From: Pseudisothecium myosuroides
Lineage: Eukaryota > Streptophyta > Bryopsida > Hypnales > Lembophyllaceae
Direction of reading: 5' to 3'
Assembly (NCBI GenBank): GCA_951799445.1
Contig: OX637287.1
Location: forward strand, 39,523,724-39,587,723
DNA: 64,000 bases
The notes beneath the pieces were generated by a model. The model worked only from the letters and a program-made list of their open reading frames with translations, did not search any database and was not told the DNA's origin. Within the stretch, counting starts at the first letter, position 1, and the number at the start of each line of letters is the position of its first letter. The position numbers and the translations under genes are program-made. Below are positions 1 to 64,000 of this stretch, one piece after another.

Positions 1-437
1 AACCTATATCACAATAATTTTTAGATATAAAATTAATTTTGGATGTTGAATAAAGTGTAATTTATTTAGGCTTCAGCACCGCCACACTAATGGTAGTCCA
101 TCAAAACATTCAATTGGATAGGATGTTGGGTGTAGTTTGTTTTAATAAGAGGTTGAATAAGGTGACATTTGAAGAAGCTTGCAGTTTTAATTGATTTTCT
201 TTTTATCTCAAAATGTAAAATAATAGCAAAGACTTAGATTTATGGCGTTCAAACTAAAATACTTCAGGGTTCTAGAACCAAAGTCGTTTATTATTTTTAA
301 GATACGCCAATTGTTTTTACTTTAAACTTGACCAATTGGAACAACATTAATTAAACATTGGGCGTGCGCTTCAAAATTATATAAATAATATCCAAAATTT
401 TTTGAAATACTAAACTCACGGCATAGGCCACACACAC
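1..437. other. AT-rich sequence, no gene seen
   Basis: No reading frame, RNA gene or clear repeat is visible. The sequence is AT-rich and leads into the tandem repeats that follow. Confidence 0.4.
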
Positions 438-700
438 TTACTTCAGTGTAACTATAAAGATCACAATTTATAAAGACAGTGCATTTCTTATTAATAATGG
501 AGTTGCATCTAATTTGTCACTTCACCCCAAAAAAACAGACTAATCGTATCCTATATTTTAATGAATCATATACTTTAGTGTAACTATATAGATCACGATT
601 TATAAAGACAATGCATTTCTTATTAGTAATGGAGTTGAATGTAAGTTGTCACTTCCCTTAAAGAAAACCGTCCACTCATGTCCTATAAGTTAATGAATCA
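438..700. repeat. 132-bp direct repeat, two copies
   Basis: Two adjacent copies begin at about 438 (acttcagtgtaactata) and 571 (actttagtgtaactata). They share the core gatcac.atttataaagaca.tgcatttcttatta and end near an 'aatgaatca' motif. They form the left edge of the composite repeat block and have no coding potential. Confidence 0.7.
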
Positions 701-1790
701 AAAATTCATGAGTCATGAACAACTGCAAATGAAATTGAAAATAAAAATGTAGAAAATGGAAACATTGTAGGCATTATTTTCAAACCTAAACTCTTCTTCT
801 TTAATTTGCAACAAATTAACCCAAAACATATATAGGCCATGTCCTATTATATCTCCATGAATCACAAACTCATGAGTCATGAAATAGTTCCACATGCGTG
901 TGGAAAAAAAAATGTACAAGTCAAAAATACTGTAGACATTACTTCCAAATCCATGGCCGCGTTGAATTCATGACCCTTTTCTTTAAATGTGCCACGTAAT
1001 CCAACATCATGGAGCATGCCCTGTATTTTAGAGAATCAATAATGCACGAGTCTTAAAAGAAGTCCACGTGGGAGTGGAGGAAAGAAATGTAGAAGTTGGA
1101 AATATTTTAGGCATTATTTCCAAATCCATGGCCACATTCAATTCATCACCAGTTTTTTTTAATTTGCCACGTAACCCATACAACCTAAAATTTAGAAAAT
1201 CAATAATTCACAAATCCTAAAAGAAGTCCACGTGGGAGTGGAAAAAAAATGTATAAGTTGGAAATATTGTAGGCGTTATTTCCAAATCCATGGCCACATT
1301 CAATTCATCACCCTTTTTTTAAAATGTACCACATAACCCAACATCATGGAGCATGCCCTGTATTTTAGAGAATCAATAATGCACGAGTCTTAAAAGAAGT
1401 CCACGTGGGAGTGGAGGAACAAAATGTAGAAGTTGGAAATATTTTAGGCATTATTTCCAAATCCATGACCACATTCAATCCATCACCATTTTCATTCATG
1501 GACACTGCCCTGAATTTTGATGAATTTGAAATTCATCAATCCTTTAATAGGTTTACGTAAATGTGTTAAAAAAAATAGAAAGTGGAAATCCTGTAAGCAT
1601 TATCTTCAAATGTATGGCCACATTCAATTGACCTGCCATTGTCTTTCACTCGCCACGTAATCCTTCAAAATTGAATTTAAAAAAATACTAGATTCATGAG
1701 TCAAAAGATAAATACACATGCACGCAGGAAAGAAGTTTAAAAGTTTAATACATTGAATTCTTCACGCACTTTCTAAGTTTTTCCCATCTT
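700..1790 (+). repeat. Tandem ~160-180-bp repeats carrying G-box palindromes (left arm)
   Basis: About six diverged copies. Each contains a block with 'ccatggccacattcaatt', 'gccacgtaa', 'gagcatgccctgtatttta', 'aagtccacgtgggagtgg' and 'ggcattatttccaaatc'. The best-preserved copies start near 951, 1128, 1289 and 1465. The CCACGTGG palindrome (G-box core CACGTG) recurs near 1063, 1229 and 1401. The same family returns in inverted orientation at 4375-4830, so this block and that one bracket the 169-bp array as inverted arms. Confidence 0.75.
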
Positions 1791-1879
1791 TGCTCTACTC
1801 GCCATTATTAAATTCCATAATATTTTGGCTTGCATTCCACAAACTACAGACTAAGCTTTGCAATTGTTTTTAATTTCTT

Positions 1880-4370
1880 ATCTCTGATGTTAATAAGAGG
1901 CAAGAATTTCATCCCCACATGGAATTCCCACGTGCGGATTATTTACAACTTGGCAACTTGCACATTTTTTTCCTCTTCGACTTGACAATAAATTTCATGA
2001 CATTTAGGCTTTCATGATAATTACCAAAGCACAACAATGAAATGGGTTATTTTTTTTTTTTTGATCTCTCCTATATAAAAAGCAAGAATTTAATTTCCTC
2101 ATGGATTTCCCATGTGGGCATTATTTACAAGTTCTACAATTTTTTCCTCGTCCATTTGCCCGAACATTTCATGACATTTGGGTTTGAGTGGTTCCCGAAA
2201 CCACAGTGAATGGTTTCTTCTTAATTTTTTTCCTCTCTCTTATATGAAAAGGAAGAATTTAATTCCCTCATGGATTCCCCATGTGGGGATTAATTACAAC
2301 TTGTACATTTTTTTCCTCATCCATTTGCCCAAAAATTGCATGACATTTGGGTTTGAGTGGTTCTCTAAACCATAGCAAATGATATCTTTTTAATTTTTTC
2401 CCTCTCTCCTTTATAAAAAGCAAGAATTTAATTCCCTCATGGATTTTCCATGTAGGGATTATTTACAACTTGTACATTTTTTCCTCATCCATTTGCCCGA
2501 AAATTGCATGACATTTGGGTTTGAGTGGTTCTCTAAACCACAGCGAATGGTATCTTTTTAATTTTTTCCCTCTCTCCTTTATAAAAATCAAGAATTTAAT
2601 TCCCTCATGGATTCCCCATGTGGGGATTATTTACAACTTGTACATTTTTTTCCTCATCCATTTACCCAAAAATTGCATGACATTTGGGTTTGAGTGGTTC
2701 CCTAAACCACAGCGAATGGTATCTTTTTAATTTTTTCCCTCTCTCCTATATAAAAATCAAGAATTTAATTCCCTCATGGATTCCCCATGTGGGGATTATT
2801 TACAACTTGTACAATTTTTTCCTCGTCCATTTGCCCAAAAATTTCATGACATTTGGGTTTGAGTGGTTCCCTAAACCATAGCAAATGGTATCTTTTTAAT
2901 TTTTTCCCTCTCTCTTATATGAAAAGGAAGAATTTAATTCCCTCATGGATTCCCCATGTGGGGATTGTTTACAACTTGTACATTTTTTTCCTCGTCCATT
3001 TGCCCTAAAATTTAATGACATTTGGGCTTCACTGAGTGATTTCCTAAACCACAGTCAATGGTTTATTTTTTAGTTTTTCCCTCTCTCTTATATAAAAAGC
3101 AAGAATTTAATTCCCTCATGAATTCCCCACATGGGGATTATTTACAACTTGTACATTTTTTTCCCTCGTCCATTTGTCCGAACATTTCATGACATTTGGG
3201 TTTGAGTGGTTCCCTAAACCACAGCGAATGGTTTCTTCCTAATTTTTTCCCTCTCTACTATATAAAAAGCAAGAATTTAATTCCCTCATGGATTCCCCAT
3301 ATGGGGATTATTTACAACTTGTACATTCTTTTCCTTGTCCATTTGCCCGAAAATTGCATGACATTTGGGTTTGAGTGGTTCCCTAAACCACAGCGAATGG
3401 TATCTTCTTAATTTTTTCCCTCTCTCCTATATAAGAAGCAAAAATTTAATTCCTTCATGGATTCCCCATGTGGGGATTATTTACAACTTGTACATTTTTT
3501 TCCTCGTCCATTTGCCCGAAAATTTCATGACATTTGGGCTTCACTGAGTGATTTCTTAAACCATAGAGAATGGTTTCTTTTTAATTTTATTCTTCTCTCC
3601 TATATAAAAAGCAAGAATTTAATTCCTTCATGGATTTCCCATGTGGGTATTATTTACAACTTGTACATTCTTTGTCCTCATCCATTTGCCCTAAAATTTC
3701 ATGATATTTGGGTTTGAGTGGTTCCCTAAACCACAGCAAATGGTTTCTTCTTAATTTTTTCCCTCTCTACTATATAAAAAGCAAGAATTTAATTCCCTCA
3801 TGGATTCCCCATGTGGGGATTATTTACAACTTGTACATTTTTTTCCTCGTCCATTTGCCCAAAAATTTCATGACATTTGGGTTTGAATGAGTGGTTCCCT
3901 AAACCACAACAAATGGTATCTTTTTAATTTTTTCCCTCTCTCTTATATAAAAAGCATGAATTTAATTCCTTCATGGATTTCCCATGTGGGTATTATTTAC
4001 AACTTGTACATTCTTTGTCCTCATCCATTTGCCCTAAAATTTCATGACATTTGGGTTTGAGTGGTTCCCTAAACCACAGCGAATTTTTTTTTATAATTTT
4101 TTTCCCCTCTCCCGTAGAAGAGGCAAGAATTTAATCTCCACATGGAATCCCCACATGGGGATTATTTACAATTTACACATTTTTTCCCTCCTCGATTTGA
4201 GAAATGAATGAATTCTATGAAATTTGGAATAGAGATTTCAACAGACTAAAATGAATGCGTTATTTTTAATTTTTTTCCTCTCTCATGTATAAGAGGCAAG
4301 AACTTAATCATTCTACACATGCATTCTTCAAGTGCCTCGAGATCGTTTAGAACTTCCACATTTAAATTGT
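1880..4370. repeat. Satellite-like tandem array, ~169-bp unit, about 14 copies
   Basis: Each unit contains 'catgacatttgggtttgagtgg', a pyrimidine tract running into a TATA-like 'tcctatataaaaa', 'gcaagaatttaattcc', the palindrome CCCCATGTGGGG and 'attatttacaacttgtaca'. The motif 'catgacatttggg' recurs near 2169, 2338, 2506, 2675, 2846, 3187, 3356, 3525 and 3867, spaced about 168-173 bp. Central units are nearly identical, while the outer units (1880-2040 and 4100-4370) are diverged, the usual pattern of homogenisation by unequal exchange. Short open frames repeat in each unit because of the repeat itself and are not genes. Confidence 0.9.
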
Positions 4371-4374
4371 CACC

Positions 4375-4830
4375 TAGGCAACAGATTTTAGGAAATGGTT
4401 GATGAATTAAATGCAACCATGCAATTGAAAGTAATGCCTAAGGTATTTTCAACTTGTACATTAATTTTTAACACGCCCACGTGGACTTCTTTTAGGACTC
4501 GTGAATTACTGATTTTCTAAAATGCAGGGCCTGGTCCATGATTTTGGGGTCACATGGCAAATTCAGAAGAAATGGTTGGCATTATTGAATGAGGCTATGC
4601 ATTTTGAAGTAATGCCTGCATTATTTTCAACGACTACATTTTTTTTAATATGCCCACATGGACCCATTTAAAAACATATAAATCTGTGATTCATTAAAAT
4701 ATAAGGCAGGGTTCATAATTTTCTATTACGCCGGGAATAAAAAATATTGTTTGGTGAATTGAATGCAGGTAGGCATGGCTTTGAAAGTATTGCCTATAGT
4801 ATTTCCAAGTTCAACTTACTAAATTTTTTT
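4375..4830 (-). repeat. Inverted copies of the G-box repeat family (right arm)
   Basis: About three units read as the reverse complement of the 700-1790 family. For example, 'cccacgtggacttctttt' near 4484, followed by 'aggactcgtgaatta' and 'tctaaaatgcagggc', mirrors the left-arm order 'gccctgtatttta..cacgagtc..aagtccacgtgg'. With the left arm it gives the whole 0.7-4.8 kb block a foldback organisation. Confidence 0.75.
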
Positions 4831-5056
4831 TTTTAAACTTATTTTGAAAGCTTATTTTGACAAAAATTTATTTTGAAACCTATTTTAAGAACTACGCATA
4901 GGTGGTTCAATTCTTCATATATAATGTCAATTATTTTTTGGTCTTTCTAATTTCATATATTTTTTCAAAAGCCGTGAAATAAGCCGTTTTAATACCTATG
5001 ACCCCTACGTAAAGTACGTGAGTTGCAAACCCAGAACTGCAAGAATAGGTTTTAGG

Positions 5057-5574
5057 CCCGGGTATGCAACTCCCATATTATATGGCCCTGATTATAATTA
5101 CTTATAATGAATTTTAGTCTAATTTCAAGGGATACAATTTGTTTTAATGTAGAAAACTCTTGTAGCCCTTTTAACAAGGAATCCAAAAATGTAATTATAT
5201 ATATGAAATGATATTTCTTTGGGGACAATAATAGCATTAAAAAAACTAATTATATGAGTTTTTTTAATACATGTATCATAGGACAAGCTACCCAACTTTT
5301 TGGGCTTTTTAATAAAATTTTAATTTTAATTGGAGGGAACTTTTTGTAAAGAATTTTTAAAACTATGCATAGATGTTTCAATTCTTCATATATATTGTTA
5401 GTTTTTTTCTCATATGTATGCAATTGAACATTTTCTACATTTAATTTTTTTATAATTTGGTCTTCACCCAGCTTTTTGGTCTTTTTAATTTGATATAATT
5501 TTTACAAAAGCCGTCCTCTGAGCCATTTTAATGCCGATGACCCCTGTGTATAATACATGAGTTGCGTACCCGGG
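5057..5574 (-). mobile_element. 518-bp non-autonomous inverted-repeat element, 8-bp TSD (copy 1)
   Basis: The ends are inverted repeats (CCCGGGTATGCAACTC left, GAGTTGCGTACCCGGG right). The element is flanked by the exact 8-bp duplication GTTTTAGG (5049-5056 and 5575-5582). A nearly identical copy lies in the opposite orientation at 28162-28678 with a different 8-bp duplication, which fixes the ends. There is no transposase. An 8-bp duplication suits hAT or P superfamilies, but the CCCGGGTA terminus is not one I can assign. The short open frame inside is chance: it overlaps the TIR and is simply shared by both copies. Confidence 0.9.
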
Positions 5575-5843
5575 GTTTTAGGCTAATATTTATGGATTCT
5601 TCCAGTGTATTTTAAGAAATGAGGTTCATATTTAATAACGTCATGAATTTTGAATGCCCACCACATTATTTCACTTCTACATATTTTTGAAGAAATTTTT
5701 TGTAGTAAAAACTATAAGTAGATAACCAATAAAATTTTCTAAATCATGAATTCTACAAGTTTGGATTATTTTGAACTTCTTCATTTCCCCCCTACTTTCG
5801 ACCACAAATTGCCTGACCTTTGGGGCTTGAAGTTCAGTAGGGG

Positions 5844-5878
5844 TTTAGGGTTTAGGGTTTAGGGTATAGGGTTTAGGG
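5844..5878 (+). repeat. Interstitial telomere-type tract (TTTAGGG)n
   Basis: Four TTTAGGG units and one variant (TATAGGG) occur in a row. This is the Arabidopsis-type plant telomere repeat. It lies just outside the composite repeat block and upstream of the DUF7869-like gene. Confidence 0.85.
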
Positions 5879-5879
5879 C

Positions 5880-7036
5880 TCAAGGTACAAAATTTAGGGT
5901 ATAGTTATTGTATCTGTTTCCAATGTAAACTCTGCATGTGTTTCCGAAAATATTCTGTGATTTTCTGACCCCTTTTGTTTTATATTGTATATTTATTTTT
6001 TAGTTGCAATGATTCTTTCCATTTGAACCGAATTAATTATCAAAAATAAAGAAGTTGTCGTCAGAAGGCCAAAAAAAGATTGACACAGGTTCTGAAATTG
6101 GAAGCTCTGACAAAAGATTTCAGATTTGTAGTTACAAAGTTGTTCGGATTAAATGAAGGCATCTGTAAAAGCGAGAACAATAGTCGCTTCGTCGGATTCC
6201 TTTGGATTGTGAAGAACAGGTGGAAGCGCCGCCATTTTTCCCGCTCCTAATCTGCGTGCCATCTTTCAGAACTTGAATTAGTAAAAAATGAGAATGTCAG
6301 AACTTTACACATGGTGTTGACTAAAAATACCAGAATTTCTGCACGGATCACCGGTGATGGCGCTGCCACAGACTACCGTTTGAAATTCCCGCCGAAACTG
6401 AGGTCTTGTGTTTTCCCTCCATGATTTGAACGCGGACGGGCTTCTGTCTCTCTCTTCTCGCTGCATTCATTTGCTTGTTGATTCATTTGTATTGCTCTCC
6501 GTTGTCGCTGTCGCCTTCCATTACTCTGATTATCAATTGAGTTCTGTTGTTGCGTTCATTGCTTGGTGAGTTCTGGCGCCTGCCTTCATTAGTCTGTAAA
6601 GTACACTGGCGTCGAGTCCATTACTATCATTTATTCTTGAAGTACAAGAATTTGGTGTCAACCTTCACGATTTCACAGATGTCGTTGTCGCAGACGTTGG
6701 TATGTTGTTCGGAAGCTTGTACTTCACAATGACAATGGATTGTTGGAACCCCTACATGTTCTGACTTCTGAGTGTCTTGCAGAAGCTCTAACATGATTGT
6801 ACTGGAACGTTGTCTCTGTCTTGGTATTGCGCATATTGTTTTATTCTGTGTACTGTAGTGTTATCTATTTCTTTGCATTGAAGAGATCATGTAATCGATG
6901 TTATGGTTTTCAGATTATCGCACTTCGAAATCACTGAAATTCCTGATTGTGTATAATTTCTTATGGATATTATCATGAGATACTTTGTCCGATATATCCG
7001 CCGTAATTTACGGGAAATGCCATTCAGAGCATGAAA
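5880..7036 (+). promoter_or_regulatory. Probable promoter and 5' untranslated region of the DUF7869-like gene
   Basis: No open frame of note. From about 6400 to 6560 the plus strand becomes rich in CT and TTG tracts ('cttctgtctctctcttctcgctg', then 'gctctccgttgtcgctgtcgcc'), typical of a plant pyrimidine patch and 5' leader. The first coding exon seems to begin after an acceptor at 8550-8551, so a leader exon and a long 5' intron are likely. No transcript evidence is available here. Confidence 0.4.
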
Positions 7037-7490
7037 ACAGAAGAAGTCACCTCGATTCGAGTTAAAATGTTCCAAGTAACTGGTAACAGAATGGATGTTC
7101 AAATAAATGTTTTAACTCGGAGCGAGTTAAACTTCATGTCTTCACATCTCTAACAATAGAAGTCATCTCGATTCGAGTTAAAATGTTTCGAGTAACTGGT
7201 AACAGAATGGATGTTTCTCTAAAGATTTAACTCGGAGCGAGTTAAGCTTCATGTCTTGACATCTCCAACAGAAGAAGTCCTCTCGATTCGAGTTAAAATG
7301 TACCAAGTAACTGGTAACAGAATGGATGTTCCACTAACGATTTTACTCGGAGAGAGTTAATTATCGAGTCTTGACATCTCTAACAAAAGAAGTCATCTCG
7401 ATTCGAGTTAAAAGGTTCCAAGTAATTGGTAACAGAATGGATGTTCCTGTAATTATTTAACTCGGAGCGAGCTTAACTTAAGCTCTGGCC
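7037..7490 (+). repeat. Four 115-bp tandem repeats with paired inverted motifs
   Basis: The motif CGATTCGAGTTAAAA starts at about 7053, 7169, 7284 and 7399 (spacing 115-116 bp). Each unit continues with 'agtaactggtaacagaatgg' and then the opposed motif TTAACTCGGAGCGAGTTAA, so each repeat carries CGAGTTAA in both orientations. Further single copies or variants lie near 7555, 7716, 7816, 8278 and 8437, all upstream of the transposon gene. Such arrays often serve as subterminal transposase-binding sites; that role is inferred here. Confidence 0.8.
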
Positions 7491-8556
7491 ATGCGATCGG
7501 AGATGGAGTTCAGTTTGGTCCTCTTTATCTGCCTTTATCTCGGTTCGAGTATAATATCGTTTACTCCTGAGTTTTAAATTGAGTTCATCAGAACTGTTTG
7601 ATATCGGTTAATCTGGATTACTACCAGTTTAGAGTGATCATGTTGTCTTCTGGAGTTGATCCTCAATGGGATGACTGGAGTTTTTGATGTACTTGATTGT
7701 CTTTGAAAGGTTTTTCTTGATTCGAGTTAAAGATAGTCTGAATTATTCTAATTTTATTATTGACCCACTTTGATGTTGTTGAAGTGGGTATTTAGGAACG
7801 ATATTATTTACTTGTTTAACTCGATTTGAGTTAAAACTTTCGTACGTAATTTCACTTATATTTTGAGAAAATTATGGTAAACATGGACTTCACAAGTAAT
7901 TGTCATTCAGTTTCCGGGATGGTACGAAGTTTAAGTCAGCAGATCTTCTATTGAGTCTTGAGATTGTTTTTTCTCGATTCCTGAATTGTTAAATTAAATC
8001 ATTTCATTTTTTTAACCTTGAAGGCCTTGAACTCCGGGACATATGTTTAGTGGTGCATACAGGTAGATATGGATAGTTTGCATGTACTCTCTGTTCTTTA
8101 TGTGGTCTGAGATGTTGAAGTACTGATGGTGTGGGTCACCCCATTTTGACTTATGGAGCATTTATGTTCGTAGGACAGTATTTTGACACCGTTGTGTGGT
8201 CTTAGCGGATCATCTCATTTGTTGTCTGTTTTGTTGAAGTGGTGAGTCCGGTTTCTATGTTTAACCATGGAAATTTAAGTCGATTCGAGTGAAAATGGTC
8301 TTGTGGTATTTCTTTGTTTAATGCAGTATTTGTATTGATCTCATCGTACTATATTAATGTCAATTACATTGAAATATTTGTTGACTAATTAGTATGTTTG
8401 ATGTGATGTGATTTTGAATTTATTGCACTCACTTCAACCCGGCTCGAGTTAAACAGTATGTTCTGAAATATCTTTATTTTTTAGTAATCGCATATATAGT
8501 GTATGGTATTTCTTTCAAAGTTGTGTCTGATATCTTCTGCTTTATGTGTAGGCAAT

Positions 8557-11367
8557 ATGGAGGCATCAGGGATACCAGTACAGGATTACTCTTCCTTGAA
8601 TGAAGAGGTTCAGAATGTTATCGAGGAGGTTGTCGATATTCCGGACTGTGAAGGTGTATCCCGTCGTCTTTGGAGCACTATGCTTGTCACTCTTCACAAT
8701 GTGGCTGGTGTGGCAGTGGGGGAGGGAATTTGTCATAGCGTAAACTCTAACCTTGTTCTAGGTTCCACTGGCCCCCTTGGAGATTCTCTGGTTGCCATCC
8801 AGATCTCAAAGTCTTTGCATGTAGACGTTCCGGACGACTGGAGGTACTCTCTAAGAGCATGGCCAATTGCGCAAGTGTTCTTGAATGGGGCAAGTCTGCG
8901 CGATCACGAGCTTCGTAATGAGTTCAATCGTCGGCAAGCCAGCTTATTGCAGCCATCGTCTTCGGGGTTGAGGTCGTATGCATCCGCCGTAAGAGTTCCT
9001 CGTCCTCAAACCTGTGTGAAGTCCCAAACATTGTTGAGCCAAGCATCGATCAACTCTGTTTCAAGCCAGACCTGTTGCTCGAGAAACTGTATTCAACCAT
9101 TTCCAAGGGAGAAGATTCGGGCATTTCGGGAACGTATGTACCAAAAGTCTACCTTCGAATTCCGGTACCACATGAAGTTAGATGTACATCGACAAGTCCA
9201 TCGTAACGCTGATGGGAAGAGAGTGGTGATTGTCGATGGGATAGAGGTTTGTTTGGCGGCGTGGAGACTTATTTCGGGTGTTTCTGAGAGTACCTTCCAC
9301 CGTTTCCAAGGGTACGCTGCCAGAGGTGAACAAGCTCAACGTCACGGGAACTTCGGCATGCTCAAGCCTCGGAAACATACGTTGCAAGCCACGGCAACAT
9401 TGAAGTGCGTGCTTGAGAAGTCGGCGGACCATATGCCACATCGCATGCATACACTTCCATCAGGGGAGAAAGTGGTGTCCAAGGTTTTGCCAGCCACCTT
9501 CAAATGGAAAGAGGCTATTCCCGAGGTTAACGCAGCGAACGCTGTGTTTGGGTTAGAAAAAGTCTCAGTTTCTAATATCAGCAAGATCAGGAAATTGAAC
9601 TTTCCTGAATACAGTGCCAAGAAGCCTGGAGATAACTTTGCGCGTTGCGCAAAATGTGACAGACTGAAGACTCTGAAGAGGACGGCCGTTGCTGGCTTTC
9701 AACAGAAGTGGACCCAAGTCTTGGATAAACATTTGGCTAAAGCTCGAGCACATCGGGACCAGTACTACGCCAATCGCTACAATTCAAGCACGTACCCTGA
9801 TGAGTGTTTGACAATCATGCATGACAAAATGGATCATGCTAAAACGGCTTCTCCTGTCTTCTCGCACAAAAGCAAGCAACTGGACGGACTTATGAAACTC
9901 CCGATGTCCGTGACGGGCATGATTGCCCATGGGCATGGGGATGTGCGTTACGCACATTATGGACTTGATATCTTCCTTCACGACTCAAACTACACGGTGG
10001 CGTCGTTTGCAAAGCTCTTGCGGGACCTTGAGCTACCTCCAAAGTATTCCTCAAGGGAATTGTTTGTTGGGTCAGGCTCGGCTCCTTTATTTCACGCGGT
10101 ACTGCAAGGAGCTGATATGTGCAAGTCATCGCTTCGACCTGCTCCGGAAGTGGAAATTCCAGGAACTCCGTTGCCTCCCGTTCTGAACGTACAAATGGAC
10201 AACGCCACGGGGGACAACAAGAATAGATTTGTGTTTGCGTTTTGGTCCCTTCTCGTTGCTAAGAAGGTTTTTTGTGAGGTTCATGTGAGTTTTATGTTAG
10301 TCGGTCACACGCATGACGACATTGACGCCTTATTCGGGAGATGGAGTATGCAATTGAAAAAAGATAACTTTCCAACCATCCCATCCCTCATGAAGTCCTT
10401 CATGGATGTGGACTCCGTTCCTTCAATTCCTCACCTTATTGAAGAGGTACCTGATTTCAAGGCCTTCATAGAAGGCTCGCTTTTGGGAGGGGAGGATGCA
10501 CTAGTTGGTCATATAAAGGCACAACAGTTCAAGTTTTATTTGAATTCTATAGGTATCCTTGTCATGAAGTATAAGCTGTACTGCACAGATAGTGATAGGC
10601 TCCCAAAAGAAGGTGGAGGGATCAAACTGTGGCAAGAGGATTCCGAAGGACGTAGCCTATGGCCTCGTGGGGAGCCGTTGCCTATTGAACACCTTCCAAT
10701 GCGTGGTGTAGACGACATTTATAAGGGGTTATCTGGGTTCATCAAATACTAGGAGGCATTATGCGATGAAGACGGAAGTGGGGAGTACAGAAGACGTTTT
10801 GAGCACTTAGTGTTCTATTGGCAGGCTGTGAATGCAGCTTTAAAGGAGCCGATCGAACCGGCTGTAGCTTTGAAGGATGGCTTCTGGCCTTCTTCTCGAA
10901 TCGAAACAACAGAGGGGGATGAGGGGGATGAGGATGGTGACGTTCGTGAGGACTTTGCTGAGGATGATGTCTTTGTGGGGCAACTCCGCAATCGCCCGTT
11001 GCCGTCTTTTCAAGTGGCGCGTGATGTGTACAAGGGGTATGTCGTCGCCCTTCGACCGGAGGATACAAAACCTGTGTGGATTGCTTTAGCCTTGTCTGAT
11101 CCTTTTACAAACCCAAATCATCCCAATTGTATACACATTCAGTACTTGAAACCCATGGCACGACATCATGATATCCAGGCATCCTATTCTGGGTGGGACT
11201 CCGCCAAAGGATTGCGTTGGAGAGTGAATGAGGATGAGGATCCGGTTTGGGAAAACACGGGAGGTCTACTCACGGCATGGAAGTCTTGGGTGAAGAAGGA
11301 CAAAGTGGATCCTATCTATAAAATCCCATTGGTTCAAGTTGATATTATCAAAGAGAGTTTGGCTTGA
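8557..11367 (+). pseudogene. DUF7869-like transposon-type protein, broken by one in-frame TAG
   Basis: An open frame of 731 codons ends at TAG (10750-10752). The same frame continues open from 10753 to the TGA at 11365, so the ancestral protein was about 936 residues. I place the start at ATG 8557, six bases after a good acceptor (tttatgtgtag, ending 8551). Visible features are a CAKC zinc-knuckle-like pair near residue 362, HDKMDH near 421, QMDN..GDNKN near 546-555 and GHTHDDIDALF near 583-593. The last two are hallmarks of the DUF7869 family found in multicopy plant transposon-like genes. The spaced acidic residues suggest an RNase H-fold (DDE-type) nuclease, which is inference. The tail after the TAG has an acidic patch and no recognised domain. 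Codons are otherwise undamaged, so the stop is recent (CAG to TAG would suffice). Confidence 0.75.
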
Positions 11368-11755
11368 AGACCCTCTCATTGAGCATTTACGGAGTATTAT
11401 GGAGATAATTTTTAGTGTTATAACGTACGTTTGATAGTTTGTATTTGATGTTCTATTTCGTGGTTTTACAGAACTACATATATGATTTTATATGATTTTT
11501 ATAGAATAGATAGTGTAGTTTGGAATATTATGAATGATTTGATTTCATTGATTTGTATTTGAACTTTTATTTTATATTGTACGAAGTTCCTTGCGGAGCA
11601 AGTGCATTCATACAGAGTATGAAATATATTTGCAATTACATTTATTTCTATCTATATTCGCATCATTTTCATAATGTATGTACTTTATGAAGTTCTTTTG
11701 AAAATAAAAGACGAGTAGGAAAAAGTGGTAGTGGATTAGACCACTTTTTGTTTTG
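11368..11755 (+). other. 3' flank of the DUF7869-like gene
   Basis: AT-rich sequence without open frames follows the stop codon and is the probable 3' untranslated region. Possible polyadenylation signals (aataaa-like) occur near 11705. No terminal inverted repeat matching the 5' side could be seen. Confidence 0.35.
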
Positions 11756-11759
11756 CTAA

Positions 11760-11960
11760 TACATTAAGCACTTGTCACAGTTCTGGGGATGGGGCTAGTT
11801 GGTTGTTACCACTTTCCTGCCTGCAGAGCTCACTAAGCAGCACCAAGTCATGTACATCTCACAGCCGCTCATACGAAGTCAATGGGAATCAAACCCGGAC
11901 CGCCTAAATGAGATGAATAGCCTCTTACAACCAATCGTTCAGCTCATGACTTGTTGTCCA
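11760..11960 (-). mobile_element. Possible tRNA-derived SINE
   Basis: On the minus strand, GGTTTGATTCCCA (complement of about 11882-11894) matches a pol III B box. About 45 bases upstream, 'gagctgaacgattggttg' resembles an A box. There is no acceptor stem or anticodon arm that would make a functional tRNA. The downstream unrelated tail ends in an A-rich stretch (gcaaaacaaaaa, near 11745-11756). This fits a tRNA-headed SINE, but no target duplication was identified. Confidence 0.5.
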
Positions 11961-13320
11961 GTAGGTAACACAATATGAATTTATATATCAAAACCACTGA
12001 AGAAATAGTGAATCGTAGTCTATATAAGGTGTTGTGACTGCCCTAAACTCCCATTTTTGCACCTTATATTCGTACACCCAACTACCCTCAACTGAAAATT
12101 CCTTCAACTCAATTTCAATTTTTCGGCGTACGAATGGAAAATATTATTTTGGGAGGGTCCAAAACTCCCATTTTAATAAATATGATGTTCCTCATAGTAC
12201 TCTCTGTGGGATTCGACAGGTCCCCCCATCAGTTGGTCGAAATGGTTGTGTGTGAGTTTTAGTGTTTGGAAGACCACCCAGCCAATGCCTACCTAAATCA
12301 GCAACAAGCAAGCAAGAAGCAAAATTAACAGCAAGCTAACTACCCCTAGCCAAAATCAAGAAGCAAATCAATTTTCATCATGGTGGTGATGTCTCACCAT
12401 GATGAAAGTTGATTTACTGGCCATGCTCACAAAATGAGGCTGCCAGACTAACTCAGTACGCCCTGGCAGACCCTTCCCTCCACCATTACTCCCCCACCCT
12501 TCCATCAGGGCCGTCCCTCCACTTGAAGGGCCCAGATGGAGGGAGCCCACGCTCAAACTTGAGGCTGGCTGGTTGCTTAGGGAGCGTCTGGCAAGGCTCC
12601 AGTCTCGGCGGGTTTCAGTAATCACTTGAGTTTTGATCTTTTGCTTGATCGTGTGCTTGTTCGGTGGACAAAACGCCATTTCGTTTCTGATGTTCGGTTT
12701 CTGATTTGGTGGGAATGACAAATGAGAATTGTAACCAAGTATGGTCTTGAAAGGTTTAGGGTTTTGTAATTTTGGTTGATTGAATGCTGATCGTATCTGA
12801 GATCGTATCGAATCTTCTTGCTTGGTGGAATCCTTCTGTTGTTTGGTGAATCCTCCCGTGTTTGGCGCTTGCAGATGTGCTTCTGCGATATCTGCAACAG
12901 GTGAAGTTTACATTCTTGTACCCTTTAGATCCCTGTGCTGAGTGGATGTTAGTGGTAGGGAAGTTCAGTTGCATTGAGAGAAACTCTCCTTTTATAGTGT
13001 GGAATTTTTTTCCCTGGTGATTTTGGACATGGTGGGACATTGCAAGGCACGAAGGATAATTATGGTGATTGAATGAGGGTTTTAGTGTGCTCTTTGTGGC
13101 TTTGAATATTGAGGAGATGCCGTTTTGCAGGAGTATAATGGGGATGATTACTGAGGAGGTTGAATTGTTAGCAAAGCATGTGTATTTTACAACATGGTAT
13201 GTGGGATCTTTGAACTCCCGCTTGTCTATAAGACTCATAGTCTATAGGATAGCTTTCAACTGAAAATGCGCTAAAATTTGAATTTTAGCGCATTTTCATA
13301 TGAAAGATATTCTATGAACG
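11961..13320. other. Non-coding stretch with a short perfect hairpin
   Basis: Several small overlapping frames occur but none has recognisable protein character. A hairpin lies at about 12371-12409, with TTTCATCATGGTG facing CACCATGATGAAA. At 12450-12610 a locally GC-richer, purine/pyrimidine-skewed stretch occurs. A second small hairpin (tgaaaatgcgctaaaatt / aattttagcgcattttca) is at 13261-13300. Confidence 0.45.
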
Positions 13321-13388
13321 ATGAGGAAAGAACCTACTACATTTGCAATCTTATTTTGCCCCAATAATTGGAGCATGAACCAAAAATG

Positions 13389-13745
13389 TACAAGAATTGG
13401 ACTTTGCAGCAAGAAAAGACATTGCTCAAAGGTGTGGAGAAGCATGTCAATGAAAATCATGAGATTTTTCACAACCAACACTAGACCAATCTCAAGGACA
13501 AGTACAAGTATATTCTCTGACGTATAGCGATTGCATGAAATCACTGTGTTTGCTACTATTCCTCATGTTGCTTGCCTCGGCGGCCAAACTGGCTCCATCT
13601 TTGGCGTATCCTTTGGAGATGGTTCACTTTCTTCCACTGAAGCTAGTGAGTTGTAAGCGCATGAAGACGTTAGTGTTTCAGTTAACAAGATGGCTAAAAA
13701 GGCCTTTGAGTGTTACTTTGAAAAGTTTAATATCTAGATCCTAAA
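13389..13745 (+). pseudogene. Myb/telobox-like DNA-binding fragment
   Basis: In the frame starting at 13389 the translation reads KNWTLQQEKTLLKGVEKHV, then ten residues on a TAG, then TNLKDKYKYI. Telobox Myb repeats of the TRF/SMH type have W-T-x-E-E..L..GV.KHG..W and end with V-D-L-K-D-K-W-R-N. The order and spacing fit, but the final W is Y and a stop interrupts the helix, so this is a relic exon. Nothing upstream or downstream restores a longer protein. The identification rests on about 40 residues. Confidence 0.5.
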
Positions 13746-14213
13746 GTCCATTCCATAATGTACCAATTAAGAGAGATTTACAAGGGTATAGAATTGAACT
13801 ACAACTTGGCAGACACATGTGATTTTTTCGGTGCAAGGAATTTTATTTTTAATTCTGGGCTGGTTGAATGGGTTGGGAGGGGTGTTTTTCCTGTTTGATC
13901 AGTCGCCTACCTTCGTCTTCTATTAAGCTATTTTTTTGCTGTTTGGCAGAAGTTCCATTTGAATTGAGAGATGCTGATTCTGGAATAAGAGGATTGTGGG
14001 GATTTGTTTCGAGGTGAGATGTTTTTCCTACCTAGGTTGAAGTGCGAAGCCCGCAACAGCGACTCCAAGCCGGGCAGAGGTGCAGGTGCGCATCTCGCCA
14101 GGCACGCTGCAGCCATGGCCGAAAATTTTGGTGATGCTCGATTGCTCGTCACGACTCACATGCTTCAGTCTGTTGCCCTTTTAAGGGAGGAGGTCCACTG
14201 AATGACAAAGAGG
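13746..14213. other. No confirmed gene; one locally GC-richer open patch
   Basis: An open frame at 14004-14201 (plus) has higher GC than its surroundings and an alanine- and arginine-rich translation, and could be an exon relic. I recognise no family, and there are no convincing splice sites on both sides. Confidence 0.3.
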
Positions 14214-14515
14214 CAAAAAGATGTTGATAATTCCATATTGGTTCCTAAAATGAGGATTCGCAAAACTTCCCTTTGTTTAAGATATGAGCAACACATACAG
14301 TTATGCGCAAATATAAATAAAAAACAAGCTCGCACAATTGGAATGCAAGCGAGCAAGTGATGTTCCGAAAGTACTCAAAATGGTTCCAAGTCCACATTCT
14401 TGCTCAAACAATATGCAAATGGCACTGCAAGTTGGCTCCCATTATATAGCAAGCATGCACGAACTTTCATACAACTTCTAGTGGACAAAAAAAACGTGTC
14501 AATTCCACAACCTGA
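14214..14515 (-). pseudogene. P450 locus 1: 3' and 5' flanks joined, gene body deleted
   Basis: 14214-14325 matches the sequence just downstream of the P450 pseudogene at 23100-23200 (aattccatattg, aaaatgaggatt, agcaacacatacagttatg). It is joined directly to 14326-14515, which matches the upstream flank of the P450 at 42798-43060 (gctcgcacaattggaatgc, gagcaagtgatgtt, ttggctcccattata). The intervening roughly 3 kb gene is absent. The junction falls at 'aaaaaacaagctcgc'. This is read as the scar of a P450 copy lost by internal deletion. Confidence 0.65.
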
Positions 14516-14525
14516 TCTTTTGAAA

Positions 14526-14774
14526 CAACGGTGCTAGTATGTGAGCCCAAGAATGCGAGCTTGTGAGCATTGAGCCTACAATATAGGTACTTATAATATA
14601 GATACCATACACTATAGAAGGTGTATGCATCATAAACACCTATAATATGGGTAATTGTAACATATATATCTTATAATCATAGACGATTTCTATAGTATAT
14701 ACACCTATAACATAGATGTGTGGTATTTTAGGCTCATGGGCTCACACTCCTATGCTCACATAATAGCAACCCTC
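14526..14774 (+). mobile_element. 249-bp Mutator-type MITE, copy 1
   Basis: The left end (GTGCTAGTATGTGAGC) and right end (complement TTGCTATTATGTGAGC) are inverted repeats. It is flanked by the 10-bp duplication TCTTTTGAAA (14516-14525 and 14775-14784). A second copy of identical length lies at 19409-19657 with its own 10-bp duplication. A 9-10-bp duplication points to the Mutator superfamily. There is no coding capacity. It sits within the upstream flank of P450 locus 1. Confidence 0.85.
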
Positions 14775-14784
14775 TCTTTTGAAA

Positions 14785-15169
14785 TTGGCTTTGAGAGTCA
14801 CACCTTGTTGTAGGATTATAACTCATAGAAAGTGGACAATATTGAATGTTAAGTTAGTGTTATACGGGCCCATTCATTTGAATTGATGAATGTGCATCTG
14901 TATTGCGGGCTATGAGGCAATGAGCAACAAAAGGTTGCACTGCCCTACATAGAATGTACCCTTATAGAAGTTGCTTGGAGTTTATAAATATTTTTGTATG
15001 AGTAGGGATGTAGTCTCACCAAGTGCACTCAATGGAGTATTTTTTAAGCATATAGGTGAACAAAAGGGATAAAGCATGTACACCGACAATCAACATTGCC
15101 CAAAATGAACAATTAAAAAAAAATTGGAAGAAAATCCTAGATATTGATTATAAGAGATGTACTTGAGTC
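14785..15169. other. P450-associated flank repeat
   Basis: Non-coding. 14930-15150 is related to 45900-46140 ('accaagtg.actcaat', 'aagcatgtacacc.ac..tcaacattg', 'tagatattgatta') and to sequence in intron 1 of the P450 copies, so it belongs to the duplicated P450 neighbourhood. Confidence 0.5.
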
Positions 15170-15173
15170 TTAA

Positions 15174-15944
15174 CCCTTTAATGGCCGTGGTTGATTTGGG
15201 GGGCGAGCGCAGTTTTTGAATACAAATTTGGAAAAGGGAAATTTCATCACTACTCCAAGGAAGTAATCCAAAATCAGACCGTAGGAATTGATGTTGTAGG
15301 CTTTATCTGTCAAAAAAACAAAAAAAGAACATGATCTGACAGTGCAATTTGTTGTGAGTGATCTTCAAAGTGCAATGCATCGAAGTAGCTTCAGCTGAAG
15401 TATTGTCCATAACATTTGAAACATGCCTCTACAATTCATGGGAATGCTAGGCAACGTTTCTATCGTTCTTAAGCATCAATTTCAAATAGAATCACATGAG
15501 TTGCTGAATATATATGCGACTTAGAAGGTATGACTCAGGTTGGCCTTCTTGTCTTTGGACAAGCATAGTTACCTTGTTACTGCACAGAATTCTCCGAAAC
15601 TGGATTTGTTTGGAGTACATGCTGAAGCTCTATTTGCGTTACTCTTCACTAGAAGAAAACTGTGTTGGAACCTAGGAAAACACTTGGGATTGGTTTCGTT
15701 GAGTTCCTAGTTTCCAACGCAAATTTTTGCGTTCCAACGCGTTTCTAGAATTCCAACGCAGAAACGTGTTGGAACGCAAAAATTTGCGTTGGAAACTAGG
15801 AATTCAACGAAACCAATCCCACGTGTTTTCCTAGGTTCCAATGCAGTTTTCTTCTAGTGTCTTTGAGTTTTTTCAAATACGAGGGCAATAAAAGACAAAG
15901 AATCCAAAATTCGACCAAAAAGTGGTCAACCGGTCACTTAAGGG
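15174..15944. mobile_element. TTAA-flanked element F (piggyBac-like target), 771 bp
   Basis: Flanked by TTAA at 15170-15173 and 15945-15948. The ends begin CCCTTTAATGGCCG and, on the complement, CCCTTAAGTGACCGG, about 25 bp of imperfect inverted repeat. It has no open frame. It contains the nested CACTA-type hairpin 15647-15859. It resembles the 29.8-47.5 kb TTAA elements in target and CCC start but is a different sequence family. Confidence 0.65.
15647..15859. mobile_element. 213-bp CACTA-type foldback MITE
   Basis: Starts CACTAGAAGAAAAC and ends GTTTTCTTCTAGTG. The two halves are complementary over about 100 bp per arm with few mismatches. Flanked by a 4-bp direct repeat TCTT (15643-15646 and 15860-15863); canonical CACTA elements make 3 bp. 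The terminus closely resembles the common plant CACTA end. It is inserted in TTAA element F. A transcript would form a long near-perfect hairpin. Confidence 0.85.
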
Positions 15945-15948
15945 TTAA

Positions 15949-18059
15949 CCCCTAACTGGCCAAAGGCCTTTATTGAACTTCTAGGAATTTGCTCTAAATT
16001 GAATATATAAAGATAACATTTTGTTAAGTTGTATCAATTTTTTTTTAATTGTAACCATACAAATTCAAACTAGACATGTTAGAGACCACATAGGAAAAGA
16101 AAACACAAACAATATCACATATGGATTGAAAGATTATAATGTTTGATCATCAAGGTGTTAAAACTACGAAAGTGATTTGAAGTCTTCAAATCGTCTTTTC
16201 ACATGTCAAATCTGAAAATTTGGTCACCAAAAGAATACGAGGTTAAAGGGCCTAATATGCATAACTCCAATCAATTTATGGCTTCTCAAAATTTACTTTA
16301 CTATTTTTTTAAATGAATTTCTAATGTGATTTTTTCTCCAAGATCTAGTGTATTTGAGGCTCATTTCCAAGAGCCCTCAACACTACAAAAAGTCAAGATT
16401 GCAATGGATCCCCTTGCACAAAATCTTGAATAGAAAAATCATAATCAATTATTTTCAAAATCGGATTTTTGATGCTAAAACTAGACTTCAAAAAGGATTT
16501 AAGAAATATATATAAACCACTAAATAATAGTAACTTGGTTAGGTTTTATTTAACTTCAAAGTATTGTCAACACTCAAATTGGGTGCCTTGGACATTTAGG
16601 GGTTACAAAAGAAAAAATCCCATCATAATTGTTTGGGCTTTGGATTGTGTTTATAACTCGAAAAGTTGAAACAATGAAAGATTGCATGCATGTATGAATA
16701 TGAAAGTCTTTACAATCATAAGTTCAGAACTTGGCACTTCAAGAAAGTTCTAGCTTTTTAAAGCAAGTATTTTTTGAACATTCATCAAAATGAATCCTTG
16801 ATGAATTTTCAATGTGTTGATTGTAGATATATCTAACATTTTTTCTATGATCTTATGTTCTCAGAAAGTGTATAGTGTAAGTTATAGTTGGGTCTAATAA
16901 CCTTACAAATTTTGTTTCTAGATAGATTCAATATGAACATCATGAAGTTCTAGCAAACTCAAAAATAGATAGATTTCCAAACTACAAATTGAGTTGGAAT
17001 TATAGGATATATTGAATTTGATCATCATAAAAAAAATATACATGTGAACTTCTAAATCATACGGAGTACAACAATTTGGATCCTTTCTATACACTATCTA
17101 CCATCTAGTGTTGCTACCCTTTGATGAAATTAATTAAAGCTTGCATACTATTGGGCATATTAGAAATGAGCATTTGTAATTGCTTTAAAGATAATTGATC
17201 CCATATTGCTTGGATTGTTTGTATCATTTCTTGCTTCTTCTAATGCCTGCTCTAGTGGCACAACAAATCTTTGACTATCTTCCAAAGGTTCTATGGTAAA
17301 TTAGGAGGCAAAAATTAACTTTTTCATACCATGAGCTTGCATTCTTTTCTATAGAAGTTGCCGTTCTATGATATTCTAGTATTCTTTATTACAATTTCAA
17401 CGCACTTTACAATTTGGAAATTTGTCCATTTTTAGAATGCTAGAGCTTCTTGAATTTCATAAGTTTTTTGCTAGCTGAATCTTCATGGGAAGAAATTTTT
17501 GTAAGATTATTAAACCCAAGTGTGCATAATTTTGGATAAAATCTAGATGTGTGTGTTTTATTAATGAATGAAGATAACATTTGAAAGGTGTATTTATTGT
17601 AGATGTTTACAATGAGAAGGTAGAGAAGCCAAGTTGGCTTGTAGAAAAAATCAATCATTTTTTTGTAGAAGAAATAGAATTATAATAGTTTGTCCGGATC
17701 CAAAGCATACAAAAAAAATAGTCAAAGAGAATTCCATATTTAAAAACTTCTAAAAACAAATATCTAGTACCATTGATTGCTTGATTGTGTAAAAGGGATT
17801 GTTAATAAATAAGATCAATTTCAAATTTAAATAAAATGTCCCTCTCTATAAAATAGGGCCAACACAAATTAATCTTAATATGCAAATGAGCTAGTGCAAA
17901 AGAAACTTCAACTATGCATTACTTGGGGCTACTATAAAAACACAAAATTATGGTATGCAAGAGTCATTATGGACCCTCCACTCAACATTTCACAGACTGA
18001 AATATAGAAAAAATGTAGATATGGACATATGTAATTGAACTAATAGTTCATAACAAACA
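15949..18059. other. AT-rich sequence with no gene identified
   Basis: Only short frames without coding character occur on either strand. No splice-consistent exon, RNA gene or bounded element could be identified. Scattered phrases resemble P450 intron sequence, but the similarity is too weak to delimit. Confidence 0.35.
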
Positions 18060-18480
18060 TGCACACCTTTCAACATTCAAAGAAATTTACTAGCAATATA
18101 TGTAGTTATGCATAAATATAAATAAATAAATAATTATTCTATAATGACCTCAAAAAGGAACACGATTATTGAATAATTAAGAAATTGTATTTATTGCATA
18201 TGTATACAAAGTGTAGTACTTGCAAACAAATTGAAGATGACAATCCTACACATAAATAACTATTTCAAAGGTACTAATTTAAGAAATGGATAAGCGAGTC
18301 TTTGGAATGGCAGTCAAAGGGCTTTTGACATATCTAAATCCATAGGTTGCAAACCATTAGGAAGAGACCAATCAAAAGATTGAATAAAAGTTGCAACCAT
18401 AATATGAATCAATGTTGAAGCTAGTATGATGCGTGGGCATTGTCATCTAGTTTGCATTCTTCTAAAGACGACATGGTTCT
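18060..18480 (-). pseudogene. P450 locus 2: 3' stub
   Basis: On the minus strand 18298-18440 matches the last part of the P450 coding region: the segment for the penultimate FDWSLPNGLQPMDLDMS block and the extreme C terminus, with the GEGxxHVLA stretch deleted between them. Upstream of about 18440 (in gene sense) the match stops, so the heme-binding segment is missing. 18060-18290 matches the 3' flanks of loci 3 and 4. A diverged piece of intron-1-like sequence at 21440-21850 may be the other end of the same lost copy. Confidence 0.65.
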
Positions 18481-19398
18481 ATATCAAATGTCCCAAAATC
18501 TTCCCACATTTTGCTTTGATCCACAGCCATCCTCAATTCATGGCCATACATGCACATTTATCCCAACCAATCACATTCACTTAGATCATTCTAATACCAA
18601 GGACTCTACCTCATGCAAGATGGGAGCCTAAGCCATTTAAAAACCATTTTTTTTATGAAATGTGTTTAGTGATCAAATCACTTGTTCTATTTTTTAGTCA
18701 TGCAAAAGATTAAATAAGTAAACACCTAAGGCCTAAATACCTATGTGCATTCCCGCGTACACCCTTTCTGTCCTCTACATGAGGTAGAGTCCTTGGTATT
18801 TTGTCCTCTGTCAAGTATCTTCCCCTTTTTCCATATTGTTTTCTTTTTTCCAAAACTTATGGATCCTTCAATGTGACTAGCCCCGTGGGATAGATGCATG
18901 AAGAAAACTTTATATCTTCCCCCAAAAAACTACAACAATTCTAAAACAATTTTAAAAGAAACAAAACACAATAATATAAATCCCCGCCAAGAAATGTCCT
19001 CTTTAGTTTGTGGAAGGATTATTTCCTCTAATCTCCTCCTGGAACATGAAATCCACGTAATCAGTGATCATAGATTTTTCATTCAAGAATCACATATTTC
19101 ATCCATTTTTTGACGGGATTTATGTTGGAAAATCCCCTCATTGTCGGGGATTATAAAAAAAATAGGCATTCCTTATTGGGCTTTGCCCTCCTCATTAGCC
19201 TTTTTTTTCAAAATTACCTCCGTCTTGATGATTGTTCTATACATAAGAGTAGACTCAAACCAAAATCATACTAAGCTTGTCCAAGCCTCCTTCTCCAAGT
19301 CTGTTGCTCTTGATTCGATTGCCTTGGTGCAGAAATTCCTTGAGAATTTGGTGTGTTTTCTCTGCCCTTCACTAGCTAACTTGACTTGGGCTATTGTC
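18481..19398. other. No gene identified
   Basis: Contains small open frames only. On the minus strand, 19266-19400 reads as a lysine- and alanine-rich peptide without stops (through AQVKLASEGQRKHTKFSRNF), which may be a relic exon, but no family is recognised. Confidence 0.3.
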
Positions 19399-19408
19399 AT
19401 GCTGGGGG

Positions 19409-19657
19409 CAACAGTGCTAGTATGTGAGCCCAAGAATGTGATCTTGTGAGCATTGAAATTACAATATATGTACCTATAATATAGATACCACACACTATAG
19501 AAGGTTTATGTATCATAAACACCTATAATATGGATATTTGTAACATATATATCCTAAAATTATAGACGGTTTCTATAGTATATACACCTACAACATAGGT
19601 GTGTAGTCTTCTAGGCTCATAGGCTTACATTCCTATGCTCACATAATAGCCACCCTC
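19409..19657 (+). mobile_element. 249-bp Mutator-type MITE, copy 2
   Basis: Same length and family as 14526-14774, with about 85-90% identity by eye. It is flanked by the exact duplication ATGCTGGGGG (19399-19408 and 19658-19667). Two independent insertions of identical length with different duplications define the boundaries. Confidence 0.85.
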
Positions 19658-19667
19658 ATGCTGGGGG

Positions 19668-21439
19668 TGCAACTAATTCTCCTCAGGGGTGTCCCGGAAC
19701 TAGCTTGTTGCGCCTTGATTCCCAATTGGTTCTATCCTCAGGTTGGATTTTGCCTCCCAAATTGTTCTTCTAGTGTTCAAGGAATTGTACACCATGAACT
19801 CCATCGTGTTGTCTTCCTCTTGCCTCCTTGCTCCTTTCTATGTTGGATCTTGGGCTTGCTATTCCCTTCTTTCCATTGATTTGCCACTTCTTCGAGCTGC
19901 TTCTTCTCGTCCTTTGCCAAATTCTCTTCAGCATGGCTTGCACACACACGTGCACACACACAATCGGCTTCAAAACCTAATTTTGCATATATCAAACTCC
20001 TTAAAGGACTAATTTTCATGACTAATTTCATCCTACATTAATTTACTATTAATTTGTTATTTTACGGTAAATGCATCAAATTAGTGCAAATTGTGCTAAC
20101 TTGGTGCAAATTGCACTAATTTAGTGTAAAACCTCCTAAATTATTGTAAAATCCCTATTTTAGTGTTTCTATCCCTATTTTAGTGATTCCATCACTACTT
20201 TCATATTCTAGGATTAGGTTTAGTTTTACTAACTTCATTTCCATCTTCTAGTCTTTTGTTTTGAAATCACTATTGTATTTTTTGTATTTCTTATTTTTTT
20301 GGTCTATCATTTAATTCTAATCCAATTTCCTACATGCAATGTTTTGGTTTCAATTTGGTTTTGTATTTTTGTATTTGTTATCTTTTTGGTTTTCTATTGA
20401 ATTCTAATTTCTTTTTCCTACTTAGTAGTATTTTGATTTTGATTTTATCACCATTTTGCCATTTGCCTAATCTGGTTACTTTACTAAATCTTGCTTAAAG
20501 TCTTTTTAGTTTGATTCCCCTATTTTTTCTCTACAATTTTTTTTTTTTTTCTAATTGCATATTTTGGATTTTTGCTCTAACCTTCTGAAGTTTCTATCTC
20601 TATCTAGTGGAGAATTTTCTAATTGATGGTTGTACATAGTTTAATTTGGAAAACTTATTATTTTGAACTTGCAAATTCATGCTCATTGTTTATATTTTTG
20701 TCTTTTTTTAAAAGTGCACTAGTATGGTGGTTCATAGTGAAAGAAAAATTGAGCAATGAAAATTTGATTTTAAAGTCATACTATGTTGTAAAAATATAAT
20801 TAGTTGAATGCAAATTCATCCCTAGTGTATTTGGGAGAATAGTAGATATTTATATCACTCCCATACACCATGAGACCTCAATTTTATAAAAATATTCTAA
20901 AAGGGCCACATGTCAAATTTGCATTAGTAATCAAAATTTTCCTAATTGATTTCGTTTTTAGAATCTCTCATATCTTGACTTTCTTATATTTCAAGTTTAG
21001 AAAATTTTCAAATTTTTCTAATTGAATATATAGAATCTTCATTTTGACAAACAATATGGGATTACAAATTTGCACTTGTATCCACACTTGTAATTATAAT
21101 TGTATCTGTGTTCACATAAACCATAATTATATTTGCATTTATATATATGATAAACTTATACTTGTACATAAATAAATGTATTTTTTGAATGGAAAATATT
21201 ATTTTTTTGCAAGGAGGATTGGTGTTTTTATTGAACAGGGTTGGCTTGTGATTTTGAAAAGATTGTGGAATGTGATCAAATTTGTATGTCGATGTTATCT
21301 TGTCCATCCAAGTTAAAAGGAGAACCTACAATTAAAGATAAGTTGATTCAAATTTCTAAATCATAACTATCAACTTACTAAGAGAACTTTAAGCAAGTTA
21401 ACCAATTTATACTCTATTCAAAAAAATATGTAATTCAAA
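19668..21439. other. No gene identified; T-rich low-complexity tract
   Basis: 19770-20031 is open on the minus strand with a charged, coiled-coil-like translation (EENLAKDEKKQLEEVANQ) and may be a decayed exon; no family is recognised. 20040-21060 is dominated by T-rich, simple sequence such as repeated 'ttagtgcaaattg' and 'tccctattttagtg'. Confidence 0.3.
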
Positions 21440-21850
21440 TAAAACTACAAGAAATAATCAAAGCATATCAATGGATAACCACATAATTATAGAGAACTTG
21501 AGTTTTGGGCTAGTTTGGCTCAAATTTCTTCTTGGACATAGAATCTATCATTGCCAATATGAAGTGTTTTATAAGGTATATACCCATAATCAACATTACA
21601 AAATGCAACACCTGCATTTGGACCAAAAAACATTAAAAAAGAATTTAAAAAAGCCTATATATTGTTTAAACAAAAGTACATGATCAAAATATGAGAATCT
21701 ATGAGGGCCTACTTTTGTTTTTGGGCACACCAATTGATTGTATTTTTAAAATTCATAACTTATTCACACTATGTACATATAATGCATACTAAAATGCATT
21801 GGAATCCTCTTCTAGTTGCCAATAAGATTCAATTAAAACAATTTATGTAA
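21440..21850 (-). repeat. Diverged P450 intron-1-like segment
   Basis: Matches intron 1 of the P450 loci at 25255-25530 and 41165-41640 in order: 'ataatcaacatta', 'tgcatttggaccaaaa', 'gagaatctatgagggcctacttttg', 'aaattcataacttattcaca', 'aatgcatactaaaatgcattgga'. It indicates another partial copy of the P450 unit, probably paired with the stub at 18.3 kb. Confidence 0.6.
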
Positions 21851-22929
21851 CTATATTCAATCATAAGTAGAGGGTGATTGCAAGAAAAACTTATCCTACT
21901 TTCTGTCCCCTTGCCCTCAAATAGGTGTTTTTTTGCTCATAATTTTGCATCATTTATTACTTTGGCATAAAATTTGGACTGAAGGTAGAAGCAATAGTTT
22001 CAAGTATTAAATAATTTTTTCAATTTTTTTCAAATTAGTATATTGCTTTTAACCTGCCCCAATTGGGTGTCTACCTTGGCCATCTTGGGGGATTTTAGTC
22101 CTATTTTTTTACCCAAAAATGCAAATTTGAAGCCATAAATTGGATATGTTGGAGGTCTATTAATATTACAAGGGCTAATAGTGAGTTTTTATGAAAATAG
22201 CAACATGTCGGCTAAACACATGGGGTCAAAGTGACCTTCCTTTGCGCAAAGGCTACAAAGAGGGAAAACAATTTCTTCATGAATTATTTGGTGCAATGCA
22301 AGCACAATCTTTTCTAACAAAATGGATTTTTTTTATGGATTTTTTTTTAATTGTTTTTAAATTACTAAAAATGAAAAACTCCACAGACCTCTTTTTCTAC
22401 TATTTTCTACTCCCAATGACTTCTGTAGTGCTCCGTAGTAGTTTGTAGTACTGCATAATACAACATAGTACTGAATCGATGGTTTAGATTTGCAGGCGCC
22501 TTGAAACAACGATTTAGATCTGTTGGGGTGTTGCTAACTCATAATACTGGTAGTACAACATAGTAGTGCCAGTCTTATGGCAAGAAACTACACTTTTGAC
22601 GGAAAAACGTAAATTGTTTCTTACAACTGCCCTAAAGATGATTATAGATGCACATATACTATTATATGTTGTGCTATTGTAATACTAATTTGGGAGCACT
22701 AAATTGTGTCCCTATCATGCATAGCAATCATTCTTGTAGTTACATTTAGACTTGTTATAATGACCTTCTCTAAGCTTGTCATACAAATTAATATTGGAGA
22801 GGTGTCATGTTAAGGAATTAATATATTGACAAGGTGTCATAATCTGCAAATTTGATCATATTCCACTATGTTCTCACAAATATTAACCAATCCTATTCAA
22901 TAAAAACACTAGCCGCCCTTGCTAAATAA
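21851..22929. other. No gene identified
   Basis: AT-rich, with several short tracts such as repeated 'tagtactg/tagtagt' phrases near 22430-22570. No coding sequence or bounded element recognised. Confidence 0.3.
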
Positions 22930-23349
22930 ATAAAAGCACTACTTCAAAAAGCTTATATATAAGTATAAATTTAAAGACAATATATATACAAATATGAATA
23001 CAAGTATAAATATGGTATAGATGGCTACAAATACGAATACAAATGTGAATATGAATATAAATATGAGTACAAATACAAATTCAAATATAAGTGCAGATTT
23101 GTAATTCCATATTGCTTGCCAAAATGAGGATTCCCAAAACTTCCCGATGTTGAAGATATAAGCAACACATACAGTTATGATCAAATATAAATCAAAATTA
23201 GTTTCCTTCTATAATGGCCTTACAAAGAACATGAGTATTATATAATTAAGACATGGTGTTTATTGCATATCTATACAAAGTATGATACTTACAACAAATT
23301 AGAAATGATCATAATCCTATATATAAATAACTATTTCAAAGGTGTTATT

Positions 23350-26300
23350 TTAAACAATGGATAAGCGAGCTTTTGGAATGGCAGTCAAAGGATGAGCTAG
23401 CACATGTGAAATTCCTTCACCTTCTGACATATCTAAATCCATAGGTTGCAAACCATTACTAGAAAGAGACCAATCAAAAGATTGTAGAAAAGTTGCAACC
23501 ATAATGTGAACCAATGTTGAAGCTAGCATGATGCCTGGACATTGTCTCCGCCCCGCTCCAAACGGTAACAATTCAAAATTTTTGCCTTCCAATTGCATAT
23601 TAGCATGAGGCATCCCATCCAAAAATCTTTCAGGCTTGAAAGTCATAGGGTCCTCCCATGTCCTTGGATCTCGAGCAATAGCTGCAACATTTACTAAAAC
23701 CATTGTTTTTTCTGGTATGTCATACTCCAAAACCTTGCAAGGTTGGGCACTCAAATGAGGAATTAACATAGGAACTGCTGGGTGAAGACAAAAGTTTTCT
23801 TTGACGACAGCTTGTAAATACTTGAGGTGAGGAACATCTGCTTCTTCTACTCTTCGAGACTTGCCTACAATGGTGTCAAGCTCTGCTTGGACCTTCTTCA
23901 TTACAATGGGATGGCGAATGCATTCTGCAATTGCCCATTCGATTGTATCGGTAGTTGTACTAGTACTTCCTATAAAAGCATTCTGTTTTTCAAAAGAAAA
24001 GAAAAGATTAAAGGTGTATTAATTAAAACTATTTACAAGACGAACTTGAAGACTTGAGATCAATAATATAATCTGAAAACTTTCAGTATAAGAACCTTGT
24101 GTTTTTCTTGATGGATTTTTTTAGACATCTACTTATTTTCATGCTAACAATAACATCAATCTTTACATCTTGATGTTACATTTGACCATATTGTTAATTT
24201 GAAAATAGATGGATGTCCACAAAAATTTGTCAAAAAAAACACCGATTTCTTATAGTGTTTTACAAGAGCATAGAAATTTAATGTATGAATGTCATTATAT
24301 AAGTTTCTAATAATTAGATTATGAACCAAAAATGAAAATACCTTCAAGTGGTCCCCTTGTGACTATCTTTAATTCCTTAATTTCAAAAAATTTAACAGTG
24401 AAGTCTTGAATTAAAGAAAAATAAAATATGTTAGCTCTTAATAGTTTTTCTTAATGAAAAGGAATCGCACTCTTACCCACAATGTACTCCTGACGTTGTC
24501 ATTGGTGATGTCAAATTGCAATGTCTCATCCTCCATTTGGTCTAAAAGGACATCTCCCATATCTTTGACAAAAATGGAACCACTTTTTTGTTGTTCAACA
24601 TGCTCAGATATGATTGGGGACATGAAAGCATCCATTCTCTCTCTCAACTCTCGCATTTGACTTTCGAGACCAAAAATGTCCATCCACTTCAAAACAGGCA
24701 TGAAATCACCCGGATTTATAGTTTGAGAATATTCGGCAATGTCCATCAAAATCTTTCTAAAATTGCTCACTTGCTCAAATTCTTGTTCATTATGTTTCTT
24801 TCCCACAGACACTGCCATGAAACGCCTTTTGAGAATCACATGGGACATGATGTTAGTTATAGCCACTTCAATGTAGCTCCTCACAGGCACCACTGTGACA
24901 CCATCTTGGGGAATCACACGCATGACATGAGCGATTTCTTCCTTTTGCACATTTGTTGCTAGTTGAAGTTGTTTGTTGGTGCTGAGTTGTAAGTGTAGTG
25001 TCTTCTTTAAGTGCAGCCTCACAGGTGAGTCTGATACCATGACTATATCTGATATCAAGTATAGTCACAATTGTAAAAAAATGAGTTTCAAACTACAAAA
25101 ATTGCATTAAACTAAGGAAGACTAAAATAAAATGACTTTTATTTCAAGTTAAAAAATGAAGGACTGTCAAATGCCTAGAGTTCTACAAACTAGAAGTGCT
25201 TTAGATTGGAGATGATTGTCAGTTAGACAATTGAAATGACATTGAGATATGACACCCATTATCAACACTGTCGCATTTGTGATAGTTACCTACATTTGGA
25301 TCAAAAAGCGGAAAAGAAAACTAGATATTGATTACTGAAGATGTAGACTATCAAAACATGAAAGTCTATGAAAGCCTACTCTTGGTTTTAGTAGACCTAG
25401 AAACATTATCTTGAAAATTTATAATTTATTCAACATGTCTATGTAATGCATACTAAAGTATGTTGGAATTGTCTTCCAGATGCCAATGAGATCCGTAATA
25501 AAGATAATTCATGTTTAGAAATATTAAATATGCTAAGTTGTCATTAGTGTTGATTATAGGTGCGCATACCTTAATTTTCCTAAACTCTACATTAGAAGAA
25601 GAATGAAACTTGAAGAGGGCCACAAGTTTAGAGAGAGGGGGGAATGCTAGTTGAAAATAGAGGGAAAAGAATTCCCCTGAAAACTACAGGGCAATTGAGG
25701 GAGACTGAATTCCATGAGACAACTTAAATAAAAAATTAAATAAATGTTTAAAAGTTGAAAATTTAACATTAAAATGAATCTGAAATTGCATTTTGATGTG
25801 GCCAAAGTCAGCCACTTGAGATTGCAATATTTTAAAAAAGAATAAAATTTAAAATATTTTTTAAAACTTTATTAAAATAAAATAAAATAATAACAATAAT
25901 AATAATAATTAAAATAAATAAATTCTGGCTATCACTGTTCACTACTTGTAAGGGAGGGAATCCAAATGCGGCCCCATTTTTTTCTCATGCATTCTAATGC
26001 TATCCACCTTGAGCATTCTAGACACTCAAGCTTCTATCTCTTCCATATTTGAAGACAAAATGCAGCTTTCCAAAACACCATCTCCATAACCTCAATCAAA
26101 CTTAGTTTATACAAATGACAATCACTCATTGATTAAGGAAAGGCATGTAACTTTGGGTTGTTCTAGCATTATGATTTTCTGCTTTTAGCCTGTTCATTGA
26201 AGTTATATCCAACAACATGAAATTGGACCTTGTTATGGAAATAACATCTTTCAAACCTTCACCACTTATATGGCAATTGAATATCTTCAATTGCCTTTCA

Positions 26301-27079
26301 AACCTTCACCACTTATAATGTTAAGGCAAGGAAGAGGAGGCAACTCAGTACCTCCAGGAAGAATCACATTGGCAAAAGAGGTTGCAATGCGGCCTGCAAA
26401 ACTGGAGCCATGAGTCTTGAGAATCTCCTCTGCTGCTGCTGGGGAGGTAGCCACCACAACTAGCCTTGGGCCCAACCGTTAAGCACTCTTGAGTCTGCTC
26501 CCATTACGAAGTAGTCCTCATTATATTGCGTAATGTCCCTGTTATCGTGCTTGGCACCCGTTACGGTGCCAGGCACGATAACAGGAACATTATAGTGCCT
26601 GGCACTGTAATCGGCATATGGGCCTCGTGCTTAACGATGTGGGAGGGCCCCTCCCTCAGGCCTCCCTGGCTTTGAGGACCCTGCCCCTCAGGCTCGGGCT
26701 CCCGCCCTCACCTTCGCGGCAGTGCCCTCACAGCCCGGGAAGCCTTCGGGAGGGGGCCTCCCACTATACATAACGACATCAATGGCCCATAAGTCTCGGC
26801 CAGTTTGGCAAAATCCCGCTGTGGGAATTTTCCCAACAAGTGCAAGGAACCGATGACAGGGAGCCCCCGTGGGCCTGGAGGCAAATTCTTGTATTTGCTG
26901 CGTGTGAGCAGCTTGGCAAGCAGAAGAAGGCCAAGCACCACTGCACTGGCAACCTGCACAGCACCATCGCCACATTCACGTGGTTGCACACAGTGAGTAA
27001 TAGTTTGAGCAAAACATTTTCGTTGAGACTTCACTGATATCCACACATTCATCTGGTTGCAGATTAAGTTTGAGCACAT
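23350..27079 (-). pseudogene. P450 locus 3: full-length cytochrome P450 pseudogene
   Basis: Same three-exon layout as the copy at 39.5 kb. Exon 1 is about 27017-26352 (interrupted), exon 2 is 25048-24477 and exon 3 is 23982-23350, with GT-AG introns at the same positions. The membrane anchor, PPGPRGLP hinge, FKPERF and heme loop FGAGRRQCPG are all legible. Lesions: (1) about 290 bp inserted in exon 1 between the PLMSL and LGPRLVVV segments, removing a W; (2) one extra base just after the ATG that corresponds to the start in the sister copy; (3) the K-helix ExxR reads ENFC, losing the arginine needed for heme-pocket folding; (4) the I-helix acidic residue is Ser. It is therefore not a working enzyme. 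Intron 1 (25049-26351) and intron 2 (23983-24476) hold no other genes. Confidence 0.85.
26478..26765. mobile_element. GC-rich palindromic insertion in P450 exon 1
   Basis: Present in locus 3 but absent at the matching point of the sister exon (42215). It is much more GC-rich than the rest of the window in its right half. It contains a near-perfect hairpin at 26538-26585 (20-bp arms starting CCTGTTATCGTGC, 8-base loop) and a second inverted pair, ATGTGGGAGGGCCCC against GGGGGCCTCCCAC, around 26636-26768. The exact ends and a target duplication are not clear. Confidence 0.6.
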
Positions 27080-27690
27080 TTTTGAGGTTTAACTGATAAC
27101 TACACATGCAATCTGTGGAGCATATTGGCTAACTTGAAAAAACATTTGGAGATTAAAATGACATCTACACATTCATGTCGTTCTACTGATTTGAGAAAAC
27201 ATTTTGAGACTCAACTGATATAGATACTCATCTACCCATTCCTATGGTTACACATAGTATCTAGTTTGAGCAAAAAATTTGAGGCTGAACTGATGTCATC
27301 ACTCAAGAGGGTGAGCCTGCATAAGATTGTTTGGAAAAAGCAGAGAAAGGAAGCGTACACTCCAAGCTCCAGAAGGCATCATCATTGTCACCATGGCCGA
27401 GAAAATTGATGGCCAGGCTTGTTCACTTTGAATGCAAGTGAGCAAGTGGTGTTCAAAGAAATACTCAGAATTCGCAGTCACAGGACTTCAGTGTTAGTGC
27501 AAATGGCTCCAAGTGGCCACAATGTTGTTCAAAAATCAAAATGTACGCAAGACAGACAGTATGCTATTGGCAGTGCATGCTGGCTCCCATTATAAGGGTG
27601 CACGAACTCTCATAAACTAAGCATTGATAATTCAAGTGGTCAAGAACAATGTGTCAGATTCCACAACCTGGTACTTTGAAATTGGCAAGT
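27080..27690 (-). promoter_or_regulatory. Upstream flank of P450 locus 3, conserved among P450 copies
   Basis: 27410-27690 matches 42798-43060 and 14326-14515 (gcaagtgagcaagtg, ggcactgcatg.tggctcccattata, gtgtcagattccacaacctgg.a). Conservation in three copies beyond the coding region shows the promoter was duplicated with the gene. A 'cattataag' TATA-like motif lies near 27592 on the plus strand; no core promoter could be assigned with confidence on the gene strand. Confidence 0.45.
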
Positions 27691-28153
27691 ACGTAACTCT
27701 TAGAGAAGTGGTGTCAAACTGTCAATGCCCTGCACAGTACGTAACCAAATACGTAACGCTTAGGGCAGCTTTCCATGCAGAGGTCAGGCCAATTTGCTGT
27801 GTCAGAGGCCAAATATCTTCACTTCACTTGTGATTGGATAAAACGTTGATATCAGCCCCAACCCCTTTACAGTTACAGTTTACACTTAGAAGCCGGGCCA
27901 ATTTGGTGAAATGAATTTTTTATTCAAAAAAGACATGATCTGACATGGCCCGAGCTCGCTAAATTGGGTGCACCAAAAATGGGTGGCCAATTCTTGGCCT
28001 CAGGGCCTAAGTCAGATTTCAATCAAAGATTCTTTTTTTATAAAATATTATTTTTTTCAACAAATTACATCCATTAGATTTTGTGCAATCGGCCCTAAGG
28101 GGATTTGGCCCAGCCTCTATGTGTAAAGTGACCTTGAAAATTTTGGCCCCTCC
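27691..28153. other. No gene identified
   Basis: Contains repeats of 'gccctgcacagtacgtaac' that also occur at 29166 and 45875-45935. This phrase marks the duplicated P450 neighbourhood. The right half has 'ggcccagcctctatgtgtaaagtgacc', which is echoed after the MITE at 28845. Confidence 0.4.
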
Positions 28154-28161
28154 CTCTCTCT

Positions 28162-28678
28162 CCCGGGTACGCAACTCATGTATTATACACAGGGGTCATC
28201 GGCATTAAAATGGCTCAGAGGACGGCTTTTGTAAAAATTATATCAAATTAAAAAGACCAAAAAGCTGGGTGAAGACCAAATTATAAAAAAATTAAATGTA
28301 GAAAATGTTCAATTGCATACATATGAGAAAAAAACTAACAATATATATGAAGAATTGAAACATCTATGCATAGTTTTAAAAATTCTTTACAAAAAGTTCC
28401 CTCCAATTAAAATTAAAATTTTATTAAAAAGCCCAAAAAGTTGGGTAGCTTGTCCTATGATACATGTATTAAAAAAACTCATATAATTAGTTTTTTAATG
28501 CTATTATTGTCCCCAAAGAAATATCATTTCATATATATAATTACATTTTTGGATTCCTTGTTAAAAGGGCTACAAGAGTTTTCTACATTAAAACAAATTG
28601 TATCCCTTGAAATTAGACTAAAATTCATTATAAGTAATTATAATCAGGGCCATATAATATGGGAGTTGCATACCCGGG
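28162..28678 (+). mobile_element. 517-bp non-autonomous inverted-repeat element, 8-bp TSD (copy 2)
   Basis: Nearly identical to the reverse complement of 5057-5574, differing by roughly one base of length and very few substitutions. Ends are CCCGGGTACGCAACTC and GAGTTGCATACCCGGG. Flanked by the 8-bp duplication CTCTCTCT (28154-28161 and 28679-28686). The near-identity of the two copies implies recent activity of an autonomous relative elsewhere. Confidence 0.9.
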
Positions 28679-28686
28679 CTCTCTCT

Positions 28687-29850
28687 CTTTTGTAGGTTTT
28701 ATTGAATTGGCCCGGCTTCTTGATCTCAAGGCCTTTACATATGAGAGAATTGGCCCCGGTTATAATCTTCTTCTAATGGGTAGTTGAGGATGGCCTCCAG
28801 CCCAAAAGGGGCTAAATTTGTACTCAAGGAGAATTGGCCCAACCTCTAGATGTAAAGCAGCCCTTAGAACTCTTTTTTTAAGGCTTTCTAGTGCTAGATT
28901 GCATCAGAAAAAAATAATTTGGCTAAAAAATTGCAATAAATTGTAAAAAAATTCACAAAAAAATTTAAAACTTAAATAAAATCTTGGATGAAATCGCTAG
29001 ATTGTGGATGAAAATAGAATGATGGACTTGTAATATGTGCTAATGTGATATATTTAATACAATATGTGAATGAATGTTGAAATTTGGAGCCCCACTATAA
29101 TGTTTTATATCGCCAGTTTGGCACTCCCGTGCATGATGGTATGTAAACCTTGAAGAAATGGTGGGAATGCCCTGCACAGTACGTCACCCTTACATAAGTT
29201 GCTACAGTAGGGGCTTTCAAGTATATTACGGAGCACTTATGAGTTGGGGTGGAATCTCACCAGTTGCCTCGTTTGACTCCTGGCTTCAGTTCGTGGCTCC
29301 ACCAGTTGTATTGAATTGGATGATTGTTGAATTCAAGCACTTGTGGTCATTATTTATTTAACCCTTGAACAACGCGGAGGACGTTTGGCGTCCGATGAAT
29401 GACAGAGTATCTTTGCATGTGGACAGAAGTGTAACTATTCATCGTCGGAATTTTGTTGTGAAAAGGGTAGGTCTTCTACCAAGTAGGTCAATTTCCAATG
29501 AGTGCTTTTCCATTTGCTTAAGGCAATGATTCACACGGCAGTGAGTGTAAATCTAGTTGCAACTCTAAAACAAAGAGTTACAGATCAAGTGCTAATGCCC
29601 ATTGCTCTAACTCAAGTAGCAAAATTTGTTGTTCAATTTGTTGAAATATAATGTGTAGATTTTACTAGTTTCTCACAGGTAGGTAGATTATATGCTTGTT
29701 TCCTTTTCAAGAATATTAGATATTTTTAGATGATTATTTTTATTTGCACTAGGAACGGGGAACTGAATCAGGGAAAGTATCCTTCAGAACAATTTAGTGG
29801 CAAATCTTTTCTCTGTAAACCGGGAATGGCAATTTGGGAACCAGAGATGT
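28687..29850. repeat. Dispersed non-coding repeat, second copy at 37.3 kb
   Basis: 28885-29135 is related to 37310-37550 ('gattgca.cagaaaaaaataattt.gct', 'atcttggatgaaat', 'atgtgctaatgt', 'ccactataa.gttttat.tcgcca.tttggca'). 29150-29240 belongs to the 'gccctgcacagtacgt' family. No gene is seen in this stretch. Confidence 0.5.
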
Positions 29851-29860
29851 ATAAGCTTAA

Positions 29861-30984
29861 CCCCTAAAGGATCAGCATGCATTTTTTGGCAATATAGAAA
29901 TTTTGGGCAAGTACGTGTGACTGGAGATTTGCATATTTTGGGCTGGAATTTTTATAGAAGGTGGGGACGAGGAATATCTTTCATGTGCACCAAATTCCAT
30001 GACATTTGGAAATACGAGTCAAAAGTTATGGCCTAATATGTTGTTTGTTTCTGAACTTGGGCAGTCCGGGCAGATCAGAAAAAAATCACTTTTTTCAAAA
30101 ATAAAATTTTGAAATTGGTTTATCATATATATACATATACGTGGAAAGCTTTGAATCATTCCATTCTGATCAATGAGTCAAACGTTATGAGGATTTTTAG
30201 TTTGCGGGCAATTATGGATTGTCTACTCTAAAATAAACTTTGAAGTCATTTATTTCACTCAATTTTCAATATTTAAAAAACAAAACAAAATTGTAGGATG
30301 TAGATTGTTTATTACAACATTGCAACCATTGGGATGGGCATTTTTCAATTCCATAATTAACTTCTTAACAATTTAGTGTTTTGTACCATTCTCTACTACT
30401 TTCTACTTACAGTAGAACCTCTCTTAGTGCATAGTGTTGGGACTATGCACTAAGAGAGGTTTATGCATTTGGAGAGGTGCAGTATTGTTCATTGCCTAAT
30501 GTGGCTTCTAACTAAATGACCTCCAACCATTGTTCAACAATAAAGGCTTCAAAGTACAATTTCTTTTAGTGCATATTATGCACTAACATAATATGCACTA
30601 AGAGAGGTTCTACTGTACTATTTTTTTCCTATATGTTGTACAATTCCAAATTTCAAGCATGTAGCCAACTTGCCCTGAAGAAATAATCCAAAGAAGCACA
30701 ACCATTTTGGAATTTTTTTCATAATAATATGACCTTGTGAAGTGCAACTGCCCGATTTTTCGCAGGGCTAAAAAAAGGACTTTTGCCACTTCAAATGCTA
30801 ATATCTTCCAATCTACAAGATGGAAATTTCTGAAATTTTTTCCACATATTTTCAAACCAGAGTACTACAAGATCCTACAGTTATATGTGTCCCAAAATGA
30901 TATTTTTCAAAAATTTGATACTTGTACCAAAAATGGCAGTTTTGGAGCATTTTTGGTGAGAACATAGTCAAGGAACTTTAGGGG
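29861..30984 (-). mobile_element. TTAA-flanked element A, 1124 bp (contains a pogo-type MITE)
   Basis: Ends CCCCTAAAGG and CTTTAGGGG, flanked by TTAA at 29857-29860 and 30985-30988. The interior matches elements B and D in the opposite orientation, including the 'ctcataacttttgactcatt' and 'ggcagttttggagc' phrases. Without the nested 206-bp element the length is about 916 bp, like its relatives. No transposase frame. Confidence 0.8.
30410..30615. mobile_element. 206-bp pogo/Emigrant-type MITE
   Basis: Ends CAGTAGAACCTCTCTTAG and the matching inverted sequence, flanked by TA (30408-30409 and 30616-30617). The Emigrant/Lemi1 (pogo-like Tc1/mariner) family of plants has ends beginning CAGTAAAACCTCT with TA duplication, so the assignment is good. 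Two internal hairpins repeat the 'tagtgcata..tatgcacta' motif. It is inserted in TTAA element A at a point where elements B and D are continuous. Confidence 0.85.
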
Positions 30985-30988
30985 TTAA

Positions 30989-31900
30989 GCTTCCCCCCCG
31001 TTGAATTTCTTTTGCATTGTATTGTGCTTTTGCTAGCTTATCTTTTTTGTTTTCCAATCACAGGGATCGGTTGCTTTTCATTGGTAGGTTAGTAGAAAGA
31101 GCCAAAATAACTTAGTATAAATACTCAAATGGATTGCATTGCCCATGCCCATGCCTATGGGAGTCATTTGGAACTTTGTCATTTGGTCCCCGCATCATGT
31201 AAATTATTCACAAGATGTTCAATCAAAAAGGTCTTCTTGTGACCAAGATTCTTTGGTCCATTGTGGGCTATTGTTTGGAAACTACAAAATATTCTTCACT
31301 ACCTCTGTCTCTGTTGTGGGCACACAAATGCAAATGAAAGCCTATTACACTACACTACAGAGCTGTGATGAGGTTGAGGTTTATCACAAATTGCCAATCC
31401 ACAAACAACGGTAAGCTTTAGAAATGGAGAGTTGAAGTTTGCATATAGCAGGAGGCAATTTTTCAGCCGCTTGCTTCTTCTGCAGTTTAGCCAAGCCCAT
31501 ATGCATTTGCCAACCTTGTCCCGTGTTTTCCAAGCATAAAAACAGATTTTCAAAAAATGAAACCACAAAAAACTCCTCACGGTGATTACAAGTAAGGTAG
31601 ATGCACCAGTAACCGGATCACGCCTAGTACCCAACATGTAGCCTGTAGGGTGCGCTATTTCCAACCAAGGCTCGAACTTAAGCTTGGAATGTGTGTTTTC
31701 TTGTCTTTTTCAAGGTGGGAATTAATAAGGTCATAGCACATGCCTCCGAAGTAGTGAGCAAATAAGTAGTTTGGCTATGATTGGAATTGAAAGACTCTAG
31801 ACATTGGCTACTAGTCAAGAGTACTTTTTGGCTCCCCAAATTCACAAGTAATTTCAATTTTGGGAATAAAATTCTGAAAATTTTACTATCCCCATATTTC
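30989..31900. other. No gene identified
   Basis: A minus-strand frame (31350-31664) and a plus-strand frame (31139-31414) overlap each other and show no family character. The AT content and the lack of splice-consistent extension argue against a gene. Confidence 0.3.
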
Positions 31901-34140
31901 CTATCTTCCTACATGAAAAAAATTGAAGATACATGTAGGTACTTTTGGAGATACTTGTAGGGAACTCTACAATCAAAGTATGGTTACACTAATGGTTAGG
32001 GGTGTTGCTACCATACTGCATACGATTTGCTCCAAAATTGCTTAAATGATCGGTTATTGGTGCATCTACCTCAACTCATTAGAAACTTTGTCATTGGGAT
32101 CGATTCTCTTGGACATTAGCTCCACATCAACTCAAATTCTTTAGGGCGTCAATGCAGGAATGGATTTCCATGGAAGATGCTGTTTGAAGTGGGTCCTACG
32201 GGCCAAATTTACCCCTGGAAAAAACGTAGGAATTTTTATTTGCCACATGATAAAATTTGCAAATTTTGAATCTATTTTTGCAATGAGAGACCCCAAATTA
32301 GGTAGGAGAGGTCAAGAACATACTCTAAACACGGTTCAAAATAGGGGACTTTTATTTACATTTACCTTAGAGAACACAAAATTCTCCCTACTGCTCCCAC
32401 TTCTAATGGAGGATTTAGCGTCTTACGATCTCCATGGCCAGCTTCCTCATTGTGTGCAGTCAAGAAATTGCTCAATTGAATTGAAATCATGCAACCAATG
32501 GTTGGTGTGTGGTAGTTAAATCTTAGTGAATACGATCATTATTGGTATGCCTTGTGCCGTTGCCACAGTACAATATAATAAAATAAAAGTAAAAGTAATT
32601 TTCTAATTTTTTAATGTGGTGAGTTGAAATGTCACAAAACAAAGCCCATGCACCCTTCCTTGCACAGGACTTTTGGTCAGGACTAGGAATGCGACTCGAA
32701 GATGCACAGTTTCACATATCTCTCCAGAACAAACAAAACAAACATACAACCTAGCTTAAGGTATAGACTAGTGTGCCCCTTGCCATTGCCACAGTCAAAT
32801 TAAAAATAAAAGTAATTTTCTAAAATTTGCAGCCACTAACAAAACCGAGTACAAAGCTGAAATGTTGAATAGGGCACTACATTTTGTCAATTTCAACAAA
32901 TATTTCAAATGCAAGGGCATTAAGATTTAACAATGGTCCACATTGCAATCTATACTCTTTCTACAATGGCTAGTGCAATCTCATGCTCTCAGTTCCAAAA
33001 AAAATTCAAATATTGTGAGAACCAACATCATTCGCATGTTTGTCAAATTGTTTATATTTTAATTTATATAAATGCCAATTTCCTTCAATTTTTGTGTACA
33101 ACAATTTGAAATGATGTATACCAGCATGCCAAGGCACAAAAGGTTTTTTTGGGGTTTTAAGAACAAATTGACAAAAGGTAAAGTAATTCCAAATCATGGT
33201 GAATAAACTCTTCAAACTTCCGTGGTAATGTGTAGTATGCTGCACACTACAACTTTTGTATATCCACTTTTGGACTTTGTCCATTAATGCTTATGGTATA
33301 GTTGTTTGAATGAAAACATTTCAGATTTACACTCAGTTTTGTTAATGGCTGTTAGATCCAAAAATAACTCAGAAATATTCAATTTTTGTAGTTTAGGTCT
33401 AAATGCCACGAAACAAAGCCTGTGCTCTTCTCCTCGCTAAGAGCTTTCCGATGGTGCCAAGTATGGGACCGGAAGAAGTACGGTCCAAGAGATCTCACCG
33501 TAACAAACAAACAAAACAAACAATCTAACTTAAGGTAATGGATGGATGGACTAGTGTGCCTTGTGTTGTTGCCACAGTCAAAATGAAATAAAAGTAATTT
33601 CTTAATTTTTTTTTATTCATAAAAACTTCAAACTTCAATAACTTCACACTGTAGGTGCACTGGATATCAATATTGTCGGGTGCCATGTGAGCTCTCCACA
33701 AATTCACCGCCATGGCATTGTGCCAAATGGACTATAGGAACGCAGCTTCCTTTTGGGGCCCATAAGGTAGCAACACCCATAACCGTCAAAATAAGCAATT
33801 CAGCATAATTGGAGACACCTTAATGTAGAAATGATATTTTTTTAGTATTAGCAACTGAAAATCATGAATTTTCAAAAAAAAAAATAGAATTTTTGGATAA
33901 GGCATCTATTTTTTATGAATTTTCAAAGTACAACTCCCTAGGGCACTCTAAACCACAGTCTAGTAAATCTGCCTTGATTCTAGCACCAAAATCTTAAAAA
34001 ATCAGAGCCCACCAACCACAATTAAGCATTGGGCACGGTTTCAAAGTACATTTGAAGACACTTTAAGGGAACTCTACTATCAATTATGGGTACACTAACG
34101 ATTATGGGTGTTGCTACCTTAGTACATAGCCCATATAGTA
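31901..34140 (+). repeat. Imperfect segmental duplication, non-coding
   Basis: 31965-32040 and 34045-34130 share 'gggaactctac.atcaa..tatgg.tacactaa.g.tta.gggtgttgctacc'. 32630-32830 and 33400-33610 share 'aaacaaagcc.tgc..cttc', 'aacaaacaaaacaaaca', 'ctagtgtgcc.ttgc' and 'aaaagtaatttctaa'. A further copy of the latter phrase is at 32540-32610. No protein of known type is encoded. Confidence 0.55.
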
Positions 34141-34410
34141 GTCCAAACAACTTGCCAATCTGGGTTGAATGTTGGTCAAAGGTGTCCAGACCATTTGGAT
34201 GGAATTGTTTTCTTCGGCTAAAGGAATTGAATTGAGTAAGTGGAGTCTTCTACCGCTCTGATAGTCGTATAATCCAAGAAGGGGGTATCGAGCCCCCACT
34301 GCCAATGAGCCGGATCAAGAAGGAGGTCATGTAAGTTTATGACCCCGATACAATGTATAGGGCAATGCTTGAGGAGGAGGAGATTGCGGCAAACAAAGGC
34401 CCAATTAGGC

Positions 34411-34675
34411 ATTAGGAAAAATTTCATCCCTCAAGGGGGCTGCCAGTTTATTGATTTTTTGGACCCTCAGGGTGCAATTACAGAAAAAAAAATTGAAAAA
34501 ATTGAAAAAAAGAACTTAAAATTTTTCCAATCTAACGTGGCGCCAACAGCGTTGACTTGGCACCAGTAGTGCCAAGTCATTTTTCAATTTTTTTTTTAAA
34601 ATAGTATATTTTTTTTTTGAATGCATCGGGGGTATCTCACTCATGGCCCCCTTGAGGGCTGAAATTTTTCCTAAT
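34411..34675. mobile_element. 265-bp MITE with 30-bp inverted ends
   Basis: The left arm 34411-34440 (ATTAGGAAAAATTTCATCCC, continuing TCAAGGGGGC) is mirrored by 34646-34675 with about one mismatch. The interior contains A- and T-runs and a short hairpin around 'acttggcacc.gtagtgccaagt'. No clear target duplication; superfamily unassigned. Confidence 0.65.
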
Positions 34676-35190
34676 GGGGGTGGAGCTCGACAAGGAGGTA
34701 GTTTGTTTACCACAATCTTTAATGATGAGCAGCAATTGCTCGACATAAACCACGGGCGGGAATGAAAATTTTGAAAATTTTGCAGAAATCGTGGGCAAGA
34801 ATGAACAATTTGGATGAAAAATGCATAATGCCTGATTACGCGATTTTGCCTGCATAATCGGGTAGTACGACTCCATTGCGACATAGAACCTGCCCCACAA
34901 ATGAACGGGACAATTCTTGGCTGTGGTTTACAAAGGAGTGGAGCTCTATTCCTCCCTTTTTTAATTGTCACCACATGCACACAACAAACAAAACCAAAGT
35001 AACTTTGCACACCCTTGGTGGCTGGGATCATCAATATCTGTCTAGATGCAGTGAACTGATCGTTGCTCTCAACACACTGACGGCCCAGGAGGGTAATTGC
35101 TTGATGTTGGGAATGGAAATTTACCAAGGCTTTTTTTTGGGCTTCATAACATTCAGTAGCAGTCACTGGCTCTGCCCTCCCCCGAACAAA
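34676..35190. other. No confirmed gene
   Basis: A 244-residue open frame on the minus strand (34516-35250) covers this stretch. It runs through the 34.4 kb MITE and the 35.2 kb hairpin and has no family character, so I regard it as fortuitous. Confidence 0.4.
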
Positions 35191-35254
35191 ATGGTGTGGA
35201 ATATACCACACCATTTCATCCAAGGGATGAAATGGTGCGGTATATTCCACACCA
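35191..35254. repeat. Perfect-stem hairpin with 31-bp arms
   Basis: Arm 35191-35221 (ATGGTGTGGAATATACCACA...) pairs with 35224-35254 with one mismatch and a 2-base loop. Each arm itself contains the small palindrome 'gtgtggaatat.ccacac'. Related 'gtgtgggatattccacac' phrases occur at 38210-38300. It may be a collapsed MITE. Confidence 0.75.
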
Positions 35255-35484
35255 TATCAGTAACTACTGATTTCGTGCGGACAGTTGTCAATATTTGTTA
35301 GAACTGAACTTCGAGCCCGCGCCGCAACTGTACACTGAAGTAGTAGAAAATTAAAAATTTCCAAGTAAAACTGAATACAAAACAATAGGATCTTTAAACA
35401 AAATGCCATAATGGATTCATTGAGAGTATTGATTTCTATGTTATTGTAGAATTACCTCACTTTGAATTGGAACCCATTTATGCA

Positions 35485-37050
35485 TTATGTTTTACAAGTG
35501 AGAAGACAACTCTTTATATGCACATGGAGTGGTAGGAGGTAGAGCAATCCATGTGGGATAAATAAAATAGAATTTGTAGGTTCTCATGCACTCATAGTTA
35601 AGTCAAAAACAAAGAATCGTGTTAAAAGTAGAATTTTAGACCTTGTTTACGCATATTAAAATAACTTTTTTCAAAAAACCTTGAACTAAAATAATTGTTA
35701 AATGAAGATAAGTCTCACCTCCAAAAATCCGTTTGGGATTTTGAATCTCCAATCAAAAGTTATGAATAAATTCTGGAGAGGATTTTTAATGGACATTTTC
35801 TACAAAGTCATTTTAAAATCCATTCCAACCCCTCTCCGAATTTTATTCATAACTTTTGATTCGAGATTTAAAATCCCAAACGGATTTTTGGAGGTGAAAC
35901 TTATCTTCATTTAACAACTTTTTTTAGTTCAAAGTTTTTTGAAAAAAGTTATTTTACTATGCCTAAACGAGGTATGAAATTCTACTTTTAACCCCTAAAG
36001 TTCTATGACTATGTTTTCACCAAAAACACTCAAAAACTGCCATTTTTAGTCCGAGTACTAAATTCTTGAAAAAAAAACTTTTTTGACACATGCAACCATA
36101 GGATCTTATAGTAAACTAGTTTTAGAAGATGTGCAAAAAAATTCAGAATTTTCCACCATGTGGACTGGAAGATATTAGCATTTGAATTGGCAAAAATCCT
36201 TTTTTTGTCCCTGCAAAAAACAGGGCAGCTGCACTTCACAAGGTCACATATGTATGAAAAAATGTCCAAAATGGTGGTGCTTATTTGAATTCTTTTTCCT
36301 AAACAAGTTGGCTACATGCTTAAAATTTTTCAAATCATTTGGAATTGTACAACACATAAAAAAAAATAGTAAGTAGAAAGAAATAGAAAATGATCCAAAA
36401 TACTAAATTGTTAAGAATTTAATTATGGAATTGAAAAATGTCAATCCCAATAGTTGTAATGTTGTTATAAACAAACTTCATCCTATAATTTTATTTTTTT
36501 CAAAAAATATTAAAAATTGAGTTAAATAAACAACTTCAAAGTTTATTTCAGAGTAGAGAATCCATAAGTGCCCGCAAACTAAAAACCCTCATAACTTTTG
36601 ACTCATTGGTCGAAATGGAATGATTCAAAGCTTTCCACGTATATATAACTCTAAAAAAACAGTTTCAAATTTTTATTTTTGAAAAAAGTTTTTTCTTATC
36701 TGCCCAGACTGCCCAATTACGAAAAAAAGTATCATATTTGGCCATAACTTTTGACTCCTATTTCCAAATGTCATGAAATTTAGTGCATATGAAAGATATT
36801 CCTCACGCTCACCTTCTATTAAAATTTTAGCTTAAAATATGGAAATCTCTAGTCACACGTACCTGCCCAAATTTTCTATACAACCAAAAAAAGTATGTTG
36901 GTCCTTTAGAGGTTAACACAATTCTTTGTTTTTGACTTAACTATGAGTGCATGAGAACCTACAAATTGTAATTTATTTATCCCACATGGATTGCTCTACC
37001 TCCTACCACCCCATGTGTATATATAGAGTTATCTTTCACTTTGAAACCCA
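35485..37050. mobile_element. ~640-bp foldback element, split by TTAA element B
   Basis: Two arms of about 320 bp are inverted repeats centred near 35808. The left arm 35485-35807 runs from 'gtgagaagacaactcttta' through 'ggtaggaggtagagcaatcc', 'catgcactcatagttaag' and 'tccgtttgggattttgaa'. The right arm is 35811-35991 plus 36917-37050 and reads the same on the complement. Element B sits exactly in the right arm at its TTAA, and removing it restores symmetry. An RNA from this locus would be a long double-stranded hairpin. No target duplication was found. Confidence 0.8.
35992..36912 (+). mobile_element. TTAA-flanked element B, 921 bp
   Basis: Ends CCCCTAAAG and CTTTAGAGG, flanked by TTAA at 35988-35991 and 36913-36916. 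The pre-insertion site can be read from the opposite arm of the surrounding foldback ('ctacttttaacac' on the complement), showing a single TTAA that was duplicated on insertion. No open frame for a transposase. Closest to elements A (inverted) and D. Confidence 0.9.
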
Positions 37051-38754
37051 AAATAAGTTATTGATTGCAAATATTAACAAGGCATTAGTGTGTTACTCAT
37101 TGGATTCTTTGCCAACATCTTTCACTACAATATTTGATGATTTGTATGTCTAGTCCTAAAATTAAGAAAAGAAAATGGAACATACCAAATGTACTGTCAC
37201 TATCCCAATACCGAAGCTTACATAAATTAAGTGGGGATGAAAGTCGTGGATGAGGACTTCGGAGAGGAAAAGCCAGCCTCTCTGAAGGCTACTGAATGTT
37301 ATGTTTCTGGTGCCAGATTGCACCAGAAAAAAATAATTTAGCTAAAAGATGGTAAAAAGCCATGAAGTTTTCTGCCATAATACTTTGAATTAAAAAAAAA
37401 TCTTAGATGAAATTGCCGTATTTGGTGGATGAAAACAAAACTATAGACATGTGATATGTGCTAATGTAATATTTTCTATCCAATATGTGGATGTATGCTG
37501 GAATTTATAGCACCACTATAACATTTTATTTCGCCACTTTGGCATTTCATAAAAAATGAAAAAAAGCCTTCAAATTTATTACTCTAGGGTTGGATGCATT
37601 GGTTTGGCAAATGATATCAAGAACAAAATCATCTCGTTGGGTGAAAATACTAGCCCATTCTCTTTGTCAAATTGGCCTTATACTTGAAAGTTTGTTGGCT
37701 ACTATATGCTCCTCGCCAAAAAGTTTTATCCATTACCTTAAGTTAGGCTATTTGTGTTTTTTGTTTTTGTTTTTTTGTTACAATGAAATCTCTTGGATTG
37801 TGCGTCCTCCAGTCACGTTCTTGGTACTGTCAGAAAACTCTCCGCAAGGAGGAGTGCACAGGCTTTGTTTCGTGGCGTTCCGACCTTAGGAGTTGAAGAG
37901 ACCCCCATTGACACATTTTTTATTTGCCCTCTTGCGTAAGAGGTATGGGATTACAGACAGTTCATTTTATATCATTTACGTGATGCCTCTTCTATTTTGG
38001 ATCCTCACTATAGGATGGATTCAACACTGTGCATTTTTGACTCTAATCTACCTTGCAAATTTTACCCATTCAAGACCATCTAGCATAACCTTCGCAGCTT
38101 AGCATTATAGTTAATGTGGATATCATGTAATAGTCTGGTATTCTCTCACTCACGACCATAACAATCAATAGCATTGGTTGGTACTACCTTGATTCTACAG
38201 TGCAGCAGGGTGTGGGATATTCCACACACAACAATCCTTCATCAGTGACTACTAACAGGTAGAGGATGTAGAGGCTGTTGGATGTAGGATATTCCACACC
38301 CAAAATTGTAGAGTCAAGGCAATAGTAATTAATGCTACTAAATGTTTTGACCATTGGCCCGTGATCCGTATTTGTTAAGCCTTATAGGATGCACTCATTG
38401 ACTCAAGGAGGGTAACCTTACTCAAAGCACAATGCGATGCCACGAACCAGCCGCATCAGTCTTATAGAATTTGGTCTTAGGTTGATTTCATCTGGATGCC
38501 TTCACATGCGATGGCGTTTATAGAATTAGAGATACGGTTGTTTGGAATGGGCGAGGGCCCCTCCCTTGTGTGTTCTCTTAGTCTCTACTCTCTTCTCTTC
38601 TCCATTTTGTCCAGCCCCCATGGCTTGGTTGCTTGTATTTTTTTGTTTTGCAATGAATTACATTTGTTTCAAAAAAAAATCCAAGATAAGAATAGACCAA
38701 TAAGTTAATGTACAATAGGGTACGAGTGAAAATGGTGTTTTTGCATTCCTTGGG
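37051..38754. other. No gene identified; dispersed repeat and possible retro-tail
   Basis: 37310-37550 repeats the 28.9-29.1 kb sequence. At 38540-38690 the sequence 'gagggcccctccc...tgcaatgaatta.atttgtttcaaaaaaaaa' resembles the 3' end of the LINE-type insertion at 43109-43391 (in opposite orientation), so a 5'-truncated retroinsertion ending in the poly(A) at about 38671-38680 is possible. Small frames at 37590 and 37893 show no known domain. Confidence 0.4.
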
Positions 38755-39115
38755 AAAGAAATTTTACTACTGTCAACTTTGACACCTTCTTGAGGGCTGA
38801 ATTTTTTTTTCTTTACCATCAAGTTTTTGGCACGGGAATATTTCTATATTAATAACGTGTGTGCAAAATTTCAAGATCAAAATATTCACGTAAAAGTAGA
38901 TATTTGAAATCTACCAACATGTATAGTTGTGGAAACAAATTCACTACTATCAACTTTGACACTATCCCACGGACTAAAAAAACAATTTACCATGAAATTT
39001 TGGGCATGAAATCTTCTCTATAATATTAAAACGTGTGCCAAATTTCAAGGTCAAAAGATTCACACAAAAAAGATATTCTAATTCTACCAACATGTGTAGT
39101 TGTGAGAATGATTTT
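38755..39115. repeat. ~180-bp direct repeat, two copies
   Basis: Both copies contain 'tcactactatcaactttgacac', 'aatttaccat.aa.tttt.gg', 'cgtgtgcaaaatttcaag.tcaaa' and 'taccaacatgt.tagttgtg'. The first starts near 38760 and the second near 38940. They lie downstream (in gene sense) of the intact P450. Confidence 0.7.
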
Positions 39116-39498
39116 TATATATCCATGACTGTGAAATTTTATCCATAAAATGACACTATCCTAAGAGCGAAAAAGGTATGCACAACCCATATAGACCTTC
39201 TATCTAGAATTTCAAAGGCTAAAGCATAAGAAAAGTGTAGACATGGACATATTGTAAATGGACTAACAATCCATAAGAAGCATTCATACCCTCCAACATT
39301 CAAAGAAATTTGCAAGCAATATATATAGCTATGCATAAATATAAATTAAAAAAATTCACTCTACAATCAATATAAAAGAACATGATTATTACATAATTAA
39401 GAAATGACATTTTTTACATATCTATACAAAATGCGATACTTGCAAACAAATTGCACATCATATTTTATATATAAATAGTTATTTTGAATGGAATTAAT

Positions 39499-42466
39499 TT
39501 AATAAATGGACAAGCGAGCCTTTGGAATGGCAGTCAAAGGATGAGCTAACACATGCCCAACTCCTTCACCTTCTGACATATCTAAATCCATAGGCTGCAA
39601 ACCATTAGGAAGAGACCAATCAAAAGATTGCAGAAAAGTTGCAACTATAATGTGAACCAATGTTGAAGCTAGCATGATGCCTGGACATTGTCTCCGCCCA
39701 GCTCCAAATGGTAACACTTCAAAATTTTGGCCTTCAACCTGTATGTGAGCATGAGGCATCCCATCCAAAAATCTTTCAGGCTTGAAAGTCATAGGATCTT
39801 CCCACGTCCTTGGATCTCGAGCAATTGCTGCAACATTTACAAAAATCGGTGTTTTTGCTGGTATGTCGTATCCCAAAACCTTACAAGGTTCTTCACTCAC
39901 ATGAGGAAGCAACATTGGAAATACTGGGTGAAGACGAAAGGTTTCTTTGACAATGGCTTGTAAATATTTCAGGTTAGGAACATCTGCTTCTTCCACTCTT
40001 CGAGACTTGCCTACAATAGTGTCAAGCTCTTCTTGGACCTTCTTCATTACAATGGGATTGCGAATGCATTCTGCAATTGCCCATTCTATTGTATCGGTAG
40101 TAGTATTTATACTTGCTGCAAAGGCATCCTATTTTTCAAAAGAAAAACAAAAGATTAAAGGCGTCTTATTAAAAACCTATTCAAAAGATGGAACTTGAAG
40201 TATTGAGATTAGCAATATAACTTTAGCACTTTGACTAGGAAATAGTAACCTTAGTATATGAATTTCATCATCAAACAAAACAAACAACCTCAACATGAAA
40301 ATACCTTCAAGTATTCCGCTTGTGAAATTATTTCACTTTTTCACTCAATAATTCAAATGGCGAGGTCTTTGTTACAAAAAAAATAATATACAATACATAA
40401 GCTTTTATTAACTTCTATTTAAGGAAAAAAGAATTGCACTCTTACCCATAATGTACTATTGACGTTGTCATTGTTAATGTCAAATTGTGATGTCTTGTCC
40501 TCCATTTGGTCCAAGAGGACATCTGCCATATCTTTGACAAAAATGGAACCACTCCTCCGTTGCTCAACATGCTCAGATATGATTGGAGACATGAAAGCAT
40601 CCATTCTCCCTCTCAACTCTCGCATTTGTCTTTCAAGCCCGAAGATGTCCATCCACTTCAACACAGGGATGAAGTCTCCTGGATTTATAATTTGAGAGTA
40701 CTTGGCAATGTCTACTAAATTCTTTCTAAAATTGCTCACTTGCTCAAGTTCTTCTTCATTATGTTTCTTCCCTGAAGCCACAAGCATGAAACGCCTTTTG
40801 AGAATCATGCGTGACATGATGTTAGTTATGGCTACTTCAATGTAAGTCCTCACAGACACCATTGTGACACCATCTTGGAGAATCACACGCATGACATGAG
40901 CGATTTCTTCTGTTCGCACATTTGCTGCTAGTTGAAGTTGTTTGTTGGTGCTAAGTTGTATGTGTAGTATCTTCTTCAAGTGTAGCCTCACCGGTGAGTC
41001 TGATACCATGGCTACATCTGATATCAAATATGTTCACAATTGTTAAAAAAAAGAAGATAATTTTCAAACTACAAAAATTAAATTGACTAAAATCAAATGA
41101 CTTTCAATGCAAGTTCAAAAACAAATGACTTTAGATTGGAAATATGAGTTAGACAATTGAAATGGTATTGAGGTTTACACATCCATTATTAGCACTATCC
41201 AAAATGCGATGTCCACATACATTTGGATCAAGAAGCGTAAAAGAAAATGACATATTGGTTGTCCAAGATGAAGACTATCAAAACATGAAAGTCTTGCTTG
41301 TGTGGGCGCTCTTTGTGTTGGCGCACAAGGAGGGGGTTTGTCCCTCTACTTGTTCCTAATGGGGATTAGGTCCATGGTTTGCCACGGTGGTGTCAAGTCT
41401 GTCCTAGCTGTGGCTTTTGAAGGCCATATGTTTAAAAAAAAAGAATGAAAGTCTATGAAAGTCTATTCTTGGTTTCTTGGTAGACCTTGAGACATTATCT
41501 TGAAAATTCATAACTTATTCATACATAGTCCATGTAATGCATATAAAAGTGCGTTGGAATCCTCTTGTGGTTTCTAACGAGGTCTAATAAAAATAATTCA
41601 AGTTTGGAAATATGAACTATGCTCAAATGTCATTAGTGTTGATTATAGGTGTGTATACCTTAATTTTTTTAAATTCCACCATCCTACTATTAACCATCTT
41701 AAGCATTCTAGACACTCAAGCTTCTATCTCTTTGATGTCTGAAAACAAAATGCAACGATCCAGAACAATAACCTCAACCAAACTCAATTTGTACAAATGG
41801 CAATCATTCCCTGAATAAGGAGAGACATGTCATTTTCCAAAACTTTGGGTCCGTCTAGCATTTATTTAGAGTTTTATGCTCTTAGCCTGTTCATTGAAGT
41901 TATATCCAACAACATGAAAATGGAGCCTTGTTGTGGAAACATCCCTCGGACCTGCACTCACTACCACAGTTTGTATGTTACTTCTCATAATAAGGTCGTA
42001 CTTTCACATTACATTCAACATCTTCACAGACAAGTTTGAATCTTATTCCCAAGGGGAGGAAGAGGAGGAAGAGGTAAACATCAGTACCTCCAGGAAGAAT
42101 CACATCTGCAAAAGAGGTTGCAATTCGGCCTGCAAAACTGGAGCCTCGAGTCTTGAGAATCTCCTCCGCTGCAGCAGGGGAGGTAGCCACCACAACTAGC
42201 CTTGGTCCCAGCCATAGGGACATCAATGGCCCATAAGTCTCGGCCAGTTTGGGAAAATCCCGTTGCGGGAATTTTCCCAACAAGTGCAAGGAACCGATGA
42301 CAGGGAGCCCCCGTGGGCCTGGAGGCAAATTCTTGTATTTGCTGCTTGTGAGCAACTTGGCAAGCAGAAGAAGGCCAAGCACCACTGCACTCACAACCTG
42401 CACAGCACCATCACCACATTCACGTGGTTGCGCACAGTAAGTAATAGTTTGATCAAACATTTTCAT
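39499..42466 (-). CDS. P450 locus 4: plant cytochrome P450 (CYP71-clan type), three exons
   Basis: Exons are 42466-42088, 41017-40446 and 40128-39499, with GT-AG introns. The joined product is 526 residues, normal for a microsomal plant P450. Visible: membrane anchor about 22-40, hinge PPGPRGLP 48-55, I helix about 319-333 ending TTTDTIEWA, K helix ETFR 379-382, FKPERF ending at 437, and heme loop FGAGRRQCPG 458-467 with Cys465 as iron ligand. Such enzymes sit on the endoplasmic reticulum and hydroxylate small metabolites with a reductase partner; the substrate cannot be told. Oddities: the I-helix consensus (A/G)GxDT reads ASINT, with Asn for the acid, and the helix-C Trp-Arg pair is changed (PVRLHLKK). 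The start at 42466 gives an MKM start; 42487 and 42460 are alternatives. Expression and activity are unproven. Confidence 0.82.
41294..41444 (+). mobile_element. 151-bp poly(A) retroinsertion in P450 intron 1
   Basis: Absent at the corresponding place in locus 3 (25348-25360). Flanked by the duplication ATGAAAGTC (41285-41293 and 41445-41453), with a nine-base A run before the right copy. These are the marks of an L1-type retroinsertion, either SINE or truncated LINE. No tRNA-like boxes were seen. Confidence 0.75.
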
Positions 42467-43094
42467 TGAGACTCCACTGATATCCACACATTCATATGGT
42501 TATGCTTAGTGTAGAATAATCTAGTCTGGGCACATTTTTGAGATTTAACTGATAACTGCACAAGCAATCTGTGGAGCATAGTGACTACTTTGAGAAAAAA
42601 GCATTTTGAGACGAAACTGCCATGTACCCATTCCTATATATGGTTGCACATAGTTTCTAGTTTCAGCAAATTTTTGAGACTAAACTGTAGTTGATATGCA
42701 AAAGGGAGAGCCTGCATAGGATTGCTTGGATAAGAGAAACGTACACTCCAAGCTCCAGAGGGCATCATCATTGTGGCCATGGCCGTGAAGATTGATGGAC
42801 AGGCTCGCACAATTGGAATGCAAGCGAGCAAGTGATGTTCTGGAAATACTCAGAGTTCACAGACACAGGACTTCAGTGTTAGAAGCTCAAATGGCTCCAA
42901 GTGCACATTGTTGCTCAAACAAAATGAGAGACAGTCAGTTTGCTTATGGCACTGCATGTTGGCTCCCATTATAGAGCTAGGGTGCACGAACTCTAGTAAA
43001 ATGTTAAGAATTCAAGTGGACAAGACAAACGTGTCAGATTCTACAACCTGGTATTTTGAAATTATCTTTTTGAGTCACACTGACCATGTTGCAG
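42467..43094 (-). promoter_or_regulatory. Upstream region of P450 locus 4
   Basis: 42790-43060 is shared with loci 1 and 3. Repeated phrases 'ttgag...aaactga' and 'cacattcatatggtt' mark small local duplications upstream of the start codon. 'ctatatatgg' (around 42636) is a possible TATA region on either strand. No transcription start can be fixed. Confidence 0.4.
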
Positions 43095-43108
43095 GATTAT
43101 GAGTTTAT

Positions 43109-43391
43109 TTATTTATTTATTTTGAACAAATGGAACGAACCATTGCATTAAAAAAAACCAAGAACAACAACCAAGCTCAAGAGCTAGACAATGAAGAGAT
43201 AAGAGCAAGAGCCAAAAAGAAACCAAGAGAACTACTGAAACAAGCAAAGGGGAGGGCCCTTCTTGTTCCAGATAATGCATGAGTCTAGCCTACTAGCAAG
43301 AACAGGAGAGTGGATCCAAATGTTATCAAATCTATCCCAGATGGTAGAAGCTTGTTGGGGCGCTGTTGAGCCCCTATTTGTGCCTTTAATT
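43109..43391 (-). mobile_element. 5'-truncated LINE-type insertion, 283 bp, 14-bp TSD
   Basis: Flanked by GATTATGAGTTTAT at 43095-43108 and 43392-43405. On the minus strand it ends in an (A)AATAAATAAATAAA tail next to the left duplication. The uninterrupted target is recognisable from the related sequence at 14812-14850. The interior reads as the 3' end of a plant LINE-like transcript ('aatgcaatggttcgttcc' near its end). Confidence 0.85.
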
Positions 43392-43539
43392 GATTATGAG
43401 TTTATGACCCATAGAAAGTGGATAGTATTAAATATTAGTGTTGTACTGTACAGTATGTGCCCATTTATTTGAATTGATGAGGGTGCATCTGTACTATGTA
43501 CGATATGTGTAACTTTACACTTGAAAGAAATGGTGGTAA

Positions 43540-44802
43540 GGTAGGAGGTCCTTAAATGGAGCGGGCATTAACCCCTAAAGGCCCAAGGCCTTTTTTCTGC
43601 CAAAAAACACTCAAAACTGCCAAATCTATAGCAAAGAGTAAAAAAAAATTTAAAATGTTTTTTTTGAACATCTAACCGTAGGATCTTACACCTAACTAGT
43701 ATAAGAATGTATGGAAAAAATTTCAGAATTTTTGACGGCACAAATTGCAAGAAATCTGCATTTAAAGTGAAAAAAACAAGTTTTTCAGCACATTGCAAGA
43801 CTAGATTTTTTGACTTTATACATTTTTAACTTAAATTTTTTGCACTACAGCGTTTTGAGCTTTAAATCTTTATAGTAGAGAATTGAGTTGAGAGTCTAGG
43901 AAAAAATAAAATCCAAAAAAACTTAATTATCATTCTTAAAAAAATCGTTAAGTAGAAGTAGGTACTAGATAGAAGGAAAATTTAAAATATTCATATATTT
44001 TAGATGGAATTAAAATACACTAATTCCAATGGTGAGATTGTTCTAGCAAGTAAATCAAAAAATTCCATGCAAAAAAAAAAAATTGAAAAATTTGAAAAAT
44101 TGCATTCAGAAATGAATCCTACAAGTTATTTTTTTCAAGAAGATGCTCTAACTGCCCGAAAAACAAGAATGTCCATAACTTTTGCATAACAAATCCAAAT
44201 TAAATGAATCAAAGCTTTCCAAATAGACAAAAATATAATCTATCAGAAAAAAAATACTAAAAAAAATTCAAATTTTTGTCCGTTTTTTTTTTGCTGCCCG
44301 GGCTGCCCGCCGTCCCCTGTTTTGAGCTCATTTGGTCATAACTTTTTTCCCCAGGCACCGATTGTGAAAAAAATTATATTCCCACAAAGCTAATCAGATT
44401 TTCTACCTCGAAAAAAAGTTTCAAAAAATCAGAAGAAAATTTCAGCCCGTAGGTACTTGCCCCAAAACGCATTTGTCCCCCGAAGGGACAACGGTCCTTT
44501 GGGGGTTAAAATGGAGCCCTAACTGAAATGTAAATTGTTTGTACATGTTATTTTTTTATAGCCTCCATCAATATATAGACTGTGTACATTTTAGCTAGGG
44601 CACCATTTTAGAGCCCTATGCCATTTCAACTTCAAATTTTTTTAACTAATTCAAAAAAGCATGAAAAAATATGAAATGACTTGGGTTAGATGTCAGTTCA
44701 ATCTGTTATTCAAGGAAAATTGACTAAAAAAAATTTCAAGATATTTCACCTCCTCAAAATTCAGTTCCAGCCCTTAAATGCTCCATTATAGGACCTCCTA
44801 CC
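43540..44802. mobile_element. Inverted-repeat element G, split by TTAA element C
   Basis: Left end GGTAGGAGGTCCTTAAATGG and right end complement GGTAGGAGGTCCTATAATGG, about 24 bp of inverted repeat. The related unoccupied site 'aatggtggtaatgccctgcac' at 45868 indicates insertion after 'gtggtaa'. The duplication appears to be about 3-4 bp (TAA/TTA-like) and imperfect, so the superfamily is uncertain (PIF/Harbinger possible). Without element C it is about 325 bp. Confidence 0.65.
43572..44505 (+). mobile_element. TTAA-flanked element C, 934 bp
   Basis: Ends CCCCTAAAGGCCC and CCTTTGGGGG, flanked by TTAA at 43568-43571 and 44506-44509. Forms a subfamily with element E: both begin 'ggcccaaggccttttttctgcc' and end near 'gaagggacaacg'. 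Nested in element G. No transposase. Confidence 0.85.
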
Positions 44803-44832
44803 TTATTGCCCTGCAGAGTATGTAACACTTAA

Positions 44833-45767
44833 CCCCTAAAGGTTTTTGACTATGTTTTCACCAAAACCGCTCCAAAACTGCCATTTCTAATACAAGTACC
44901 AAATTTTAGAAAAAAAACATTTTTGAACACATGTAACCGTAGGATCTTGTAGTACACTAGTTTAAGAAGATGTGGAAAAAATTTCAGAATTTTCCACCAT
45001 GTGGATTGCAAGATATTAGCGTTTGAGTTGACAAAAACCCTTTTTTTGTCCCTGCAAAAAAACGGGCAGCTGCCCTTCACAAGGTCACATTTGTATGAAA
45101 AAATGTCCAAAATGGTGGTTACTCTTTGGATTCATTTTTCAAGTCAAGTTGGATACATGCTTGAAAATTTTTAGGTCATTTGGAATTGTTCAACATATAG
45201 GAAAAAAATAATAAGTAGAAAGAGGTAGAGAATGACTCAAAATACTAAATTGTCAAGAGTTTTGTTATGGAATTGAAAAATGCCAATCCCAACGGTTGTA
45301 ATGTTGTTATAAACAATCTACACCCAATTTTTTTATTTTTTTCCAAAAATATTGAAAATTGAGTTAAATAAAGGACTTCAAAGTTTATTTTAGAGTAGAG
45401 ATTCCATAACTACACTCAAACTAAGAATCCTCATAACTTTTGACTCATTAATCCAAATGGAATGATTCAAATCTTCCCATGTATATATAAATCTAAAGAA
45501 CCAATTTCAAATTTTAATTTTTCAAAAAAGTGATTTTTAAAGAATTTTTTTCAGCTGCCCGGGCTGCCCGCCGAACGTGGAAAATTACATATCATGCAAT
45601 AACTTTTTAACCATGTAGTCAAAAGTTATGAAAATTGTTGGGCCTTAAAGCTACACCTCGGGCACATCTTGTGTGAAAATTTCAAAGAAAAATAATAAAA
45701 TTTCCATTCGTAGTGAGCTGCCCAAAATCGCTATGTTGCCAAAAAATGGTGTTTGGTCCTTTAGGGG
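44833..45767 (+). mobile_element. TTAA-flanked element D, 935 bp
   Basis: Ends CCCCTAAAGG and CCTTTAGGGG. Left TTAA at 44829-44832; the right side reads TAAA, one base lost. A paralogous empty site ('gtacgtaacacttaaaaagaaatggtgg' at 45890-45917) shows the target carried one TTAA. Same subfamily as A and B. Confidence 0.85.
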
Positions 45768-46520
45768 TAAAAGAAATGGTGGTGATGAAATTTTTTGCCA
45801 AGGACTGGTTCCCTTGGTCCGCTGTACCTTTTTCTCTATCAAATGAAAATTGTCCATGTGTTTCAATGGTGGTAATGCCCTGCACAGTGAGTACGTAACA
45901 CTTAAAAAGAAATGGTGGCAATGCCCTGCACAGTACGTAACCCTTACAGAAGTTGGTAGGAGCTTATAAGTATAATACGTATGTAGGGTTGGCATGTCAC
46001 CAAGTGTACTCAATAATATTTCATTTGTAAGCATAGCAATGGGTGAACAGAAGGAGTAAAGTATGTACACCCACAGTCAACACTGTCCAAAATGCGACGC
46101 ATACAATTGGACAAAAAAGAAAAACGGAATTTTAGATATTGATTACTCAATGCCTTGTCCCACATGTCGCATGCTTGTGAGATCTCATTGGTGGAAGCAA
46201 AACTAGGGACGGAACTCATAAGAGTTCCATTTTAGACCAAATAGGGGTTTGATCTCTAGTTTTCTATATTTTTTCTATTCTAAGAGAAAGAACCCCCCAA
46301 TTTCTTCCAACTTTATGATTAATTCTACTGTCCACAAGATTTGTATAAATTTGCTAGTAAATTTTGTTTTTCAATACATGAAGTTTGCATTATACAGTGA
46401 CTCCCAAAAGTAGTTGGCCACCAAATGAATTGCTCTCATAAATTGAGAAATTGAAATTATGAAGTAAAATTTGGACACGTTGTCGTACAAAAGAGATTCT
46501 ACCTTCATGTGTAATTTCAC
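45768..46520. other. P450-neighbourhood repeat, no gene
   Basis: Contains two copies of 'ggtggtaatgccctgcacagt' / 'ggtggcaatgccctgcacagtacgtaac' and the block related to 14930-15150 and 41165-41230. Nothing codes. Confidence 0.45.
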
Positions 46521-46524
46521 TTAA

Positions 46525-47451
46525 CCCCTAAAGGCCCAAGGCCTTTTTTCTGCCAAAAAACACTCAAAACTGGCATTTCTATAGCAAAGAGTAAAGAAAT
46601 TTGAATTTTTTTTTTTTTGCACATCCAACTGTAGGATCTTACACCTAACTAGTATAAGAATGTGCGGATTTTTTTTTAGAATTTTTGATTGCACAAATTG
46701 CAAGATATCTGCATTTAAAGTGGAAAAAAATAAGTTTTTCAGCACAATGTGGGACTAGATTTTTTTACTTTAAACATTTTTAGCTTAAAATTTCTGCACT
46801 ATAGAGTTTTGAGCTTTAAATATTTATAGTGGAGAATTGAGTTGAGGGTTTAGGAAAAATAAAAAAAATAAAAAAAACTTAATTATCATTCTTAAAAAAA
46901 TTGTTGAATAGAAGTAGGTACAAGATAGAAGGAAAATCTAAAATATTCACATATTTTAGATGGAATTAAAATGGACTAATCCCAATGCTGAGATTGTTCT
47001 AGCAAGTAAACTAAAACATGCAAAAAAAATTTGAAAAATTTGAAAAATTGCATTCAGAAATGAATCCTACAAGTTATTTTTTTCAAGAAGATGCTCTAAC
47101 TGCCCGAAAAACAAGGATGTCCATAACTTTCTCATAACAAATCCATATGAAATGAATCAAAGCTTTCTAGATAGACAAAAATATAGTCTATGAGAAAAGA
47201 AATATTAAAAAAAATTCAAATTTTTGCAAATTTGTTTTTGTTGCCCAGATTGCCCCCCGTCCCTTGTTTTGAGCTTATTTGGTCATAACTATTGTTCTCG
47301 GGCACTGATTGTGAAAAAATTATATTCCCACAAAGCTTATGAGTTTTTCTATCTTCACAAAAAGTTTAAAAAAATCACGACAAAAATTCAGCCCGTAGGT
47401 ACCTGCCCGAAATCCCATTTGTCCCCTGAAGGGACAACGATCTTTTAGGGA
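46525..47451 (+). mobile_element. TTAA-flanked element E, 927 bp
   Basis: Ends CCCCTAAAGGCCC and CTTTTAGGGA, flanked by TTAA at 46521-46524 and 47452-47455. Very similar to element C over its length. No open frame of transposase size. Confidence 0.85.
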
Positions 47452-47455
47452 TTAA

Positions 47456-48363
47456 AATGGACTATATTTAGACCTATTATTATTTGAATGAAATTTCTAT
47501 GCAAAATTTTTTTTTGGTGAAAAGTCAAAATGTCATTTCTTTTTATAGGAAGAATGTACATCTTGATTAGAATCACATGTAACATGTTTCATGAATTTTG
47601 GATTTTTATTGGTTGAAATCTACTGATTGAAATTTGACCTGAAAATTTTGACTTTTTTATTTTTCACTCCATACATTCTGTCTAAATGCTCAAAAATCAT
47701 TACAGTAGGCAGTATGGCACATAGCAGTTGCTTCAGTTCACCTAAACAACAGAATCCTAGCTACTGTATAATCGAGTTTGTTAGGAACAAAATAGTACAT
47801 CAAGATGTTCATCTTAACTGTACTGATTCAGTGTTACTGAGCAAAAACTCACAAAAGCTCCTCCAGTAGTCAAATTAGTGGAAATAAGTCACAGGGATAT
47901 GCAACAATGGGGAAATTTCATGCTTCATAAGCTCCGCATGAACAGATGCCCTCCTCTCTCCTTCCCATTGTTGAAGCCTAAGTCCAATGACCTAATTCCT
48001 TCTTCCTGTAAGTGGAAGAGCCGAGAAGGCCCGAAGTCTTTGCTGCACCCAAACTTGTGCATTGACAGATGAGGTATCTTACCAGGAGACACAATCAAAC
48101 TTTCTATCTCATAAGGAGGAACACTCTTCGCCTGCAAGCCAATCTATTGTCCGTTTTCTACCATCTGGATGCTTCCGACTGTGTTGGATATGGAGCATAT
48201 TTTTCATTCTAAAATTGCTCCTCAGAGTATAGGAAGTGAAATCCGTCTGATTGCTGGTGGCAAACCCTATTATATGACTAATATCCAATAGTAGTATTCA
48301 ATTGCCAGATTGATGAAAAATGTTTCCAAGCTTGAATGGGAACAACAGATACCCTTGGGATGG
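47456..48363. other. No gene identified
   Basis: Two adjacent small plus-strand frames (47627-47869 and 47878-48072) are less AT-rich than the surroundings, but neither shows a recognisable domain nor obvious splice connection. They may be relic exons. Confidence 0.3.
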
Positions 48364-48508
48364 GCAATTTCATTAAAATGGCAGTATTCCAAGTGCCACT
48401 TTGACGGTGTGCCATTTTCACCATCTAGGACAGGTATAAATTTAAAACAGCCGTTCCAAATTGTTTTCATGCCATTTTAAAAAAATATCACCATTTTAAT
48501 GAAATTGC
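48364..48508. mobile_element. 145-bp MITE with inverted ends
   Basis: GCAATTTCATTAAAATGG at 48364-48381 is mirrored exactly at 48491-48508. The flanks share 'ttgggat/cattggg', but a clear duplication is not resolved. Confidence 0.65.
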
Positions 48509-49042
48509 ACATTGGGTTATTTGCAACGACGCTAGCATGTGAGCGTGGATTGCGTGAGCCTAGAGCCTAAAAATATAAAACATGATGTAATTTCTAAATT
48601 TTTTGGATTAAAAAGTTAAAAGTTTGAAAATTTGAATTTTTTTAAAATTATATTTAGTAAAATATAGTAAAATATATATGACCTAATACCACGGGACCCA
48701 CGACCGTGGATTTTTGATTTAAAAGCCTGGGAAGCTGGTGCTATTGCATGATTTGAAATTTATATCATATTTTGAGAAGCCTTCTCAGGGTAGTCTGATG
48801 AAGTGAGAGTACAAATAATTAATTTAGAGGCAATTCCAAGGATGAGAAGAAAACAAATGCAATGAAAATTCTATAGGATGTAGAACATTGTGTAAGTAAT
48901 AAAATATTCTTTCATTGCAGAAAGGGATACATATTGAAATATGACTATAATATTTAACTACTTGAATTTGAGGATATTGAAGATAATATATCGATACTGC
49001 CTATCTACTTTATACTATGCTAATATCTGTCAATTAACTTGG
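48509..49042. other. No gene; diverged end of the 249-bp MITE family
   Basis: 48524-48550 (gcaacgacgctagcatgtgagc) resembles the left end of the Mutator-type MITEs at 14526 and 19409; the other end is not clear. The remainder is AT-rich 3' flank of the MULE-like pseudogene. Confidence 0.4.
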
Positions 49043-52000
49043 TCACTCACATGTCTTGATGATTCCGACAGCAACAAGCACTTGCTTAACTTCATCCAAG
49101 CTGAGGGTAGGAGCATGGATGAACGTGTTTGTCTTATAATCCAGTTTGCAAAAATAACGAAAGATGTAATAAAGGTGTTTGCAGTTGATATACATGCCAC
49201 GCTTTCCAATAGAGGTCCCGTTCATACTTCCATAATGGGGACAAGTACAAGAGGGAAAGTTACAAAGTGTGATGTTGTAAACCTTCTCGTTAGGTTCAGT
49301 GCCGGACAGAAGTGTAATAATAGCACCAAGTCCAGGGTAGGGAAGGAAGTTCACCCCAGTAATACTTGTAGTAACATTCCTTGCACTTTCCCACTGATTG
49401 CGGTGATTTTCGGTAGGTGCTTTACTGCTCCGACGAACCTGCTTGCCATTCCGAATAGAAGGGATTCTTTCGGCATGTGCTGGTCGAGGATGACTCCACA
49501 ACACAGGCTCAAATACCTTAGACAAGGTAAACAAACGTCGAGGTGACATCGGCACGTTGGATTGCAGGCGGAACCCAGCTTCTTCAAGCTCTATAATTTC
49601 AGTATGGGTGAGATTGGTATCAGTAAGAACAGGCCAGACTTTGGGAATCTCGGGTCGAGTAAGAACATGAGAACGTTTAGGTCCCATGACGCATCGTGCA
49701 ATTTGGTCTGCACAGAACCAAAAATCCTCGGTCTGAACTGCCGTGCCTTTATATTCTTGCTTTTGCCCTCTATAAGTAGGGGCAGCAGTGGGTTTTCCAT
49801 GCCTAACAATTAGTAGCTTGCATTTGGCTTGTGTATACTTCTGAATGGCATGACACTGTTTCCTTGACTTGTGTGAAATTCTTGCTATGTGCCATTCCGA
49901 TGTATCGCAATCCGTTTCCACTACAGATTGAGTATGGGGCATAACAGTATGAAACTCCTCAACTACAGTCTCAAGTTGCACTCTAGCATTGGTTGATCTA
50001 GTTTGAATCCGAGGATGAGAGAAGTTCACCTTGTCTGGGCAATGAGAATCACCTTCGGACCCGATCGGAAGATCCGATTTCCTTTTGCTGGACTCAAATA
50101 CTTCTTCCCCCTCCAAGTGCGGAATTCGAGTGCAAATGTCTTTCGCTCCAGGCATTTCACTAAGTGCGTCTGCAATTTTCTTTCTATCTCCAGATGCCAT
50201 AGCCCTCTTCAGTTTCAAATCTTCTTTAGAAGGGCCTTTTCCAGAAGGGCCTCCGCACAGATAAGCCCTATAGTTGGTCATCTGCATAAAGGCTCAAACC
50301 CAATCATCACACGTGGCCACGAACAAATCAGACCCGCGTTTCCCGGAAGCTTGCATCCATTTGTTGTACACTGTTTCAACCAAGTTGCATGTTTGGATGT
50401 CTGCTAGTTCCTCTATTGTCAATTTATGCCAAGATGACAAATAAAGTCATTATTCAAACGGTTTGTAGTTTAGGATAAGAAATAGGGGAAAAAATAATGA
50501 GAGTAAAGGTTCTTACCGTTTCCATAAATCCACCCCACTGACGATATCAAAAGTGCCAAAATGCGAGCCAATCCTCAAGTTCACGAATAGCTGGTTCTGA
50601 TGCAGCTCCGGAGGAGTACCACCAAGCTCTAATTTCTAAATACATCTTGTCTGCTTCGGATATTGATGTCGCATCCTTGTATTGCCTGTAGAGTCGAATA
50701 TGTTGGTTTTGGAATTCTTTGGCGATTAGCTTCTCCGTATGCTTGTGCATGCTTGTTGCCCATTGGAATGGATGGATCTCCTGACCCATACACAATGCGA
50801 ACTGCATTGAAGTTTGCTTAAGCACTATCACACATGAATCCCTTGAAGTTTGGATCCGACACCCCATTTTTCACCATGACCTTATTCAAACAGCGCCAAA
50901 AAATGATTTGGCCTTTGGTTCCCTCAGTCTGCATATCACATACGGCAATGGTCATGACTTTGCAATAAGTAGAGTCATAGATGTGACAAGCAATAGTTGT
51001 CCATAATTTCACCCTCTTCACATGATCAAACATGATAAAGCAGTTTTCTAGATCGCCACTTGGTTGCATCCGTCGTACAAGATCGACTCCACTCCCAGGT
51101 CCATCCACGAGCATCTTGAACAAATAGACCTTGTCTTGCCCTTGTCCCGGGAATACACTATCATGAATGTACTCCATTTTAGCACGTCCCTTCATATCAA
51201 GAATCCGATCAATCTTGCCAGCACCCTTGCTGTTGCTCCGAAAAGAGGATATCATGTTGCGCACATTAGGCGAGCTAAGAAGTTGGAACTTATCCATGAC
51301 ATTCTCTAACGCATCGCCATGGAGCATCTCTTTTGGTCCGGATCCATTGTGAATAAGGAACGTGTCGAGGAACTCCTTGCTTGCTGCCATGGTAATAGCG
51401 GAAGTTTTGGCGGTTGAAGTTCTAGCTACTTCGTGAGCGATAAGCCCGGTGATTGCTTCAAGAGACTCTCTACACTGGCTGTCAGCAACTGGATGCAAAT
51501 GGACACCCAAGTGGATGCACACACGCGACAAATCTCCAGTTCTGAGTACGTAGTAAATCCGCGAGTTACATAGATTGAGGCAAGTAGGAGATTGTCTACA
51601 AACTTTACACAGCACAGTAGAGTTTGGCGGAGGAATCTGACCTAGGCTAAAGGAATGTTTTGTGGTCCCAATCCACTCAGTTTCGTTACTCTTTGAAGCT
51701 CGTGTGCGGTACTCACATTTCATATTCTCACAGATCAAATGTCCAATACAGTGCGACTTTCTGAATTTTAAACCTAAGTCATTATGGATGTTTGACGTCA
51801 TGGTGCGACACCACGTGTGACCGTCATATCGTTTATCCATGCCCTCCATGCCTCTAGCTCCACATGTAGATCCACGAGATGGTGGCAACTCAAAGAGAAT
51901 GTCACCATTGAATCTAGCCGGGAGAAACTGAACCTTCTGGTATTCTATAGCATCAAAATCAATCTGGGCAAGTTCATTCCGTGATCCAGACACTAAAGAC

Positions 52001-52638
52001 AATTTGTGAAGGCATTGCAATACACTAAGAGAATCACGTTGATTGGGAGGGAGAGGAGGACGAGAAAATCCAGATGATGCAGGACTACTAAGGATAGTAC
52101 GGAAGGTAGTAGGAATGGATGAATCCACCATACATGGCAAAACAACATTCGAAGAGGAAGGTTGTTGACAAACTTTAATTGGCGTTTCACCTTCAGAATC
52201 ACTAGAGAACTCTATCATTGATTCTAGGGACTCACGTTTAACATTGTTGACATTGAACAAAATTATATTCTCAGAGCATCCACTATCTAGAGACTCCACT
52301 TTTATTGGACGTAATACTAGGCGCTCAATAGTGAACTCATCAGAAATGGGTGGAAGTATTTCAGTCGAAGCCGGCAAGGGCTTTGGTGAGAGACCATAAA
52401 CTCTATAGCGTCCTGCATGAAGAAGCCAGTAGAATCCTTCATGATCGCTACATCTTGCCTGCAAAATAGATTCCTTAAGAACGCCGTAGTCACCTTGGAC
52501 TTCTTCCTCTACGACGATAGAAGAAGGGAAAAATCCAAAGCGGACATGAAGGAGATGGGCGGGCACATGTACAGAACCTTGAGTACCTAATGGTAAAACA
52601 AATGGGACCTCATGGCCTTTAGCGACAATACTAGCCAT
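49043..52638 (-). pseudogene. MULE-like transposase with SWIM zinc finger, multiply broken
   Basis: A long open frame runs from ATG 52638 to TAA 50818-50820 (606 residues). It continues in frame past the stop (ANFNAVRIVYGSGDPSIPM), shifts frame near 50760 (TSMHKHTEKLIAKEF...), meets TGA after LAFWHF and probably crosses an intron (donor near 50521, acceptor near 50400). After another TGA at about 50290 it is open again to 49043. Near its C terminus it carries CTCPHYG followed 20-odd residues later by CKH, the CxC..CxH SWIM finger typical of MULE transposases. The block FDHVKRVKLW...FWRCLN...FMCDSA fits the DDE core of that superfamily. The three stops can each arise by C-to-T change of CAA or CGA. 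No terminal repeats were found. It is divergent from the gene at 53.3 kb. Confidence 0.75.
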
Positions 52639-53320
52639 AGTGAAGCATTAAAGAAAATTGTGGGCAACAAACAACACCAAGAAGCCAAAAAAATGAAGCT
52701 TGGATATTTGCAATTGCAGAAGGTGTGGATATAAAGAAGGAGAGACTTGTAGGTTCATTTCGAAGAATAGGAATTTTTACCTGTATGTACAAAAATTTGA
52801 AATTGGATTGATGATTGGAATGCTAGTTATTGCATATCATATCAAGATTTGATATAGAAGAAGGTATGTGAACAACATCTAAAATGGAGGTGGGTAAGGC
52901 GGCGTATTATACGTCATCAATTAATACATCACCGATAATAAATGAATTATAATACAAAGTACGTAGCAATTTGTATCAGACCATGCTGGCAGAGTTACAA
53001 CAAGCAGTGACAGGAGATGATGTGTCATCATGCATTATACTGTATGATGACCTATGACATGCATGCAATTATGATTATATATCTAGAGACCGTTTAAGAA
53101 TCTTGTGGTTGATGATGATATGAGTAACAGACAAATAAAGCCGGCATTTTTGTAATAAAATGAAATTGTAACTTTGTGGAGAGAAGTTGTGTAAGTCTCT
53201 TAGAATATAAAAGCCTATTGAAGAAGATGAAGTAATGTGTAGAAAGGTATGTTCCAAAGAGTGGGTGATGTAGTATGGAGGATGTTGATATTGTAATGCC
53301 TTGGTAGTTGATTATTTCAG
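52639..53320. promoter_or_regulatory. Divergent intergenic region
   Basis: Lies between the start of the MULE-like gene (minus) and the presumed first exon of the ParB/methyltransferase-like gene (plus). AT-rich, with no open frame of note on either strand. Probably holds both promoters; no core element is assigned with confidence. Confidence 0.4.
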
Positions 53321-54149
53321 ATGCAAGAGAACTTCCTTTCTCCATTGTTAACGTTAGACACTTCAGTAAAGGATAGGAAGAAGAGGAGGAAGAAAAGTAG
53401 CTTTCGTTATTCCAGTAGAAGGCAATTGTTGAAGGCTAGAATGATTAGAGGGTTGCCTCGGATCACTGCAACTGATTTGCCGGGCACAACGAGGAATTTA
53501 ACATATGAAGGTATTGTTTCGTGTGAAGCAATTCGGGAGGATATCGTGGAAGGTGAACCCATTTCACGTGAAGCAATTCAAGAGGATATTGTGTAGGGTG
53601 AACCCATTTTATGTGAAAATCAACTGGATATTGCCTCAGGTTGTAGTGATTTGGATCAATACAGTAGCAAAGAAGAGGAAGAAGAAGAACATCAACCACC
53701 ATCAAAGTTGGAGCTAGAGTTCGGAAGTATAATGAGAATGGTAAGAAAACCCTAAACCCAAGTGATATTGACTTTGAATGTATGTGAAAAAATTTCTTGG
53801 ATTCAGATTTAGCAACTACATCATTTTGTTTGCGTCGAAAGCACGATTCCAACGATATATAGCATGTAAAAAACGGATACATATTGAAGAAGTTACGGCC
53901 TAAAAACTAATTCAGCATCTTGGAATCTGGCCTGAAATCTTCAGATTTGGCTGATTTTTAGGCCAAATCCAGCCTTTCGATGTTTAGCAGTTTTGGCTGA
54001 TTTTTGTAAAGTTGTAGGAATGTCCAGAAATTCTGAAAAAAATTAGAGTGAATCTCATGCGTAGAATCTATGGATTAAAAAAAAATTGGCTCAAAATCTT
54101 GAGAACTAAAGAAGTTATTCAGAAGATTCTCTTGAGGTACATCTACCAA

Positions 54150-54182
54150 TTTTTGCCTTTTTTTTTTTTTTTTTTTTTTTTT
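54150..54182 (+). repeat. Poly(T) tract
   Basis: A run of more than 20 T bases lies in the long presumed intron 1, upstream of the minisatellite. Confidence 0.9.
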
Positions 54183-54409
54183 GAGTACGGTTTACCCTAA
54201 ACCTTGTCACATCTTTGGACGTCGTCTTTGAAGGTTGGGAGGCAACAAGCGCATACGGAGGAGGAAGGTGGAGTTACCACCATGGAGGAAGGGGAGGCTG
54301 CGGCGGATTTGGCGCAGCAAGATGAGCATGGAGGAACAATGAGCAAAGCCAATGAAGGGACAGCAAGCGCTCGGAGTGAGGCAAATCCATGTGCTTTTTT
54401 TTTCCTGCT

Positions 54410-56160
54410 TGCCTTCCCAGACCCCAGCCGTTAATGGCTACGCTTTTTCGAGTTCCAATTTAGGAAACTCTTTGCTGAAATTTCGTCAAACACTGAATTC
54501 TTTTCTACCTTCCCAAACCCCAGCCGTTAACGGCTACGCTTTTTTGGGTTCCAATTTAGGAAACTCTTTGCTGAAATTTCGTCAAATGCTGAAATTTTTT
54601 CAGCCTTCCCAAACCCCAGCCGTTAACGGCTACGCTTTTTTGGGTTCCAATTTAGGAAAGTCTTTGCTGAAATTTCGTCAAACGCTGAATTCTTTTTTAC
54701 CTTCCCAAACCCCAGCCGTTAACGGCTACGCTTTTTCGGGTTCCAATTTAGGAAACTCTTTGCTGAAATTTCGTCAAACACTGAATTCTTTTCTACCTTC
54801 CCAAACCCCAGCCGTTAACGGCTACGCTTTTTCGGGTTCCAATTTAGGAAACTCTTTGCTGAAATTTCGTCAAATGCTGAAATTTTTTCAGCCTTCCCAA
54901 ACCCCAGCCGTTAACGGCTACGCTTTTTCGGGTTCCAATTTAGGAAACTCTTTGCTGAAATTTCGTCAAATGCTGAATTTTTTTCAGCCTTCCCAAACCC
55001 CAGCCATTAACGGCTACGCTTTTTCGGGTTCCAATTTAGGAAACTCTTTGCTGAAATTTCGTCAAATGCTGAAATTTTTTCAGCCTTCCCAAACCCCAGC
55101 CGTTAACGGCTATGCTTTTTCGGGTTCCAATTTAGGAAACTCTTTGCTGAAATTTCGTCAAATGCTGAAATTTTTTCAGCCTTCCCAAACCCCAGCCGTT
55201 AACGGCTATGCTTTTTCGAGTTCCAATTTAGGAAACTCTTTGCTGAAATTTCGTCAAATGCTGAATTCTTTTCTACCTTCCCAAACCCCAGCCGTTAACG
55301 GCTACGCTTTTTCGGGTTTCAATTTAGAAAACTCTTTTCTGAAATTTTGTCAAATGCTGAAATTTTTTCAGCCTTCCCAAACCCCAGCCGTTAACGGCTA
55401 CGCTTTTTCGAGTTCCAATTTAGGAAACTCTTTGCTGAAATTTCGTCAAATGCTGAATTCTTTTCTACCTTCCCAAACCCCAGCCGTTAACGGCTACGCT
55501 TTTTCGGGTTTCAATTTAGAAAACTCTTTGCTGAAATTTCGTCAAACGCTGAATTCTTTTCTACCTTCCCAAACCCTAGCCGTTAACGGCTACGCTTTTT
55601 CGGGTTCCAATTTAGGAAACTCTTTGCTGAAATTTTGTCAAATGCTGAAATTTTTTCAGCCTTCCCAAACCCCAGCCGTTAACGGCTACGCTTTTTCGGG
55701 TTCCAATTTAGAAAACTCTTTGCTGAAATTTTGTCAAATGCTGAAATTTTTTCAGCCTTCCCAAACCCCAGCTGTTAATGGTTACGCTTTTTCGGGTTCC
55801 AATTTAGAAAACTCTTTGCTGAAATTTCGTCAAATGCTGAAATTTTTTCAGCCTTTCCAAACCCCAGCCGTTAACGGCTACGCTTTTTCGGGTTCCAATT
55901 TAAAAAAGTCTTTGCTGAAATTTTGTCAAATGCTGAAATTTTTCTAACCTTTGTAGACCCCAGCCGTTAACGGCTACGCTTTTGGGGACTTAGAATGCCT
56001 TGCACCATATGTTCGAATGTAGTCAACTGTTGAAATTTTCAGGCCTTCCCAGACCCCAGCCGTTGACGGCCATGCTTTTGGAGGCATCAATTTCGGGGCG
56101 ATGGTTTCTATGGAGAACTTAGATGCTGAAATTTTGGGGCCTTACTAAACCCAGCCATTG
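54410..56160 (+). repeat. 96-bp minisatellite, 16 units in two 8-unit blocks plus diverged edge units
   Basis: Units begin 'ccttcccaaaccccagccgtt' and are exactly 96 bp, so one frame stays open through all 16 units (54352-55947). Two unit types differ at the end: type A encodes LNSFL and type B encodes L(K/N)FFQ. Their order is A B A A B B B B, then the same again, pointing to duplication of a 768-bp block. Two or three diverged units follow to 56160. Each unit carries the palindrome AGCCGTTAACGGCT. The array lies in what I take to be intron 1 of the ParB/methyltransferase-like gene. Confidence 0.9.
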
Positions 56161-59100
56161 CTGGCTAGTATGTTTTATTACATAGTTTATAATAAATGTA
56201 CACAAAGTAGAACTTCTTCTAATCAAGATTTAAACATTATTTCAGAGATGTTGACAGATGGAGATCCACAAGTACGAGCAGTAGATGTTGTTGTTCAACT
56301 TCTTTCTAAAGATCAATTGGAGTTGCAATTGCATGGCTTTTTGAAGAAGGAGACTGTGAACACTTCTTCGCGTCTCGAGCGGTTGAGATACCAACCCAGG
56401 GCAAAGTCTAAAATTAATATTCCTTTATATCGTATGATCTCTTTGCCGGTTGTGAGGCCTTTCTTGAAGAATGATGTGATGAATCTAGTTGCACATTTTG
56501 TCACTTGTGGTTACATGGAATGAAACGGAGTTTTTTATGTGGCTTTGGAGAACAATGAGGGGAAGACAGTAGATGTCACGGATGACATTGTTAAATCATG
56601 GAGTGCCAACTGGGTACAAGCAAATGCTGCTTTTGAGAAAGAATTGCAGAATGATGAAGATCTAAAAGTTTTCTCTGGCAAGATGTTCATGGTTTGGGAT
56701 GGCAACCATCGTTTTGCAAGCATGGTTGCCTCTTATCAATCGTGATCATACGGACGACTCTATATGGCATTATGCTGTTGAAAGCATTATTTTCGAAGTC
56801 AAGGGGGACATTGCAACTATGCTGGCAGCATTGCATGAAGTCAATTGGTAATCCTTTTTCTTATTTATCAGTTTTCTTTTCATTTCACTTCTTAGTTTCT
56901 AAAGCTTCTTTGATATGGACCATTGTAATAGTTACAATTCTATCTTTTGGAGAGTTGGGTGTTTGCTTCACATGTTTTAACACAATCAATTTTGTGGTGC
57001 TAGGAGAAACCAGAAATCCCATGTTTCCATAAATCTTGTTCACAAGCTCTATCGCATTCAACGTATTGCTGCACAACCGCTCTCATACTTTGAAAAACTT
57101 GTCTCCAAAGAGGATCTGGAGGCACTTGAAGCCAAACAAAAGTCAAAACAACGAACTTGGTTCACTCTCACTCTTGAGGCTCTAAATGGAGTCTTATACC
57201 AGGTTCATTTCTAAAGTCTTATTTTCTATTTCATATTTTTTCAATTCTTTGGTCTTTTTTTTGTTCTTTTTGTTAATTTCAATGAATTATATCTTGCTCT
57301 GGTACTATGCATAACATGTATTATCATGTATATTATGCTTATTTCTATATATCATTTACTCTATGCAGCAAGAGTTGGGGAACGCTGCTGCTGCTACTCA
57401 AAGGAAATTTTACGAAGAGTATCTCAATCCAGCTGATTGGACTCCAAATGCAGTTCATGAATGGGTCTCCAAAGCTGTTGAGAGGGTCAAGGTAGTTTCT
57501 CATTCAGAGCTGAAGAAACAACTCCCCATTGCAGATCCTAAGCACACGATGGCCTTCTTGGAGCAGGTGAAGTGTCACTATGAAACTCATGACGAGAGTC
57601 CAGAGATGACTCAAGAAAAACTTTGGATGCTAGCAACTTCAGTAATGGACACTTCTATGAAGATCAAATGGCTAGAGAGGTGGAACAAGTCTTCTTCTCT
57701 TCGTGAGGCTCTCAAATTCCCTAAACCAAAATTCAGTGATATTGACTTCCCTGAGTGGCTTCATAAAGCTACATGGTGGGTTCAAGTGAGTACTTCTCTT
57801 TCTTTTTCCTGTTTTAGTATTATTTCCTTTAAACATTTTCAGTTGATCATAACATTCTTCTAACTTACAATTTTTGTGTGGCAGTTGGCTATTGAGATAG
57901 AAAAGCTTTTCAATGCTACGGTGGCTGATCTAGACGTGTCTATTAACTATCTTCCTGATAGTATGGATCCTTTGCCCACTATTTTTGATTATGTGGAGAC
58001 AATGCGTATACTGTTGTGGGATACTGCATTCTTTCGTGAGTTTGCTGTGGATAAGGGGATTCACAAGAACCATAAGATTGAAAAGCAACTCAACTTCAAA
58101 CCAGCCATGCAAAGGGTGCTTTATAGGTACTTCAAGTATGTTCTTTTCCCTGCTAAAGCCATTTTCAAATCTCCCACTTTCTTTGCAAATTATTTGGACA
58201 AAGAAAGTGAAGAGTGCATGTTTACAGAGGGGATTATGAAATTTTGGGATCCCATGCATTGGAAAAAGTGTGGATGGTATTTGGATTGTCCCCTCAAAAG
58301 ACCTCCTACTTTTGACATTGCCCTTCGAGATTCTATTGAACCAGCTCTCAAAGGCACAGTTGTAGCTATTCCTAAGACGGTGGACAAGGATGCAGCCAAG
58401 AAGACCAAGAAGACCAAGCTCAAGCCAAAGAAGTTAGTAGTGAAGCTTGATGATTTTGATGAAGATGTGCCAGTTCAAGACAGTCTCAAAAACCTTGTTG
58501 TTACAGGACCTTCTTCTTCAAATGTTGAGGCAATACTCCCTGCTTCAAAGCGGCAAAAGACAACTTCTACTCCCGTGACTTTGGTGCCAACCTCCTCTTC
58601 TATCATTGAGCTACCTCCTAAGCTTAGGAGTATGATGACTTCTTTGGCACCTTTGTCTACAAATCATACATCTTTAGATTTGATCTTGAATGATTCTTTT
58701 GTTAGAATTATTGAGGAGAAGAAGAAGAATGGTACATTTGCTGCACCATATGACGACATTGTGGCTTTTCTATCAAAGGTGAGTTAATTCTTTTTATAAT
58801 TTTTTTATTTCATGTTTTATATTGTTATAAAATCTTACATGTTATTTGAAAGCCATCTCTTCTAATTCATAATATTCTGTGACTTTGACTTGTTCAATCA
58901 TGAATTAATATTCTTGAAATTTATCTTTGTAGGTTGGTGAAGGTAGAGATTTCTTTTTTGATGGAAAAGTGCAAAAGAAACCTGCCGTGGACCTCATCAT
59001 TGCAGAATACCCAGATGGTCTTTGGGTTCTAGGGGTGTCAAATCCGCCATTTCAAATTCCGCATTGGAATGCCAGCATTCCAAGTTTTCTCCACGTTATG

Positions 59101-60321
59101 ATGGCATTCTCTCTTACCTATCTTCATGATGATGGAGCATTCTTTCTATTTTATCCTGATAGTCCTACAATGAAGAGAGAAGTGGCAAGATTCTTCAAGA
59201 ACTACAAGCTAAAGGTCAAGGATGAGTGGACTATTGTGAATTGCTTACACTTGGCAAATCCTATGAATCCATCTAAAAATGTAAGTAGCAATTTCAAGCT
59301 TTCATTTTTGGCATTGATTCAATTCTTATTGCAATTCCTTTGATTGCATGTACATTTTCTAATTTTAATTTGATTTTGATTTTCAGACTCTAAAGTTCAA
59401 GGCTTTATTGTTGGTTCGATCATTGGCCTCTTCCATTACAAGGCAACCTCAAGAGCTTGTGATTACTACTGATTCTTCAATTCCCAAGGTTGATTTAGCC
59501 ACAGACGACGTTCTCTTCAATTCTATTACTACGGAAAATCAATCATGCAGAAAGGAAGATGGCAAGCCATGGAGGGGTACTAAGGAGAAATCAGAGGTTT
59601 TAATGAAGATTTTTGTTCATTGCTTGAGCCCTATAAGTGGCATTGTGGCAGATATGACTGCCTCTACAGGTATTGTAATCTACAATATTGAATTATTTTT
59701 TATTCTATTTTTTTGTTTGATTTTTTTTCTACACTGCAATTTTGATGTTTTCATAATTTTAATATTGTGTTTCATCTAGGTTCTTCCATTAGAGCGGCTC
59801 ATTCATCTAATCGCCATATCTTAGCACTAGAGAGTGATACCAAACTCTTTGATGAGGTATTGAAGCCTTTGCAAACACCTATAGCCGTCTCCAAGACTCT
59901 TGATTCTACTACTACAAGCGATGGTATGGAGATTGATGATGACTCTCCAGTTGAAGACGTTGCACTCCTTGACTTATGTGAGTAAGTTTTATTTTATGTT
60001 TTTCATTTTCAACAACTTCATTTATAAATTTTATACTTTGTATTTTAATTTGTTACTACATACTCTGATATATGGTTTGTTGTCTGCAGTTGGATGAACC
60101 CATCACTAAGGCAAAACTTGCCTTTTTATCGACACCCTGGATTTCTTAGAAGTCCCTCTCTCAGTCCTCGTACCCTCCCAGTTTATGCTGAAGATTTAGC
60201 ATTAGCTTATGCTAATGCTTCATCTGATTCATCTTCAGTTTCTCTATCACCTCATAGATCTTATGATCCTAGAGTATGTTCTTATTTTGAACTCAGTGCA
60301 TCTGAGTCAGACGATATTTGA

Positions 60322-61798
60322 GTTTCTTTTCATGATTTGATATTTGATTTCTATTGTCTTGTTTTTCAAATTGAATCTATTTACGTATGATGTGGCAATA
60401 GTTCCATTCTTTGGCCTAAAACTTCACCCTATGCCCAAATTGAACAATAAATCATGAGCCTTGAATTACACTCCACCATTCAACTTTATAAAATTCTACA
60501 AAGCAGAGTTTAATATGGCACTCAATGAAACTACTACCATTCAATTTATTATGTAGTCTATTTGTTAAAAATGATTTTGATTTTCAAAAAAATAAAATTT
60601 GAAACAAGACAATTCAAAAAGAGGGGCATCAACTATAAAAATAGTCGTCTAGGTCAGTCGAGGTTAATACATTTATTTAATTTACAATATATGACTACTA
60701 TGGTTATTTTAAATATTCAATGTCCAAGATATTTTTGTTTTTATTTTAAAGCATACCCATAGAAGCCAAATATAAATCTGACTTTGGAAATATATAGATT
60801 CATTTTTTTGATACAAAATCACATACCGGCATATTCATTTGTTGTTCATTTGGTCTGTACATCCTTACATCTAATTCCACGGTCATAGGTCTCCAACAAA
60901 TTTATAAACCCTAAATGAAAAAAAAATGGAGGCTCACAGGCTCACATACTAGCATCCCCGGGTTATCTGTACTACAAGATGCATCCTTGGGAGACGTGAA
61001 TATGCTGCATTGTGATGGAAGACTGGTGACAGCTGAGGTTTCACTGCAAGGCAATACCCAACAGGACAAGCAGGACAGACAAGCAATAAGGTAGTGTGCT
61101 CTAAAAGTGAGCGGCCTCTTCAAATCGACCCTATATTTGGGTATGAAATGGACATTAGGTGGTCCTTAAATAAACCTCTCAAGCCATTGAGAGAATCGAG
61201 AGAAAAGCTTTATTTATTACAAGAGCCAATCATTGACCTTCATTTACTCAAATCACTTTAGAAGTTGTAAGTGGTCAGATTTTGGAAGACCTAGGGTCAC
61301 AAATAGGTGCCTACAACAAAAAAATTTGAAAATTCATAAGTAATTCAAAAACGATTCAAAAAATATGAAACCACTTGTTTAACGTTCCGCATCCATTTTT
61401 CTTTCTTTGAAAAATGATCCACAAATATATTCTAGTTCAAGGAAACTTGTGAAAAAGGCAGATCAGACCTTAAATGGTCGCTTTTAGGCCATACTACCTT
61501 AGACCGCCAAATTCATCACCAAGTTACCATGTGATGCTCCAGCAACTCTTGTGATACTCTCGTTCAGAAGGGAGCCTCCCATGTCATTTTAGCAATTCAG
61601 CCTGCTGCTAGAACCCTAGAAGAGCTTGAACGCCACCTCGTCCCATCTTGACCGAGGCACAAAGGCTACACCAAGCAAGCAAGGAGACCCACGTACCTAA
61701 TTAAGAAGCAGCCTATACTTGCCAATGTAAATCCACTCAAAATAGGATAATAAACAGTTTTTTACCAATGAGGCAGCCAGGGGGCTTGTTTGCATCCA
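60322..61798. other. 3' flank and AT-rich sequence, no gene
   Basis: No gene seen. 60930-60962 ends in 'ggctcacatactagcatccc', the complement of the terminal motif of the 249-bp Mutator-type MITEs, so a diverged member may lie here; its other end is not visible. Small frames near 60911-61123 have no family character. Confidence 0.35.
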
Positions 61799-62008
61799 GG
61801 GTGAACTGACCCCCTCGCTTGGCCTTGTGGGGGGCCGACCCTGTTTTCCGCACAAATTTTTTTTTGCAAATTTTGAATTCATATTTGGGATCAGAGACCC
61901 CTAATTAGTGTAATTAGATCAATAATATTCCTTGGATCGGCCCAAAATAGGGGGCTTTTTTTTTACATGCACCCCTGGTAAGGCCAAGTGAGGGGGTCAA
62001 TCCACCCC
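61799..62008. mobile_element. ~210-bp MITE with 28-bp inverted ends
   Basis: Left end GGGTGAACTGACCCCCTC continuing GCTTGGCCTT; the right end on the complement reads GGGGTGGATTGACCCCCTCA continuing CTTGGCCTT. The interior 'caaattttgaat...gagaccccta.atta' resembles 32255-32300, suggesting a dispersed family. No target duplication was resolved. Confidence 0.65.
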
Positions 62009-62424
62009 AAGGCAAAAAGAAGACCCCTACAAGGGATGTGACTGCGTGTATTTTGATGATACTTAGGACATCATTCTGATTATATCAAACTGATGGTTCT
62101 AGGGGGCGTTTTTCGTCTACTGAAAATGTGAGTGAAGTGTGACAACATCGGTACACGCATGATGGCGCGACGCAGTCCCGGGAGCACTTCTGCAAGAATA
62201 GTGTGTATCCAGGGGCAATCTGATGATCCGTAGCGCTGGAGTTCAACTTTACCTAATCTCGATTTGGTGATTAGCATCAAGCGATCATTAGATTCTCTTG
62301 CTCCAAACGGAAACAGAGATCAGAGTGAGGTGGGGTAGACTTTCCGGGATTAGGGTTTCCTTAATTCTAGGGTTATTTTTAGGGTTTAGCCAGCTTTCCA
62401 GCGTGTGCGGACTGATCCCGCACG
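62009..62424 (+). promoter_or_regulatory. 5' region of the DUF4283-like retroelement ORF
   Basis: No gene in 62009-62290. Just before the ATG at 62425 the sequence contains 'gattagggtttcc', 'ctagggtt' and 'agggtttagcc', telo-box-like motifs common in plant 5' leaders. Read as the untranslated leader of the ORF that follows. Confidence 0.4.
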
Positions 62425-64000
62425 ATGGAGCAATCATCTTAGAGCATCCCCACCAACGAGTTCCCTTTCCCTATCCCTATTACAAGTATACATCCTCAAA
62501 TTTGGGGATACGGAAGCCCCTCCCCACCAGTCTGTCCCTAAAAGGATTGCACAGTCTCAGTTATAAAATCATTTCTCCCACGCTTGCCATAACTCAGTTA
62601 CTTGTACAGTCTCAGTTATTTAATTTTTGTTGGATTAATCTAATATTTTTGTTGACTTTTTGTCTTTTTCTATTTGGCTTATTAGGCCTAACAAAATATT
62701 ATGTTTGGTGCCTAAAACCAATTTTAGGCTTCTACATTAGAAAATTTGGCTTAAAGATTTCTTCCATCAAATTTTTTTTTCAACTTATTGTAATTAGGAG
62801 GAATTGGGACACTAATTAGTAACTCAATTAAATCAGTTTAACAATTCACCTAAACAAGGCACACTAATCAGTAACTTAATTATAGTTAGTTTAAATTTCA
62901 TTTAACTAGTAACTTAGGAACACTAATCAACAACTTAATTACTAAGTAATTACTAAGTAAACCTGCAAATTAAATAATGTAATCGCCCACATCAATGAGC
63001 GTATAAATTAACAACCAAACAAAATTGGCCTGGTAAAAACATAACTGGCCATCAATCAACTCATAGACAGGTCATTAAGGTGAAATACAGGCAGACAAGG
63101 TAATAAAATGTTGCACGTTTCTGGCAAAAACTGGATACAGGTTACTTGTTTCGAGTTCCCTATATCCCATCCCGTTTAGAGGATTCAGACTCGTCGTCCC
63201 TAAAATTTTACAGATACGGAAGCCTGGTGGGCAAGTTTCCTTCCCTATCTGGATGAGTTTCATCCGGATAGGGATACAGAAGCCCCTTGGTCGGCATGCT
63301 CTTATGCTGACACCTTGCGCAAAAAGCTCGAGCATGCACCAATGACGTCAATGAACTCGGAGGGAGGCAAGAATCACAAAGCGAAGAAATACGAAGATGT
63401 AATCGAACCGGAGCTCGTAGCTACAGTCTCCAACATGGGGCGACACGCACTGCTGCATCCGACTAAAGCTACACCTGGTGAGACTCTCCCTGTCGGATTT
63501 GCTCGCAACTCTATAGGCTTCCTTCTTCGCACCACTCCGCTAGAAGTTCAGGTCAACCAAGAGATAGTCAGAAAGGACACTGAAAGATTGCAAAAGTATG
63601 CCATATATTATAGCTTATTTTGTTGGTGGTAAACAATCTCTTGCTGTTCTATCTCAATGGATGGTACGTATGCAAGTGCAAATGGGAGATTGGGTAGGTC
63701 TAGGCCGGGACTTAGGAAGAGGTTATTTTCAAATCCTAACTAGGCAGACCACTGCCACCCAAAAACTGCTTATGCTCACTCCCCACCACTCAAAATGGGG
63801 GACCTACATCATGCAATCTTGGGCTACAAGCTTCAATCCCAACTCTCCCTCCAATATGAAGGTGCCAACCTAGATTACTCTCAAAGGTATCCCAGAAGAA
63901 CTATTTGGAGTCACCAAGCAACTGGCGGAAGGTATGGGGGACCTGCTGGGGAGTGAGAAGCGCAATCCCTCCTCAACCAACCACTGATTTTGCGTGGCGC
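62425..64000 (+). pseudogene. DUF4283-like retroelement ORF (LINE ORF1 type), split and truncated by window end
   Basis: ATG 62425 begins MEQSS and the frame is cut by the 860-bp element at 62442-63301. Beyond the element, at 63305, the frame resumes as ADTLRKKLEHAPM when one TTA copy is removed, showing the pre-insertion ORF. Further on come LQKYAI and AIIAYFVGGKQSLAVLSQWM in two frames (frameshift near 63603). Then a DUF4283-like core follows: GRGYFQILT, then W-x-x-x-FNPNSPSNMKVPT, a TAG at 63871 where this family has Trp, ITLKGIPEELF, and a TGA at 63985. DUF4283 proteins are the nucleic-acid-binding ORF1 type of plant non-LTR retrotransposons. It extends past the window. Confidence 0.65.
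62442..63301. mobile_element. 860-bp PIF/Harbinger-type non-autonomous element
   Basis: Ends GAGCATCCCCACCAA and, on the complement, GAGCATGCCGACCAA. It is flanked by TTA (62439-62441 and 63302-63304), the 3-bp target of PIF/Harbinger elements. The inverted similarity continues inward ('ttccctttccctatcc', 'ggatacggaagcccc'). It holds no transposase. The interrupted reading frame on both sides gives the exact empty site. Confidence 0.85.

Follow-up and report, generated by a model that had tools for sequence, protein, structure and literature searches.

The 64,000-nucleotide stretch of DNA analysed here (the window) carries on its forward strand, at positions 56246-60321, an intron-containing gene in which a ParB/Srx-like domain, a long linker and a methyltransferase-like domain follow one another. 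Most likely, this gene was the accessory gene of a now dead land-plant DNA transposon, in which it would have been paired with a SWIM-bearing transposase-like gene running divergently from it. The complete reading, in which the gene is a broken copy of a multicopy ParB/Srx-linker-methyltransferase-like family, belonged to a transposon as an accessory gene and served the self-marking or protection of the element, is one to which we would jointly assign a probability of about 0.6. A sequence-only reading of the same DNA had proposed a ParB-like plus permuted amino-methyltransferase-like architecture, and this much is borne out by profile searches, by hhalign comparisons against shuffled sequences and by the fold predicted for one exon 1 relative.

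Structure of the gene and its lesions

The gene comprises eight exons, about 1,059 codons in all, and seven introns, each of GT-AG type and 99-166 bp long, within positions 56848-60089; a retroposed origin was rejected in view of their retention. Exon 1 (56246-56847) encodes the ParB/Srx-fold domain with its WDGNHR motif (56695-56712) and is followed by a linker made up of exons 2 (57004-57202) and 3 (57369-57785), both with GT-AG borders and an open frame, and of exon 4 (57885-58778), likewise open and covered by a relative, P0001. Exon 5 (58933-59280) holds the probable motif IV position, at which EYPDG replaces DPPY (DLIIAEYPDG, 58990-59019), and the GAFFLFYPD strand (59134-59160). Exon 6 (59387-59669) contributes the motif X-like KPWRG..EKSEVLMK and the first half of motif I (ADMTAST(G), from 59648), exon 7 (59780-59981; SSIRAA at 59782-59799) the remainder of motif I, a helix and the motif II acid (ALESD, 59824-59838), and exon 8 (60090-60321) the C-terminal tail and the stop. 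All the motifs quoted in the sequence-only reading (GNHR, DLIIAEYPDG, GAFFLFYPD, ALESD) are thus located in this gene, but the spacing of about 650 residues that it gave between GNHR and DLIIAEYPDG shrinks to about 567 when taken from the exon coordinates.

Comparison with relatives reveals two lesions in the conserved part of the gene, both in exon 1: the TGA stop at position 56521, and a shift of reading frame immediately behind the codons for GNHR. This copy is therefore broken, as had been claimed when it was called dead. The joined exons 2-8, on the other hand, translate into 857 amino acids free of internal stops and, since these 857 codons downstream remain open, the damage would appear to be recent.

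A predicted ParB/sulfiredoxin fold in the N-terminal domain

The structure predicted for one relative of exon 1 presents a ParB/sulfiredoxin (ParB-CTPase) fold, with a strand at residues 188-192 followed by a helix at 194-207. The GxxR-type motif expected after the strand reads GNHR in 84 of 94 relatives. Repeated searches returned no profile match to Pfam ParBc (PF02195), under which the domain therefore cannot be filed, and global hhalign runs of exon 1, and of exons 1 and 2 together, against ParB gave no result. The PF02195 hit suggested by the sequence-only reading hence did not materialize, whereas the fold behind that suggestion is present in the modelled relative.

An intron-containing multicopy family

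Database proteins related to parts of the gene number 170, and their similarity to it lies far above chance. The whole 857-residue query (exons 2-8) matched a single protein, probably because prokaryote-type gene callers break plant genes at their introns. Exon 5 as sole query retrieved 51 relatives (E-values from 4e-58 to 4e-14), and a query joining pieces of exons 1 and 6 retrieved 118 (3e-55 to 3e-13), 109 of them matching exon 1 and nine matching exon 6. Among family members, exon 5 identity spans 44 to 90%, and a tree of exon 1 (66 rows, the window being one of them) shows several deep branches. Of the 109 relatives matching exon 1, 67 entered alignment A3; P0001, P0038, P0047 and P0050-P0052 were left out of alignment A4, and alignment A6, of the exon 6 relatives, served for motif reading only.

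The frames of many relatives continue past the exon ends at which the window has introns, and those of the exon 6 relatives run on beyond ASTG into intron-like sequence. The donor site of exon 5 is preserved: among the 46 relatives whose frames extend to the exon's end, 39 have a valine, whose codon supplies the GT, at one of the next two positions, mostly as VS or VR; six of the remainder read isoleucine and one ends. The spliceosomal nature of the introns, already put forward from the sequence, is supported, and the anticipated multicopy relatives do exist, some of them with exon 1 intact. Others, such as P0128 and P0142, are themselves shifted. No close relative was confirmed when two peptide patterns were scanned against viral contigs, nor in the same scan of bacterial and archaeal genome contigs. 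The gene is a member of a multicopy, intron-containing family of eukaryotic, probably plant, genomes, and its horizontal acquisition seems plausible. A short TTTAGGG-type repeat and P450 genes in the window, taken with general knowledge, point to a land plant as its source.

A methyltransferase-like C-terminal domain with an altered active site

Three comparisons agree on a single region of the C-terminal half, from KEKSEVLMK through ADMTASTG to ALESD, equivalent to motifs X, I and II of beta-class methyltransferases. The Pfam N6_N4_Mtase profile (PF01555) matches it with E=0.013 and 15.9 bits, below the curated cut-off of 26.7 bits, and PHROG 3008 with E=2e-4; hhalign against nine phage beta-class enzymes yields P=3.9e-5, and 60 shuffles reach at most a probability of 1.55. 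The proposed assignment to PF01555 accordingly holds as similarity beyond shuffles in the X-I-II region but not as a score above the cut-off. Other comparisons were less productive: exons 5 and 6 without exon 7 gave P=0.075 and did not beat the shuffles, NCBIfam offered nothing near its cut-off, relative P0001 had no match in Pfam or in the PHROGs, a PDB sequence search with exons 5-8 retrieved only a designed protein, and a tblastn search of phages with the C-terminal part yielded a single, non-significant hit, which two records of the same phage share.

Taken alone, exon 5 is best placed with DLIIAEYPDG on motif IV, although weakly (P=0.017, barely above all 60 shuffles). From this placement, the order of motifs is probably that of the permuted, beta-class enzymes, with motif IV before motif I. 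The earlier identification of DLIIAEYPDG as motif IV is therefore retained for its position, but not for its chemistry: the catalytic (D/N/S)PP(Y/F/W) occurs at the aligned position in none of 47 rows, 36 of which keep [ED][YF]PDG instead. SNPPF at 59038 was considered as a canonical catalytic motif and rejected, since a [DNS]PP starting eight residues after the [ED][YF]PDG glycine is found in only 29 of 46 rows and hhalign weakly prefers EYPDG. In motif I, DMTASTG (against DPF.GSG) keeps the first acid and the last glycine; the AdoMet motif FxGxG was not found, and DMTASTG is read in seven of nine relatives.

These substitutions bear directly on whether intact copies might be active N4-cytosine or N6-adenine DNA methyltransferases that write 4mC or 6mA, with EYPDG or a nearby [DN]PP[ST] acting as motif IV, a possibility that would fit either genomic setting discussed below. 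The similarity of the AdoMet region, the downstream [DNS]PP of 29 of 46 relatives and the precedent of bacterial-type 4mC enzymes that function in eukaryotes (as cited in PMC8885841) speak for such activity. Nonetheless, [DNS]PP is absent from the aligned motif IV position in every one of 47 rows, the motif further downstream is completed by an aromatic residue in just two of 46 and gives way to EFPG or the like in P0001, P0033, P0036 and others, and motif I departs from DPF.GSG. We regard an active enzyme as possible, yet on balance unlikely. Since DLIIAEYPDG has no catalytic (D/N/S)PP(Y/F/W), it would be unsafe to presume a functional DNA-modification module; by descent, the domain looks like that of a methyltransferase. 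Judged from its changed active site, a DNA-binding pseudo-methyltransferase would be no less likely than an active enzyme.

Mobile element or host gene

Upstream of the gene, and divergent from it, two open stretches on the reverse strand, 50821-52647 (609 residues) and 49046-50293 (416 residues), presumably represent one broken gene. The second carries a SWIM-type CxC-x19-CxH at 49249-49175. SWIM-bearing transposases occur in MULE elements, and from this background and the layout of the locus we infer a transposase-like gene. The 609-residue frame has no Pfam match, the libraries searched did not confirm the transposase label, and a PDB search with the 609-residue frame gave unrelated rows only (E of 0.72 and above).

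Both genes are bracketed by weak candidates for the ends of a 12.4-kb element (48524-60960). The left terminal inverted repeat (48524-48548, forward strand) is preceded by GGTTATTTG and agrees at 18 of 25 positions with the right one (60936-60960, reverse strand), which is followed by GGTTATCTG, matching the left flank at eight of nine positions. Such a pair of flanks with 25-bp inverted ends, within 1.5 kb of both genes, arose in 0 of 300 shuffles and in 2 of 268 natural flank pairs. Several observations weigh against the pair: when the flanks were enlarged, one turned up in 2 of 25 natural pairs; six duplication lengths were tried, 9 bp giving two hits against one in the reversed control and 8 bp four against one; and the pair is missed under a stricter complexity filter.

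The main competitor for this setting is an ordinary plant host gene family, domesticated or vertically inherited, that merely adjoins an unrelated broken transposon. The seven introns, the exon 5 donor that 39 of 46 relatives retain, the 44 to 90% identity of exon 5, the deep branches of the 66-row exon 1 tree and the failure of blastn to find long terminal repeats would all suit such a family. Against it stand the many relatives, shifted copies such as P0128 and P0142 among them, the divergent transposase-like gene and candidate ends at this very locus, and the algal genes of this architecture known from the literature, which are described as transposon accessory genes (PMC12477816). A host gene family thus appears rather doubtful. 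The sequence-only reading had left the choice between domestication and carriage by a mobile element; the algal accessory genes and the divergent transposase-like gene favour the latter, while domestication finds no positive support beyond the conserved introns and the divergence.

Comparison with known systems

Among the closest precedents is the Sola1-1_Ec32 transposon of the brown alga Ectocarpus, which encodes a protein of 1,104 residues with a ParB-like and an N4/N6 methyltransferase domain, its gene and that of the transposase lying on opposite strands; its authors suggest that this accessory protein may bind and mark its own element, and they cite green and red algal transposons with the same architecture (PMC12477816). 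Compared by description only, the two systems share the union of the two domains in a single protein some 1,100 residues long (here 1,059 codons in exons 1-8), the order of the domains and an orientation opposite to the transposase (here the putative transposase-like gene). They differ in their hosts, a brown alga there and presumably a land plant here, and in their partners, Sola1 there and the SWIM-bearing transposase-like gene here.

Fusions of ParB to N6_N4 methyltransferases are also frequent in phages, according to a survey of ParB folds (PMC12704722). Gene 85 of Gordonia phage Fugax shows the same succession of a ParB fold and a beta-class methyltransferase, and related phage ParB-like proteins have a GNHR-type motif, as that survey describes them (PMC12704722). 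Unlike the gene in the window, Fugax gene 85 is only 404 residues long, lacks the long linker and the introns, and has both DPPY and DPFGGSGS. That only the ParB/Srx-fold domain is real and the C-terminal similarity a chance resemblance is very improbable: the matches do lie below the curated cut-off and exons 5 and 6 alone do not beat shuffles, but three comparisons converge on the same residues, shuffles fall short of the best of them, and the fusion is a frequent one in phages (PMC12704722).

Bacterial-type 4mC enzymes are known to work in eukaryotes, with bdelloid rotifers and Marchantia as the cited examples (PMC8885841). Like the gene studied here, the rotifer N4CMT is a bacterial-type permuted amino-methyltransferase with conserved introns in a eukaryotic nuclear genome, but it bears a chromodomain instead of a ParB fold, has been shown to be active and, in the account of PMC8885841, is not described as a transposon gene. 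The Marchantia enzyme is, similarly, a land-plant N4 methyltransferase of bacterial origin, and differs, in the same account, by its lack of additional domains and its genome-wide action in spermiogenesis (PMC8885841).

Given the algal and phage precedents, this kind of protein is already known. No land-plant description of the ParB-methyltransferase architecture was found in searches of an open-licence library and, as far as these searches go, what is new is the altered active site, the SWIM-bearing partner and the branch presumed to belong to land plants. The gene adds to the brown, green and red algal cases a land-plant branch that looks large and that has kept both its introns and its altered active site, and it suggests that a phage-type domain fusion has long been established in eukaryotic nuclear genomes.

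A proposed working of the accessory protein

If the gene did serve a transposon, its ParB-fold domain would bind nucleotide and DNA and load the protein onto the element's own sequence. The methyltransferase-like domain might then methylate adenine N6 or cytosine N4 on the element or, because motif IV reads EYPDG and not DPPY, might only bind DNA or S-adenosylmethionine and so recruit or block the marking of host chromatin. Under both options, the element would mark or protect itself. In outline, the protein would most likely clamp its own element and mark, read or shield it. More generally, transposons endowed with a protein of their own that binds and modifies DNA might place epigenetic marks on themselves or prevent such marking, and the plant branch, with its conserved introns and altered active site, opens the question of writer or binder to direct tests in a plant.

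Some plant MULE elements encode anti-silencing proteins. By analogy, a phage-type ParB-methyltransferase may have evolved, within a lineage of land-plant transposons, into a sequence-specific pseudo-methyltransferase that clamps the element's own DNA and shields it from host silencing without methylating it, the altered domain being retained for its binding of DNA or AdoMet, as an independently evolved analogue of those proteins. We put this forward as a speculative and, in its full detail, improbable scenario.

Upstream region of the gene

A provisional upstream exon, at 53312 to about 53743 on the forward strand, has an ATG at 53321 and an in-frame TAG at 53594, and might instead belong to a 5' region that does not code for protein. 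It had no visible relative among the database proteins, and for this reason the TAG may not be a lesion and was rejected as a sure one. Of the eight spliceosomal introns originally claimed for the gene, seven stand and the eighth, the first one upstream, is provisional. This putative intron contains a tandem array of 16.4 copies of a 96-bp unit (54411-55983), and in relative P0054 a translated stretch similar to the 96-bp array precedes exon 1.

Other features of the window

Close to the start of the window lies a tandem array (1954-4199), in which a 169-bp unit is repeated 12.6 times at 2065-4199, and for which a 343-bp unit offers an alternative reading. Shorter repetition is seen within the provisional exon upstream of the ParB-methyltransferase-like gene, a stretch that may be non-coding 5' sequence, where a unit of 45 bp, a length divisible by three, occurs in 2.1 copies (53523-53617).

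Two 519-bp segments in inverted orientation (5056-5574 and 28679-28162) share 99.8% identity at a spacing of about 22.6 kb, and may be recent duplicates of a single element, or else the two termini of a large element. Between them sits a long open frame on the forward strand (8500-10752) that matches DUF7869, a family without known function, with an E-value of 1e-42; it is closed by one stop and then followed by a further 204 open codons in-frame, up to 11367. Another segment is present twice, at 23160-27683 and 39314-43063, with cytochrome P450 frames on the reverse strand and a DNA identity of 75-88% between matched pieces.

Outside the window, the product of gene 39 of Corynebacterium phage EmiRose (L001, 1535-2737) is annotated as a hypothetical protein and is a clear match to N6_N4_Mtase (E=6e-29).
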